This document shows positions 1-53,395 of a stretch of 53,395 bases of DNA, piece after piece. The stretch's first letter is position 1. The number at the start of each line of letters is the position of its first letter. The stretch spans positions 1-53,395 of the forward strand of contig JAIUNK010000033.1 of NCBI GenBank assembly GCA_020161845.1. The letters run 5' to 3'. The DNA comes from Actinomycetota bacterium. Lineage in GTDB: Bacteria > Actinomycetota > Actinomycetes > Actinomycetales > Dermatophilaceae. The notes beneath the pieces were generated by a model, which was not told the origin of the DNA, made no database searches, and worked only from the letters and a program-made list of their open reading frames with translations. The position numbers were made by a program, and so were the translations under genes.

Positions 1-68
1 CAGAGCCGCACGAACCGGATGTCGCGCTCCTCGAGGGTGCGCAGGACAAACTCCTCCTGACGATCCAT
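1..68 (-). CDS. glnA2: Glutamine synthetase, GlnA2-type, N-terminal fragment
   Basis: Only the first 22 codons are inside the window; the gene runs off the left edge. The peptide begins MDRQEEFVLRTLEERDIRFV and continues RLW. This matches the characteristic start of the second type I glutamine synthetase of Actinobacteria (GlnA2), whose first residues lead into the beta-grasp domain. The enzyme makes glutamine from glutamate, ammonia and ATP, and some GlnA2-like paralogues act on polyamines instead. The ATG at 68-66 is the natural start, with a modest AGGA about 10 bases upstream. The remaining ~420 residues, including the active site, cannot be seen, so the exact subfamily is inferred from the N-terminus alone. 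Confidence 0.75.
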   Translation of the reverse strand, partial: MDRQEEFVLRTLEERDIRFVRL

Positions 69-201
69 GCCCCGATCCTGCCGCACCTTTGTGACGCTGG
101 TGTTTCACGGCCCACGGCGTACGACGATCGCAGACGTCCCCATTCGTTCGGGTCCTGTGCCGGCCCCTCCGGACACCCTCTGGCACGCGCCACCCGTGGG
201 T

Positions 202-1011
202 TCAGGCCCGCGCGTGCACCCTGCGCAGCCTGGCGGCCCGCTCCGCCGCGCCCGGCGCTGGGTCCAGCGTGCAATAACGGTCCAGGGCCTCGGCGGCGAT
301 GCCAGCGCCGCAGACTCGCGCGGCGTGATCGTCGCCGGCGAGCTCGATGAGCAGCCGCACGCGACGTTCGTGCGCCCGAAAGGCGCTGATGAACGGCAGG
401 CAGGCCGCCGCCAGGCGGGCCAACCGCAGATGGCGATCGTGGCGGGCGGCGAGGTGATGTTCCTCGTGCGCCAGGATGGCCTCGACTTGACCGGGCGTGA
501 GGTGCTCGATCAGGCCTCGCGTGATGAGGATGTGCGGCACCGGGTCACGGGTGGCGCACGCGAACGGCCGGGGAGTATCGATGTAACTCACCGTGGTCGC
601 CCCCCGTTGCTGCTGAACGTAACCGCCGAGCAGGACCAGCCGACTCAGGGTCGTGTGCACGGCTCGATCGCTTCGGTTCAGCGCGTCCCCCCGACCGAGG
701 ACCACGGCAATAACCCCACCGACGCCGAACGGCACGGCACCGGCTGCCACCCCGCGCAGCGCCTCCCCGAGGAGATCCGTGCGGGACCTGGTCTCACCGG
801 GGGCCATCCCCCACACGACAATCAGGCCCACGGCGAGGACCGCGGCCGTCACACTGACCACGACGGCCGCCTCCTGAGCCCGCAGAGCGCTCGCCGGGCG
901 ACGAACCTGCCAGGCGCGGGGTCGAAACGCGGCATCCACGGTGAGCAGGAGCAGCGCGGAGAGGACCCCGGTCACCACGAGATGTGGCGGGAGCGATCCC
1001 CAGGCGATCAC
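202..1011 (-). CDS. M56-family (BlaR1/MecR1-like) membrane metallopeptidase
   Basis: 269 residues. Three hydrophobic segments (about 11-29, 48-69 and 87-106) precede a gluzincin-type zinc site, HEEHH at 182-186, with a likely third ligand in ELAGDD near 223-228. The architecture fits the M56 antirepressor peptidases, which sense a signal at the membrane and inactivate a BlaI/MecI repressor. It lacks the extracellular penicillin-binding sensor domain of true BlaR1, so the inducer need not be a beta-lactam. It overlaps the upstream blaI-like gene by 4 bp (1008-1011), so the two are translationally coupled. In Actinobacteria such pairs are often near copper or stress functions; the signal here is unknown. 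Confidence 0.8.
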   Translation of the reverse strand: MIAWGSLPPHLVVTGVLSALLLLTVDAAFRPRAWQVRRPASALRAQEAAVVVSVTAAVLAVGLIVVWGMAPGETRSRTDLLGEALRGVAAGAVPFGVGGVIAVVLGRGDALNRSDRAVHTTLSRLVLLGGYVQQQRGATTVSYIDTPRPFACATRDPVPHILITRGLIEHLTPGQVEAILAHEEHHLAARHDRHLRLARLAAACLPFISAFRAHERRVRLLIELAGDDHAARVCGAGIAAEALDRYCTLDPAPGAAERAARLRRVHARA

Positions 1012-1373
1012 GAGGCGCTGTCCGGACCGTCGGTGAGCACCGCCACATCGGCCGGACCCAGCAAGCCGGCAAATTGTGTCAGCACGGCACGCCGGTCGCT
1101 GGCGTGCGCCAGCAGGGCCTCCATCTGCGCCGCGACCGCCTCCGACTCGGGGGCTGCGGCCTCGAATCGAACCGGCTCAGCTCCGTCCAGCCGACGAACC
1201 TGTCCCTTGTCTTCGAGCCTGGCCAGCACCGTCAAGACGGTGGTTCGCGCGGGCGGGTTTGGCCCGGTGAACGACTCCCAAACCTGCCGCCCGGTGAGGG
1301 GACCTGCCGTGGCCCGCAGTCGACGCATGACTTGCGCCTCGAGCTCACCAGGCCCGTTGCGTCGAGTCATCAT
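1008..1373 (-). CDS. BlaI/MecI/CopY-family transcriptional repressor
   Basis: 121 residues. The N-terminal ~80 residues form the winged helix of the Penicillinase_R family (ELEAQVMRRL, then TVLTVLARLEDKGQVRR), followed by a short dimerisation and cleavage region. Two methionines open the gene and either could be the start. Proteins of this family bind dyads of TAC/GTA type and are released when the partner M56 protease is activated. Two such dyads lie directly upstream at 1402-1442, between this gene and the divergent PepSY gene, so it probably represses both itself and that gene. The BlaI-M56 overlap supports a two-gene operon. Confidence 0.88.
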   Translation of the reverse strand: MMTRRNGPGELEAQVMRRLRATAGPLTGRQVWESFTGPNPPARTTVLTVLARLEDKGQVRRLDGAEPVRFEAAAPESEAVAAQMEALLAHASDRRAVLTQFAGLLGPADVAVLTDGPDSAS

Positions 1374-1401
1374 CCGCGCACCCCAGCCCTCTCTTCGGAT
1401 T

Positions 1402-1442
1402 GACTACTTCGCGTAGACAGGCCTTGTCTACACGAAGTAGTC
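1402..1442. promoter_or_regulatory. Double BlaI-type operator in divergent promoter region
   Basis: A 41-bp inverted repeat with only two mismatched positions between its arms. It splits into two shorter dyads, GACTAC-TTCGC-GTAGAC at 1402-1418 and GTCTAC-ACGAA-GTAGTC at 1426-1442, each of the form GnCTAC-N5-GTAGnC. BlaI/MecI repressors bind paired dyads with TAC/GTA half-sites, so the adjacent blaI-like gene is the obvious ligand. The site lies between that gene and the PepSY gene. Confidence 0.75.
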
Positions 1443-1486
1443 TCATGCCCCGCACCGTATCAGAGCCCCCGTGAGGAGCACCCGCC

Positions 1487-2980
1487 ATGGCGCAGTCGAC
1501 CACCGAACGGCCCCCCGGAACCGGTCCGGCCGAGGAACCTCGAGGCCGACCCCTCGCTCGAAGCGGCCCTGGAACGGAAGCCGGAGCCCTTCGCTTGTTG
1601 GCGCTTCGACTGCACTTCTACGCCGGCGTGCTGGTTGGACCATTCCTCGTGGTGGCGGCTCTCTCGGGCCTGGTCTACGCGGTGTCCCCGACGATCGAGA
1701 ACGTCGTCGATCACCACAGCCTGGCGTCCGCCTCCGCCGATCAACGCGTTCCCCTCGCGACGCAGATCCGCACCGCCACCGAACGGCACCCCGACCTGAC
1801 CATGTCGGGGGTCATTCCTGGCGCCAACGGGGCCAACACCCGAGTGCTCTTCGCAGACGCCTCGCTGCCCTCCACCTCATATCAACGAGTGGTGTTCGTC
1901 GACCCCTCGGACGGGTCGGTCCCCGACGACACCGTCCAATACGGCAGCACCGGAGCCCTGCCGCTGCGCACCTGGATCGATGAGGTGCACCGCCGACTGC
2001 ACCTCGGCGATGCCGGACGGCTCTACGCGGAATTGGCCGCGTCCTGGCTGGCTCCGATCACTCTGGGTGGGCTCCTGCTGTGGTGGGACCGGAGCCGCCG
2101 AACCCGCCGTCGCGACGAGGTCTCGGCGCCCCGCCCCGCCGCATCGGCACGGGCCAGCCGTGGCCGACCGCTCCTGATGCGCCGCCACGCCGTCCTCGGC
2201 ACCTGGATTGCTCTCGGGCTGTTCGTGCTGGCCGCCACGGGGCTGACCTGGTCAACGTACGCCGGGGGACGCGTGTCGGATCTCCGGAAGGCGATGCAGT
2301 GGAGCACCCCCGCCCTCACCGCCAAGCCCGTCACCTCAGCGACGTCGACCGGCGCGGATGAGCACGCCGGGCACGACATGACGCGGCCCGCGGGGGATGT
2401 GGGCGCCGCGGCCCTACCAGATCAAGCCGCCCCCGTCCTGGCGGCCGCCCGCCAGGCCGGGCTGTCTGGGCCGGTACAGATGACCCCGCCGGTCGCCGCC
2501 GGGGCGCCCTGGCTGATCAAGGAGACGCGGCATTCCTGGACTGCCGGGCCAAACGCGGTCTCCATTGACCCCACCAGCTCCGCTGTCGTGCAGCGCCTGG
2601 ACTTCGCCACCTGGCCGCTGGCCGCGAAACTCACCGACTGGGGCATCCGGATCCACATGGGGTTCCTCTTCGGGCTCCCGAATCAGCTGCTGCTCGCCGG
2701 TCTGGCCGGAGCCCTCCTGGTGATGATCGCCCGCGGCTATCGCATGTGGTGGCTGCGACGCCCCGGATCCCGATTCGGTCGCCCACCGGCGCGCGGAGCG
2801 CTGCGGGAGTTGGCGCGGCGGCGACCGGTTGCCACGGTCCTCGGCGGCGCCCTCCTCATCGCGGTCGGCTGGGCCATCCCGCTGCTGGGCATCTCGCTGC
2901 TCGGGTTTCTTCTTGTCGACAGCCTGATTGGCCTGGTCACCCGTCGTACCGCCGCAACCCACAGCACGGCAGGGGGCTAG
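1487..2980 (+). CDS. PepSY-associated transmembrane (PiuB-like) protein
   Basis: 497 residues. The layout fits the PepSY_TM family: a first membrane helix near residues 47-70 (after the LHFYAGVLVGPF stretch), a long exported domain, helices near 183-203 and 238-262, a second exported domain, and C-terminal helices. Family members are linked to iron or haem reduction and uptake and to periplasmic redox; the true reaction is not known. The second exported loop contains a His/Met-rich patch, DEHAGHDM, near residue 290, which could bind copper or another soft metal. The start ATG follows GTGAGGAG. The gene faces the BlaI/M56 pair across a double operator and is probably its regulatory target. Confidence 0.75.
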   Translation: MAQSTTERPPGTGPAEEPRGRPLARSGPGTEAGALRLLALRLHFYAGVLVGPFLVVAALSGLVYAVSPTIENVVDHHSLASASADQRVPLATQIRTATERHPDLTMSGVIPGANGANTRVLFADASLPSTSYQRVVFVDPSDGSVPDDTVQYGSTGALPLRTWIDEVHRRLHLGDAGRLYAELAASWLAPITLGGLLLWWDRSRRTRRRDEVSAPRPAASARASRGRPLLMRRHAVLGTWIALGLFVLAATGLTWSTYAGGRVSDLRKAMQWSTPALTAKPVTSATSTGADEHAGHDMTRPAGDVGAAALPDQAAPVLAAARQAGLSGPVQMTPPVAAGAPWLIKETRHSWTAGPNAVSIDPTSSAVVQRLDFATWPLAAKLTDWGIRIHMGFLFGLPNQLLLAGLAGALLVMIARGYRMWWLRRPGSRFGRPPARGALRELARRRPVATVLGGALLIAVGWAIPLLGISLLGFLLVDSLIGLVTRRTAATHSTAGG

Positions 2981-3231
2981 CCTCGCAGATCCAGGCCAGC
3001 AGGCGTTCCGATAGGGAAACCGCCGCACCCGGTCTGGGTGGCTTTCCGGGCAGCCACCCAGTCCTGTCAACAGCGCACGGCCTGCAGTGAACGTCGGGTG
3101 ATCATCCCCACGTCCCACCGGCTCGCCGAGGGTGAGAACACGTTGTATCGACGCTGAGAACGTGATGAGGTGAAGGCACCCGTAGTTGCCGGCGAGCGAC
3201 CGCCCGCCGGGTGAGGATCCGAGGAGACGAC

Positions 3232-3639
3232 ATGACTCTTCCGAACGAGATCTCCGAGGCCGACGCCAAGCCGGCCGATGCCATCGAGGTCGTCCAGCAC
3301 GTCCCCCGCCCCATCGCCGAGGTATGGCGACGGTTGACCCAACGGGACGGCATCGAGGCCTTCCTGGGTGAGGGCGCCACGTTGGGCGGCAAGGGCGACT
3401 CCTGGCACGCCGCGGACGGGACCTACGGGGTCACCCGCAGCTACCACCCGGAGCAGCAGGTCCGGGTCAGTTGGCACGCCGACGGCGATGCGCCCAAGAC
3501 GATGGTCGATCTCCAGATGGAACCCGAGGGCGAGGGCACCCTGCTCACCCTGCGACACGAGCACCTCACCGATGACATGGACCGCGACGCGCTCGTGCAG
3601 CGCTGGGACGCGGCCATGCATCGCCTGACTCAGATCTGA
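3232..3639 (+). CDS. SRPBCC (AHSA1/START-like) domain protein
   Basis: 135 residues from the ATG at 3232, chosen because GAGGAG lies just upstream; an in-frame GTG at 3211 would add seven residues with no better support. The pattern IEVVQHVPRPIAEVWRRLT, then a glycine-rich loop and a terminal helix (DALVQRWDAAMHRLTQI), is that of the SRPBCC fold, which binds hydrophobic ligands in a helix-grip cavity. AHSA1-type members in bacteria are mostly of unknown function. It stands alone, 250 bp after the PepSY gene, and is followed by a strong hairpin. No operon partner suggests a ligand. Confidence 0.75.
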   Translation: MTLPNEISEADAKPADAIEVVQHVPRPIAEVWRRLTQRDGIEAFLGEGATLGGKGDSWHAADGTYGVTRSYHPEQQVRVSWHADGDAPKTMVDLQMEPEGEGTLLTLRHEHLTDDMDRDALVQRWDAAMHRLTQI

Positions 3640-3668
3640 ACCCCGCGCTCGGCCCTGCCGGGACGCCC

Positions 3669-3701
3669 GACGGCGCCGGTCCCGATAGGACCGGCGCCGT
3701 C
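3669..3701 (+). terminator. Hairpin after SRPBCC gene
   Basis: A perfect 14-bp stem (GACGGCGCCGGTCC paired with its complement) closes a 5-base CGATA loop 30 bp after the SRPBCC stop codon. There is no long T run, as is usual for GC-rich actinobacterial terminators. Being symmetric, it could also serve the convergent small gene that ends at 3802. Confidence 0.7.
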
Positions 3702-3801
3702 GTGTCAGCCTCGTCAGTCTTCGCTGGTCTGGACTGCTCCTCGCGTTCCGCTGCGGGCGCACCTCGCTACGCTCGGCGCACCCTGCGCTGCACGCTTCGT
3801 C

Positions 3802-3990
3802 TCAGTCCGACCAGTCTTCTTCCCGCTCCCGGCGGTCCTCCTCGTCCCAGCGCTCGGTGTTCTCCCGGGCGTGCTCCAGGGCGTGCTCGGCCTCGGCCCG
3901 GGTGGCATAGGGCCCCAACAGGTTGTCCTTGCGCGCGGTCTCCTCGTCCTCCTCGACCTGACCAGTGCCGATGTTGAACCAGTACTTCAT
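3802..3990 (-). CDS. Small SPOR-like hypothetical protein
   Basis: 62 residues starting [17 protein letters not shown]. The first half resembles a SPOR-type repeat ([12 protein letters not shown], then [13 protein letters not shown]), which in actinobacterial proteins of this kind is commonly followed by a charged helix; here the C-terminus is Glu/Arg/Asp-rich. An AGGAGG ribosome-binding site lies 6 bases upstream of the ATG. The protein is probably cytoplasmic and has no assigned activity. It is divergent from the methionine aminopeptidase gene. Confidence 0.7.
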
Positions 3991-4089
3991 GTGTCGCCTC
4001 CTGGCGCCTCGGACCTTGGCGGGCGGGCGACCCCGCCCGGGGCCCCCGTACGCTCAGCCTGCCACCGCCGCGATCCGCCGACCACCATC

Positions 4090-4126
4090 GCCGGCCACCG
4101 TCGCCGGCCACCGTCGCCGGCCGCTG
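4090..4126. repeat. Short tandem repeat upstream of map
   Basis: The unit CACC(G/A)TCGCCGGC is repeated three times in a row in the leader between the SPOR-like gene and map. It is a simple repeat of the kind found at several intergenic places in this window. No function is evident. Confidence 0.5.
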
Positions 4127-4170
4127 GTCCCGACCGGCTCACGGCGGCCCCGGTGCGGCACAATCGGCGC

Positions 4171-5040
4171 ATGCCCCCCAGCCTCCCCACGGCACCCCTG
4201 CGTCCCGGCCGAGTCGGCCCACGACGCGCCGTACCCGCCGGCATCGCTCGTCCTGAATACGTCGGCCGGCCAGCCCCCGCGCCGTACCTCGGGCCGGAAG
4301 TCAAGGACGCCGAGACCATCGAGCGGATGCGGGCGGCCGGTCGGCTGGCGGCCCGCGCCCTCGCGGCCGGCGGCGCCGCCGTCGCCCCCGGCGTCAGCAC
4401 CGACGAACTCGACCGGGTGGTGCACGAATTCCTCTGCGACCACGGCGCCTACCCGTCCCCGCTGGACTACCGCGGCTTCCCCAAGTCGCTGTGCACCTCG
4501 GTCAACGAGGTGATCTGCCACGGCATCCCCGACGATCGGGAGCTGGCCGAGGGCGACATCGTCAACCTCGACGTGACCTGCTACCTGGACGGCGTGCACG
4601 GCGACACCAACGCGACGTTCCCGGTCGGGACGATCGACGCCGAATCCCAACACCTCATCGACGTGACCGCAGAGGCCCTGCGGCGCGGCATCAACGCGGT
4701 GCGCCCCGGCCGGGAACTCAACGTGATCGGCCGGGTCATCGAAAGCTACGCGCGGCGGTTCGGGATGGGCGTGGTGCGCGACTACACCGGGCACGGGATC
4801 GGCTCGGCGTTCCACTCCGGCCTCATCGTGCCGCACTACGACGCGGCCCCCGAGTATTCGACCCCCATTGAGGAGGGCATGACCTTTACGATCGAACCGA
4901 TGCTCAACCTGGGCACCCCGGAGTGGACGATGTGGGCCGACGACTGGACTGTCGTCACGGCCGACCTGCGCCGCTCCGCCCAGTTCGAGCACACGATCCT
5001 CGTCACCGCCACCGGCGCCGAGATCCTCACCCTGCCCTGA
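4171..5040 (+). CDS. map: Type I methionine aminopeptidase
   Basis: 289 residues. The enzyme removes the initiator methionine from nascent proteins with a dinuclear metal centre. The expected ligands can be placed: D in [11 protein letters not shown] in HGDTNATF, H in DYTGHGIG, E in FTIEPMLN and E in QFEHTIL; the substrate histidine is in VICHGIPDD. The ~40-residue N-terminal extension with proline-rich sequence is typical of actinobacterial type Ic MetAPs. The ATG at 4171 is preferred over longer in-frame readings, which are not conserved in character. CACAAT lies six bases before the ATG and no Shine-Dalgarno is seen, so the mRNA may be leaderless. ppgK follows after 12 bp. Confidence 0.93.
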
Positions 5041-5052
5041 AAGGACCAGACG

Positions 5053-5907
5053 ATGGCCCCCCGGACCCACCCTCTCGGCATCGACATCGGCGGGAGCGGG
5101 GTCAAGGGCGCCCCGGTCGATCTGACCGCCGGCGAGCTGGCCGCGGACCGGCGACGGATCGACACGCCGCAGCCCGCCACGCCGGACGCGGTGGCCGACG
5201 TCGTCGCGCAGATCGCGGAGCACTTCGCCGACGAGACCGGCAACTCCCCGGTGGGCATCACCATCCCGGGGATCGTGCGGCACGGGGTCATGCACTCCGC
5301 GGCGAACATCGACAAGTCTTGGATCGGGACCGACGTCCAGCGCCTGTTCGGCGAGCGGCTCGGCCGGCCAGTCGCCGTGCTCAACGACGCCGACGCGGCC
5401 GGCGTCGCGGAGAAGCGCTACGGCGCCGCCAAGGACGTCCCGGGCACCGTCTTTCTCGCCACGCTGGGCACCGGCATCGGCACCGCGCTGCTCGTCGACG
5501 GCGTCCTCGTGCCGAACTGCGAACTGGGCCATCTGGAACTCGACGGCCACGACGCGGAGACCCGCGCGGCGGCCTCGGCGCGGGAGCGGGAGAAGCTGTC
5601 CTGGGAGGAGTGGGCCGCCCGGCTGCAGCGCTACTTCGCCCACATCGAGATGCTGTTCTCCCCCGACCTGATCGTCATCGGCGGCGGGGTGAGCCGCAAG
5701 TCGCACAAGTTCCTGCCGCTGCTGGACCTGACGGCCCCGATCGTGCCCGCGACGCTGCGCAACCAGGCCGGGATCGTCGGCGCGGCCTGGTACGCCGCCG
5801 ACGCGGCGAGTGGCAACGGCACCCGGCGTACCGCGGCCGGCGCGACCAAGGCCACCGCCGCGAAGAGCACGGCGACCAAGAACGCCGCGAAGAAGACCTC
5901 CGGCTAG
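5053..5907 (+). CDS. ppgK: Polyphosphate glucokinase
   Basis: 284 residues of the ROK superfamily. It phosphorylates glucose to glucose 6-phosphate using polyphosphate or ATP. The N-terminal phosphate-binding motif [11 protein letters not shown] (9-19), the NDADAAG motif, and the [10 protein letters not shown] loop are all present. The SWEEWAARL segment is typical of actinobacterial PpgK. The C-terminus ends in an unusual Ala/Lys/Thr tail of about 25 residues ([16 protein letters not shown]), which resembles the basic tails of actinobacterial DNA-binding proteins and might bind the anionic polyphosphate. The start follows AAAGGA. It is likely co-transcribed with map and ends with a 4-bp convergent overlap with the MBL-fold gene. 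Confidence 0.93.
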
Positions 5908-6557
5908 GTCAGCCGCGCGGGAGCGCCGCCGGCGAGATCGACGAGCTGTACGTCGTCGCCGGTGAGCCGGTCGATCTGGGACAGGTAGATGGTCCGCCCA
6001 CGGGCCTGCAGCAGCCCGTCGTGAATGGGCACGAACCGGGGCGGGGCGACCCGGCGGACGAACTCGATGGTCTCCTTCATCGCGCACCATGGGGCGTTGA
6101 TCGGCACGGCCAGCACGTCGACCGGTCCGGGGTCGGCGTCGATGGCGTCGCCGGGGTGGAACAGCGCGGGTTCGCCGTCGGCGCGCAGCACGACCCCGGT
6201 GTTGTCGATGCGAGCGATGTCGGCGTGGATGACGGCGTGCTGCTTGCCGACGGTGTGCGCGGTCACCGGGCCGATCGCGAAGGTGGCGTCGGTGGCCAGG
6301 TCCGCGACGTCCAGGCCCCGCTCGGTGAGCTGCGCCGCGGTCTGCGGTTCGGCAAGGACCCGAGCCCGCGGATTCGCCGCCAGCAGCGCGGGCATCCGGT
6401 CCAGGTCGCAGTGGTCGGGGTGCTGATGCGTCACCAGGATCGCGTCGAGGTCGCGCAGGTCCTCGAAGCCGGGGGTGAAGCCGCCGGGGTCGAGCAGGAT
6501 GCGGGTGTCGGCGATCTCGACGAGCAGGCACGAGTGGCCGAGCTGGGTCACCATCAT
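5904..6557 (-). CDS. Metallo-beta-lactamase-fold hydrolase (UlaG-like)
   Basis: 217 residues. The MBL signature HQHPDHCD and further ligands (HPGD, and a late HDG) fit a two-metal hydrolase of the UlaG/L-ascorbate-6-phosphate-lactonase-like branch, which has many uncharacterised cytoplasmic members. The N-terminus [11 protein letters not shown] and the LLDPGG motif are typical. Substrate is unknown. A TACGCT box sits seven bases before the first ATG with no Shine-Dalgarno, pointing to a leaderless transcript; the second ATG three bases later is an alternative. The gene ends inside the last codons of ppgK on the other strand, and its start is 48 bp from the divergent guaB1. Confidence 0.85.
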
Positions 6558-6571
6558 GGCGGCCAGCGTAA

Positions 6572-8062
<1,491 letters not shown>

Positions 8063-8086
8063 GCGGCCGGGTCTCGGGGCACGCCG

Positions 8087-8137
8087 GCTGAGGGTCAGGC
8101 CGGGCTGAGGGTCAGGCCGAGCTGAGGGTCAGGCCGA
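8087..8137. repeat. Three 17-bp direct repeats at guaB1/flavin reductase junction
   Basis: The unit GCTGAGGGTCAGGCCGG occurs three times head to tail with a period of exactly 17 bp. The third copy contains the stop codon of the convergent flavin reductase gene, so array expansion would leave that protein intact. Confidence 0.7.
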
Positions 8138-8707
8138 CAGGACGGCGGCGAGGGTGGCGCCCAGCTCGTACGCCGCGGCGGTGGCGGCCTCGTCCACCGG
8201 GCCCAGCACGGCCAGCGGCTGCGCGGCCGGGCGCCACTTCAGCGCCGTGACGATCGACTCGACCGAGCGGACCGCGCCAGTGGTGTCATAACGGCCGTGC
8301 ACGAGCAGACCGTAGGGGCGGCCCGCCGTTCCCGACGTACCGTCCGTTCCCGACGTACCGTCCGTGCCGTCCCGGCCGGCGTGGCCGTCCCGGCCGGCGT
8401 GACCCGGCGCTCCCCCGGACTGGCCGCCCGGCGCTTCCAGGGCCCCGCCAATCTGCAGAAACGTCGAGTCGAACAGGTGCTTCATCGCCCCGCTCATGAA
8501 ACCGAAGTTGGCGGTGGTGATCAGCAGGTAGCCGTCCGCAGCCAGCAGATCCCCGGCGTCGGCCTCATCGCAGGCGAAGGCCAACGCGGGCAGGTCCCGG
8601 ACCGTGACCCCGTCGATGTCGGGATGCCTCGCCCCCGCCAGCGCGGCATCCGTGAGTCGCCGCAGCGAGTCGGTCGGGGCGTGATGGACGACGAGCAGCG
8701 TGGCCAT
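8129..8707 (-). CDS. NADPH-dependent FMN reductase/flavodoxin-like protein with collagen-like insert
   Basis: 192 residues. The N-terminus MATLLVVHHAPTDSLRRL and the segments LLITTANFGFMSGAMKHLFD and GLLVHGRYD fit the flavodoxin-fold, FMN-binding quinone/flavin reductase family. Between beta strands, at about residues 95-131, sits an insert of Gly-X-Y triplets (GAP GHA GRD GHA GRD GTD GTS GTD GTS GTA GRP). At DNA level the insert is a minisatellite of 18-bp (GTTCCCGACGTACCGTCC) and 15-bp units. The fold looks complete on both sides, so the loop is probably tolerated. The start has only a weak upstream signal. It is monocistronic. Confidence 0.75.
   Translation of the reverse strand: MATLLVVHHAPTDSLRRLTDAALAGARHPDIDGVTVRDLPALAFACDEADAGDLLAADGYLLITTANFGFMSGAMKHLFDSTFLQIGGALEAPGGQSGGAPGHAGRDGHAGRDGTDGTSGTDGTSGTAGRPYGLLVHGRYDTTGAVRSVESIVTALKWRPAAQPLAVLGPVDEAATAAAYELGATLAAVLSA
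8329..8403. repeat. Coding minisatellite in flavin reductase gene
   Basis: Two 18-bp copies (GTTCCCGACGTACCGTCC) followed by two 15-bp copies (GTCCCGGCCGGCGTG) in the coding strand's complement. All unit lengths are multiples of three, so the reading frame survives and a Gly-X-Y peptide results. Confidence 0.75.
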
Positions 8708-8766
8708 GCCTCACCCTGGCATACCCCCGACAGGGCAGGCGCCCCTGCCAGGGCGCGCCCAGGTCG

Positions 8767-9699
8767 TCAGAGCTCCTCCTCCTCCCGGCGCTGACTGCGA
8801 ACGAACAGCACCAGGCCCACGCCGCCGGCCGCGGCCAGCCCGCCGGCCACGATGAGCGTGGTGGGGTCGTACCCCGAGGAGCTGGTCGCCGCCGACAGGG
8901 CGACGTTCTGCCGCGTGCCCTCCGCCCCGGAGCACGGGCTCCCCACGTCGACCAGGTCGACGATGTGCTGCGTCGCGCCACCGGGGAAGGGCCGCTCACT
9001 CGGCGCGTCGTACACCACGAAGGCCTTCCCCGCCGCCCAGCGGCTGACCCTGCCGGCGCCGACGGAGGCATCCACGAGGTCGTTGTCGGGTCCGCACACC
9101 ACGGTGACGCCGGGCGTGGGCAGTCCGGCGGGGTCCATCCCCGGCCGGGAGGACGTGGCCGGCGCTGCGGCCGGCCCGGCACCCTCGCGGCCGTCCATCG
9201 GTGTCGAGCCGGCGGCGCCGGACACCCCGCCCGCCGGTGCACCGTCGGCGGTCGTCGCGGAGGTGCTCGTGTCCGCAGTGGTCGCGCCGGTCGACGCCGT
9301 CGGGGTGCTCGCCCCGGTCACCGTCCGCGCCGCGGGCGGGGTGGCCGTCGGAGGCGTCGTGGGACGGCTCGCCGAAGTGGTGGCCGTGGTGGCCGGGGTG
9401 GTCGGGGTGGGCGTGGTTGAGGTGCTGGACGGCGCCGGTGTGGTGGGCCTCGAGGTGGTCGGTCGCGGGGTGGGCGAGACCGGCGTCGTGGTGGCCGGCG
9501 CGGGCGTCTGCGTTCGGGTCGAGGTCGGCACGGGCCGCGGCGTCGGGGTCGGGCGGATCGGGCGCGCGGTCTCCCTCCCCCGGTCCGGCGTAGTGGGCGT
9601 CGCGGTGTCGGCGTTCGCCGCCGTCGGGGTCGCCGCCAGGCTCATCCCGGCCGCGAGGGCGAGGCCGAGCAGGGCGGGCGCGGTACGTCGTGTGGACAT
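8767..9699 (-). CDS. Secreted/membrane-anchored Thr-Pro-rich stalk protein
   Basis: 310 residues from the ATG at 9699, chosen because GGAGG lies 8 bases upstream and a clear signal peptide follows (basic MSTRRT, hydrophobic LLGLALAAGMSLAA, cleavage near ANA-DT). Residues ~35-165 are a low-complexity Thr/Pro/Ala/Ser stalk. A compact domain of about 90 residues follows with two cysteines (VVCGPDND and GSPCSG) that may form a disulphide. The C-terminus is a membrane helix (LIVAGGLAAAGGVGLVLFV) and a basic-acidic tail (RSQRREEEEL). There is no LPXTG, so anchoring is by the helix alone. The role is unknown; cell-envelope display of the small domain is the best guess. Confidence 0.75.
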   Translation of the reverse strand: MSTRRTAPALLGLALAAGMSLAATPTAANADTATPTTPDRGRETARPIRPTPTPRPVPTSTRTQTPAPATTTPVSPTPRPTTSRPTTPAPSSTSTTPTPTTPATTATTSASRPTTPPTATPPAARTVTGASTPTASTGATTADTSTSATTADGAPAGGVSGAAGSTPMDGREGAGPAAAPATSSRPGMDPAGLPTPGVTVVCGPDNDLVDASVGAGRVSRWAAGKAFVVYDAPSERPFPGGATQHIVDLVDVGSPCSGAEGTRQNVALSAATSSSGYDPTTLIVAGGLAAAGGVGLVLFVRSQRREEEEL

Positions 9700-9866
9700 G
9701 GGACAACCTCCATGACTTGGGCAGGGCATCCCCCGCGGCTGTCCCCCCAGCCGCCGATACCCAGCGTGGCCCGGTCCCCCCTCGACGACCGGCCGCCCGG
9801 ACCCTCGGGCGCACTCCACCAGCCTAGTCGCTGTAGGGCGTCCGTCCAGCTCGCCGGCTGGTCGGT

Positions 9867-9883
9867 GCCTGCGAACGGCAGGC
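9867..9883 (-). terminator. rnpB terminator hairpin
   Basis: A 6-bp GCCTGC/GCAGGC stem with a five-base loop directly follows the 3' end of the RNase P RNA on the minus strand. Confidence 0.5.
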
Positions 9884-10286
9884 AGATGAGCCGGCCTGTA
9901 CGCCGGGTTCTGTCGAGGACGGTCATCCATCTCGGCCGGCCGTTGCCGGACGGCTCTAGCGACCTACCCGTGCGCTCGGGCGGGCCGCCCTCGAACGCGC
10001 ACTGTCTGGTCTTGCTCCGGGTGGGGTTTACCGAGCCACGCCAGTCACCTGGCGTGCTGGTGGTCTCTTACACGCACCGTTTCACCCTTACCCGTCGCCG
10101 CCCGGCCCCGAAGGACCGAGCACGGCGGGCGGTCTGTTTTCTGTGGCACTGTCCCGCGGGTCACCCCGGGTGGCCGTTAGCCACCACCCTGCCCTGTGGA
10201 GCCCGGACGTTCCTCGGCGGCAGGCCCTACCGGCGTGCTGCCGGGGGTGACTGCCGACGCGACCGTCCGGCCGACTCATCTGCTGG
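9884..10286 (-). ncRNA. rnpB: RNase P RNA, bacterial type A
   Basis: The minus strand holds the conserved RNase P RNA signatures: GAGGAACGTCCGGGCTCCAC near the 5' side (CR-I), CAGGGTGGTGGCTAACGGCC, the GGTAAGGGTGAAACGGTGCG and GTAAGAGACCACCAGC region, and the 3' ACAGAACCCGGCGTACAGGC (CR-V). The terminal helix pairs GATGAGTCGGCCGG at the 5' end with CCGGCTCATC at the 3' end. The catalytic RNA matures tRNA 5' ends. The 5' end is approximate: a TAGACT -10 box at 10293-10298 predicts a start near 10286. The stop codon of the HAD gene (10276-10278) lies inside the RNA. Confidence 0.95.
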
Positions 10287-11217
10287 GGCGTGAGTCTACG
10301 CCGCCCTCCGGCGCGCGCGCGTGCCGGCCGGTCTCGGTGCCCGACCGACGTCCCAGCGCCGCCGCCACCACCTGCGCCACGCCGTCCTCCTGGTGGTGCG
10401 GGGCGACCGCGGTGGCCGCCGCGAGCACGTCGGGGTGGGCGTTGGCCACGGCGTACGCCGTCCCGGCCCAGCCCAGCATCGGCAGGTCGTTCGGCATGTC
10501 CCCGAACGCCCACACCTGCGGCGCCGCCACCCCGCGCTCCAGGCACCACGACGCCAACGCGCCGGCCTTGGTCACCCCCGGCGGGCCGATCTCGACCAGC
10601 CCCGGCGCCCCCGAATAGGCCAGCGTGCCGCGTCCGCCGACGACCTCGCCGACCGCGTCGTACGCCGCCCGGGAGTCCGTCCACAACGCCCGCACCAGCA
10701 CCTTCCCGATGACTTCCCGCTCGCAGTGCGCCCCCGCCCAGGCGGCGAGATCGGCCACGGCCTCCCCAGGGTCCTGCCAGTAGTCCGCGCCATGCCGGTC
10801 CGCGTGGACCATCCGCTCGGTCGTTTCGACCGCCACCATCGCCTCCGGGAAGGCCGCGACGAGTTCGGCCAGCAGGGGCACCACCTCCGGAGTGGCGAAC
10901 CCGTGCGTGGCCACCACGCGCTCGGCCTCGACATCGACGACGAACGCGCCGTTGCCGGCGAGCACCACGCCACCGGCCGGCACGACGTGTGCCAACGGCC
11001 GAAGCCACCGGGGCGGTCGCGCCGTGACCAGGACGTATTCCCCGCCCGCTGCGACGTACCGCTCGAGCACCTGCAAGGTGTACGGCGAGACGGTGCCGTC
11101 CGCCCGCAGCAGCGTCCCGTCCAGATCGGTGGCGACGACGGCGGGGAACTCGCGCGCGGCGACGGCCTCCCGCCATGGCAGGTGCGCCCCGCGCTCCCCC
11201 GCGGCGCTATCCGGCAT
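10276..11217 (-). CDS. HAD-superfamily (Cof/YbiV-like) hydrolase
   Basis: 313 residues from the ATG at 11217, which overlaps the end of the RNB nuclease gene by 11 bp. Class IIB HAD phosphatase: motif I TDLDGTLL, motif II in LVTAR, a conserved late lysine (GVTKAGALASW) and motif IV GDMPNDLPML. Such enzymes dephosphorylate sugar phosphates or flavin precursors with low specificity. Longer in-frame readings into the nuclease gene lack family character. The last ~10 residues coincide with the promoter and 5' end of rnpB on the same strand, so nuclease, phosphatase and RNase P RNA are arranged head to tail. Confidence 0.88.
   Translation of the reverse strand: MPDSAAGERGAHLPWREAVAAREFPAVVATDLDGTLLRADGTVSPYTLQVLERYVAAGGEYVLVTARPPRWLRPLAHVVPAGGVVLAGNGAFVVDVEAERVVATHGFATPEVVPLLAELVAAFPEAMVAVETTERMVHADRHGADYWQDPGEAVADLAAWAGAHCEREVIGKVLVRALWTDSRAAYDAVGEVVGGRGTLAYSGAPGLVEIGPPGVTKAGALASWCLERGVAAPQVWAFGDMPNDLPMLGWAGTAYAVANAHPDVLAAATAVAPHHQEDGVAQVVAAALGRRSGTETGRHARAPEGGVDSRPSR
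10293..10298 (-). promoter_or_regulatory. -10 box of rnpB inside HAD coding sequence
   Basis: TAGACT on the minus strand, ending about seven bases before the predicted RNase P RNA start. It encodes part of the C-terminal residues (Val-Asp-Ser) of the HAD phosphatase, so the same bases serve coding and promoter roles. Confidence 0.6.
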
Positions 11218-12667
11218 CGTCGCCCCCGGCGACCAGCTCGAACACCGAACGCTGCGCGGCCACGTCGGTGCCGGCCAACCGGACCCGCACCCGGGCGCCC
11301 GGCCGCGCGGGCTGGGCACATTCGGCCAGCACCGCCGGGTCGGCAACCTGCACCGTGCACCCCTTGTCGCCCCGCGTCTCCACGACGGTCGCCTCCCACA
11401 CGTGCCCCACCAGCGGCGCCAGCACGGCCGCCTCGACGGCGTCGGTGCAGGCCCGCTCGACCGCACCGGTGAGCCGGCCGCTGACCTTCATGATGTCCGG
11501 CAGGGACGGCAGCGCCGCGCGGACCCAGTCCGGCACGTCGAGGTCCGCCGACAGCGCCGCGCACAGGGCCAGGCCGAAGCGGTCCACGAGGCGGCGCAGC
11601 GGGGCGGTGACATGCGCGTACGGCGCCGCGAGGGCGGCGTGCTCGCGCTGCTGCGGCGGGGCGCCGTCGAAGGGGGTGTATCCGGCGCCGCGGAACAGCG
11701 CCGTCGCGGCGTGCATCAGCGCCAGGTGGTGCGGGTCGTCGCGGTTGAGGTCGCGCAGGAACTGACCGTACGGCTGGTCCTGCGGCCAGGGCACGCCCAG
11801 CGCGCCGGCCTGCCGGCGGAACCGGTCCACGCTGCCGGAGTCGGGCGCCGGCATGGTGCGCAGGATGCCGACCCCGCCGGCGAGCATCAGGTCGGCCGCC
11901 GCCATGCCGGTCAGCAGGGAGATCTGGGCGTTCCAGTCCTCGATCGGCACCGGCGGGCGAAACCGCAGCTCATAGCCGTCCGCGGTGGAGACGACCTCCT
12001 GCTCGGGCTTGGGCAGGCTGGCCCCGCCGCGGGCCGCCTCCTGGGCGATCCGGCGCTCGCCGACCTCGGCCAGCAGCCGGATCAGCTCCGGCGCCCGGCC
12101 GGCGTCGAGATCGGCCTGCACGCCGACATAGTCGAGCCGGGCCACGCTGCGCACCATCGCCCGGGTGACGGCGGCCGCCGTGAGCCGGCCGTCCGCGTCG
12201 AGCCTCAGGTCCCACACGAACGCCGGCCGGACCTGCCCGGGCAACAGGCTGGCGGCCCCCTCGGACAGGCGCCGCGGGTGCAGCGGCTCGCTGCCGTCCG
12301 GCAGGTAGACGGTCTCGCCACGGCGCCGGGCCTCGGCGTCGATCGCGCCTTCGGGGACCACGAAGGCGGGGACGTCGGCGATCGCATAACGCACCCGGTA
12401 GCCCCCGCCGGACGAGCGTTCCAGGTGCATCGCCTGGTCCAGGTCCAGGGACCCGGGCGGGTCGATCGTGACGAAGGGGACCTCCGTCGCGTCCTGCGGC
12501 GGCGGCCCCTGCGGGCCGGCCGCCGCGGCGCGCTCGGCCTCGGCCAAGACCTCGGCAGGGAACTCGACGGGCACCGCAAGACGCTGCCTGATCTGCGCGA
12601 ACGCCTGGCGCAGCGCATCCGGCGACGCCGTGCGGGGGGCGCTCAGGACGACGCGTCGGTCTGCCAT
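11207..12667 (-). CDS. RNB-domain 3'-5' exoribonuclease
   Basis: 486 residues. The RNase II/R catalytic RNB domain begins around residue 60 with the acidic metal-binding cluster DPPGSLDLDQAM, then the SEGAASLLPGQVRPAFVWDL motif, and the conserved YAHVTAPLRRLVDRFG near residue 355. The short N-terminus lacks cold-shock domains and the C-terminal S1-like part is reduced, as in the compact actinobacterial RNB proteins. It degrades single-stranded RNA. TAGGGT lies six bases before the ATG with no Shine-Dalgarno, suggesting leaderless expression. Transcription continues toward the HAD gene and rnpB; it is divergent from yaaA. Confidence 0.9.
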   Translation of the reverse strand: MADRRVVLSAPRTASPDALRQAFAQIRQRLAVPVEFPAEVLAEAERAAAAGPQGPPPQDATEVPFVTIDPPGSLDLDQAMHLERSSGGGYRVRYAIADVPAFVVPEGAIDAEARRRGETVYLPDGSEPLHPRRLSEGAASLLPGQVRPAFVWDLRLDADGRLTAAAVTRAMVRSVARLDYVGVQADLDAGRAPELIRLLAEVGERRIAQEAARGGASLPKPEQEVVSTADGYELRFRPPVPIEDWNAQISLLTGMAAADLMLAGGVGILRTMPAPDSGSVDRFRRQAGALGVPWPQDQPYGQFLRDLNRDDPHHLALMHAATALFRGAGYTPFDGAPPQQREHAALAAPYAHVTAPLRRLVDRFGLALCAALSADLDVPDWVRAALPSLPDIMKVSGRLTGAVERACTDAVEAAVLAPLVGHVWEATVVETRGDKGCTVQVADPAVLAECAQPARPGARVRVRLAGTDVAAQRSVFELVAGGDDAG

Positions 12668-12673
12668 GGACTC

Positions 12674-12679
12674 ACCCTA
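12674..12679 (-). promoter_or_regulatory. -10 box, leaderless RNB gene start
   Basis: TAGGGT on the minus strand ends six bases before the ATG at 12667. The divergent yaaA box lies 39 bp away. Confidence 0.5.
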
Positions 12680-12717
12680 AGGGCCGCCGGTCACGGCGCC
12701 CGGCAGGACGGCGGACT

Positions 12718-12723
12718 TAGGCT
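12718..12723 (+). promoter_or_regulatory. -10 box, leaderless yaaA start
   Basis: TAGGCT ends seven bases before the GTG start of yaaA, and no ribosome-binding site is visible. Confidence 0.5.
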
Positions 12724-12730
12724 CGGCAGC

Positions 12731-13486
12731 GTGCTGATCCTGTTGCCACCCTCGGAGTCCAAGGCCGAGGGACGCCGGGGGTCCCGGTGCACCGATCCGG
12801 GTGCCCTGTCCTTTCCCGCGCTTGGCCCCGTCCGCGCCCGGGTGGCGGCGGCGCTGGCGCAGGCCAGCGAGCGGCCGGACGCGCCGGCTCTGCTCGGGGT
12901 CAGCCCGAACCTGATCGCCGAGATCCGGCGCAACACCCGGCTCGCAACGGCGCCCGCGGTGCCGGCGGGCCGGCTCTACACCGGGGTGCTCTACGACGCG
13001 CTGGACCTGCCCGGCCTGAGCCCGGCGGCCAAGCGCCGCGCGACCGCCTGGATCGTGGTGGTGTCCGCGCTGTACGGCGCGCTGCGGCTCTCCGATCGGG
13101 CCGCCGCCTATCGCCTCTCGATGGGGGCCGACCTGCCCGACCTGCCCCGGCTGGCCGAACTGTGGCGTCCCGAACTTGATCAGGTGCTGACGCCGTTGGT
13201 CCGACGCGGCGTGGTGGTGGACTGCCGCAGCGCGGCGTACGTCGCCGCCTGGCCCCCTCCGGCGGCTCTCGCGGACCGGTGGACGCAGGTTCGCGTGCCC
13301 GGTGCGTCGCACTGGGCCAAGCACACCCGCGGCCTGGTCGCGCACGCGATCTGCGCGGACGGCATCGACCCGCGCACCGTGCCCGACCTGGCCGCCGCCC
13401 TGGCCGAGCACTTCGACGTGGCGGCGCACGAACCGCCCCGGCCCGGCAAGCCGTGGGTGCTCGACGTCTCCCCGCGCGGCAGCTGA
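12731..13486 (+). CDS. yaaA: Peroxide stress protein YaaA (DUF328)
   Basis: 251 residues from the GTG at 12731. The N-terminus LILLPPSESKAEG and the segments LYTGVLYDALD and SALYGALRLSD are diagnostic of the YaaA/DUF328 family. In E. coli YaaA lowers free intracellular iron during hydrogen peroxide stress and binds DNA. GTG was chosen because it gives the conserved N-terminus and lies seven bases after a TAGGCT box. It is divergent from the RNB nuclease gene and precedes a small two-gene module. Confidence 0.88.
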   Translation: MLILLPPSESKAEGRRGSRCTDPGALSFPALGPVRARVAAALAQASERPDAPALLGVSPNLIAEIRRNTRLATAPAVPAGRLYTGVLYDALDLPGLSPAAKRRATAWIVVVSALYGALRLSDRAAAYRLSMGADLPDLPRLAELWRPELDQVLTPLVRRGVVVDCRSAAYVAAWPPPAALADRWTQVRVPGASHWAKHTRGLVAHAICADGIDPRTVPDLAAALAEHFDVAAHEPPRPGKPWVLDVSPRGS

Positions 13487-13545
13487 GCCCGGCTCGTCAC
13501 GCCCTGCCCCCAGGCCGATGCGCCGCGTTCTGCCCATGAACCCAA

Positions 13546-13574
13546 TTGCCCATAGTGGGCAAGTGGGCTACCGT
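13546..13574 (+). promoter_or_regulatory. Promoter with overlapping dyad for the 13.6-kb module
   Basis: A -35-like TTGCCC (13546-13551) and a -10 TACCGT (13569-13574) are 17 bp apart, and the GTG start is six bases further on. A perfect dyad, TTGCCCA-TAG-TGGGCAA (13546-13562), covers the -35 box, which is where an autoregulating antitoxin would bind. Confidence 0.6.
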
Positions 13575-13580
13575 GAGGGT

Positions 13581-13805
13581 GTGAGCGAGATCATCCAGAC
13601 CGACGCGCGCGGACGCGTGGTTCTCACCAACCGCAAAAGCGAGCACTTCCTCAAGACCGAGCTGCCTGACGGCACCATCGTGCTCAAGCCCGGCGTGTTC
13701 GTCACGACCGCCCAGCGTGAATACGACACCACCCCCGAGCTGCAGGACCTGCTGGCGCAGGCCGCCAATAGCCGCACCGTCCGGCGCAACCGCCGCCGGG
13801 CATGA
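13581..13805 (+). CDS. Small AbrB-like protein, candidate antitoxin
   Basis: 74 residues from a GTG start. The N-terminus SEIIQTDARGRVVLTNRKSE resembles the swapped-hairpin AbrB/SpoVT motif (D-x-x-GRVVL), and the C-terminus is basic and probably disordered (SRTVRRNRRRA). It overlaps the next gene by ATGA (13802-13805). Small size, tight coupling, a strong leaderless promoter and a palindrome over the -35 box all suit an autoregulated antitoxin. The family is not one I can name with certainty, so the function is inference. Confidence 0.6.
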   Translation: MSEIIQTDARGRVVLTNRKSEHFLKTELPDGTIVLKPGVFVTTAQREYDTTPELQDLLAQAANSRTVRRNRRRA

Positions 13806-14077
13806 CGGAGGCGTATTCCCAGGTCGCCTGGGACCAGCTCGACGCCATGGAGGCCAGCGACCCGCACAGATATGCGGACACGCTCGATCTGATCGAGGAC
13901 ATCCTGGACGAGCCGGGCAGTGCTCGCGCCACGGCCGATGTCTTGACCACGCCGCACGGCGTACTTTTCGAGAACTTCGTCCCGGACAGGTATCCGCTCG
14001 CCGTGTTCTGGTCGAACCACCCTGCGCAGGGGCCACGGATCGAAGCGTTTTTCCCGCATGACGCGAACCGAAGCTGA
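13802..14077 (+). CDS. Small protein, candidate RelE-fold toxin
   Basis: 91 residues starting MTEAYSQVAWDQLDAME, translationally coupled to the upstream gene. Two helices are followed by strands (GVLFENFVPDRY, PLAVFWSNH, IEAFFPHD), a pattern reminiscent of the RelE/ParE fold, with a basic/aromatic C-terminal part. I do not recognise an exact family. The pairing with an AbrB-like protein suggests a type II toxin-antitoxin module; alternatively the pair may be a conserved regulatory couple with no toxicity. Confidence 0.55.
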   Translation: MTEAYSQVAWDQLDAMEASDPHRYADTLDLIEDILDEPGSARATADVLTTPHGVLFENFVPDRYPLAVFWSNHPAQGPRIEAFFPHDANRS

Positions 14078-14150
14078 GCGCCCCGACACGTCAATGAACG
14101 CCCCCGCCCGGCACGGTACAGAGCACGTCGCCTGACCGCGCGATCGCCGC

Positions 14151-15413
14151 TCAGCCGCGCAGGTGGGAGGTGTCGTTGACGACGTCGACGCAGACCGTGC
14201 CGTCGGCCCAACGGCGCAGCGCGGTCAGCGACGCCGGCGACAGCGCCAGCGACCACGGCGAACCCAGACCGAGCTCGGCATCCAGCACCGCGATGAGGGC
14301 CGCGCGGTGGCTCACGACCACCACGGGCCGGCCGGCCTCGCGGGCGCAGTGCTCGACGGCCTCGTACGCCGCCAGCACCCGCGCCTGCAGCTGCGCTCGG
14401 GATTCCCCGCCGGGCCGGGCGTAGTCGGCATCGGTCCGGAGCCGGGCATACTCGCTGGCTCCGTCCGCCGTGGCACACACCTGGGCGACCGTGCGCCCCT
14501 CCCAGTCGCCGAAGTGCTGTTCGTCCCAATCCGGGTCGGTCTGCGGGCGGGCGCCCAGCATCCCGGCGATCGCCGCACCCGTTTGGACGGCCCTGGCCAG
14601 TGACGACGTCACCACCAGCGCCGGCTCGCCGCGGAGCAGCGACCGCAGTGCGGCTGCGGCGGCCACGGCCTGCCGCTGCCCCTCGGCGGTCAACGCGGGG
14701 TCCGCGCCGCCCCGACCGTCCAGCAGACCTGCGGCAGTGGCCTCGGTCACCCCGTGGCGGACCAGCACGATCCGCACGGGCGCGCCCAGGTCGGGGTCGG
14801 TGTTCGGCATGGCGCGGCCGGTGCGGGCGGCGGCAGCACCTCGCGCGACGTCGACCGTTCGGCGCGCCTCCCCCCATACCGTGGTAGGAGAAGACGCGGT
14901 GAGCGGCTCGGGGGGCTCGGGCTCATCGGCCACGTCCGATTCGTCTGGCGTCACCTCGGCCGAGTCTGCTGCGTCGGTGAGGCGGCGGTCCACGGTCTCG
15001 CCGTCCATGCCGAGATTGGACAGCCGATCGGCCGCCTTATTGGACTCCCGCGGGATCCACGTCAACACGACCGACCCGCCGGCGGCCTCCCGCGCCTGGA
15101 CCAGCTCGCGGGCCTGCAGCGCGAGCCGGCGCATGTCCTCGTGCTTGATCTTCCAACGCCCCGACATCTGCTCCACGACGAGTTTGGAGTCCATCCGCAC
15201 CTCGACCGCTGCCGCCGGATCGAGTTCGGCGGCGACCCGCAGGCCCTCGATGAGACCGGTGTATTCCGCCACGTTATTGCTGGCCCGGCCCAACGGCGCA
15301 GCCCGCTCGGCCAGCACCCGGCGCGATGCCGCGCAGCGCACCAGGGCCCCGTACCCGGCCACCCCCGGGTTGCCCCGGGAGCCCCCGTCCGCCTCGACAA
15401 TCAGGTCCACCAC
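14151..15413 (-). CDS. Bifunctional RNase HI / histidine phosphatase
   Basis: About 420 residues from GTG at 15413 (a second GTG follows at 15410), with GGGGGA eight bases upstream. The N-terminal RNase HI domain has the acidic active-site pattern: EADGGSRGNPG, NNVAEYTGL, RMDSKLVVEQM and a late D in ESNKAADRL. The C-terminal domain is a CobC-like histidine phosphatase, with LVRHGVTEA and SHRAAL. The M. tuberculosis homologue Rv2228c is reported to have RNase HI plus CobC-type alpha-ribazole phosphatase activity. The ~50-residue acidic linker contains a copy of the dispersed palindromic element at 14857-14906. It is co-oriented with the zinc-ribbon gene 20 bp upstream. Confidence 0.93.
   Translation of the reverse strand: MVDLIVEADGGSRGNPGVAGYGALVRCAASRRVLAERAAPLGRASNNVAEYTGLIEGLRVAAELDPAAAVEVRMDSKLVVEQMSGRWKIKHEDMRRLALQARELVQAREAAGGSVVLTWIPRESNKAADRLSNLGMDGETVDRRLTDAADSAEVTPDESDVADEPEPPEPLTASSPTTVWGEARRTVDVARGAAAARTGRAMPNTDPDLGAPVRIVLVRHGVTEATAAGLLDGRGGADPALTAEGQRQAVAAAAALRSLLRGEPALVVTSSLARAVQTGAAIAGMLGARPQTDPDWDEQHFGDWEGRTVAQVCATADGASEYARLRTDADYARPGGESRAQLQARVLAAYEAVEHCAREAGRPVVVVSHRAALIAVLDAELGLGSPWSLALSPASLTALRRWADGTVCVDVVNDTSHLRG
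14857..14906. repeat. Dispersed palindromic element, copy 1 (inside coding linker)
   Basis: Core CATACCGTGGTA preceded by TTCGGCGCGCC-TCCCCC and followed by GAAGACG and GCGGTGAGCGG. It matches the copies at 36612-36660 and 51733-51784. Here it lies in the linker between the RNase H and phosphatase domains and is translated on the minus strand. Confidence 0.7.
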
Positions 15414-15433
15414 GGCCGGCGTCCCCCGGGACC

Positions 15434-16171
15434 TCAGAGGCCCGACTCGGCCGTGCGGACCAGGATGCGGCGGCACTCCTCGCAGCGCAGCACCTCATCC
15501 GCGGGGGCGGCGGCCAGTCGCGCCACGTCGGCACCCATCAACTCCAGGCGGCAGCCCTCGCAGCGGCGTTGCACGACGGCCGCGGCGCCCACCCCGGTCT
15601 GCTCGCGGATCTTCTCGTAGAGCGCGAACAACTCCGCGCCGACCTCGGGAGCCAGACCGCCGCGGCGCGCGGTGAGCTCGGCCGCCTCCGCGGCGAGGAC
15701 CGCTTGAGCGGCATCGCGTGCGGCCGTCGCGTCCGCGACGGCGCCGGCCAGCTCCGCGGCCCGGCCCTGCAGGTGCGCCACCAGGGCGTCGGTCGCCTCG
15801 GCGCGCTCCATGATGTCGAGCTGTTCGTCCTCCAACTCGGTCTGCCGCCGGGCCAGCGACGCCAGCTCGTGCTGCAGAGCGGTCAGTTCCTTCGCCGGGC
15901 CGGTGCCTGCGTCGAGGCGACCCTGGTTGCGCGCGGCGCGGTCCCGCACCAGCTGCACGTCGGCCTCGGCCTTGGCGACCTCGCGCGCAATGTCCGAGGC
16001 GCTGGTGCGCGCCTTGACCAGGTCGGCATCGACCCCGGCCCGCTCGGCGGACACCGTGTCCAGCAGCTTCTGCTCGGCCAGGTTCGCGGTGCGGTGCCGG
16101 ATCTGGCCCAGCCGGGTGTCGACCTCAGCGAGTTCGAGCAGGCGGGCCTGCGCGTGTGGGTCGGCCTTCAC
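15434..16171 (-). CDS. Coiled-coil zinc-ribbon protein (C4-type, DUF164-like)
   Basis: 245 residues from GTG at 16171, which has GGAAGG upstream and overlaps the nif3 stop by 4 bp. Residues ~10-185 form an antiparallel coiled coil (repeated ELTALQHELASLARRQ-type heptads). The C-terminal ~50 residues hold two CxxC pairs, RRCEGCRLEL and RCEECRRIL, for one zinc ion. This family (Rv2229c in M. tuberculosis) is conserved between nif3 and the RNase H gene in Actinobacteria; proposed roles involve nucleic acids or secretion, and nothing firm is known. The three genes nif3, zinc ribbon and RNase H form one operon. Confidence 0.9.
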   Translation of the reverse strand: MKADPHAQARLLELAEVDTRLGQIRHRTANLAEQKLLDTVSAERAGVDADLVKARTSASDIAREVAKAEADVQLVRDRAARNQGRLDAGTGPAKELTALQHELASLARRQTELEDEQLDIMERAEATDALVAHLQGRAAELAGAVADATAARDAAQAVLAAEAAELTARRGGLAPEVGAELFALYEKIREQTGVGAAAVVQRRCEGCRLELMGADVARLAAAPADEVLRCEECRRILVRTAESGL

Positions 16172-17109
16172 GGCGTACCTTCCTTCCTGGCCCCGGGAAC
16201 GTCCGGAACGTCCGGAACGTCCGGCACCCCATCGGCGCCGCGGGCCCCGACGACGAACGTCCAGGGATCGGTCACGATCTGGCTGACGAACACCTCGAGC
16301 TCGCCGCCCCCGGCCCCCTGCCGCTCGCCCGCCTCCCGTACGCCGCTGACGATGCGTCGCCCGGCCTCGGCCAGCCATAGCCATTCGGTGGCGAAGTGGC
16401 CGGCATCAATAAGGTACGGCGGCGCGCCCCGGGACTCCTCGCGTACTTCCAGGGTGGGGTGATGACGCAGGTCGGAGGTCACGTACACGTCGGCCCCGCG
16501 GCGGCGTACGACGTCCAGCAGCGAGTCCCCCGCACCGCCGAGGACGGCGACCGTGGTGACCGGGGCGCTCGGTGGGCCGGCGACCCGCACGCCCACGGGG
16601 GCGCTGGGGAGCCGACCGGCCAGGCGGGCGGCGAACTCGCGCAGCGAGATCGACTCGCCCAGCGAGCCATAGCGGCCCATCGGGCGACCCTCCTCCAGCG
16701 TCAGCGGCTCGGTGGTGGCCGGGTCCAGCCCGCACGCCGCGGCCAGCGCCGTGCACACCCCCGGCTCGGCGATGTCGGCGTTCGTGTGCGCCGCGAACAG
16801 GGCGATGTCGGCGACGATCAGGGCTGTCACCGCCGCGCCCTTGGCGGTGTCGGTGCCCAGCCCGTGCACGCCGCGCATCAGCAGCGGGTGGTGGGTGATC
16901 AGCAGGTCGGCGCCCGCGTCGCGGGCCTCCTCGATCACCGCGAGGGTGGGGTCGACGGCGAGGTGGATGCGGCGGATCGGCTGGTCCGGGTCGCCTGTCA
17001 CCAGGCCCACGTGGTCCCAGGACTGCGCGCTCTGCGCGGGGTAGAGGCGTTCCAATACCGCCAGGACGTCGCGCAGCAGGGGTCCGGCGGCGCTCGGATG
17101 GTCGGTCAT
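16168..17109 (-). CDS. Nif3-like dinuclear metal-centre protein
   Basis: 313 residues. The Nif3/DUF34 signature is present: QSWDHVGLVTGD, LLITHHPLL (metal-binding His pair), AAHTNADIAE and late HFATEW. It is a toroidal hexamer with two metals per subunit, possibly a GTP cyclohydrolase-like or metal-handling protein; the true activity is unsettled. The ATG at 17109 begins one base after the end of tRNA-Val on the same strand, with no ribosome-binding site outside the tRNA. The C-terminus ends in a VPDVPDVPDVPG tail encoded by a 9-bp repeat. Confidence 0.9.
   Translation of the reverse strand: MTDHPSAAGPLLRDVLAVLERLYPAQSAQSWDHVGLVTGDPDQPIRRIHLAVDPTLAVIEEARDAGADLLITHHPLLMRGVHGLGTDTAKGAAVTALIVADIALFAAHTNADIAEPGVCTALAAACGLDPATTEPLTLEEGRPMGRYGSLGESISLREFAARLAGRLPSAPVGVRVAGPPSAPVTTVAVLGGAGDSLLDVVRRRGADVYVTSDLRHHPTLEVREESRGAPPYLIDAGHFATEWLWLAEAGRRIVSGVREAGERQGAGGGELEVFVSQIVTDPWTFVVGARGADGVPDVPDVPDVPGARKEGTP
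16197..16226. repeat. 9-bp coding repeat at nif3 C-terminus
   Basis: GAACGTCCG is repeated about three times, giving the VPD repeats at the end of the Nif3-like protein. Confidence 0.6.
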
Positions 17110-17110
17110 G

Positions 17111-17183
17111 TGGGCCCGGCCGGGTTCGAACCGACGACACCCGCGGTGTAAACGCGGTGCTCTACCAGCTGAGCTACAGGCCC
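17111..17183 (-). tRNA. tRNA-Val (anticodon TAC)
   Basis: Full cloverleaf on the minus strand: acceptor GGGCCTG paired with CGGGCCC, D-arm TAGCTCAGCTGGTAGAGC, anticodon stem CCGCG/CGCGG with loop TTTACAC (anticodon TAC, valine), and T-arm GTCGG-TTCGAAC-CCGGC. The 3' CCA is not encoded. The discriminator A is one base away from the ATG of the nif3-like gene. Confidence 0.96.
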
Positions 17184-17289
17184 GCGCCGGTCGCGCCGAT
17201 GTCGTGACGACGTCGGCTGTGCCCGGCACGGTGGCCCATTCTGCCAAACCCACGCGATGCCGCGCGCCACGACGGGACCGCAGCCGCCC

Positions 17290-18516
17290 TCAGCTGGTCC
17301 GGGCGGCCCGCAGTTCGGCGCCGGCGATCGCCGCCATCGCCTCGATCGGAGAATCCTGGCCGGCCCGCCGCGCGAACGCCCGCGCGACCCGGAGCACCCC
17401 GCGGGCCGCTCCCTCGCGCAGCCCCTCCGGCAGCGACTCGATGTCGCGGGTCTTGGCCGCCCCGACGATCCGCCGCGACATCTTCGCCGCGGCAAAGAGC
17501 CACGCCTCGCGGCGCCAGGCCGCCAGCAGATCCGCCAGGGTGACGTCGTCCCACACCCGGGGGTCGCGGCGCTGCGGCCAACGCGCCCGGAACTCCGCCT
17601 CGAACGCCGTCCAGGTGATCAGGATCTGGTCCAGGCACCAATCGGCCCGCTCGTCCTCGCCGAGCGCGAGGGCCCGGGCGGCCGCGATGACGTAGTTCGC
17701 GAAGATCGCGCCGAGGTCGAAGGCGAGCGGCCCATAGAAGGCGAATTCGCTGTCGAACGCCTTGACGCTGTCGCAGGTCGCCGACCCCTGCGGGGCCCGC
17801 ACCATCACCGACCCGGTGTGCAGGTCGCCGTGGATCAGCGCCTCGGCCTTGGTCATGAACAGCCACTTCGCGTGGCCGTCGGCCCGACGCATCACCGGGT
17901 CGGCGGCGAACTCGGCGGCGTCGGCGGCGTTGCCCGGCAGCACCGCGTTGCGGCCGGCATCGACGATCGGCTCGGTGAAGACCAGGTCCTCGGTGATGGC
18001 GCACAGCTGCGGATTCACCGCGGCGGCGATCGCCTCGGCGAGGGCCTCGCGCTCCATCCCGAGTGCCGAGGTGCCGAACGCGAGGGCGCCCACATAGCGG
18101 CCCACCGCGGCGGCGGCACCCTCGTGGCGCTGCCCGTCGATGAGCGCGCCGCGCCACACCTGGTGGTCGGAGAGGTCCTCCATCGCGATGATGTAGCGCT
18201 CGCTGTCGTAGTGGTAGACCGCCGGCACCAGCTCGGGGGTGAGCGCGCCGTGCGCCCGCAGCGCCAACACCTCGTGCCGGGCCCGGTCCGGCGTCATCGG
18301 CCAGCCCTCGCCGGTCATCCGCACGTAGGGCAGCGCCTGCTTTAGGCAGATCCCCCGCCCGCCGGCGTCCGCGGCCAGGAACACGAGGTTGAGGTTTCCG
18401 TCACCGACCTCCTCGCAGCGCACCAGGTGGTCGGGGTCGATGCGGGCGGCCAGCTCGGGCACCGAGCGCAGGTAGTCCGGGACGGTGGCCGGCGTCAAGA
18501 ATTCGTACGAACCCAT
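17290..18516 (-). CDS. mtnK: S-methyl-5-thioribose kinase
   Basis: 408 residues from the ATG at 18516, with GAGGAGGA upstream. Protein-kinase-like (APH/ChoK) fold: nucleotide-binding EVGDGNLNLVF, MEDLSDHQVWR (112-122), catalytic HGDLHTGSVMV (229-239) and DSEFAFYGP (255-263). These are the family signatures of MtnK, which phosphorylates C1 of 5-methylthioribose and, in some bacteria, of 5-deoxyribose. It is the last gene of a minus-strand set mtnA-binding protein-ATPase-permease-mtnK. No MTA nucleosidase or phosphorylase lies nearby, which argues for use of an imported sugar and not for standard methionine salvage. Confidence 0.9.
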   Translation of the reverse strand: MGSYEFLTPATVPDYLRSVPELAARIDPDHLVRCEEVGDGNLNLVFLAADAGGRGICLKQALPYVRMTGEGWPMTPDRARHEVLALRAHGALTPELVPAVYHYDSERYIIAMEDLSDHQVWRGALIDGQRHEGAAAAVGRYVGALAFGTSALGMEREALAEAIAAAVNPQLCAITEDLVFTEPIVDAGRNAVLPGNAADAAEFAADPVMRRADGHAKWLFMTKAEALIHGDLHTGSVMVRAPQGSATCDSVKAFDSEFAFYGPLAFDLGAIFANYVIAAARALALGEDERADWCLDQILITWTAFEAEFRARWPQRRDPRVWDDVTLADLLAAWRREAWLFAAAKMSRRIVGAAKTRDIESLPEGLREGAARGVLRVARAFARRAGQDSPIEAMAAIAGAELRAARTS

Positions 18517-18576
18517 GGGTTCCTCCTCCTCAGCTGCGTGGGAGCAGCTCTGGGCTGACGTGTCGGAGCCGCGAGA

Positions 18577-18645
18577 GCACGCCGTACGGCGCCCCGCGCG
18601 CACGCCGTACGACCCCCCAAACGCAGGCCGTACGGCGCCCCGCGG
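18577..18645. repeat. Three 23-bp direct repeats between mtnK and permease
   Basis: Units beginning at 18577, 18600 and 18623 share GCACGCCGTACG; the first and third share all of GCCGTACGGCGCCCCGCG. The array lies in the mRNA leader of mtnK and contains the palindrome GCCGTACGGC, so each copy could form a small hairpin that affects relative expression of kinase and transporter. Confidence 0.65.
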
Positions 18646-18646
18646 G

Positions 18647-19672
18647 TCACACCGCGGGGGTGTAGCGCACCTTCTTGCGGGAGATCGTGAAGGAGAACAG
18701 CAGCGCCACGATGAGCACGAGGCCCTTGGCGGTGTCCTGGTAGAAGTACGAGAAGCCCTTCATCGTCAGGCCGGTCAGCACGATGCCCACGAGCAGCGCA
18801 CCGAGCAGCGTGCCCCACGCATTGGGCTTGCCGATGCCCAGCACCGAGGTCCCCACCAGCGCGACCGCGACCGCCTCCAGCAGCGAGGAGGCACCGGCGT
18901 TCACATCGCCCTGCCCGATCCGGGAGACCAGGATCATCCCGCCGATCGCGGCAAAGACGCTGCACAACACATACGCCAGGCCGCGGTAGCGGTTGATCGG
19001 CACCCCCGCCAGGCGGGACGCCTCGGGGTTGGCGCCGATCGCATACATCATCCGGCCCCACTTGGTGCGGGCCAGGATGAACCAGGTCAGCACTGTCAGC
19101 AACAGCATCAGGATCACCGGGTAGGGCACGCCGGCGATCGCCCCGCGGTCGATCTGCAGGAAGTCGTCGGTGAACTTGCCCGGCGCGGTGTCACCATTGC
19201 GCAGCGTCATCCCGGCGGAGACCGACTGGCCCTCGACGGGGATCAGCTTGGCGCCCTGGATGACGAACATCGTGCCGAGCGTGGCGAGCAGGTCGGGGAT
19301 CTTGCAGACCACGATGAGCACGGCGTTTAACAGCCCGACGACCACTCCGGCGAGGAGCACCACGATCACCGCCGTGCTGCCGGTCAGGTTGTAGAAGACC
19401 ATCGTCATCGCGGCCATCTGCACCGCCAGCCCGGCCGTGGACCCGATCGAGAGGTCCATCCCGCCGACCGCCATGACATAGGTCATGCCCAGTCCCAGGA
19501 TCGCGGTCACCGAGGAGTACTTGAGCATCGCGAACAGCGAGCCCGAGGTGCGAAACGCCGGCTCGGAGGCCATGAAGAAGACGAAGAGCAGCACCGTGAC
19601 GACGATGAAGCCGTATTTGACCACCGCGTCCTGGACCCGCATGCGGGTCGTCAGCTCCTGATCCGCGCTCAT
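18647..19672 (-). CDS. Sugar ABC transporter permease (RbsC/LsrC-like)
   Basis: 341 residues with about nine to ten hydrophobic helices, of the BPD_transp_2 (ribose/autoinducer-2/rhamnose) type. Family signatures include GGMDLSIGS and GANPEASRLAGV-type cytoplasmic loops. A single permease gene implies a homodimeric channel, as in ribose systems. It begins one base after the ATPase stop codon and is clearly co-expressed with it. The substrate is probably a five-carbon sugar, judged from the neighbouring mtnK, mtnA and LsrF-like genes. Confidence 0.9.
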   Translation of the reverse strand: MSADQELTTRMRVQDAVVKYGFIVVTVLLFVFFMASEPAFRTSGSLFAMLKYSSVTAILGLGMTYVMAVGGMDLSIGSTAGLAVQMAAMTMVFYNLTGSTAVIVVLLAGVVVGLLNAVLIVVCKIPDLLATLGTMFVIQGAKLIPVEGQSVSAGMTLRNGDTAPGKFTDDFLQIDRGAIAGVPYPVILMLLLTVLTWFILARTKWGRMMYAIGANPEASRLAGVPINRYRGLAYVLCSVFAAIGGMILVSRIGQGDVNAGASSLLEAVAVALVGTSVLGIGKPNAWGTLLGALLVGIVLTGLTMKGFSYFYQDTAKGLVLIVALLFSFTISRKKVRYTPAV

Positions 19673-19673
19673 C

Positions 19674-21209
19674 TCACGCCACCTCCGACATGCTCGTCAC
19701 GATGGCGTCGCCATCGACCTGGGATGTGTACGCGTCGAGCCGGACCGCGCCGTCCGCGAGCACGATGATCCGGTCGGCCACCTCCCGGATCTCCTCGACG
19801 TCGCTGCTCAGCACGACGACGCAGGCCCCGCCGCCGGCCACGGTACGGGCGTGCGCCGAGATGTCCCGGCGGGCCCCGATGTCGACCCCACGGAACGGCT
19901 CGTCCAGCAGGATGACCTGCGGCGATTCGCCGAACCAGCGGCCCACGACGACCTTTTGCTGGTTACCCCCGGACAGGGCGTCCACGCTCTGGTCCGGCCC
20001 GGTCGACACGACGCCGAAGTCCTTGATGATGCCCCTGGCCCGCTGGTCCTCCTGGCCGCGATTGACGACGCCGGCCCGGCACAGCGCGCCGAGGAAGGGC
20101 AGCGAGACGGTGCGGGCGATGCTCCAGCCGGGCAGCATCGCCTCGCTGGCCCGGTCCTCGGGGACCAGGAAGATGCCGCGCCGGACGGCCTCGCCGGCGC
20201 GGCGGGGGGCGTACGGCGCCCCGTCCAGCCGCATGCTCCCGGCCCGCCACGTGTCCACCCCGAAGATGCCCCGGGCCAGCTCTGACTTGCCGGCGCCGAT
20301 CAGCCCGACGATGCCGGTGACCTCGCCATAGCGCAGGTCGAGGTCGAACGGGGTGGAACGGCGCAGCAGCTGCACCCCGCGCAGCTCCAGCGCCGTGCGC
20401 TCGCCGCGCCGCTCGACCAGTCGTTCGGCAGCCAGGGCGACGGACTCGCCGAGCATCGACTTCACGGCAGCCGCCATGTCGAAGGGGGCGCGTTGTTCGT
20501 TGTGGATCCGGCCGTCGCGCAGCACCACGAGGTCGTCGGCCATGCTGCGGATCTCCTCGAGGTGGTGCGAGACGTAGAGGATCGCGACCCCCTCCTCGCG
20601 CAGCCGCCGGATGACCGCGAACAGTCGGTCGACCTCCGCCTGGGACAGCGTGGAGGTGGGCTCGTCGAGGACGAGCACCTTTGGGCGCTGGATCAGGGCC
20701 CGCGCGAGGAGCAGCAGCTGCCCGTCGGCGATGCCCAGCTCGAAGACGTCCTGGCGCAGCTTGGCCTCCGACCAGTTCAGGTCGAGGGTGGCGGCGATCT
20801 CCCGGGCCCGCGGCAGGATCCGGCGCAGCGACCGGACCGCGGGGATGCCGCCCTGCACGATCTCTTCGAAGCAGAGGTTCTCGGCGACGGTCAGGCCGGG
20901 CACGAGGCTGTCGCCGATGCGTTGGTGCACGGTTTGGATGCCCGCCTGGCGGGCCTCGCCCGGCGTGCTGAGAGACACCGGTTCGCCGGCGACGAGGATC
21001 TCACCACCGGCCCCGGCGTACACCCCCGACAGGATCTTGATCAGGGTGCTCTTGCCGGCGCCGTTGGCGCCGAGCAGGGCGGTGACCCGGCCCGCGGGCA
21101 GCGCCATCGACACGCCCTTGAGCACCTGGTTGGCGCCGAACGCCATCGTCATGTCCCGCAGCTGCAGCACGGGTGTGCCGGGGTCGCCGTCAGCCACCAT
21201 GTTCACCAC
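19674..21209 (-). CDS. Sugar ABC transporter ATP-binding protein (two NBDs)
   Basis: 511 residues with two nucleotide-binding domains fused in tandem, as in RbsA/LsrA/MglA. Domain 1 has Walker A GANGAGKST, and its signature loop is degenerate (FELGIADGQ), followed by VLDEPTSTLS. Domain 2 has a degenerate Walker A (GLIGAGKSE), the signature LSGGNQQKV and LLDEPFRGVD. Asymmetric signatures are common in this class. The GTG at 21209, eight bases after AAGGA, is the best-placed start; an internal ATG at 21200 is possible. It energises uptake of the sugar bound by the adjacent lipoprotein. Confidence 0.9.
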   Translation of the reverse strand: MVNMVADGDPGTPVLQLRDMTMAFGANQVLKGVSMALPAGRVTALLGANGAGKSTLIKILSGVYAGAGGEILVAGEPVSLSTPGEARQAGIQTVHQRIGDSLVPGLTVAENLCFEEIVQGGIPAVRSLRRILPRAREIAATLDLNWSEAKLRQDVFELGIADGQLLLLARALIQRPKVLVLDEPTSTLSQAEVDRLFAVIRRLREEGVAILYVSHHLEEIRSMADDLVVLRDGRIHNEQRAPFDMAAAVKSMLGESVALAAERLVERRGERTALELRGVQLLRRSTPFDLDLRYGEVTGIVGLIGAGKSELARGIFGVDTWRAGSMRLDGAPYAPRRAGEAVRRGIFLVPEDRASEAMLPGWSIARTVSLPFLGALCRAGVVNRGQEDQRARGIIKDFGVVSTGPDQSVDALSGGNQQKVVVGRWFGESPQVILLDEPFRGVDIGARRDISAHARTVAGGGACVVVLSSDVEEIREVADRIIVLADGAVRLDAYTSQVDGDAIVTSMSEVA

Positions 21210-21288
21210 GCGGACCGTCCTTGTTGTTGGTCGATGACGCTGGTGGGGGCGGCCACCTCGACCGCCCCCACCGCGCAGGGCGTAGGCC

Positions 21289-22401
21289 TTAGAACGTGAC
21301 CGCCGGGATCCAGTCGGCCGAGGACACCTTGGAGATGTTCAGCTCCGGGGCGTTCTTGCGCAGGTCGTCCATGTTCTTGATGTTCTTGCTGCGCAGCATC
21401 TCGCTGGTCACCAGGATCGGCGGGAAGTCCTCCTTGGCGCCTTCCTTGACGGTGCCGGCCATGTGCAGGGCCAGCGTGCGCACCACGGCCGCGCCGATGG
21501 CGTTGGGGTCGGTCGCGCCGGTGGCCACCCACGGGCTGTCCGGGGCGCTCATCAGCTCGATGTCGGCGGTGGAGATGTCGGCGCCATAGACCTTGACCTT
21601 GCCCTTGAGGTTGGGGTTGGTGCCGAGCGCGGACAGCGTCGCCTTGGTCAGCTCGTCGTACGGTGCGTAGATCGCGACCACGTCGGCATTGGACTTCAGC
21701 GCGTTGTCGACCATCGGCGCGGTGTCGGTGGCCGTCGACGGGGTGTATTTGCCCGTCATGAACTTCTGGGTCCACTGGTTCTTGGCGATGTAGTCCTTCC
21801 AGACCGCGTCGCGGCGGTCCAGCGGGGCGATGCCCAGCACGTTGACATAGCCGACCGGCTTGCCGGTGCCGACGTCCTTGAGCATCTGGTCCAGCACCAG
21901 GCTGGCCATCTTGGCGTCGGACTGCTGGGTCTGCACGGCGCGCTGGGCGCACTTTTGGATCTCGACGTCATAGATGACGACCTTGATGCCCTTGTCGATG
22001 GCCTTGTTCACACCGGGGCACAGGGTGTCCGGGAAGCCGTGCCGCACGATGATGCCCTTGGCGCCGGAGGCGATGGCCTGGTCCAGCTGGGTGGCCTGCT
22101 GGGCGTTGTCGCCCTGGGCGTCGTAGACGTCCAGCTTCAGCTTGAGCGCCTCGGCCTGCTTCTTGGTGCCGTTGAGGTATTGCTGGAAGTAGTCGCCCTG
22201 GCCGGACTGCTGCACGATGGCGATCTTGACCTCCCCGGCGTCGAACGGCGCGGGCGCCTTGCCCTTCGCCTCGCCCACGCTGGCGCTGGCGTTGTCCTTG
22301 GCGGTGGTCGTGGAGCTGCTGGTGGACGATCCCTGGCTGCACGCCGCGAGCGGCAGGACGCAGAGTCCGGCAACCACGGCGAGGACGGAATGCGTGCGCA
22401 T
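21289..22401 (-). CDS. Sugar ABC transporter substrate-binding lipoprotein
   Basis: 370 residues from the ATG at 22401, preceded by AGAGGA. A signal peptide of about 20 residues ends in the lipobox LAAC, so the protein is a lipoprotein outside the membrane. A Ser/Thr-rich linker leads into a periplasmic-binding-protein type 1 fold of the ribose-binding family (VKIAIVQQSGQGDYFQQYLNGT, later ADVVAIYAPYDELT). The ligand is not predictable from sequence alone. Position between mtnA and the transporter genes points to 5-methylthioribose, 5-deoxyribose or a related deoxypentose. Confidence 0.88.
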   Translation of the reverse strand: MRTHSVLAVVAGLCVLPLAACSQGSSTSSSTTTAKDNASASVGEAKGKAPAPFDAGEVKIAIVQQSGQGDYFQQYLNGTKKQAEALKLKLDVYDAQGDNAQQATQLDQAIASGAKGIIVRHGFPDTLCPGVNKAIDKGIKVVIYDVEIQKCAQRAVQTQQSDAKMASLVLDQMLKDVGTGKPVGYVNVLGIAPLDRRDAVWKDYIAKNQWTQKFMTGKYTPSTATDTAPMVDNALKSNADVVAIYAPYDELTKATLSALGTNPNLKGKVKVYGADISTADIELMSAPDSPWVATGATDPNAIGAAVVRTLALHMAGTVKEGAKEDFPPILVTSEMLRSKNIKNMDDLRKNAPELNISKVSSADWIPAVTF

Positions 22402-22462
22402 GGATGATTCCTCTCGACGGCCCGCGCCGCGATCGGGTGCGGGGAACAACGGGGTGGTTCGC

Positions 22463-23500
22463 TCAGCCGGCGATGGCGCTGAGCAGGTGCGGATCCGGGT
22501 GGACCGCCGGTTCGACGACTCCTTGTTCGGTGACGACGGCGCTGATCAGGTCGTGCGGGGTGACATCGAAGGCCGGGTTGAAGCCGCGTGCCGTCGCGGG
22601 CGCGCAGCGCACCCCGGCCACGGCGAGCACCTCCTCTTCGGGGCGCTCCTCGATGACGATTTGGTCCCCCGTCGCGGTGTGCAGGTCCACCGTGGAGGAC
22701 GGGGCGGCCACCACGAAGGGGATCCCGGCCCGCTGGCAGGCCAGCGCGAGGGCCACCGAACCGACCTTGTTGGCGGTGTCGCCGTTGGCGGTGATCCGGT
22801 CGGCGCCGATGATCACGACGTCCACCAGTCCCCGCAGGATCGTGCTGGCGGCGGCGCCGTCGGCCTGCACCACGTGCGGGATGCCGTCCTGCGTGAGTTC
22901 CCAGCTGGTCAGCCTCGCGCCCTGCAGCAGCGGGCGGGTCTCGTCGGCATACACCAGCTCCAGGCGGCCGCGTTGGTGCAGTTCGTGGATGATGCCGTAC
23001 GCCGTGCCCCAGGCGGTGGTCGCCAGCGCGCCGGTGTTGCAGTGGGTGCCGACCCGCACCATGTCTGCGCCGGTGCGGGCCAGGATCCAGTCGGCGCCGA
23101 GCCGGGACAGGGCCCGATTCGCGGCCTCGTCCTCGGCGATCAGGCGCTGCGCCCCGGCCAGCACGGCCTCGAGGCCCTCGGCCATCGCGGGGCGCACCTG
23201 GTCGACGCCCCAGGCCAGATTCACCGCGGTCGGGCGGGCGTCGCGGATCCGGTCCACCTCGCGCTGCAGCCGCGCCTCGTCCCAGCCCAGCTCGCGCCCC
23301 TGCAGCATGGCCATCGCCACGCCCAGGGCCCCGGCCGCGCCCAGCGCGGGGGCGCCGCGCACCGCCAGATCGCGAATGGCCGTGACGAGGGCGTCCACCG
23401 TGCGTACGTCGAGGTAGATCTCCTCGTGCGGCAGCCGGGTCTGATCGATCAGGCGGATCGCCGGTCGTGGATCGGTCGACCACGCGATGGCTACGACCAT
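22463..23500 (-). CDS. mtnA: S-methyl-5-thioribose-1-phosphate isomerase
   Basis: 345 residues from the ATG at 23500 (AGGGG upstream). It converts the cyclic aldose 1-phosphate to the ketose 1-phosphate. The eIF2B-like fold is clear: RGAPALG (48-54), the catalytic cysteine in GTHCNTGALAT (C154) and catalytic aspartate in GADRITANGDTANKVG (D233) are in place. MtnA enzymes also isomerise 5-deoxyribose 1-phosphate. It is the first gene of the minus-strand operon, and its promoter carries the GTTGTnnnACAAC operator 25 bp before the start codon. Confidence 0.93.
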   Translation of the reverse strand: MVVAIAWSTDPRPAIRLIDQTRLPHEEIYLDVRTVDALVTAIRDLAVRGAPALGAAGALGVAMAMLQGRELGWDEARLQREVDRIRDARPTAVNLAWGVDQVRPAMAEGLEAVLAGAQRLIAEDEAANRALSRLGADWILARTGADMVRVGTHCNTGALATTAWGTAYGIIHELHQRGRLELVYADETRPLLQGARLTSWELTQDGIPHVVQADGAAASTILRGLVDVVIIGADRITANGDTANKVGSVALALACQRAGIPFVVAAPSSTVDLHTATGDQIVIEERPEEEVLAVAGVRCAPATARGFNPAFDVTPHDLISAVVTEQGVVEPAVHPDPHLLSAIAG

Positions 23501-23524
23501 CAGGATGCCCCTTCGACAGTGGAG

Positions 23525-23537
23525 GTTGTCCGACAAC
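23525..23537. promoter_or_regulatory. GntR-type operator at mtnA promoter
   Basis: The perfect dyad GTTGT-CCG-ACAAC lies just after the -10 box of the mtnA promoter, where a bound repressor would block transcription start. The identical arms recur at 24465-24477 in front of the aldolase-SDR gene, and AGGTTGT is shared beyond the dyad. Confidence 0.75.
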
Positions 23538-23545
23538 TTGGGTAG

Positions 23546-23575
23546 AGAGTAAAGATGACCTATTCTCGCTGTCAA
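23546..23575 (-). promoter_or_regulatory. Promoter of the mtnA-mtnK operon
   Basis: On the minus strand, -35 TTGACA (23575-23570) and -10 TACTCT (23551-23546) are separated by 18 bp. The -35 box is a consensus match, rare in this GC-rich window. The operator dyad follows the -10 box by eight bases. Confidence 0.7.
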
Positions 23576-23603
23576 TAACCATCCGCTCTCGATCCGCGCA
23601 CTA

Positions 23604-23704
23604 GCCGCTCACTCGCCGCTTCCTTGTCGGCCCGCTAGCCGCTCACCTGCCGGCCGCCAGCCGCTCACCTGCCGCCCGCCAGCCGGGCACCAGCCGCCCA
23701 CCAG
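23604..23704. repeat. Imperfect 22-bp tandem repeats upstream of gntR
   Basis: Units starting at 23639, 23661 and 23683 follow the pattern AGCCGCTCACCTGCCGSCCGCC, with a degenerate unit near 23604. The array fills the space between the mtnA promoter and the gntR ribosome-binding site. The gntR promoter must lie within or before it. Confidence 0.65.
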
Positions 23705-23714
23705 GAGGATGTGG

Positions 23715-24434
23715 ATGCCCGCCCGACCGACCCTGGTGTCGCGCATCTCGGCGGATCTGCGCGCCGACATCGCCGCGGGCCACTACGCCACCGGAGACCG
23801 GCTTCCCCCCGAAGTCACGTTGAGCAAGCGATTCGGGGTCTCGCGGCCCACCGTCCGGGCGGCCCTGCGCGAGCTGGAGGGCCTGGGCCTGGTGCAGACC
23901 CAGCACGGGGTGGGCACCTTCGTGGTGGAACAGCCCGCGGTCCGGGCCGGCCTGGAGCAGCTCGAGTCGATCACCGACTCGATCCGGGCCACCGGCAAGG
24001 AACCCGGAATGCTCTACAGCAGCAGGTTGACCCGCGTGGTGCTGCCCGAGGAGGCCGCCCGGATGGGGGTCGACAGCCAGACCGAGGTGGTAGAACTGCG
24101 GCGCACCATCACCGCGGACGGCGAGGTGGTCGCCTACTCCTACGACCTCATGCCGACGGCCATCCTGCCGCCGGGTTTCGACCTGGAACGGCTCACTGGG
24201 TCGATCTTCGACTTCCTGCGCAACGAACTCGGGGTGTACGCCGTGCATGGCCTCGCCGAGGTGCACGCCGTGCACTCCGATCATGTCGGCTGGGGCCCGG
24301 AGGCGGCGGCGCACAACCTCTTCGTGCTGCTCAACCAGCTGCATTACGACCGCTCGGACCGTCTGCTGCTCTACTCGCGCACCTATTTCATCGAGGGCCG
24401 CTACTCCTTCACGATCTTCCGCCGCGAGCGATGA
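23715..24434 (+). CDS. GntR-family regulator (HutC/UTRA type)
   Basis: 239 residues from the ATG at 23715, with AGGAGG seven bases upstream. The N-terminal winged helix is canonical (RLPPEVTLSKRFGVSRPTVR, then GLVQTQHGVGTFV). The C-terminal ~160 residues fit a UTRA ligand-binding domain (ELRRTITADGEVVAYS, late LLLYSRTYFIEGRYSF). Such proteins usually repress a catabolic operon and are released by a phosphorylated sugar. It sits between two divergent gene sets whose promoters share the operator GTTGTnnnACAAC, so it very probably controls both. A 5-deoxyribulose 1-phosphate-like intermediate would be a sensible inducer. Confidence 0.9.
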   Translation: MPARPTLVSRISADLRADIAAGHYATGDRLPPEVTLSKRFGVSRPTVRAALRELEGLGLVQTQHGVGTFVVEQPAVRAGLEQLESITDSIRATGKEPGMLYSSRLTRVVLPEEAARMGVDSQTEVVELRRTITADGEVVAYSYDLMPTAILPPGFDLERLTGSIFDFLRNELGVYAVHGLAEVHAVHSDHVGWGPEAAAHNLFVLLNQLHYDRSDRLLLYSRTYFIEGRYSFTIFRRER

Positions 24435-24437
24435 TGC

Positions 24438-24467
24438 TTGACGACCCCTCCGGTCGCGTCTTAGGTT
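24438..24467 (+). promoter_or_regulatory. Promoter of aldolase-SDR operon
   Basis: -35 TTGACG (24438-24443) and -10 TAGGTT (24462-24467), 18 bp apart, the same spacing as the mtnA promoter. It begins four bases after the gntR stop codon, so the catabolic genes have their own regulated promoter. Confidence 0.65.
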
Positions 24468-24477
24468 GTTTAACAAC
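24465..24477. promoter_or_regulatory. GntR-type operator at aldolase-SDR promoter
   Basis: The perfect dyad GTTGT-TTA-ACAAC overlaps the end of the -10 box and the predicted transcription start. Its arms are identical to those of the dyad at 23525-23537. Confidence 0.75.
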
Positions 24478-24498
24478 GATCGGACCTCGGGGGTGACC

Positions 24499-26604
24499 AT
24501 GGCGGACCCAACGGGACGCGCTGGGCGCCCCCGCAGCGACGGCCGCGCCGTGCCGGACCGCGCGCTCGACGACCTCGTGCGCGTGTCTCGACTGCTCGGC
24601 GCGGACCCCACCCTGGTGCTTCACGGCGGCGGCAACACCTCCGTGAAGTCGACCTGGCGCGACGTCACAGACCGCGATGTCGAGGTGTTGTGGGTCAAGG
24701 GCAGCGGCGCCGACCTGGCGCAGGTGACCGCCGCGGGCTTCGCCCCGCTGCGGTTGGACCGGCTTCGCGAGCTGCTGCCCCCCGTCACCCTGTCCGACAC
24801 GGACCTGCGCAACGAGCTGCGGTGTGCCCTGCTCGATGCGCAGGCACCAGACCCCAGCGTGGAGACTCTCGTCCACGCGCTGCTGCCCCACCCGGCGGTC
24901 GTGCATTCGCACGCCGACGCGGTGCTGGCGCTGACCGACACCCCGAACGGGCCGGCCCAGGTCGTGGCGGCGTGGGGCGAGGAGGTCGTCGTGGTGCCCT
25001 ACGCCATGCCCGGCCCTCGCCTCGTCGCCGCCTGCGCCGTCGCCTGGGCCGGCCGCCCTCCCGCCGCCATCGGCCTCGTCGTCCTGCAACACGGCCTGTT
25101 CACGGTGGGCGCCACCCCACAGGAGGCCTACCAGCGCCACCTGGACCTGGTGGCTCGCGCAAGCGCCGTGGCCGGGCTGCCCGCTCCGGGGACCGCTTCC
25201 GGCGACCCGGCCGGTGGCAACCTGCCGGCTGGCGATCTGCTAGCCGAGGGCGCTGACTCCGCGCCGCTGCCCGGCCACCCGGGCGCCGACGCCCTGACCG
25301 ACCGCGAGGTGCTTGCGCTAGCGAGCGACCGCGCGCGCTGGTGCGCCGCGGCGGGCCGGCCGCTCATCGTCACCTCCGACCCAGGGCCGGAACTCCGCGA
25401 TCAGCTCGACGTCGCGGGCCTCGCCGAGGCGCTGCGCCGTGGCCCCGCGACGCCCGACCACGCCCTGTTCACCCGCGCCTTCCCGCTCGTCCTAGACGGT
25501 GGGCTCGACAAGAACAATGGCCTCGACGAGGCGACGCTGGCCGCCTACGGCCGCGCGTACGCGCAGTTCGCCGGTGACACCCAGGCCGCCGGGGACGCCG
25601 AGTTGGTCGAAGAGCCGGACCTGGCCCCGCGGGTGGTCTGGCAGCGCGGGATGGGCCTGCGAACTGCGGGCAGCACCCGAGCGAACGCGGTCCGGGCAGC
25701 GGATATCGCCCGGCACACCCTGGCCGTCGCCGCGGCGGCGCAGCGGCTCGGCGGCTACACCCCCGCCGACCCCGAGCACGTCCACGACCTCGAATACTGG
25801 CCCTATCAGCGGGCCAAGGCGGCCCGCGCGGACGCCACCGCCGGCCCGCTGACCGGCCGGGCGGCCCTGGTCACCGGCGCGGCCAGCGGCATCGGCCGGG
25901 CCTGCGCGCAGGCGCTGCTGACGGCCGGCGCCAGCGTCGTCGGCTGGGACCGCTCCCCCGACATCGCCACCACCTTCGAGCACCCCGAGTGGCTGGGGCT
26001 GCCGGTCGACGTCACCGACTCGGCCGCAATGGCGGCCGCCCTCCGCCGCCAGGTGCTCGACCTCGGCGGCCTCGACGTCCTCGTCGTCGCGGCCGGGATC
26101 TTCCCCGCCGCCGCCCACCTCGGCGAGCTCGACATGGCCACCTGGCGGCGCACGATGGCCGTCAACGTGGACGCGGTGGCCGACCTCTACGGGCAGGTCA
26201 CCCCGCTGATCACGCAAGCCCCCGGGGGCGGTCGGGTGGTCCTCATCGCCAGCAAGAACGTCCCCGCCCCCGGCCCCGGGGCGGCCGCCTACTCGGCGTC
26301 CAAGGCGGCCGTCACGCAGCTCACCCGGGTCGCGGCGCTGGAGTGGGCGGCGCACGGCGTACGGGTCAATATGCTGCACCCGGACGCGGTCTTCGACACG
26401 GGCCTGTGGACCCCGGAGCTGCTCGCGGCGCGCGCCGAGCACTACGGGATGAGCATCGAGGCCTACAAGCGGCGCAACCTCCTGCACACCGAGGTCACCA
26501 GCGCCCGCGTGGGGGAGCTCGCGGCGGCGATGGCGGGCGACCTGTTCTCCTGTACGACGGGTGCGCAGATCCCGATCGACGGCGGCAACGATCGCGTCAT
26601 CTGA
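24499..26604 (+). CDS. Class II aldolase / short-chain dehydrogenase fusion
   Basis: 701 residues from the ATG at 24499 (GTG at 24493 is an alternative). Residues ~20-230 are a class II aldolase domain with zinc histidines H136 and H138 (VVHSHAD) and H198 (LQHG). A middle region leads to the SDR domain at ~452-701: TGAASGIG (459-466), catalytic Ser near 585, YSASK (598-602). Length and order match RhaEW-type rhamnulose-1-phosphate aldolase/lactaldehyde dehydrogenases, but no rhamnose kinase or isomerase is present. In this cluster the SDR could oxidise the aldehyde product, or directly oxidise C4 of a 5-deoxyribulose 1-phosphate. First gene of the plus-strand operon. Confidence 0.9.
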   Translation: MADPTGRAGRPRSDGRAVPDRALDDLVRVSRLLGADPTLVLHGGGNTSVKSTWRDVTDRDVEVLWVKGSGADLAQVTAAGFAPLRLDRLRELLPPVTLSDTDLRNELRCALLDAQAPDPSVETLVHALLPHPAVVHSHADAVLALTDTPNGPAQVVAAWGEEVVVVPYAMPGPRLVAACAVAWAGRPPAAIGLVVLQHGLFTVGATPQEAYQRHLDLVARASAVAGLPAPGTASGDPAGGNLPAGDLLAEGADSAPLPGHPGADALTDREVLALASDRARWCAAAGRPLIVTSDPGPELRDQLDVAGLAEALRRGPATPDHALFTRAFPLVLDGGLDKNNGLDEATLAAYGRAYAQFAGDTQAAGDAELVEEPDLAPRVVWQRGMGLRTAGSTRANAVRAADIARHTLAVAAAAQRLGGYTPADPEHVHDLEYWPYQRAKAARADATAGPLTGRAALVTGAASGIGRACAQALLTAGASVVGWDRSPDIATTFEHPEWLGLPVDVTDSAAMAAALRRQVLDLGGLDVLVVAAGIFPAAAHLGELDMATWRRTMAVNVDAVADLYGQVTPLITQAPGGGRVVLIASKNVPAPGPGAAAYSASKAAVTQLTRVAALEWAAHGVRVNMLHPDAVFDTGLWTPELLAARAEHYGMSIEAYKRRNLLHTEVTSARVGELAAAMAGDLFSCTTGAQIPIDGGNDRVI

Positions 26605-26684
26605 ACCAGCGCACCACAAGACCAAGACCGACCCGGACCAAGAACACCACGGCTCGCCCAGCGACCAGGACGGAGACCCCCGCG

Positions 26685-27113
26685 ATGCAGTGCGGTTGCA
26701 CCGAACACCTGGAGTACCGCTTCGGCGACCACGGCCCGGCGTACGTCATCCAGGGCGAGACCAGCGACATCGGCGTCCTGCGGCTGCGTCCCGGCGACGA
26801 CATGACCAACCACATCCACCACTTCTGCGACGAGTCCTTCCTGGTCATGGAGGGTCGCTGCACCCTGTGGGTGAACTGTCGGGATCGCTACGAGATCGGC
26901 CCAGGCGACGTCTACCGGTGCGGCCCGGCCGAGATGCACTACTTCGTCAACGAATTGGACGCCCCGTTCCGGATGTTCTTCATCAAGTCCCCGGCCAGCC
27001 CCGGTGACACGGTCAACCTGCCGTGGCGGCCCGGTGACCCGATCCCCGCCGTCCCCCCAACGCCGGAGCCCCCGGCGCCCGCGTCCCCAACGACTGCGAC
27101 CCCGGCGCACTGA
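26685..27113 (+). CDS. Small cupin-domain protein
   Basis: 142 residues starting MQCGCTEHLEYRFGDHGPAY. A single cupin barrel spans roughly residues 30-105: the motif 1 ligands are in NHIHHFCDESFLVMEG, and motif 2 ends in PAEMHYFVNE. All likely metal ligands (His, His, Glu, His) are present. The C-terminus is a Pro/Ala/Thr tail. It might be a metal-dependent isomerase or epimerase acting on a phosphorylated deoxypentulose, filling the place of LsrG. An acireductone dioxygenase role is less likely, because the family is different and the other methionine-salvage genes are missing. It lies 80 bp after the fusion gene in the same operon. Confidence 0.8.
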   Translation: MQCGCTEHLEYRFGDHGPAYVIQGETSDIGVLRLRPGDDMTNHIHHFCDESFLVMEGRCTLWVNCRDRYEIGPGDVYRCGPAEMHYFVNELDAPFRMFFIKSPASPGDTVNLPWRPGDPIPAVPPTPEPPAPASPTTATPAH

Positions 27114-27161
27114 CCCAGGCGCCCAATCGACCCCCCGAATCCGCACCCGAAAGGCAGACCC

Positions 27162-28043
27162 ATGGCAGACCTCGACGGCAACCTCGACGCCCGCAGCTAC
27201 GGCCTCGACCGGCCCCAGGAGAGCCACGGCTTCCCCGTCAAGGGGGCCGGCCAGCTCGACTTCGGGATGCGGCACCGGCTGGCCCGGATCTTCGGCGGCG
27301 ACGGCCGCACCGTGATGCTGGCATTCGACCACGGCTACTTCCAGGGCCCGACGAGCGGCCTGGAGCGGGTCGACCTCTCCATCGTGCCGCTCGCGCCGTA
27401 CGCCGACGCGCTCATGGCCACCCGCGGCATCATCCGCTCCGTGATCCCCGCGACCTGCGACAACGCGCTGGTCCTGCGGGCCTCCGGCGGCCCGTCGGTG
27501 CTCAAGGAACTCTCTGACGAGCGGGTCGCGATGGACATGACCGACGCGGTGCGGATCGACGCCGCGGCCGTCGCCGTGCAGGTGTTCATCGGCGGCGAGC
27601 ACGAGACGCAGTCGATCGCCAACATGACCAGCCTGGTCGATGCGGGCTATGGGGTGGGGATCCCGGTGCTGGGCGTCACCGCGGTGGGCCGCGACATGGT
27701 CCGCGACGCCCGCTACCTCGGCCTGGCCACCCGCATGATCGCCGAACTGGGCGCCCAGCTGGTCAAGACCTATCACTGCGAGGAGTTCGAGAAGGTGACC
27801 GCCGCCTGCCCGGTGCCGGTGATCATGGCCGGCGGCAAGAAGCTGCCGATCCTCGACGCGCTGACGATGGCCCGCCGCGCTGTCGACGAGGGCGCGGCCG
27901 GCGTCGACATGGGCCGCAACATCTTCCAGCGCCGGGCCCCGGAGGCGATGGTGCAGGTTGTGCGGGCCCTGGTGCACGACGGCCTGAGCGCTGCGGACGG
28001 GCTGGCGATGTATCGCGACCTGTCCGGCGGGCAGGACGACTGA
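27162..28043 (+). CDS. lsrF: LsrF-like 3-hydroxy-5-phosphonooxypentane-2,4-dione thiolase
   Basis: 293 residues. It aligns by eye almost end to end with E. coli LsrF: a MADLDG start, RIFGGDGRTVMLAFDHGYFQ with GPTSGLER (54-69), VQVFIGGEHETQSI, GVTAVGRDMVRDARY, VKTYHCEEFE with the catalytic lysine at 202, and GVDMGRNIFQ. LsrF cleaves the phosphorylated dione made from autoinducer-2 and transfers the acetyl group to CoA, giving DHAP and acetyl-CoA. No lsrK, lsrG, lsrR or LuxS gene is in the window. The partners here are MtnK, MtnA and an SDR, which suggests a different entry route to the same intermediate. The start follows GAAAGGC. Confidence 0.9.
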   Translation: MADLDGNLDARSYGLDRPQESHGFPVKGAGQLDFGMRHRLARIFGGDGRTVMLAFDHGYFQGPTSGLERVDLSIVPLAPYADALMATRGIIRSVIPATCDNALVLRASGGPSVLKELSDERVAMDMTDAVRIDAAAVAVQVFIGGEHETQSIANMTSLVDAGYGVGIPVLGVTAVGRDMVRDARYLGLATRMIAELGAQLVKTYHCEEFEKVTAACPVPVIMAGGKKLPILDALTMARRAVDEGAAGVDMGRNIFQRRAPEAMVQVVRALVHDGLSAADGLAMYRDLSGGQDD

Positions 28044-28057
28044 GCGGCGGGGCACGC

Positions 28058-28738
28058 ATGGACGACGGCGGCACCACCCAGACCGGCCCGGGCCGGGCCG
28101 AGCCGGACGAACAGCAGCTCCGGGAGCAGGTCTGCGAGATCGGCCGCAACCTGTGGCGCAAGGACATGGTCGCCGCCAACGACGGCAACATCACCGTGCG
28201 CTTGGGGCCCGACCGGTTCCTGGCCACCCCGACCGGCACCAGCAAGGGCTACCTGCGTCCGGAGCTGCTGGCCGTCGTGGACGCCGCGGGCCGCCCGGAA
28301 CCGGGTTGCCCGGTGCGGCCCTCCTCGGAGCTGCCGATGCACCTGCGGGTCTACGCGCGCCGTCCCGACGTCGGCGCCGTCGTGCATGCCCACCCCATGT
28401 ATGCCACCGTCTGGGCCGTCGCCGGCGAGGGGCTGCCCCGGCAGATGCTCCCCGAGACCGTCGTCGCGATGGGGCCGGTGCCGCTGGCGCCGTACGCGAC
28501 CCCCTCCACCGACGCGGTGCCGGACTCGATCGAACCCTTCCTGACCGGCGCGGCCGTGCTCTTGGAGCAGCACGGCGCGCTGACCTGGGGGCCGGACCTG
28601 ATGAGCGCCTACCTGGCGATGGAGCGGCTGGAATACACGGCCAAGATCAGCTACCTGCTGCGCCGGATCGGCGCCGAGCGAGACCTGCCCGCCGCCGAGA
28701 TTGCCCGACTCAAGGAGCGCTTCGGCACGACGTACTGA
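28058..28738 (+). CDS. FucA-like class II aldolase (candidate 5-deoxyribulose-1-P aldolase)
   Basis: 226 residues. Zinc-dependent class II aldolase of the L-fuculose-phosphate aldolase group: phosphate-binding NDGNITVR and TGTSKGY, catalytic Glu in SSELPMH (E91), zinc ligands H110 and H112 (VVHAHP) and H172 (EQHGAL). Relatives in the DHAP shunt (Ald2, DrdA) cleave 5-methylthioribulose or 5-deoxyribulose 1-phosphate to DHAP plus an aldehyde. That fits MtnK and MtnA in this cluster. The gene begins 14 bp after lsrF and ends the operon, converging on the peroxiredoxin gene 26 bp away. Confidence 0.88.
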   Translation: MDDGGTTQTGPGRAEPDEQQLREQVCEIGRNLWRKDMVAANDGNITVRLGPDRFLATPTGTSKGYLRPELLAVVDAAGRPEPGCPVRPSSELPMHLRVYARRPDVGAVVHAHPMYATVWAVAGEGLPRQMLPETVVAMGPVPLAPYATPSTDAVPDSIEPFLTGAAVLLEQHGALTWGPDLMSAYLAMERLEYTAKISYLLRRIGAERDLPAAEIARLKERFGTTY

Positions 28739-28764
28739 CGCTCAGGCGACCGGTGGGGCCACGC

Positions 28765-29241
28765 TTAGCCGACGGGCAGGGCCGCCACGGCCGCGTCCAC
28801 GCCCGAGAAGTCCCGCCGCTCCCCCGGGCCGTTCACCAAGGACCACGCGATCGTCATGTCGCGGTCGACGAGAAAGGTCCCGCGGCGCGCGAACCCGCCG
28901 GAGGGCTCCAGTACGCCGTAGCCGCGGGCCACCTCGCCATGCGGCCAGAAGTCCGAGAGCAGCGGGAAGAAGAAGGCCTCGGCGTCGTCCCAGGCGCGCA
29001 GGGCGAACATCGGATCGCACGAGATCGCGACCGCCTGGACCGCGGGGTTGTCGAACCGCTCCCGCTCGTCGCGCAACTCGCGCAGTTCCCCGGTGCAGAT
29101 GCCGGAGAAGGCGAAGGGATAGAAGACCACCAGGACCGCCCTGTCGGCGACCAGCTCGGACAGCGTCCGGCGGGTCCCCAACTGGTCCACCAGGGTGAAG
29201 TCGGGGGCCGCGTCGCCGACGGCGGGGGGCGCTGCACTCAT
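28765..29241 (-). CDS. ahpE: One-cysteine peroxiredoxin, AhpE-like
   Basis: 158 residues with the thioredoxin fold of peroxiredoxins. The peroxidatic cysteine lies in PFAFSGICTGELRELRD; there is no second cysteine in the expected resolving position, as in M. tuberculosis AhpE (Rv2238c). It reduces hydrogen peroxide, organic hydroperoxides or peroxynitrite, with reducing power from mycoredoxin or mycothiol in related species. A CACAGT box is six bases before the ATG, so the gene may be leaderless. Its place before DUF3052 and aceE is conserved in Actinobacteria. Confidence 0.92.
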   Translation of the reverse strand: MSAAPPAVGDAAPDFTLVDQLGTRRTLSELVADRAVLVVFYPFAFSGICTGELRELRDERERFDNPAVQAVAISCDPMFALRAWDDAEAFFFPLLSDFWPHGEVARGYGVLEPSGGFARRGTFLVDRDMTIAWSLVNGPGERRDFSGVDAAVAALPVG

Positions 29242-29280
29242 GGGGCCACTGTGCCAGATGCACCGGCCGACCCCGGCCCA

Positions 29281-29338
29281 CCGACCGGGCCGGTCAGCGC
29301 CGTACCGACGTCGGCGCTACCGACCGGGCCGGTCAGCG
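29281..29338. repeat. Duplicated palindrome between ahpE and DUF3052
   Basis: Two copies of CCGACCGGGCCGGTCAGCG start at 29281 and 29320. Each contains the palindrome GACCGGGCCGGTC. The second overlaps the end of the DUF3052 gene. They may act as stem-loops or a terminator. Confidence 0.55.
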
Positions 29339-29752
29339 ACGCCCCGACTTCGGCGCCACCAGCCGGGTGGCCGACCACTCGTTCGTCAGGTTCAGGCTGA
29401 TCGACGCCTGCAGTCCCGAGGTGTTCGCCGCCTCGGCGATGTCGCTGGCATCGACCTCGCCCGGCCGGCCCACCTTGGGGGTGAGCAGCACGATGAAGCC
29501 CTGATCCTCCAGCGTGGCCAGCGCGTCCACGAGGGCATCGGTCAGATCCCCGTCGTCGTCACGCCACCACAGCAGGACGGCATCGACGACGTCGTCGTAC
29601 TCCTCGTCCTCCAGAGCGGTCTGCAGGATCTCCTCGATCTGTGCGCGAAGGTCGTCGTCGACGTCCTCGTCATACCCGAGCTCCAGCACCACCTGCTTCG
29701 GCGCGAAGCCGAGCTTGGCCACCGCACCGGCGTTCGCCGCGGACTGGCCCAC
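29333..29752 (-). CDS. DUF3052 protein
   Basis: 139 residues from a GTG with GGAGG seven bases upstream. The sequence [24 protein letters not shown], the very acidic middle part and the conserved [11 protein letters not shown] are typical of DUF3052 (Rv2239c). The family is confined to Actinobacteria and lies upstream of aceE in the opposite direction, as here. Function is unknown; an essential or growth-related role has been suspected from conservation only. Confidence 0.9.
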
Positions 29753-29991
29753 GCACGCACCTCCCTAACCTGCAGCGTCACCGCGACGCCGACCTCTTGG
29801 TGCCGTCAAGTTCATCGGTTCGTCGGCGATTGCGCAAGCACCACACCCTCGAGCGCGGTCGCGTCGCGATCCGACAGGGCGCCGGGGACGGCCACCGACG
29901 ATCCGCAGCCTCTGGTCAGCCCCAGTGTGACCTCGGTCTCGTAGTGGTGGAAGGATGGGGCCACGCGCCACGCTCGAGGAAGGACGACCAC
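29753..29991. other. Divergent DUF3052/aceE promoter region, no gene
   Basis: About 240 bp without a credible gene. It must hold the promoters for DUF3052 (minus) and aceE (plus). I find no convincing consensus boxes or dyads, apart from the aceE ribosome-binding site GAGGAAGGA just before 29992. Confidence 0.5.
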
Positions 29992-32760
29992 GTGCCCACC
30001 GAGGACGCCGGACCCATCATCAACGGCCTGCCCAGCCGTTTCCCGGACATCGACCCGGAGGAGACGCAGGAGTGGAAGGAAGCCCTCGACCTGCTGATCC
30101 GGGACAAGGGCGAGCAGCGGGCGCGATACATCATGCTGAGCCTGCTGCAGCACTCCCGGGAGCAGCACGTCGGGGTTCCCTCGCTGACCACGACGGACTA
30201 TGTGAACACGATCCCGGTCGAGGCCGAGCCGTGGTTCCCCGGCGATGAGGACCAGGAGCGGGCGTTCCGGCGGCTGATCCGCTGGAACGCCGCGGTGCTG
30301 GTGCACCGCGCCCAGCGCCCCGGGGTGGGGGTCGGCGGGCACATCTCGACGTACGCCTCCGCGGCCACCCTGTATGAGGTGGGCCTGAACCACTTCTTCC
30401 GCGGCCACGACCATCCCGGTGGCGGGGACCAGGTGTTCTTCCAAGGGCACGCCTCGCCGGGCATGTATGCCCGGGCGTTCCTGGAGGGGCGCCTGTCCGA
30501 GACTCAGCTGGACGGGTTCCGGCAGGAGAAGAGCCACGTCGTCGACGGCAAGATCCAGGCGCTGCCCAGCTATCCGCACCCGCGGTTGATGCCGTCGTTC
30601 TGGCAGTTCCCCACCGTCTCGATGGGGTTGGGTCCGATCAACGCGATCTATCAGGCGCAGTTCAACAAGTACCTGCACAACCGCGGCATCAAGGACACCT
30701 CCCAGCAGCATGTCTGGGCGTTCCTCGGCGACGGGGAAATGGATGAGGTCGAATCCCGCGGAGCGTTGCAGTGGGCGGCGATGGAGGAGCTGGACAACCT
30801 CACCTTCGTGGTCAACTGCAACCTGCAGCGCCTTGACGGGCCGGTGCGCGGCAACGGCAAGATCGTCCAGGAGCTGGAGGCGTTCTTCCGCGGTGCGGGG
30901 TGGAATGTCATCAAGGTGGTCTGGGGCCGCGGCTGGGACGAGCTGTTGGCCGCCGACGTCCAGGGCGCGCTGGTGCACCTGATGAACACCACCCCGGATG
31001 GCGATTTCCAGACCTTCCGCGCCAACAACGGCGCCTATGTGCGCGAGCACTTCTTCGGCCGGGACCGGCGCACCAGCAAGCTCGTCGAGAACTGGACCGA
31101 CGAGGAGATCTGGTGGAAGCTCAAGCGGGGCGGGCACGACTACCGCAAGGTCTATGCAGCCTACCTGCGCGCCACCCAGCACACCGGCCAGCCGACCGTC
31201 ATCTTGGCCAAGACCATCAAGGGCTACACCCTCGGGCAGCACTTCGCGGGGCGTAACGCCACCCACCAGATGAAGAAGCTGGCGCTGCAGGACCTGAAGG
31301 ACCTGCGCGACACCCTGCACATCCCGATCAGCGACGATCAGCTCGAGGCCGACCCCTACCGCCCGCCGTTCTACCACCCCGGCATGGACGACGAGCGCAT
31401 CGACTACATGATGGAGCTGCGCACCAAGCTCGGCGGCGCCAAGCCGGCTCGGAAGGTCACCAAGGACCAGATCCATCTGCCGGACGCCTCGGCGTACGAA
31501 TTCATGAAGAAGGGCTCGGGAAAGCAGCAGATCGCCACCACGATGGCGTTCGTGCGGCTGCTCAAGGAGCTCATGCGGGACAAGGAATTCGGCAAGCGCG
31601 TGGTGCCGATCATCCCCGACGAGGCCCGCACCTTCGGGATGGACTCCTTCTTCCCGACCTCCAAGATCTACAACCCGCACGGGCAGAACTACACCTCGGT
31701 CGACGCCGAGCTGATGCTCGCCTACAAGGAATCCCCCCAGGGGCAAATGCTGCACCTGGGCATCAACGAGGCGGGCTCGGTCGCGGCGTTCACGGCGGCC
31801 GGTACGTCGTACGCGACGCACGGCGAGCCGATGCTGCCGGTCTATGTCTTCTATTCGATGTTCGGATTCCAGCGCACCGGCGACGGCATCTGGGCCGCGG
31901 CCGACCAACTCGCCCGGGGCTTCCTGATCGGGGCCACCGCAGGGCGGACCACGCTGGCCGGTGAGGGCCTGCAGCACATGGACGGTCACTCCCCGATCCT
32001 GGCCTCGACCAATCCGGCGGTGATCCACTACGACCCGGCATACGGCTACGAGATCGCGCACATCGTGCGCGACGGGCTGGAGCGGATGTACGGCGAGCAT
32101 CCTCAGGACGTCATCTACTACCTGACGGTCTACAACGAGCCGATCGTGCAGCCGGTCGAACCCGAGGGGCTGGACGTGGCGGGGCTGCTCAAGGGCATGT
32201 ATCTGCTGAAGGAGGGCCAGGCGCCCGACGGCGGCGACCCGGCGAGCACCCCGCGGGCGCAGCTGCTCGCCTCCGGGGTGGGCGTGCCGTGGGCGCTGGA
32301 GGCTCAGGACCTGCTGCGCAGCGACTGGGGCGTCGTCGCCGACGTCTGGTCGGTGACCAGCTGGACCCAGCTGCGCCGCGAGGCGATGGCCTGCGACGAC
32401 GCGAACTTCCTGGACCCCCAGGACACCCCCCGGGTGCCCTACGTCACCCAGGCCCTGATGGATCGGCCGGGGCCGGTGGTCTCCACCAGCGACTACGCCA
32501 CCGACCTGCAGGATTCCATCGCCCGCTGGGTGCCCGGCGACTACGCCCCGCTCGGCGCCGACGGGTTCGGGTTCTCCGACACCCGCCAGGCCGCGCGCCG
32601 GTTCTTCCACATCGACGGCCCGTCGATGGTGGTGCGCACCCTCCAGGCGCTGGCCGCGCAGGGCAAGGTCGACGCGGCGGTGCCCCGAGCGGCGGCGGAG
32701 AAGTACCGCCTCCTGGACGTCACCGCCGGGTCCTCCGGCAACGAGGGCGGCGACTCCTGA
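29992..32760 (+). CDS. aceE: Pyruvate dehydrogenase E1 component, homodimeric
   Basis: 922 residues from GTG at 29992 (AAGGA upstream). The enzyme decarboxylates pyruvate with thiamine diphosphate and hands the acetyl group to E2, feeding acetyl-CoA to the adjacent fatty-acid synthesis genes. Signatures of the homodimeric AceE class are present: [34 protein letters not shown] with the TPP motif continuing to [16 protein letters not shown], and later [12 protein letters not shown] and GINEAGS. The length matches E. coli AceE (887) with a slightly extended N-terminus typical of Actinobacteria. A strong hairpin follows the stop codon. Confidence 0.97.
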
Positions 32761-32790
32761 GGATCGGACCGCGCCGAGGGCGCTGACGTG

Positions 32791-32820
32791 GTGGCGATGC
32801 CGCATTTGTGGCATCGCCAC
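32791..32820 (+). terminator. aceE terminator
   Basis: A perfect 11-bp stem, GTGGCGATGCC/GGCATCGCCAC, with an 8-base loop, 30 bp after the aceE stop codon. It ends next to the fasR promoter. Confidence 0.7.
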
Positions 32821-32847
32821 AACGTTGTCCACGCCAGCCCGTAGAAT
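32819..32847 (+). promoter_or_regulatory. fasR leaderless promoter with palindrome
   Basis: -10 box TAGAAT (32842-32847) ends six bases before the GTG of the regulator gene. A perfect palindrome ACAACGTTGT (32819-32828) covers the -35 position and could be an autoregulatory site. Confidence 0.55.
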
Positions 32848-32853
32848 CCCCAC

Positions 32854-34041
32854 GTGACCAGACCGCGCGCGCACGAGAAGACGATCCGGGCGGTCGAGCG
32901 GTCTGCGAGCCGGCTGACGACGGCGTCCTATCGGCACATGGACGAGCATCTGCCCTGGTATGCGCAGCTGACGGCCCAGGAGCGGTCCTGGGTGGGCCTG
33001 GTGGTCCAGGCCGGCTTCGCCTCCTTCGTGGAGTGGTATCTCAATGGCGGCGAGGCGCACAACTCGGCGACGGCCGTCTTCGCCGCCGCCCCCCGGGCGC
33101 TTACTCGAGCAATCACCCTGAACCACACCCTCGACCTGTTGCGGACCGTGGTCGACGTGGTCGAGGACAGCATCCCCGAGCTGGCCACGACACCCCGGGA
33201 CGAGGAGGCGCTGCGCGAGGCGCTGTTGCGCTACAGCCGGGACATCGCCTTCGCGGCGGCGCAGGTCTACGCCACGGCGGCGGAGGCCCGCGGTGCGTGG
33301 GACGCCCGGCTGGAGTCGCTGATCGTGGACGCGGTGCTGCGCGGCGAGGACGACCAGGACGTGGTGGGCCGGGCCACCGCCCTCGGCTGGGGCGACGTGG
33401 AGCATGTCACCGTGCTGATGGGGGCGGCGCCCCAGGACAACGAGGCGCTGGCGGTGGACCGGCTGCGCACCACCGCGGCACGCGCCGGGGTGGAGGCGCT
33501 CGTGGCCGTGCAGGGTCGGCGACTGGTCGCGGTGCTCGGCGGTACGCCGCAGCTGGACGGCCTCGCCAGCGCCCTCACCGAACACTTCGGTCCGGGCCCG
33601 GTGGTCCTAGGGCCCACCGTCGCGCACATCGCGGCGGCGGCCCGGTCGGCGCGGCAGGCGGAGGCCGGGCTGCGGGCCGCACCGGCCTGGCCCGACGCGC
33701 CGCGTCCGGTGGTCAGCGGCGAGCTACTGCCGGAACGCGTGCTCAGCGGCGACGACCAGGCGCGCGGCTGGCTCGTCGAGCAGGTCTACCAACCGCTTGC
33801 CGAAGCAAGCGGGGGCAGCCTGGCCCGAACAGCGGAGGCCTATCTGGCCTCCGGGCGGCATCTGGAGGCCACCGCTCGGGCGCTGTTCGTGCACCCCAAT
33901 ACGGTGCGCTACCGGCTCGGACGCATTGCCCAGGTGTCGGGCTACGACCTCACGGACGCGCGGGAGGCCTACGTCGTCCAGACCGCGATCGCGGTGGCCC
34001 GCCTCGCCGAGGCTGGGCACGGCCACCCTCGCCCGTTGTAG
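32854..34041 (+). CDS. fasR: PucR/CdaR-type regulator, FasR-like activator of fatty-acid synthesis
   Basis: 395 residues from GTG. The C-terminal helix-turn-helix of the PucR family (HTH_30) is clear: YLASGRHLEATARALFVHPNTVRYRLGRI near 325-353. The middle region resembles the GGDEF-like CdaR domain, and the N-terminal ~150 residues match the actinobacterial Rv2242/FasR group. In Streptomyces, FasR sits between aceE and fabD and activates fabD-fabH-acpP-fabF. The identical arrangement here makes the same role likely. Expression is probably leaderless. Confidence 0.88.
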   Translation: MTRPRAHEKTIRAVERSASRLTTASYRHMDEHLPWYAQLTAQERSWVGLVVQAGFASFVEWYLNGGEAHNSATAVFAAAPRALTRAITLNHTLDLLRTVVDVVEDSIPELATTPRDEEALREALLRYSRDIAFAAAQVYATAAEARGAWDARLESLIVDAVLRGEDDQDVVGRATALGWGDVEHVTVLMGAAPQDNEALAVDRLRTTAARAGVEALVAVQGRRLVAVLGGTPQLDGLASALTEHFGPGPVVLGPTVAHIAAAARSARQAEAGLRAAPAWPDAPRPVVSGELLPERVLSGDDQARGWLVEQVYQPLAEASGGSLARTAEAYLASGRHLEATARALFVHPNTVRYRLGRIAQVSGYDLTDAREAYVVQTAIAVARLAEAGHGHPRPL

Positions 34042-34119
34042 GACACCTCCAAAGAGTCCCGGAGCATCCTGTGGGCGTCGCGGACACCCTGGGCGCGCCA
34101 GGTGAGAAAAACTGAACTC

Positions 34120-35079
34120 GTGCTCGCAATTGTTTGCCCTGGACAGGGCGCACAGACTCCCGGCTTCCTCACCCCCTGGCTCGAGGTGCCTGGGGTCCGC
34201 GACCGGCTCGAGAGCTACTCGGCCGCCGCGGGCGTCGACCTCATCGGCCACGGCACGACGTCAGACGCGGACACGATCCGCGACACCGCCGTGGCCCAAC
34301 CGCTGATCGTCAGCGCCGGCCTGGCCGCGCTGCCGGCGCTGCTCGGCCCGCAGGGGGAAGCCCTGCCACTGGTCGGTCTGCTGGCCGGCCACTCGGTCGG
34401 CGAATTCACCGCGACGGCCGCCGCCGGCGTCGTCACCCCCGAGGAGAGCGTGGCGCTGGTCAGTGACCGCGGCCGCGCCATGGCCTGGGCCGCGGCCTTC
34501 CAGCCGACCGGCATGAGCGCCGTCCTCGGCGGCGATCCCGATGAGGTCCACCGGGCCATCAACGGGCACGGCCTGGTGGCCGCCAACGCCAACGGCCCCG
34601 GCCAGGTGGTTGCGGCCGGGACGAAGGCGCAGCTCGCCGCCCTGATGGCCAGCGCGCCGCACCGGGCCAAGGTGGTTCCCCTGCAGGTCGCCGGCGCCTT
34701 CCACAGCGACCACATGCGCCCGGCGTTGCCGATGCTGGAGACGGCGGCCTCGGCGATCCGGCCCCAGGACGCGACGGTCGACCTCGTCAGCAACCGTGAC
34801 GGTGCGGCGGTGCGGCACGGCCGCGACGTCGTACGACGCCTCGTGGACCAGGTCGCCCGACCGGTGCGCTGGGATCTCGTCATGGAGACCCTGGTGGCAC
34901 GCGGGGTCACCGCGATCCTGGAACTGCCGCCCGCCGGGACCCTGGTGGGTCTCGCCAAGCGCGGCGTCAAGGGGGCCAAGACACTGGCGCTGAAGACGCC
35001 CGACGATCTCGATGCCGCCCGCGCCCTGATCGCCGAGCACGGCATGGTCGACACCCGCGGCTTGGCCCTGGCGCGATGA
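34120..35079 (+). CDS. fabD: Malonyl-CoA:ACP transacylase
   Basis: 319 residues from GTG at 34120, chosen because the conserved start (VLAIVCPGQGAQTPGF) begins there; a GTG at 34102 would add six residues. The active-site serine is in GHSVGEFTA, and the catalytic histidine in GAFHSDHM. It loads malonyl groups onto ACP for type II fatty-acid synthesis. It starts the four-gene set fabD-fabH-acpP-fabF. The 78-bp gap from fasR contains a partial dyad, CACCCTGGGCGCGCCAGGTG (34085-34104), as a possible activator site; this is weak. Confidence 0.95.
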   Translation: MLAIVCPGQGAQTPGFLTPWLEVPGVRDRLESYSAAAGVDLIGHGTTSDADTIRDTAVAQPLIVSAGLAALPALLGPQGEALPLVGLLAGHSVGEFTATAAAGVVTPEESVALVSDRGRAMAWAAAFQPTGMSAVLGGDPDEVHRAINGHGLVAANANGPGQVVAAGTKAQLAALMASAPHRAKVVPLQVAGAFHSDHMRPALPMLETAASAIRPQDATVDLVSNRDGAAVRHGRDVVRRLVDQVARPVRWDLVMETLVARGVTAILELPPAGTLVGLAKRGVKGAKTLALKTPDDLDAARALIAEHGMVDTRGLALAR

Positions 35080-36185
35080 CCGCGGCGCCTCCGGCGCACG
35101 CCGCACCCGCTCCGGCCCGGCGCCCCCGGCTGCGGACCCTGCGCGGCCCGGAGTTCACCCGCATCCTCGGGGTCGGCGACCACCGACCCGCGCGGATCAT
35201 CGACAACGCCGAGCTGTGCCGGCACATCGACAGCTCCGATGAGTGGATCCGGGAGCGCTCGGGCATCGTCCAGCGGCGCCAGGCCGCCCCGGAGGAGTCG
35301 GTCGTCGACATGGGCGCGGCGGCCAGTCGTGCCGCGCTGGACTATGCGGGTCTGTCCGGAGCGGACATCGACGCGGTGATCTGCGCGACGATCACCCACC
35401 CCTGGCAGACGCCGGCGGCAGCGCCGGTGATCGCGGACCGGCTGGGGACCCCGCACGCTGCGGCGTACGACCTCGCCGCCGCCTGCGCCGGCTATTGCTA
35501 CGCCATCGCCTGCGCCGATGACCTGATCCGGTCCGGTCGAGCCGAGCACGTGCTCGTCGTCGGCGTGGAGAAGCTGTCCGACTACCGCGACCTGCGCGAC
35601 CGCGGCACCGCGTTCATCTTCGGTGACGGCGCCGGAGCGGCCGTGGTCGGCCCGTCCGACACTCCCGGGATCAGCGCGACGACGTGGGGGTCCGACGGCT
35701 CCGGCGCCGAGCTGATCAGCCAATCGCAGAGCTGGGCGCAGGCCCAACGGCGGTACGCCTCGCACAGCATCGGCTTCCCCGGCGACCCTGTGGTTGCCGA
35801 CGCCCGGCCGGCGGACCCGGATGCCGCGTGGCCGTTCATCGACATGGCCGGCCCGTCGGTCTTCCGGTGGGCCGTCGCCACGGTCTCCGGGATCTGCAGC
35901 CAGGCCCTGGACGCCGCGGGGATCACCGCGGCCGACCTCGACGTCTTCATCCCGCATCAGGCCAACGCCCGGATCATCGACGCGATGGCGAAGAAGATGA
36001 AGCTCCCCGCGCATGTCGTCGTGGCCGACGACATCGCCGACATGGCCAACACCTCGGCGGCTTCGGTGCCGCTGGCGACCGCGGAACTGCTGCGCTCCGG
36101 CCGAGCCCGCCCGGGCGACCTGGCGCTGCAGATCGGTTTCGGAGCCGGGTTGGCCTGGGCCGCCCAGGTGGTGGTCCTGCCCTAG
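35076..36185 (+). CDS. fabH: 3-Oxoacyl-ACP synthase III
   Basis: 369 residues, overlapping fabD by ATGA. The catalytic triad is intact: Cys in LAAACAGYCYAI, His in PHQANARI and Asn in DMANTSAAS. It condenses acyl-CoA primers with malonyl-ACP; actinobacterial FabH usually prefers branched primers. The first ~25 residues (Ala/Pro/Arg-rich) are an extension relative to E. coli FabH, so a later start is conceivable, but the ATGA coupling supports this one. Confidence 0.96.
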   Translation: MTAAPPAHAAPAPARRPRLRTLRGPEFTRILGVGDHRPARIIDNAELCRHIDSSDEWIRERSGIVQRRQAAPEESVVDMGAAASRAALDYAGLSGADIDAVICATITHPWQTPAAAPVIADRLGTPHAAAYDLAAACAGYCYAIACADDLIRSGRAEHVLVVGVEKLSDYRDLRDRGTAFIFGDGAGAAVVGPSDTPGISATTWGSDGSGAELISQSQSWAQAQRRYASHSIGFPGDPVVADARPADPDAAWPFIDMAGPSVFRWAVATVSGICSQALDAAGITAADLDVFIPHQANARIIDAMAKKMKLPAHVVVADDIADMANTSAASVPLATAELLRSGRARPGDLALQIGFGAGLAWAAQVVVLP

Positions 36186-36271
36186 ACCCCGCCGCCCGAC
36201 GGGACTTCGGGCACCGCATCACCCGGCGCGACACACCGGCGCCGCCGGAGTCAACGCGAAGGAGAACCACC

Positions 36272-36523
36272 ATGTCCACCATGACCAGCACCGAGATCCA
36301 GGACGGCCTCGCCGACATCATCAACGAGGAGACCGGCATCGACCAGGCCGACGTCGAGCTCGACAAGTCGTTCACCGAGGACCTCGACATCGACTCGCTG
36401 TCGATGATGACGATCGTGGTCAACGCCGAGGAGAAGTTCGGCGTCAAGATCCCGGACGACCAGGTCAAGAACCTCAAGACGGTGCGCGACGCCGTTGACT
36501 ACATCGCCTCAGCGCAGGCCTGA
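36272..36523 (+). CDS. acpP: Acyl carrier protein
   Basis: 83 residues with a strong ribosome-binding site (GAAGGAG). The phosphopantetheine attachment serine is in EDLDIDSLSMMTI, flanked by the usual acidic helices. It carries growing acyl chains between FabD, FabH and FabF. It lies 86 bp after fabH and 195 bp before fabF, with a repeat array and a dispersed palindromic element in the latter gap. Confidence 0.97.
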   Translation: MSTMTSTEIQDGLADIINEETGIDQADVELDKSFTEDLDIDSLSMMTIVVNAEEKFGVKIPDDQVKNLKTVRDAVDYIASAQA

Positions 36524-36534
36524 CCCGCCCGGCC

Positions 36535-36588
36535 CGGGCCCACGTGCCCCCGGGCCCACGTGCCCCCGGGCCCACGTGCCCCCGGGCC
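36535..36588. repeat. Three 16-bp direct repeats after acpP
   Basis: The unit CGGGCCCACGTGCCCC occurs three times exactly, plus six bases of a fourth. Each unit contains the palindrome GGGCCCACGTGCCC. It lies 12 bp after the acpP stop codon and may form stem-loops that stabilise the abundant acpP message. Confidence 0.75.
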
Positions 36589-36611
36589 GATAAGCCGCCG
36601 CGAGGCGCCCG

Positions 36612-36660
36612 CTCGGCGCAGCCCCCCTCATACCGTGGTATGGGGTGGGGCGCGCCGAAC
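36612..36660. repeat. Dispersed palindromic element, copy 2 (acpP-fabF gap)
   Basis: The most symmetric copy: TCGGCGC, then CCCCCCTCATACC-GT-GGTATGGGG, then GCGCCGA. The arms pair over most of ~49 bp. It lies between acpP and fabF, about 60 bp before the fabF start. Confidence 0.75.
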
Positions 36661-36717
36661 GGCCACGTCAGGCCCGCGCCGCGAACCCCCTAACCAAACC
36701 CCGCCAGGAGCTTTCGC

Positions 36718-37971
<1,254 letters not shown>

Positions 37972-38026
37972 GGCGTCTACTGTCGCTCCCAGCGTTCTCG
38001 CCCCCAGCTCGCACGCGCCACCACCG

Positions 38027-38061
38027 AAGGGACCGGCCCCATCCCCGGGGACCGGTCCCTT
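38027..38061 (+). terminator. fabF terminator
   Basis: AAGGGACCGG pairs with CCGGTCCCTT, with CCCC/GGGG inside and one bulged A, followed by TTTGG. It lies 56 bp after the fabF stop codon. Confidence 0.7.
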
Positions 38062-38206
38062 TGGTGTGCGGACGCCGGGCCAGCGTTGAAGCGCCGGGCC
38101 AGCGTCCGGCGGCCAGGAGGGCACGAGCACACGTCGTACGGCGGGTCGCGGTCTTCCACCGTGCGCGCGGCCCGCGCCCTGCGGGCTTGACGCTGCCGGA
38201 GGTCCG

Positions 38207-38716
38207 TCAGCCCACGCGGTGCAGCCAGCGCACGGGCGCGTTCTCGCCGGCGTGCCGGAACGGCTCCAATTCGGCATCCCAGGGCGCCCCGAGCGCCACC
38301 TCCAGCTCCGTGCGGACGGTCGCGGGATCACCGGCCGCCAGCGCGGCGCGCAGCCGATTCTCGCTGATCATGGCGTCACCACTGCAGTTCACGACGGCGT
38401 GATGGACGCCGAGTGAGGGGGTATAGGACCAGCGCCCGCCGTCGACGCCCGGACTGGGCTCCTCGACGACCTCGAAGCGCAGGTTCTGGCACCGACGCAG
38501 CGCGCTGGCCAGGTGCGCACCCGTCCCAGGGGACCCGGTCCAGTTCGCTTCGGCGCGCACCAATTTGCGCCCCAGCGGCTGGGGCGTCCAGGCCAGCTTG
38601 ACGGACACGCCGAGCACCGTCTCCAGTGCCCACCCGATGTGCGGACACAGCGAAGACGGCGTGGAGTGCACATACACCACGCCCCTGGCCAGGGCCGTTG
38701 AGACCGCGACAGACAT
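38207..38716 (-). CDS. DUF3145 protein
   Basis: 169 residues from the ATG at 38716, with AGGAGG upstream. The sequence ARGVVYVHSTPSSLCPHIGW and the later LRFEVVEEPSPG and GRWSYTP are typical of DUF3145, an actinobacterial family regularly found just after the fab genes. Its role is unknown. It is convergent with fabF, and the two terminate on either side of a hairpin. Confidence 0.88.
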   Translation of the reverse strand: MSVAVSTALARGVVYVHSTPSSLCPHIGWALETVLGVSVKLAWTPQPLGRKLVRAEANWTGSPGTGAHLASALRRCQNLRFEVVEEPSPGVDGGRWSYTPSLGVHHAVVNCSGDAMISENRLRAALAAGDPATVRTELEVALGAPWDAELEPFRHAGENAPVRWLHRVG

Positions 38717-39055
38717 CCGAACCTCCTGTTGTTGCGTGGACGTCTTCCCCAACGGCCGGCAACTTCGAGATTCGTTCTCGCGGTAACGATGTCGCCACCT
38801 GCACGATCCCTTGGATACAACGGGAGGTCAGGTGGCTGTGTTGTTGTACGGCCATTGTGCAGGACGAATCCCGTTGAGCCAAGCGGACTCGCGCTTCGAG
38901 ACGCCAGGGCGGCCAACAGCGATTACGTTGGGGCACAACAAGTTGGACAAGTGCTCAACATCGCGCTTCACTGAACGCATTGGGGACGTGAGCCGGACCT
39001 GATGCCGCGTGGGGACGCGGTGTGCCGGCCCGAACAAAACATGGGGGAAGAAACG
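38717..39055. other. Lower-GC intergenic region, divergent promoters
   Basis: About 340 bp with no convincing gene and visibly lower GC than its surroundings. It contains a dyad CGAGA-TTCGT-TCTCG (38766-38780) on the DUF3145 side and a TTGGAC...TTCACT pair (near 38942-38971) on the other side that could be a weak promoter. It must drive both DUF3145 and the orphan gene at 39056. Confidence 0.45.
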
Positions 39056-39322
39056 ATGAGCGGAAACGTTCAAGCACCCGCACCGGGCATGCAGTCCGCG
39101 ATGGCGATCCTGACGGCGCGAGTGCAGAGCATGGATGGCGGGTGCAGCGTCAACGAGTACGTCGAGCTGTTGCGCACCGAGATGGAGGGTCAGGACCCCT
39201 TGATCCTGACCAGCGCGATGGCCAGCCTGGCCTCGGCGCTGTTGGCGATCGCCGCAGGGGGCACCAACATCCCGCCGTACGAGCTGTTGTCCACGATCGG
39301 CCTCACGCTGGCCGACGCCTGA
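39056..39322 (+). CDS. Small hypothetical protein
   Basis: 88 residues starting MSGNVQAPAPGMQSAMAIL, with GGGGGAAG upstream of the ATG. The N-terminus is flexible; the rest looks helical, with a moderately hydrophobic segment (LTSAMASLASALLAIAAGG) that is probably an amphipathic or packed helix and not a membrane span. I do not recognise the family. It stands alone behind a low-GC leader and is followed by a very strong terminator, so it is likely a real, well-expressed gene. Confidence 0.65.
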   Translation: MSGNVQAPAPGMQSAMAILTARVQSMDGGCSVNEYVELLRTEMEGQDPLILTSAMASLASALLAIAAGGTNIPPYELLSTIGLTLADA

Positions 39323-39343
39323 CCCGGTCCGGCTCTTGCCGAA

Positions 39344-39377
39344 CGAAGGCGCCTCTGCCCACGCAGAGGCGCCTTCG
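39344..39377 (+). terminator. Strong terminator after small hypothetical gene
   Basis: A perfect 15-bp stem (CGAAGGCGCCTCTGC and its complement) around a CCAC loop, 22 bp after the stop codon. It probably serves the convergent rtcB gene as well. Confidence 0.8.
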
Positions 39378-39387
39378 TCGTTGGCGC

Positions 39388-40593
39388 TCAGCCCTTCACG
39401 CAGAGCAGGGTCCGCAGGCGCGTGACGACCTCGACCAGCGGCTCGGGGCCGGTGGTCTGCGCCGCGATCACCTCGGCGAGATCCTTGTAGCTGCCGGGGA
39501 TCTCGTCGAGCACCCCGGCGTCCTTGCGGCACTCGACACCCTGCGTCTGCGCGACGAGGTCGGCGACCGTGAACGTCTTGCGCGCCTTGTTCCGCGACAT
39601 CCGCCGGCCGGCCCCGTGGGACGCCGAGTTCATCGCGGCAACACTGCCCAGCCCGCGCACGACGTACGAACCCGTGCCCATCGACCCCGGGATCAGCCCG
39701 AGCTCACCGCGGCCGGCCCGGATCGCACCCTTGCGGGTGACGATGACGTCGACGCCCTCGTAGGTCTCCTCGCTGACGTAATTGTGGTGGCAGCTGACCG
39801 TCTCGTCGTAGCCGACCTGCGGGAACACCGCGCGCACCACGTCCTGCAGCAGCCGCATCATGACCGCCCGGTTGAGCCGGGCGTACTCCTGCGCCCAGTA
39901 CAGGTCGTGCAGGTAGTCCGCCATCTCGCGCGTTCCGGCCAGGAAGACCGCCAGGTCCCGGTCCGGCAGCCCGAGGTTGTGCTCCAGCGTCCGGGCCGTC
40001 TCGATGTGCCGCAGCGCCAGCTCGTTGCCGATGTTCCGGCTGCCCGAATGCAGCATCAACCAGATCCGGTCGGCGTCGTCGGCGGTCACCTCGATGAAGT
40101 GGTTGCCGCCGCCGAGCGTGCCGCACTGCAGCGTCGCCTTGCCCGCCCGCTCGGCGATCTTCGGCGCGCGCAGCTCGGCGAACCGGTCGAGGTGCGCCTG
40201 CGCGGCCTCGCGCGGGCGGCGGTCGGGCAATGCCGCGTACGCCGGGTCGCGGTGGCCGTTGAACCCGACCGGAATCGCCGCCTCGATCCGCTGCCGCAGC
40301 GCCTTCAGGTCGTCGGGAAGGTCATTCTGGGACAACGTGGTCCGTACCGCGGTCATGCCACAGCCGATGTCCACCCCGACCGCCGCCGGGGCGACGGCCT
40401 CGCGCAGCGCGATGACGCTGCCGACGGTGGCGCCCTTGCCGAAGTGGACGTCCGGCATGACCGCGACGCGGTGGGTCCACGGCAGGGCGGCCACATTGCG
40501 CAGCTGCTGCTGCGCGGCGGGCTCGATGTCCTCCGGACGGGCCCACAGGGCGACATTCTCCGCGCCCGGAAGCCCGAGCGGGTAGGTGGTCAT
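39388..40593 (-). CDS. rtcB: RtcB RNA ligase
   Basis: 401 residues from the ATG at 40593 (AAGGGA upstream). It joins RNA 2',3'-cyclic phosphate or 3'-phosphate ends to 5'-OH ends with GTP and Mn(II). Metal ligands appear in GVDIGCGM, GTLGGGNHFIEV and HSGSRNIG, and the guanylylated histidine in SASHGAGRRMSR. Bacterial RtcB is used in RNA repair, for example after toxin or stress cleavage of tRNA and rRNA. No rtcA or rtcR is adjacent. It points away from tRNA(CAT), 220 bp upstream. Confidence 0.95.
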   Translation of the reverse strand: MTTYPLGLPGAENVALWARPEDIEPAAQQQLRNVAALPWTHRVAVMPDVHFGKGATVGSVIALREAVAPAAVGVDIGCGMTAVRTTLSQNDLPDDLKALRQRIEAAIPVGFNGHRDPAYAALPDRRPREAAQAHLDRFAELRAPKIAERAGKATLQCGTLGGGNHFIEVTADDADRIWLMLHSGSRNIGNELALRHIETARTLEHNLGLPDRDLAVFLAGTREMADYLHDLYWAQEYARLNRAVMMRLLQDVVRAVFPQVGYDETVSCHHNYVSEETYEGVDVIVTRKGAIRAGRGELGLIPGSMGTGSYVVRGLGSVAAMNSASHGAGRRMSRNKARKTFTVADLVAQTQGVECRKDAGVLDEIPGSYKDLAEVIAAQTTGPEPLVEVVTRLRTLLCVKG

Positions 40594-40812
40594 GGCGAAA
40601 TCATCCCTTCTGTGCTGGTGGTCGATGGTGCCGCGGCGGCCCCCGGGCGGCAGGCATCGACGGTACGCCGGAGCCGGCGCGGCCTCCACCGATTTTGCGG
40701 CGGCAGGGCCGGGGTGGAGCTGACGTCCGAGGGGCTGGGACGCCCGTAGACTCCCTAGGCGTGCGGTGAGCAGGACCCGATCGGCGGATCCATCCCGAGG
40801 TCACCGCGCCCA

Positions 40813-40886
40813 GGGCCAGTAGCTCAGCCGGTCAGAGCAGCGGACTCATAATCCGTCGGTCGCGGGTTCGAGCCCCGCCTGGCCTA
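40813..40886 (+). tRNA. tRNA with CAT anticodon (elongator Met or Ile2)
   Basis: Complete cloverleaf: acceptor GGGCCAG/CTGGCCT, D-arm TAGCTCAGCCGGTCAGAGC, anticodon stem CGGA-loop CTCATAA, T-arm GCGGG-TTCGAGC-CCCGC, discriminator A. CAT may be elongator methionine, or isoleucine after lysidine modification; I cannot decide without comparison. It is not the initiator, since the GGG/CCC anticodon-stem pairs are absent. A TAGACT -10 box lies at 40747-40752. Confidence 0.93.
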
Positions 40887-41166
40887 CTGTTCCGCGGTGC
40901 CGGCGGGCGTGGGCCCGCACGATGGCCTGATCCGCCTCGCGCTGCACCAGGGCGAGCGCGATCAGCGCGGCGTACATCAGCTCCAGCGGGACGATCAGCA
41001 CCGCCACCACGACCGCGAGCGGGCCCGGCTCCGGTGCGGCGAGCGAGACCCGCAGCACGACGTACGTCGCCACGACCACCAGGGCTGCGACCCAGCCGGC
41101 CCGGCGGGGATACCGCGTCCAGGTGAGCTCGTGAAGTCCCCACCATTGCCGAATCACGGTGTGCAT
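40846..41166 (-). CDS. Small membrane protein whose C-terminus is antisense to a tRNA
   Basis: 106 residues. Two hydrophobic helices (about 27-47 and 51-75) lie between a Trp/Arg-rich N-terminus (MHTVIRQWWGLHELTWTRYP) and a short basic loop (READQAIVRAHARRHRG). The last ~14 residues (VGQAGLEPATDGL) are simply the complement of the tRNA's T-arm and anticodon arm, so the reading frame ends by chance inside the tRNA. Membrane character and codon use support a real gene. Function unknown. Confidence 0.6.
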   Translation of the reverse strand: MHTVIRQWWGLHELTWTRYPRRAGWVAALVVVATYVVLRVSLAAPEPGPLAVVVAVLIVPLELMYAALIALALVQREADQAIVRAHARRHRGTVGQAGLEPATDGL

Positions 41167-41243
41167 GGCCGAGTTTCGCCGGTGAACACCCCGTCAGCGC
41201 AGCCTGCCGGGACGACGCTGCGACCAACGGCCCGCTGCGCCGG

Positions 41244-41840
41244 TCAGGCTGTGCGTTCCAGCGCCAGCAGGACCGCCTTGGCGTCGCCGCCCCCGGCGTA
41301 CCCGCCGAGGCTGCCGTCGCTGCGCACCACCCGATGGCACGGCACCACGACCGGCAGGGGGTTGGTGGCGCACGCGGTGCCGACCGCGCGCACGGCCTTG
41401 GGGTTGCCGAGCAGGGCGGCGAGTTGGGCGTACGTGGTGGTGCGGCCGTAGTCGATGCCGTCCAACGCCAGGTGCACCGCGCCACGGAAGCCGCTGCTGA
41501 GCCGGCGGTCCAGCGGCAGGTCGAAGGTGTGCCGGGTGCCCGCGAAGTACTCCCCCAGTTGCCGCGCCGCGTCGTCCAACCGTGCCGGCGCGAGCAACAG
41601 GCGCGGGCTCACCCGGTCGGCGAGTTCCGCGAGCACATCGTCGAATCCGTTGCGGCGAAAGGCGATCCGGAGCAGACCTCGCTCCGTCCCCGCGACCAGC
41701 AGGGTCCCGACCGGGCTGTCCAGCTCGCGGTAGGCGACGTCCAGCAGCCCCTCCCGCGCGGCGGCCCCGGCCAGCCGATGGCTCAACGCCGCCAGCGTGG
41801 CGTCGGGTACGGGGAACAGGTCATCGCCGTCCGGGTGCAT
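41244..41840 (-). CDS. ogt: Methylated-DNA-protein-cysteine methyltransferase, first copy
   Basis: 198 residues. The C-terminal Ada/Ogt domain has the alkyl-acceptor motif VVVPCHRVVRSDGSLGGYAGG, with the helix-turn-helix part GRTTTYAQLAALLGNPKAVRAVG before it. It removes O6-alkyl groups from guanine in a suicidal reaction. The N-terminal ~30 residues (MHPDGDDLFPVPDATLAALS) are extra and unlike usual Ogt starts. It overlaps the end of the sigma-factor gene by 20 bp, so all three genes of this set are co-expressed. Confidence 0.92.
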   Translation of the reverse strand: MHPDGDDLFPVPDATLAALSHRLAGAAAREGLLDVAYRELDSPVGTLLVAGTERGLLRIAFRRNGFDDVLAELADRVSPRLLLAPARLDDAARQLGEYFAGTRHTFDLPLDRRLSSGFRGAVHLALDGIDYGRTTTYAQLAALLGNPKAVRAVGTACATNPLPVVVPCHRVVRSDGSLGGYAGGGDAKAVLLALERTA

Positions 41841-42360
41841 CGGCCCTCCTGCGGTCTGAGTCGTCGACAGCTCTGGGGGAATCGCTGAATGTCCTTCGCA
41901 ACGTGGCGATTCCGTCGGCGGAGGCCCGCCGGACGGCGGCCGCGGTTCCCCCGATCAGCTGCGCCGTCTCCGCGTGGGTCAGTCCACCGAGGTAGTGATA
42001 GGCCACAGCCAGGCGCTGCCGTTCCGGGAGCCGCGCCACGGCGGGCCACAGATCCAGCTCGCGCGCGGCGGGGTCGCCGGGTGGGTGGCCGCCGCTCCGG
42101 GGCGGCTCCGGTACGTCGTCCGTGGGGATCGGCCGCCGCACCCGAGCCCGGGTGACGTCGATGGCCTTGCGGGACGCGATCCGCACCAGCCAGGCCTGCA
42201 CGTTGGCGTCCTCGGGCAGCTCCGGCCAGGCCCGCAGCGCCGCGAGAAAGGTCTCCGACCAGGCGTCCTCGGCGTCCGGCCCGGCGCCGAGCACCGCGCG
42301 GCAGACCCGCAGCACGGTGCCGCCGTGGTCGATGACGACCTGGTCGAAGGGGGTCCGCAT
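41821..42360 (-). CDS. ECF-type RNA polymerase sigma factor
   Basis: 179 residues from the ATG at 42360. Region 2 (DAEDAWSETFLAALRAWPEL, then WLVRIASRKAIDVTRA) and region 4 (LPERQRLAVAYHYLGGLTHAETAQLIG) are clear, joined by a short proline-rich linker. No anti-sigma gene is next to it; the genes on both sides encode alkyltransferases. It may direct a small alkylation-damage regulon. The C-terminus is basic and disordered. Confidence 0.88.
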   Translation of the reverse strand: MRTPFDQVVIDHGGTVLRVCRAVLGAGPDAEDAWSETFLAALRAWPELPEDANVQAWLVRIASRKAIDVTRARVRRPIPTDDVPEPPRSGGHPPGDPAARELDLWPAVARLPERQRLAVAYHYLGGLTHAETAQLIGGTAAAVRRASADGIATLRRTFSDSPRAVDDSDRRRADAPGRR

Positions 42361-42371
42361 CGCCCGGCAGG

Positions 42372-42956
42372 TCAGAACAGCCGCTCGGCGCGGGCCTGGT
42401 CGGGCTCCTCCAGCGCGAGCAGGGCCCTCTTGCGGTCGAGGCCGCCGGCGAAGCCGCGCAGGTTCCCGTCCGCCCCGAGCACGCGATGGCAGGGGATGAC
42501 GATGCTCAGCGGGTTGTGGCCGATGGCTTGACCGACCGCTTGGGCCCGCCGTCTGTCCCCGAGTTGGTGCGCCAACTCGCCGTACGTGGTCGTGCCACCA
42601 TACGGAATCCGCCGCAACAGGTCCCACACGCGCTCGGCGAATTCGTCGCTGCCCGTGCGGATTTCCAGGTCGAACTCGCGGCGTTCGCCGAGCAGGTAGG
42701 CGCGGATCTGTCGCGCGGCTGCGCCGATGACGGGATCGGATTCGTCGGCCACCGCACCGATCGTGTCGGGCGCCGGGGGGTAGCTGTGGCCGGGGAAGTA
42801 GACCCCGATCAGCGCGGGGCCGTCGGCGACCAGGAGAAGGTCGCCGAGCGTCGTGGGCACGTGGGCATGCCGCCGGTGCGGTGACCGTCGCGCCGGATCA
42901 CCGGCGACGTCGTACGCCGCGGACCCGGCCGTCGCGGGCGCGCTGTTCGTGCTCAT
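42372..42956 (-). CDS. ogt: Methylated-DNA-protein-cysteine methyltransferase, second copy
   Basis: 194 residues, GAGGGG upstream. The acceptor motif SIVIPCHRVLGADGNLRGFAGG and GGTTTYGELAHQLGDRRRAQAVG are intact. Residues 1-30 are a poorly conserved extension. It is only moderately similar to the other copy in this operon, so the pair is not a recent duplication. It starts the set ogt-sigma-ogt, 11 bp before the sigma gene, and its 5' end overlaps the truncated vapC. Confidence 0.92.
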   Translation of the reverse strand: MSTNSAPATAGSAAYDVAGDPARRSPHRRHAHVPTTLGDLLLVADGPALIGVYFPGHSYPPAPDTIGAVADESDPVIGAAARQIRAYLLGERREFDLEIRTGSDEFAERVWDLLRRIPYGGTTTYGELAHQLGDRRRAQAVGQAIGHNPLSIVIPCHRVLGADGNLRGFAGGLDRKRALLALEEPDQARAERLF

Positions 42957-43242
42957 CCGAAACCCCTCTCATCCCGGCCTCCATTGTGAAGACGCGCGAG
43001 CGGTCGGAAGTGTGAGGGTCGACCTTGATCGCCGGCTCGATCCGCAGCCATGCCTGACTCAGGAGCAAGCGCTCCACGTTGTTCATCTGCGCCCCGGGCC
43101 GTGTCCCCGCGAGCAGTTCCATCATGATCGGTTCGGTCGTACAGGTGTCTGTGCCGAGGTCCCGCCGCAGGTACGCGGTGGCCGGGGTTGGTGTGCCGCG
43201 GAGGAACTCGATCCAGACGGAGGTGTCGACCAGCGTCGTCAC
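42898..43242 (-). pseudogene. vapC: VapC-like PIN-domain toxin, truncated
   Basis: The first ~75 residues are a normal PIN start: TLVDTSVWIEFLRG with the first acidic residue, then TTEPIMMELLAG with the conserved glutamate. After RIEPAIKVDPHT the frame runs into unrelated sequence (RVRGVRRRR end) and the second half of the PIN fold, with its remaining active-site aspartates, is missing. The reading frame overlaps the start of the second ogt gene by 59 bp. Most likely a deletion fused the gene to the ogt operon, leaving an inactive toxin. It overlaps vapB by 4 bp. Confidence 0.75.
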
Positions 43243-43448
43243 AGGCTTTCCGCTGGGTCGTTGCGCAACTGGGTGAGGTCACCGTCCCAGCCGGTGCCTT
43301 CCATGGCGAGCATCTCCGAGCGGGTCATCACGGGGCCGACGAGGCGGCGCAGTGCGAAGTCGACCGCTTCCCGCTTGGTCGAGAGGGCGTACCGACCCAT
43401 CACCTCGGCGATGAGCGCGTCATCGATCTCGATGTTGGTCCGCCCCAT
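43239..43448 (-). CDS. vapB: VapB-like antitoxin
   Basis: 69 residues. [20 protein letters not shown], then [15 protein letters not shown] is the ribbon-helix-helix pattern of type II VapB antitoxins, followed by a toxin-wrapping tail ([15 protein letters not shown]). The start codon may be leaderless (CATTCT six bases upstream). Since the partner toxin is truncated, the gene is probably a relic that may still bind DNA. Confidence 0.8.
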
Positions 43449-43637
43449 GAATCAAGAATGCACCCACTGATGGCCGGCGCCAGCCCCACGTACTCGGGCC
43501 AAGGACCCCATTCACTGACCAACCCGCCGGGTGGGGCGACGCGGGTCTTCAGCGACTTTCACGCTGGGTCACCAACGCGACAGGCGACACGCCTGCCCCA
43601 CAGCCATCTCGCGATAGTGCACGGACAGCGCACGACG

Positions 43638-43677
43638 AAGGGCCCCCGACCTGTTGTCACAGGTCAGAGGCCCCTTC
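43638..43677 (-). terminator. Stem-loop after tRNA-Asn
   Basis: GACCTGT-TGTC-ACAGGTC forms a perfect inner stem, extended by imperfect GAAGGGCCCC-type outer arms. It lies just downstream of tRNA-Asn on the minus strand. Confidence 0.6.
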
Positions 43678-43682
43678 TCGGG

Positions 43683-43755
43683 CTCCCCCAATTGGACTCG
43701 AACCAATAACCCTTCGATTAACAGTCGAATGCTCTGCCAGTTGAGCTATGGGGGA
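43683..43755 (-). tRNA. tRNA-Asn (anticodon GTT)
   Basis: Cloverleaf on the minus strand: acceptor TCCCCCA/TGGGGGA, D-arm TAGCTCAACTGGCAGAGC, anticodon stem TTCGA/TCGAA with loop CTGTTAA (anticodon GTT), T-arm with TTCGAGT loop, discriminator G. CCA is not encoded. A TAGAGT -10 box lies 15 bp upstream (43771-43776). Confidence 0.96.
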
Positions 43756-43872
43756 TCGACAGCAACGGCGACTCTAGCAAACCCCCCGGCCAGGAACGAA
43801 ACCGGCGCGGCGGGGCGCTTGCCGTGCGCCCCATCGGCTGCTGTCGCGCCGACCTGAGCGCCCCCATCCGCC

Positions 43873-44457
43873 TCACAGGCCGGCCTGCTCGCGCAGGTCC
43901 GCGAGCAACGCCTGCACATAGGCGGCCACCTCCGGGTCCTGCGACGCCGCGCCCCGACGCAGGCTCACCTGCTCGACCAGGGCGCCGGTCGCCAGGTCCT
44001 TGCGCAGCGCCACCTGACCGAGGTTGCGCTCCCCCAGCTGGACCGGCACCGCCACGAAAACGCTGGCGTTCACCCGGTCGTGCAGCACCGCCGGGAAGGT
44101 GACCCGATCGTCGACGAAGCTCCACATCGCCGGCCGGCTGCCGTCGGCCCAGGTCACGGTGATCGTACGGGTCCGGGGCTCCCACGCGCCGGCGGCCACG
44201 TCCAGCCAGGGCCGGGTCCAGCGCGCCGCCGCGCCGGCCCCGAGCGCGCTCGGCGCGGCGGCCGCGGCAGCCGCCGCCGAAGTCCCCGCGTCGCCGTCGG
44301 TCCGCCCCGGCAGATGATGCAGCGCGTGCAGCGAGGCTACGACGTACGCCCCCGTCGTCGCGTCCTGCGCCCACCCGAGCACCCGATCGCCGGCAGCCAA
44401 CTCCAGCGCCCCCGCGGCCGCAGGCAGCGCCGGGCGGCGTCCCCCGAAGAGCCTCAC
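43873..44457 (-). CDS. Hypothetical protein downstream of dnaG
   Basis: 194 residues. It begins MRLFGGRRPALPAAAGALEL and contains GDRVLGWAQDATTGAYVVAS, a poly-Ala stretch, WTRPWLDVAAGAWEPRTRTITVTWADG and a C-terminal helix. This looks like a cytoplasmic beta-rich domain found next to dnaG in many Actinobacteria; no function is assigned. It overlaps dnaG by 4 bp and is surely co-translated with it. Confidence 0.75.
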   Translation of the reverse strand: MRLFGGRRPALPAAAGALELAAGDRVLGWAQDATTGAYVVASLHALHHLPGRTDGDAGTSAAAAAAAAPSALGAGAAARWTRPWLDVAAGAWEPRTRTITVTWADGSRPAMWSFVDDRVTFPAVLHDRVNASVFVAVPVQLGERNLGQVALRKDLATGALVEQVSLRRGAASQDPEVAAYVQALLADLREQAGL

Positions 44458-46376
44458 GCGAACCTGCCTCGCAGGTCGGCCAATTCCCGCTGACGCTGGG
44501 TCAGCTCGACGGCAACCGCCCGCGCCCCCTCGGGATCGACGCTCTCCAACCGGCGCAGCGTCACCGTTGCCTCCTCGATGCCCTGGCGCAGCCCCAACTC
44601 GCGCATCCGAAAGACGATCTCATCGACGTACCGCTGATCCGGCGCCCCACTCGTCGGGTCCCGCCGGGCGTGGATGTCCGCCACCGACAACGCCACGATC
44701 ATCGGCCGTACCTCCTCGGGCGCGGACACCGTCACGTGGTCTACCCAGCCGGCCGCCGAATCCGACTGGGCCACCTCGGGTCCCAAGGCCCGAATCGCCG
44801 CGTAGATCGCCCGGTGCGTCGGCGCCACGAACGACGACTCCTCGATCACGGCCAACTCGTGGGGCGGCACCAGCCGAGGGTGCTGAATCAGGATCTGCAG
44901 CAGATGGGCGGCCAGCCCCACCGCGGGGATGCTCAGGTCCGGGGGCGGGAACTGCGGGTACGGCGCCGCGCCGGCACCGGAGTCGTCCACGCCGGCCTCG
45001 GGGCGCTCGCCCGCCGATCGGGGATCGCGGACGTCCCGACCGCGCCGAGCGGCCCGGGCGACCTCGGTGGTGAGTGTCTCGGCGTCGATCCCGATCTGCC
45101 CCGCGACCGTGCGCGTGTATTCCAGGCGCAGCACCGCGTCCCTGATCTGCGCAATCACCGGGGCCACCGCCCGCAGCCCCGCGACCCGGCCCTCGGCGGT
45201 GCCGAGGTCGTGCCGCGCCAACAGGGTGCGCATCGCGAATTCGAACATCGGCACGGCGTCCTCGATCAATCCCCGCACGGCGAGATCGCCGCTGCGCAAC
45301 CGCAGTTCGCAGGGGTCCTGACCGCCGGGGGCGACCGCTACATAGCTCTGCGACGCCCACCGCTGGTCCTCATCGAAGGCCTTCATCGCGGCCTTCTGGC
45401 CGGCGGCGTCACCGTCGAAGGTGAACACGGTCCGCGCCGGAGCGCCCCCGGTCTCGTCCCGCATGATGCGCCGCAGCATCTTGATGTGGTCCACCCCGAA
45501 CGCCGTACCGCACGTCGCCACCGCCGTCTCCACCCCGGCGAGGTGGCAGGCCATCACGTCGGTGTAGCCCTCCACCACGACCGCCACCCGGTCCCGGGCG
45601 ATCGCCTTCTTGGCCAGGTCCAGCCCGTACAGCACCTGCGTCTTCTTGTAGACCGGCGTCTCAGAGGTGTTCAGATATTTGGCCTGAATCCGGTCATCGT
45701 CATAGAGCCGGCGCGCGCCGAACCCGACCGGGTCGCCGGTGATGTCGCGGATCGGCCAGAGCAGCCGCCCGCGGAACCGGTCGTACAGCCCCCGCCCGCC
45801 CTGCCCCGCCAGCCCGGCCAGCAGCATCTCCTCGGCCGAGAATCCCTTGCCGCGCAGGTGCGTCACCAGCTCCTCCCCGGTCCGCGGGGCATAGCCCACC
45901 CCGAACCGGGTCGCCGCCGTGGAATCGAAGTCGCGGGCCCGCAGGAAGTCCCGCCCCGCCCTGGCCTCGCGCGCCGAGATCAGCTGCGCCGCATAGAACT
46001 CCTCCGCCACCCGGTTGGCCTCGACCAGCCGGGATCGGCGCCCCGGGGCCTCCTCCCGCGGCCCGCCGCCGTCCTCATAACGCAGCTCGACCCCGCACTT
46101 GCCGGCCAGCCGTTCGACGGCCTCGACGAAGCTGAGGTGGTCGATCTTCTGCACGAAGCTGATGACATCGCCGCCCTCACCGCACCCGAAGCAGTGCCAG
46201 GTGCCCAGCGCGGGCCGGATGTTGAACGACGGGGTCTTCTCGTCATGGAACGGACACAGACCCTTCAGCGCGCCGATCCCCGCCGTGCGCAGCGTGACAT
46301 GCTCGCGCACCACGTCCTCGATGCCCGCGCGCTCCTTGACGGCCGCCACGTCCTCCTCGCGGATGCGCCCGGCCAT
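44454..46376 (-). CDS. dnaG: DNA primase
   Basis: 640 residues from the ATG at 46376 (GGAGG five bases upstream; a GTG two codons earlier is possible). It makes RNA primers for replication. The N-terminal zinc ribbon (LCPFHDEKTPSF, then WHCFGCGEGGD), the RNA polymerase core (GRLLWPIRDITGDPVGFGAR) and the Toprim motifs (VVEGYTDVMACH and FDGDAAGQKA) are intact; the C-terminal helicase-binding domain is present but divergent. dgt lies upstream in the same direction with 36 bp between them. Confidence 0.96.
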   Translation of the reverse strand: MAGRIREEDVAAVKERAGIEDVVREHVTLRTAGIGALKGLCPFHDEKTPSFNIRPALGTWHCFGCGEGGDVISFVQKIDHLSFVEAVERLAGKCGVELRYEDGGGPREEAPGRRSRLVEANRVAEEFYAAQLISAREARAGRDFLRARDFDSTAATRFGVGYAPRTGEELVTHLRGKGFSAEEMLLAGLAGQGGRGLYDRFRGRLLWPIRDITGDPVGFGARRLYDDDRIQAKYLNTSETPVYKKTQVLYGLDLAKKAIARDRVAVVVEGYTDVMACHLAGVETAVATCGTAFGVDHIKMLRRIMRDETGGAPARTVFTFDGDAAGQKAAMKAFDEDQRWASQSYVAVAPGGQDPCELRLRSGDLAVRGLIEDAVPMFEFAMRTLLARHDLGTAEGRVAGLRAVAPVIAQIRDAVLRLEYTRTVAGQIGIDAETLTTEVARAARRGRDVRDPRSAGERPEAGVDDSGAGAAPYPQFPPPDLSIPAVGLAAHLLQILIQHPRLVPPHELAVIEESSFVAPTHRAIYAAIRALGPEVAQSDSAAGWVDHVTVSAPEEVRPMIVALSVADIHARRDPTSGAPDQRYVDEIVFRMRELGLRQGIEEATVTLRRLESVDPEGARAVAVELTQRQRELADLRGRFA

Positions 46377-46412
46377 CGTCACCTCCGTTTCGCGCGCTGA
46401 TCTGCGCCGATT

Positions 46413-47675
46413 CTAGGCACGTCCGTGCCGCCACGCCGCGTGCAGGGCCACCGCCCGCGCATCGGTCAACGAGGCGATCTGGTCCAGCAGCACGCGCTCC
46501 CGGGCCACGTCGTCGCCGGCCGCGGCGAAGTCCGCCGCGAACACGGGGTCGAGTCGGCGCTGCGGATGTGCCCGGTACGCCGTGAGCAGGCCCTCCAGGA
46601 TCTCCCGCTGATCGGCCATCACCCGCTGCCGGGCGGGCGCCAACATGACGAAATGCACGGCCAACGCCTTGAGCACCACGCACTCGGCGCGGATGCCGCG
46701 CGGGATGACCAGTTCCGCGCGGTAGCGGGCATGCGGGCCGGGACCGTACGCCGCCAGCGTCGCCTCCTCCACCCCCGCCACGAAGTGCCCGATGAACCGG
46801 CTCGTCATGTCCTTCAGGGCGGCCAGGGCACGCCGCGACCCGTCGTACGGCGTATCGGGCACCGCACCCCCCTCCCCGATCCGGCGGGCCGCCTCGGCAA
46901 GCTCCTCGACGGCCAGATCCGGCGCATACCAGGACCGCGCCACGTCGTAGACCGCCGCCATGTCCTGCGGATGCCGCAACACCCGCAGGTCGATCAACCC
47001 GGCCGACACCCCGTCTTCCACGTCGTGCACCGAGTACGCCACGTCGTCGGACCAGTCCATCACCTGCGCCTCCAGGCACCGCCGCGGCGCCCCGTCCGCG
47101 CCGCGCGGCGCGCCCGCCCGCAGCCAGGCGAATACGTCCTGGTCGTCGGCGTAGACCCCGAACTTGCGGCCGTTGCCCGGGTGCTCGCCGCGCGGCCAGG
47201 GATATTTGGTCGCCGCGTCGAGGCTCGCCCGGGTGAGATTGAGCCCCGCGGACCGGCCGTCGTCGCGGAACCGCTTGGCCTCCAGCCGGGTCAGCAGCCG
47301 AAGCGTCTGGGCGTTGCCCTCGAAGCCGCCGACCTCGCCCGAGAGTTCGTCCAACACCCGCTCGCCGTGATGTCCGAACGGCGGATGGCCCAGGTCGTGG
47401 GCCAGGCAGGCCGTGTCGACGACATCGGCCGAACACCCCAACGCCGCCCCGAACTCACGCCCGATCTGAGCCACCTCCAGGGAATGGGTCAGCCGGTTGC
47501 GGATGAAGTCATCGGTGTCGGGCTGCATGACCTGGGTCTTGGCGGCCAGCCGCCGCAACGCCGCAGAATGCACCAGCCGGGCCCGATCGCGCGCGAAGTC
47601 GTCTCGGTCGGAGCGCTTCTGGGCCGGGTCCTCCGCGACCCACCGGGCGCGGTCACTGTCGTCGTACGGGGTCAC
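46413..47675 (-). CDS. dgt: dGTP triphosphohydrolase-like HD-domain protein
   Basis: 420 residues from GTG at 47675. The HD motifs are RNRLTHSLEVAQIGREFG and CLAHDLGHPPFGHHGE, with later DDVAYSVHDVEDG. This is the Dgt-like type found upstream of dnaG in Actinobacteria (Rv2344c), which removes triphosphate from dNTPs and may balance dNTP pools. The start codon lies six bases after TAGAGT with no ribosome-binding site, so the message is probably leaderless. Confidence 0.93.
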   Translation of the reverse strand: MTPYDDSDRARWVAEDPAQKRSDRDDFARDRARLVHSAALRRLAAKTQVMQPDTDDFIRNRLTHSLEVAQIGREFGAALGCSADVVDTACLAHDLGHPPFGHHGERVLDELSGEVGGFEGNAQTLRLLTRLEAKRFRDDGRSAGLNLTRASLDAATKYPWPRGEHPGNGRKFGVYADDQDVFAWLRAGAPRGADGAPRRCLEAQVMDWSDDVAYSVHDVEDGVSAGLIDLRVLRHPQDMAAVYDVARSWYAPDLAVEELAEAARRIGEGGAVPDTPYDGSRRALAALKDMTSRFIGHFVAGVEEATLAAYGPGPHARYRAELVIPRGIRAECVVLKALAVHFVMLAPARQRVMADQREILEGLLTAYRAHPQRRLDPVFAADFAAAGDDVARERVLLDQIASLTDARAVALHAAWRHGRA

Positions 47676-47681
47676 GTCGGC

Positions 47682-47687
47682 ACTCTA
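47682..47687 (-). promoter_or_regulatory. -10 box, leaderless dgt start
   Basis: TAGAGT on the minus strand ends six bases before the GTG of dgt. The same sequence with the same spacing is used by the divergent rhodanese gene. Confidence 0.55.
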
Positions 47688-47855
47688 GGCGGGCCCACCG
47701 ACAATGGCCTGAACAGGTGATTCGTCCGGATCGACGGACCGGATCCATCGACCGGGCAGCGGTCGATGCCCGTCGTTGGGCGCTGACGCGATGCCGCCGG
47801 GCGACGATCGGGCGGCGGGAGGCGATCCGAGGCTATGGCCGCAGCGCGGCAGAAT

Positions 47856-47861
47856 TAGAGT
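47856..47861 (+). promoter_or_regulatory. -10 box, leaderless rhodanese start
   Basis: TAGAGT ends six bases before the GTG at 47868. No Shine-Dalgarno is visible. Confidence 0.55.
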
Positions 47862-47867
47862 CAGCGC

Positions 47868-48749
47868 GTGGCCTCCCCTCCGCTCATCTCCCCGCTGGAG
47901 CTCGCCGCGCTCCTGCGCAGCGGGCCGGGCAGCGCTCCCCTGCTCTTGGACGTCCGGTGGGCCCTCGGCTCGGACAGCGGCTTCGACGACTACCTGCAGG
48001 GCCACCTTCCCGGTGCGCTCTTCGTCGACCTGCAACGCGACCTCTCCGGCGCGCCCGGCGACGGCGGCCGCGGCGGCCGCCACCCCATGCCGCACCCGGA
48101 CGACTTCGAGCTGGACCTCGCCGAGTGCGGCGTGGACAACGGCCGGCTCGTCGCCGTATACGACCAGGGCCACGGCATGGCCGCCGCGCGCTGCTGGTGG
48201 CTGCTGCGGCACTTCGGCAAGTTCGACGTCGCCGTGCTCGACGGTGGCCTGGCCGCCTGGCGAGCGCACCGGCTCCCCATCGAGGCCGGTCTGCGCAGCA
48301 TCGAGGAGGGCGACTTCACCCTGGGTCGTGGAGTCGGTCGCAACCTCGACGCGAATGCCGCCGCGCTGTACGCCGCGGAGGGTGTGCTCATCGACGCCCG
48401 GGCCCCGCATCGCTACCGCGGCGAGGCCGACGACGTCGACCCCGTGGCCGGTCACATCCCCGGAGCGGTGAACGTTCCGGCCGCTGGCCTGCTCGCCGCG
48501 GACGGCACCTTCCTGGCGCCCGACGCGTTGCGCCGCCGGTTCACCGACGCGGGGGTGACGGGTGATCGGCCCGTCGCCGTCTATTGCGGCTCCGGGGTGA
48601 GCGCCTGCCTGGTCGCGCTGGCCCTGTGCGTGGCCGGGATCGACGACAGCGCGGCGGTCTACATGGGGTCCTGGTCGGACTGGATCAGCGATCCGGGCCG
48701 GCCGATCGAAACCGGCGCCGGCCGCACCGCCCAGCCCGGACGAGTCTGA
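47868..48749 (+). CDS. Thiosulfate/3-mercaptopyruvate sulfurtransferase (tandem rhodanese)
   Basis: 293 residues from GTG at 47868. Two rhodanese domains: the N-terminal one has lost its catalytic cysteine (VYDQGHGMAAARCWW), as is normal, and the C-terminal one keeps it in VYCGSGVSACL. SseA/MPST-type enzymes move sulfane sulfur from thiosulfate or 3-mercaptopyruvate to acceptors such as cyanide or thiols. The loop CGSGVSA is closer to the mercaptopyruvate type than to CRKGVT thiosulfate rhodaneses. It is monocistronic, convergent with dusB. Confidence 0.9.
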   Translation: MASPPLISPLELAALLRSGPGSAPLLLDVRWALGSDSGFDDYLQGHLPGALFVDLQRDLSGAPGDGGRGGRHPMPHPDDFELDLAECGVDNGRLVAVYDQGHGMAAARCWWLLRHFGKFDVAVLDGGLAAWRAHRLPIEAGLRSIEEGDFTLGRGVGRNLDANAAALYAAEGVLIDARAPHRYRGEADDVDPVAGHIPGAVNVPAAGLLAADGTFLAPDALRRRFTDAGVTGDRPVAVYCGSGVSACLVALALCVAGIDDSAAVYMGSWSDWISDPGRPIETGAGRTAQPGRV

Positions 48750-48782
48750 CGGCCGGGCCGCGTTTGACGGCCTGACCGCGTC

Positions 48783-50045
48783 TCACCCGCCGGAGACCGA
48801 CAGTTCCGCGTGCGCCAGGGCTTCCCGATGTGCCGCGGTGAGTTCGCGGCTGTCGAGCCAACCGTCGGGCAGCGCCACCGACCGCGGCGTACCCGCCCGG
48901 CCCCGCTGTCCCTCGGCGTCCGCACCGGGCCACGGCGCATCGGCGTCGAGACTGGCCACCAACTCCGCGAGCGCGGCCAGGTCGGCGACGAGGGCGAGGC
49001 GGTGCCGTACGTCGTGGCCGGCGGGGAACCCCTTCAGATACCAGGCGATGTGCTTGCGGATATCGCGGCAGGCCCGCGCCTCGTCGCCGTCGTGGAAGTC
49101 AACGAGATAGCGGGCATGCCGCTGCAGCGTCTCGCCAACCTCCCCCAGGCTCGGCCGCGCTCGCTGAGACGAGCCCGCGAAGGCGGCCGCCAGGTCCGCG
49201 AACAGCCACGGCCGACCGAGGCAGCCGCGCCCCACCACGACCCCGTCACAGCCGGTTTCGCGCACCATCCGGACGGCGTCCTCGGCCGACCAGATGTCGC
49301 CGTTGCCGAGCACCGGCACGGTGCGCACCGTCTCCTTGAGGGCCGCGATGGCCGACCAGTCCGCGTGGCCCGAATAGTGCTGGGCGGCGGTCCGGCCGTG
49401 CAGCGCCACCGCGGCGACGCCCTCGGCCTCGGCGATGCGACCGGCCTCCAGATAGGTGAGGTGGCCGGCGTCGATGCCGATGCGCATCTTGATCGTCACC
49501 GGCACCCCGCCGCGCTGTGCCTCCTGGACCGCGCCGGCCACGATGTCCCGGAACAGGGTGGTCTTCCAGGGCAGCGCGGACCCGCCGCCCTTACGGGTCA
49601 CCTTGGGCACCGGGCAGCCGAAGTTGAGGTCGATGTGGTCGGCCCGGTCCTCAAGCACCAGCATCCGTACCGCTGCGCGCACGGTCGCGGGATCCACGCC
49701 GTACAGCTGGACGGAGCGCGGGAACTCCTCCGGGTCGTGCGTGATCATGCGCAGCGACATGGGGGTGCGCTCGAGGAGTGCGCGCGAGGTGATCATCTCG
49801 CTCACGTAGAGGCAGCCGCTGCCGCCGCTGGTACCCGCCGCCGCCTCGCGGCACAGCCGCCGGAAGGCCCGGTTGGTGATCCCGGCCATCGGGGCCAGGA
49901 CGACGGGGGTGGGGATCGTCAGCGGCCCGATCCGCAGCGGCGGCAGCAGCGGTGTCATCGGCTCTGCGGTGGCTTCGAGCTGACGAGCGGCATGAGTCTG
50001 ACGGGCGGCATCGGGCTGAACTTGGGCATCGGGCGTCACGGACAT
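48783..50045 (-). CDS. dusB: tRNA-dihydrouridine synthase B
   Basis: 420 residues as drawn. FMN-dependent reduction of uridines in the tRNA D-loop. Signatures: VVLAPMAGITNRAFRRLC, the catalytic cysteine in HIDLNFGCPVPKVTRKGGGSAL, LHGRTAAQHYSG, and VVGRGCLGRPWLF. The first 29 residues are a low-complexity extension; an ATG at 49958 gives the usual start (MTPLLPPLRIGPLTIPTPVV), and neither start has a clear ribosome-binding site, so the N-terminus is uncertain. Confidence 0.93.
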   Translation of the reverse strand: MSVTPDAQVQPDAARQTHAARQLEATAEPMTPLLPPLRIGPLTIPTPVVLAPMAGITNRAFRRLCREAAAGTSGGSGCLYVSEMITSRALLERTPMSLRMITHDPEEFPRSVQLYGVDPATVRAAVRMLVLEDRADHIDLNFGCPVPKVTRKGGGSALPWKTTLFRDIVAGAVQEAQRGGVPVTIKMRIGIDAGHLTYLEAGRIAEAEGVAAVALHGRTAAQHYSGHADWSAIAALKETVRTVPVLGNGDIWSAEDAVRMVRETGCDGVVVGRGCLGRPWLFADLAAAFAGSSQRARPSLGEVGETLQRHARYLVDFHDGDEARACRDIRKHIAWYLKGFPAGHDVRHRLALVADLAALAELVASLDADAPWPGADAEGQRGRAGTPRSVALPDGWLDSRELTAAHREALAHAELSVSGG

Positions 50046-50100
50046 CCTGGCCAGTGTCTCACCCGTCCGACGGCCGCCCTTGGCGACGGTCAGCCGTGGG

Positions 50101-51084
50101 TCATTCGGTGGTGTCCAGGACCACCCCGGTGGCGGCGAGAATCGGGTTGATGGGCTGCAGATAGGCCACCTGATCGCCGCTCGCGCCGGAACAACCCGGC
50201 CCGTGGCTGCCGGCGCCGCCGCTCGTCATCCCCTGTGCCTGGTTCCCCCACAGCCAGGGGCCGCCCGAGTCGCCGCCGCTGCGGCAGATGTCGACCTTGG
50301 TGAGGCCCCGGACGTACTGGGCCGAGGCCCCCGATCCGTAGCGGACCGTGACGTCGGTGGCGACGATCGTCCCGCAGGCCCAACCACTGGAGGACCCCAT
50401 CGTGCAGATCCGGCTACCGATGGGTGCCTCGAGGCTGCCGTGGACCGGAACCGCGGCCACGGTGCTCGAGGCGACGATGCCGCGGGGCCCGCCACCGTCG
50501 AAGACGCCGATGGCGTAGTCGGATTCCGGGAAGACGACGTCGGACACCCGACCCGCCGACCGGCCATCCGAGGTGAACGTCGTACCCTGCCGGCCACAGT
50601 GCCCGGCCGTGAGGAAGACCGGGATACCGCGCTGAGTGCCCGTAAAGCCCATCGTGCACACGGCGCCACCCCCGACCAGGGGGCTTCCGGCCGCCGCCCG
50701 GACCGGTTCCGCCGCAGCCTCCCGCACGGAGGCTCGCGCGTCGGTCACCGCCGCCGCGACGACGGCACGCCGCCCTGGCTGGGCCGTGACGACCACGCGC
50801 TCGGCACGCACGTCGACATAGGTCTCCACGACGTCGGGCAGCCGGCGCGCCTCGATGGCGACGGCGAGCTGGTGAAGGTCCGCGGGCGGGGACGTCGTGC
50901 TCACCATCAGCGAACCTGGCGACAGCGGCCCGAGCGACGGCGGGCTTAACGTCAGCGCACCCAGGAGCAGGACACCCATCGTCAGCGCACCCGTCGAGAT
51001 CGCGGGCCTCGATCGCCGGGCGGGCGCGGGCGCGTCCGGCGTGCGGGCACCTCGTCCGGCGCCCGACCGGAGGGTGCGATTCAC
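50101..51084 (-). CDS. Secreted trypsin/streptogrisin-like serine protease
   Basis: 327 residues from GTG at 51084 (AAGGAG upstream). A basic N-terminus and hydrophobic helix (STGALTMGVLLLGALTLS, ~35-52) serve as export signal. A short pro-region (~70-115) resembles the end of alpha-lytic protease propeptides. The mature S1 domain has the full triad: TAGHCG, SDYAIGVF and GGDSGGPW, plus paired cysteines. It is probably a self-processing extracellular protease. The gene is divergent from a small membrane-protein gene. Confidence 0.9.
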   Translation of the reverse strand: MNRTLRSGAGRGARTPDAPAPARRSRPAISTGALTMGVLLLGALTLSPPSLGPLSPGSLMVSTTSPPADLHQLAVAIEARRLPDVVETYVDVRAERVVVTAQPGRRAVVAAAVTDARASVREAAAEPVRAAAGSPLVGGGAVCTMGFTGTQRGIPVFLTAGHCGRQGTTFTSDGRSAGRVSDVVFPESDYAIGVFDGGGPRGIVASSTVAAVPVHGSLEAPIGSRICTMGSSSGWACGTIVATDVTVRYGSGASAQYVRGLTKVDICRSGGDSGGPWLWGNQAQGMTSGGAGSHGPGCSGASGDQVAYLQPINPILAATGVVLDTTE

Positions 51085-51289
51085 GGCGGCTCCTTCAGGG
51101 TGTCGAGCCACCCATCGGCAGCGTTCGACGACTCCTGGAGCAACCTCGTGTCCCTAACGACATACAGTCTCGACCCAAAGACCTGTCTTGCCGCACCGGA
51201 AAGTGCCGTGACCTGCGGTGATTCCGCGCACGACGGTGGTCCCGGCGGACACTGTATGTCTGAAGGGACACCGCGGCGCGACCCCGGCC

Positions 51290-51295
51290 TAGGCT
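51290..51295 (+). promoter_or_regulatory. -10 box before small His-rich membrane gene
   Basis: TAGGCT ends eight bases before the GTG at 51304, which fits a leaderless or nearly leaderless transcript. Confidence 0.4.
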
Positions 51296-51303
51296 GGGGC
51301 CTC

Positions 51304-51633
51304 GTGAGCGAGCACGCGGGCCAACCGACGCACACCCATACCCACGCCGACGCCAATCGGGGCTGTTGCGGCGACTCTCCGGCCGCCCAGGAACGGGAGG
51401 CCCGCGCGCGCCGGCTTGGCGCGGCCACCGCGATCGCCGCTCTGGCCGTCGCCGTGCTGGGCGTCGTCATCGGCGGCTGGGTGGGTGCGACCCTGGTCCT
51501 GCTGGTGGCCGGTGGCATCGCGACCACGCTGCTGAGCTCGTGGTCCCGGCTGTCCCTGAACGAACGCCTGATGCGGGTTGCCGTGGTGCTCCTGCTCGTC
51601 GCCCTTGCGCTGGTACGGGCCATCCCGCGCTGA
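51304..51633 (+). CDS. Small two-helix membrane protein with His/Cys-rich N-terminus
   Basis: 109 residues from GTG at 51304; an ATG at 51256 would add 16 residues with no ribosome-binding site. The N-terminus SEHAGQPTHTHTHADANRGCC has six histidines and two adjacent cysteines, a likely metal-binding tail. A charged linker (EREARARRLG) precedes two or three hydrophobic segments (AATAIAALAVAVLGVVIGGW, ATLVLLVAGGIATTLLS, and a final MRVAVVLLLVALAL). Function unknown. Confidence 0.6.
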   Translation: MSEHAGQPTHTHTHADANRGCCGDSPAAQEREARARRLGAATAIAALAVAVLGVVIGGWVGATLVLLVAGGIATTLLSSWSRLSLNERLMRVAVVLLLVALALVRAIPR

Positions 51634-51708
51634 CCAGCCACTCTCCCGCGGGCCAGCCACTCTCCCGCGGACCAGCCACTCTCCCGCGGACCAGCCGCTC
51701 CCATGCTC
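51633..51708. repeat. 19-bp direct repeats after the small membrane gene
   Basis: The unit ACCAGCCACTCTCCCGCGG occurs three times, plus a degenerate fourth. It starts on the last base of the stop codon and is followed 25 bp later by copy 3 of the dispersed element. Confidence 0.75.
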
Positions 51709-51732
51709 ACCCTGTCGCGCCGAGGCATGACC

Positions 51733-51784
51733 GTTCGGCGCACGTCCCCTCATACCGTGGTATCGAAGACGGGGCGGTGAGCGG
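51733..51784. repeat. Dispersed palindromic element, copy 3
   Basis: GACCGTTCGGCGC, then GTCCCCTCATACCGTGGTAT, then GAAGACG and GCGGTGAGCGG. It shares both flanks with copy 1 and the core with copy 2. It lies between two convergent genes. Confidence 0.7.
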
Positions 51785-51799
51785 GGCCGCCGCGCAGGG

Positions 51800-52288
51800 T
51801 CAGGACGGTGGCTGGGGCGGCTCCTCCGCGAGGAGATCGCCGCCGGTCATGCGCAGTAGTTCAGCAAGGGTGGTGGACACCATCGTGAGCTCGTCCCCAC
51901 CCCCGGCCCAGATCACGCCGTAGCGCCCCAAGGACTCGTCCACGAGCGTGCGCAGCGGCGCCGGATGACCCACCGGCGCGACACCGCCGACCGCCTGTCC
52001 CGTCGCGGCGAGCACCACGTCCGGCGGAGCCAGGCTCACCTTCCGGGCACCCAGCGCGGCACGCAACCGCTGCGTCTTCACCCGCCGCCCGCCGCTGGCC
52101 AAGACCAGGACCGGGACTCCATCCGCGACGAAGACCAGGCTGTTCGCGATCGCTGCGGGCTCACAACCCAGTACCTCGGCCGCGGCGGCACTCGTCGGCA
52201 CAGGGGTGTCGAGGTGTCGAACCTCGCCAGCATGGCCCAGCTCGCGCAGAGCGGCTTCAACCAGGAGGACGGCAGCCGGATCAATCAC
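51800..52288 (-). CDS. YbaK/EbsC-type aminoacyl-tRNA deacylase
   Basis: 162 residues from GTG at 52288 (AAGGG upstream). Family signatures: TSAAAAEVLGCEPAAIANSLVF, the lysine in GGRRVKTQRL, and the GGVAPVGHPAPLRTLVDESL loop. Such trans-editing proteins hydrolyse mischarged tRNA, most often Cys-tRNA(Pro). The end of the protein is a short acidic/proline tail. It is 48 bp from argG, in the same direction. Confidence 0.88.
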   Translation of the reverse strand: MIDPAAVLLVEAALRELGHAGEVRHLDTPVPTSAAAAEVLGCEPAAIANSLVFVADGVPVLVLASGGRRVKTQRLRAALGARKVSLAPPDVVLAATGQAVGGVAPVGHPAPLRTLVDESLGRYGVIWAGGGDELTMVSTTLAELLRMTGGDLLAEEPPQPPS

Positions 52289-52336
52289 CCGAGAGCACCC
52301 TTCAACGAAGAACCTCCGACGAAAACTCGGCCACGA

Positions 52337-53395
<1,059 letters not shown>

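Follow-up and report, generated by a model that had tools for sequence, protein, structure and literature searches.

The locus described here raises the question of what could join MtnK and MtnA, the kinase and isomerase of methylthioribose and 5-deoxyribose metabolism, to an LsrF-like thiolase, and which sugar such a gene set would degrade. Radical-SAM and polyamine chemistry leave behind 5'-deoxyadenosine and methylthioadenosine as waste, and the known disposal of these compounds via MtnK/MtnA-type enzymes and an aldolase frees an aldehyde. In the Lsr system for AI-2, a dione arises from phospho-DPD via LsrK and LsrG. Gene clusters for the known disposal are reportedly far from ubiquitous (PMC6079011). 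Within the window, the whole stretch of 53,395 nucleotides analysed, ORF and Pfam/NCBIfam scans place ten genes at 17290-28738, including each one named in an earlier note, which had located them correctly and counted nine. Together they look like a complete uptake and breakdown kit for a 5-deoxyribose-type sugar, carried on an island of 11.5 kb. Start codons were checked for the eight genes other than those of the permease and ATPase, and the family scans use slightly different starts for MtnK, the binding protein, the fusion and the cupin.

The minus strand carries an importer flanked by the kinase and isomerase genes. The product of mtnK (17290-18516), an S-methyl-5-thioribose (5-deoxyribose) kinase, passes TIGR01767 with 357 bits (cut-off 275), and that of mtnA (22463-23500), a 5-methylthioribose-1-phosphate/5-deoxyribose-1-phosphate isomerase, passes TIGR00512 with 391.5 bits (cut-off 279; both NCBIfam), the MtnK and MtnA types found in the Drd pathway and DHAP shunt. 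Among solved structures, 2pyw and 2olc are related to the kinase; 2olc carries the name methylthioribose kinase. Between the two genes lie a ribose-type ABC permease (18647-19672; PF02653), an ABC ATPase with two ABC domains (19674-21209; PF00005, two stretches) and a solute-binding lipoprotein (21289-22401; PF13407) with a visible lipobox, LAAC. By both sequence and fold, 4ry8, titled 5-methylthioribose transporter solute binding protein, is far ahead of every other structure for this lipoprotein: it is the top PDB sequence match (E 5.9e-50, 174 bits, versus 27-29 bits for LsrB chains) and matches the predicted structure in Foldseek (E 5.7e-27, TM 0.85, 34% identity), the model having a pLDDT of 87.9 with four relatives included and 47 from the single sequence. 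We found no literature on PDB code 4ry8. The lipoprotein scores 35.8 bits against the LsrB-type NCBIfam model, below its cut-off of 384, and judged by sequence the importer is probably of the 5-methylthioribose type. This half of the island (importer, mtnK and mtnA) is a module previously observed and annotated in other bacteria.

Import of the sugar had earlier been argued from the lack of an MTA nucleosidase or phosphorylase. No phosphorylase is among the ten island genes, but the genome encodes an MTA/MTI-type phosphorylase elsewhere, so that this argument is not supported and the reading of a phosphorylase-free genome was dropped; import is better supported by the match of the binding protein to 4ry8. 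The island shares its first two enzymes with methionine salvage (mtnK, mtnA, mtnB-C-D), whereas the later ones are missing from it: no island protein exceeds the cut-off of the MtnB model TIGR03328 (the FucA-like protein described below scores 75.6 versus 137.05), and neither MtnC nor MtnD was assigned to any of the ten proteins by Pfam or NCBIfam.

The plus strand begins with a GntR/UTRA regulator (23709-24434; PF00392 and PF07702), followed by a class II aldolase-SDR dehydrogenase fusion (24499-26604; PF00596 and PF00106/PF13561), a cupin (26685-27113; PF07883), the lsrF-like thiolase gene (27162-28043) and a FucA/DrdA-like class II aldolase, presumably accessory (28058-28738; PF00596, 164 bits). 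The thiolase passes NF006081, the LsrF model, with 444.6 bits (cut-off 297), is identical to E. coli LsrF at 161 of 280 aligned residues (57.5%), and has at K202, aligned with E. coli K203, a lysine conserved in all 83 rows, which we take to be the functional one. The fusion scores 776 bits against NF006196 (model cut-off 831) and fails TIGR02632, the rhamnulose-1-phosphate aldolase/dehydrogenase model (343 bits, cut-off 567.75), which none of the ten LsrF-linked fusions scanned passes. In alignment it retains H137, H139, H199 and E123, presumably the metal ligands and glutamate of the aldolase, and Y599 and K603, presumably the SDR catalytic pair; it is a relative of rhamnose RhaEW with an intact aldolase site. 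Neither rhamnose isomerase nor rhamnulokinase is among the ten island proteins. The FucA-like aldolase reaches no NCBIfam cut-off; its PDB matches include 6vop (89 bits) and 6btd (79 bits), the latter, we assume, DrdA.

We propose that these enzymes form an oxidative-thiolytic route, whose catalytic steps, order of oxidation and cleavage, and substrate we infer from the gene content. The importer would bring in 5-deoxyribose or a 5-substituted analogue such as 5-methylthioribose, MtnK would phosphorylate it at C1, and MtnA would isomerise the product to 5-deoxyribulose-1-phosphate or its methylthio analogue. With NAD+, the fusion would then oxidise the C4 hydroxyl through its SDR domain, giving CH3-CO-CHOH-CO-CH2OP, or 3-hydroxy-5-phosphonooxypentane-2,4-dione, the molecule for which LsrF is named, and LsrF with CoA would cleave this dione to DHAP and acetyl-CoA. 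The cupin could, speculatively, play the part that LsrG has in AI-2 breakdown and isomerise the dione, and the FucA-like enzyme might provide an additional exit by direct aldol cleavage. The proposed C4 oxidation supplies a chemical link between the MtnA product and LsrF, a connection for which the earlier note gave no step, and we give the explanation as a whole, import included, an even chance of being correct.

The route overlaps several known systems. The drdK-drdI-drdA genes and E. coli mtnK-mtnA-ald2 encode the same kinase, isomerase and cleavage to DHAP, and some of these clusters include sugar transporters (PMC6079011, PMC12632272). In both, one class II aldolase performs the last step and releases an aldehyde, whereas the island adds the dehydrogenase fusion and LsrF, with acetyl-CoA as predicted product. 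With the Lsr system it would share the substrate and products of LsrF, but its dione would come from an oxidised 5-deoxypentulose phosphate rather than phospho-DPD, and its ten genes include neither an FGGY kinase of the LsrK type (by Pfam) nor an LsrB-type protein. RhaEW has the same class II aldolase and SDR architecture, and the proposed substrate is one carbon shorter than its homologue rhamnulose-1-phosphate; the island fusion differs in being paired with MtnA and LsrF instead of rhamnose isomerase and rhamnulokinase. When NAD+ was withheld, RhaEW formed neither DHAP nor lactate, which is what an oxidise-first mechanism would lead one to expect, although its authors interpret the requirement as coupling between domains (PMC3870299). 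An oxidise-first order leaves the aldolase domain, with its metal ligands and glutamate, without a clear job. Similar fusions occur beside MtnK or MtnA with LsrF absent from the visible stretch in L099, L102, L103, L105 and L110, where simple aldol cleavage would suffice.

Recurrence was assessed in 80 LsrF loci kept from at least 584 relatives (L001-L005 were left out; counts of 81 add L002). The ten-gene set recurs in unchanged order in L006 and L008, and therefore the island is not a chance assembly; eight of its genes recur in each of L010 and L055. These four of the 80 kept loci are the ones in which mtnK, mtnA and lsrF lie no more than some 12 kb apart, a grouping for which the earlier note had suggested a search. 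MtnA is near LsrF at eight of the 80 loci, whereas 0.27 would be expected if the genome is taken to measure 4.3 Mb. Three of these eight loci are closely related, in a group that also held L009, a contig without MtnA, but on the starred branches of the LsrF tree the MtnA-near label requires at least five changes. Tight three-gene operons of MtnA, fusion and LsrF, lacking the kinase, occur in two other lineages (L057 and L030); these two loci and L055 have no match to the FucA-like aldolase. Our literature search returned no description of the island's gene combination, in agreement with the earlier statement that no described pathway is known to unite MtnK/MtnA with LsrF, and the proposal of a 5-deoxypentose/methylthioribose catabolic island with its own importer is likewise supported.

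An SDR or MDR dehydrogenase lies near LsrF at 59 of the 80 loci kept from at least 584 relatives, many of them without an aldolase domain, so the dehydrogenase, not the aldolase, is the usual LsrF partner. SDR matches lie within 4 kb of LsrF at 46 loci (591 kb), compared with three matches in the remaining 735 kb. The partner is an SDR match without an aldolase-domain match at 13 loci (11 of the ORFs concerned do not exceed 424 aa) and a close zinc MDR at 11, one further MDR (L039) lying about 9 kb off. No SDR or MDR is nearby at 18 loci, comprising 13 without any such partner (several of them on short contigs; L055 has its fusion 8 kb away) and five with an FGGY-kinase ORF. The FGGY, epimerase-like, MDR and RuBisCO-like labels derive from ORF clustering, for which one or two members per community were checked by Pfam; the FGGY-kinase community occurs at 9 of 81 LsrF loci, and a cupin match adjoins LsrF at three loci with such an ORF (L011, L012 and L019).

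Adjacent aldolase and SDR domains were rejected as a specific marker of MtnA pathways: a survey by fusion similarity, covering 40 actinobacterial loci apart from that of the window and one of two G688 places, found a rhamnose isomerase match at 35, and therefore only the high-scoring fusion subtype counts. The window's SDR domain falls in a clade of 14 rows, itself included, every one LsrF-linked, which is weak evidence because 52 of the 61 rows were LsrF-linked from the outset (L024, below the score limit, was excluded). SDR domains of the fusions without LsrF form another clade, together with LsrF-linked fusions from Chlorobi and four Hyphomicrobiales. Rhizobial plasmid loci L098, L099 and L103 carry the same importer family (binding proteins 40-41% identical), MtnK and MtnA; L099 and L103 also carry a fusion, but have a split transketolase and a RuBisCO-like protein in place of LsrF.

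The genomic setting suggests how the island is controlled and was acquired. An exact 13-nucleotide palindrome, GTTGTCCGACAAC (23525-23537), lies between the divergent operons and a second such site, GTTGTTTAACAAC (24465-24477), lies 5' of the fusion gene; the palindrome, GTTGTC-N-GACAAC, was spotted by eye and then searched for in relatives. In the window as well as in L006 and L008, such a site precedes each operon, with counterparts of GTTGTCCGACAAC in the same intergenic gap of the latter two, and of GTTGTTTAACAAC in L006 (7503), L008 (7560), L010 (7886) and L009 (180). Both are probable operators, through which the GntR protein would control the two operons. The island is bordered on the left by tRNA-Val(TAC) (17110-17183, minus strand; ARAGORN) and on the right by a peroxiredoxin gene (28765-29241, minus strand) that adjoins tRNA-Val or Nif3 in relatives. 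The tRNA sits between the Nif3 and peroxiredoxin genes in all three same-genus relatives examined, and the island block is missing at the equivalent site in all eight relatives compared. The catabolic island is probably co-regulated and horizontally acquired.

Three other explanations were weighed. The fusion aldolase, or the FucA-like enzyme, could release DHAP and (methylthio)acetaldehyde, with the SDR domain oxidising the aldehyde and LsrF acting on a side substrate, which amounts to a DHAP shunt that carries its own aldehyde dehydrogenase. In E. coli, a shunt consisting of MtnK, MtnA and Ald2 has been established, and an SDR acting as aldehyde oxidase has been proposed for RhaEW (PMC12632272, PMC3870299). 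Plain aldol cleavage by the fusion is possible because of its kinship to RhaEW, its intact aldolase site and the MtnA-linked fusions without nearby LsrF, such as the MtnK-MtnA-fusion run of Gemmatirosa (L102), with no LsrF in the 22 kb seen, and the mtnA-fusion pair of Ruegeria (L105), with none in the stretch seen. This explanation nevertheless leaves LsrF unaccounted for despite the tight MtnA/fusion/LsrF operons of unrelated lineages and its frequent pairing with dehydrogenases lacking an aldolase-domain match, and the fusion falls below the RhaD-type cut-off; we regard it as somewhat unlikely.

Uptake of AI-2 or another diketo-sugar in the manner of Lsr, with MtnK acting as LsrK, would fit the close identity to E. 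coli LsrF, the ribose-type importer and the FGGY-kinase ORFs that accompany LsrF relatives in other actinobacteria. Given that the island itself has no such kinase, that MtnA would serve no purpose and that the binding protein resembles 4ry8 far more than LsrB, it seems to us most improbable. That the island combines chance neighbours, a methylthioribose importer with MtnK and MtnA on the minus strand and, on the plus strand, a rhamnose-like or AI-2-like operon that has nothing to do with it, is also highly improbable: the halves do lie on opposite strands and each occurs elsewhere without the other (L098; L100), but similar palindromes precede both, the same two divergent halves recur in L006, L008 and L010, and in L030 and L057 MtnA is co-directional and tightly spaced with the fusion and LsrF.

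The oxidative-thiolytic route may extend beyond this island. Among 50 of the 80 locus genomes, MtnA was found in 44 and MtnB exceeded its cut-off in none, which suggests that the MtnA product in LsrF genomes goes elsewhere than methionine salvage; phosphorylases were searched for in 29 of these genomes and the window's own. Of the six genomes that lack MtnA, five belong to actinobacteria whose LsrF locus carries an FGGY-kinase ORF; LsrF therefore has further inputs as well. In Planctomycetota, MtnA exceeds the cut-off in 128 of 149 genomes (matches in 23/23 with LsrF and 112/126 others) and MtnB in 0/23 versus 11/126; by Fisher's test neither contrast reaches significance (p 0.13 and 0.22), and the LsrF/MtnA co-occurrence is uninformative because MtnA is near-universal there. 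Co-occurrence in the order of L030 is equally uninformative because LsrF is rare, exceeding its cut-off in 2 of 250 genomes searched, that of L030 included. In green sulfur bacteria (Chlorobiaceae MAGs), a RuBisCO-like protein gene adjoins LsrF and the fusion. We tentatively hypothesise, while considering it rather unlikely, that AI-2 breakdown is only a secondary task of LsrF and that its older, broader function is to complete an undescribed oxidative-thiolytic pathway by which bacteria of many phyla convert 5-deoxypentose waste from SAM chemistry to DHAP and acetyl-CoA, a pathway comprising a phosphorylase or MtnK, MtnA, an SDR or MDR dehydrogenase, in some lineages a 3-epimerase-like or RuBisCO-like isomerase (that of green sulfur bacteria included), and LsrF.

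If true, the thiolytic route would convert both carbon halves of the sugar to central metabolites with a gain of one NADH, and would avoid the acetaldehyde of the known pathway. It could also account for the occurrence of LsrF relatives where the locus has no LsrK-like kinase, and would offer a testable setting for the green sulfur RuBisCO-like protein.

The island at 17290-28738 consists of ten genes arranged in two divergent sets around a central gap, according to the window annotation and family scans. Outward from the gap, the minus strand carries mtnA, a lipoprotein binding protein, an ABC ATPase, a permease and mtnK, while the plus strand carries a GntR/UTRA regulator, a class II aldolase-SDR fusion (24499-26604), a cupin, an LsrF-like gene and a FucA-like class II aldolase. 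An earlier note had described a nine-gene 5-deoxypentose/methylthioribose island here; its gene content stands, with the count corrected to ten. MtnK, MtnA and LsrF exceed NCBI curated cut-offs. With NF006196 the fusion reaches 776 bits, under a cut-off of 831 that is passed by four of the ten LsrF-linked fusions scanned (loci L006, L030, L057 and L062 from other genomes), and falls well under the cut-off of the rhamnulose-1-phosphate aldolase/dehydrogenase model. The island is real and recurring, and is probably co-regulated. Between the divergent operons, at 23525-23537, lies an exact palindrome, GTTGTCCGACAAC, and another, GTTGTTTAACAAC, lies upstream of the fusion gene (24465-24477); both positions carry sites in L006 and L008, and the fusion-side site is present in L010 and L009. 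Matches with up to two mismatches number five across the whole window versus 1.28 expected, three of the five being outside the island. Both operons probably form one regulon, with the GntR protein as the putative ligand of the palindromes.

The binding protein is closest in sequence, among solved structures, to 4ry8 (E 5.9e-50), followed by 5ulb (3.3e-31) and 4yv7 (6e-11). Other named entries match far more weakly, the best ribose entry at 1.9e-8, the best LsrB at 9.1e-6 and the D-xylose-binding protein 3m9w at 5e-4. When the window protein was modelled together with four relatives (pLDDT 87.9), the top structural match was again 4ry8, an entry whose title reads 5-methylthioribose transporter solute binding protein TLET_1677 (34% identity, TM 0.85). 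Combined with MtnK and MtnA, a 4ry8-type binding protein points to import of 5-methylthioribose or 5-deoxyribose, the sequence being compatible with either; a sugar of this class is well supported.

For the lower half, we propose that 5-deoxyribulose-1-phosphate (CH3-CHOH-CHOH-CO-CH2OP) would be oxidised at the C4 hydroxyl by the SDR half of the fusion, giving 3-hydroxy-5-phosphonooxypentane-2,4-dione (CH3-CO-CHOH-CO-CH2OP), and that LsrF, whose chemistry yields DHAP and acetyl-CoA, would convert the dione to these products. The name of the LsrF model NF006081 carries this dione as substrate, the SDR half is the sole dehydrogenase recognised among the ten island proteins in a Pfam scan, and 50 of 52 aligned rows share its Tyr and Lys, with gaps at those positions in the remaining two. 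Structure and gene content together give this oxidative-thiolytic ending roughly even chances of being correct. A search of open-licence PMC papers found none connecting LsrF with 5-deoxyribulose, none connecting 5-deoxyribose with acetyl-CoA and a thiolase, and none with three or more of mtnK, transketolase, short-chain dehydrogenase and RuBisCO-like protein together; mtnK and lsrF co-occurred only in PMC8609655, in whose available portions they stand in separate lists of up-regulated genes.

Genome contigs searched for LsrF yielded 80 retained loci from at least 584 relatives. SDR matches within 4 kb of LsrF (591 kb) occur in 46 of the 80, and the remaining 735 kb holds three. By partner class, 35 loci have a two-domain fusion, 13 an SDR alone (11 of these ORFs are ≤424 aa; L042 and L024 are ambiguous), 12 a zinc MDR (that of L039 about 9 kb from LsrF), two an aldolase domain alone, five an FGGY-kinase ORF without such a dehydrogenase, and 13 none. 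From these counts, LsrF usually has a dehydrogenase as its partner, with the aldolase domain as an optional addition. A zinc-type MDR adjoins LsrF with no SDR match in L046, L049, L052, L056, L064, L066, L067, L072, L074, L075 and L084, most of them MAGs labelled delta- or desulfo-bacterial. Alongside LsrF, 20 of 81 loci have a ribulose-phosphate-3-epimerase-like ORF (e.g. L027:1507-2268, and L013), 12 of the 20 in Planctomycetota or Acidobacteriota records, and seven of 81 a RuBisCO-like protein. MtnA occurs in eight of the 80 loci (L006, L008, L010, L025, L030, L055, L057 and L079), where 0.27 would be expected for MtnA placed at random in 4.3-Mb genomes; three of these, L006, L008 and L010, are related to one another, and the MtnA of L025 sits 4.7 kb away on the opposite strand. 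Starred branches of an LsrF tree, built by a quick method with SH-aLRT support only, force at least five changes of the MtnA label, the group including L009, a short contig without visible MtnA. Tight three-gene operons without an MtnK match in the locus are found in L057 (MtnA-fusion-LsrF) and L030 (fusion-MtnA-LsrF). Immediately upstream of LsrF in L055, on the opposite strand, is a 151-aa ORF (9306-9758) that presumably resembles a small LsrG/ABM- or EthD-like protein by motif; it had no family match at 1e-15.

Aldol cleavage could instead come first, followed by aldehyde oxidation by the fusion, whose aldolase site is intact. In Gemmatirosa, Ruegeria, Shinella, Ensifer and Mariluticola, fusions adjoin MtnK or MtnA in visible stretches that lack LsrF; for these, cleavage then oxidation is the simpler reading, and the island too may therefore follow this order, though with lower probability than the oxidative-thiolytic ending. 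The SDR domains of these LsrF-less fusions form a separate clade with active site SKQA versus SKNV (bootstrap not settled), which also takes in LsrF-linked fusions of Chlorobi and four Hyphomicrobiales, and all 14 rows of the window's SDR clade are LsrF-linked in a tree where 52 of 61 rows were so at the outset. The two-domain rhamnulose-1-phosphate aldolase/lactaldehyde dehydrogenase RhaEW formed neither DHAP nor lactate without NAD+, from which its authors inferred that the aldolase needs the dehydrogenase domain (PMC3870299). Oxidation preceding cleavage would give the same result.

Independently of LsrF, a fusion search at E ≤ 1e-100 found the protein in 41 of 396 Actinomycetota genomes (42 places). 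Rhamnose isomerase matched in 35 of 40 neighbourhoods examined; of the other five, one has LsrF and an epimerase-like gene, one LsrF and MtnA (by length and coordinates the L010 contig), and three have none of these genes, two of the three lying on contigs 3.0 and 3.5 kb long. Only the window and the LsrF/MtnA genome exceed 750 bits. Most actinobacterial aldolase-SDR fusions at this threshold are thus of the rhamnose type, and that of the window belongs to a rare, distinct subtype.

As regards the MtnA product, MtnA is over cut-off in 44 of 50 LsrF genomes tested and MtnB in none, the MtnB model giving weaker matches in 34, as it does with other class II aldolases. The six genomes lacking MtnA are a planctomycete (L026) and five actinobacteria (L011, L012, L019, L058 and L077) whose LsrF loci all include an FGGY-kinase ORF. 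Among 149 Planctomycetota genomes, MtnA (128), LsrF (23) and MtnB (11, none among the 23) exceeded cut-off; neither LsrF-MtnA nor LsrF-MtnB association was significant, and this survey is uninformative. In two of them (G126:C344 and G149:C2) a class II aldolase-like gene with a weak MtnB match directly adjoins an LsrF-like gene whose model match begins only at about position 21-28.

The island lies between tRNA-Val(TAC) (17110-17183) and a peroxiredoxin gene (from 28765). Nif3, tRNA-Val, peroxiredoxin, DUF3052 and AceE are consecutive in same-genus L090, and Nif3 and peroxiredoxin are 0.15-0.42 kb apart in five same-family loci (L093-L097). Spacing from tRNA-Val, sought among relatives in L090-L092, to peroxiredoxin varies from <0.1 kb (L090) through ~1.3 kb (same-genus L091 and L092) to ~11.5 kb in the window. 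LsrF was over cut-off in two of 38 genomes in the relatives search, the window's own and one from another family, and in none of three same-genus or 20 same-family genomes. G+C of 0.69-0.74 over the island (2-kb steps) gives no foreign-origin signal. From the absence of the island in kin, we infer gain by horizontal transfer.

Upper and lower halves occur in other combinations elsewhere. Importer, MtnK and MtnA accompany MtnB, MtnC and MtnD on an Enterobacter plasmid (L101), and have no adjoining lower half in S. meliloti (L098). On plasmids of Shinella (L099:2020-13401) and Ensifer (L103:7065-18603), a single cluster encodes the fusion, an MTR-type importer, MtnK, MtnA, a split transketolase and a RuBisCO-like protein, and LsrF is absent from the stretches seen. 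LsrF and fusion occur with an FGGY kinase and a different importer in Shinella L100, and with an importer in L104. Both lower halves come together on a 4.4-kb contig, L007, where LsrF, sharing 78% identity with that of the window, the transketolase pair and a RuBisCO-like protein are encoded consecutively at 61-4031. Such swapping fits a common 5-deoxypentulose-phosphate intermediate. Six Chlorobiaceae MAGs (L032, L036, L038, L040, L070 and L082) encode fusion, LsrF and RuBisCO-like protein in succession on one strand, a run that provides context for the green-sulfur RuBisCO-like protein.
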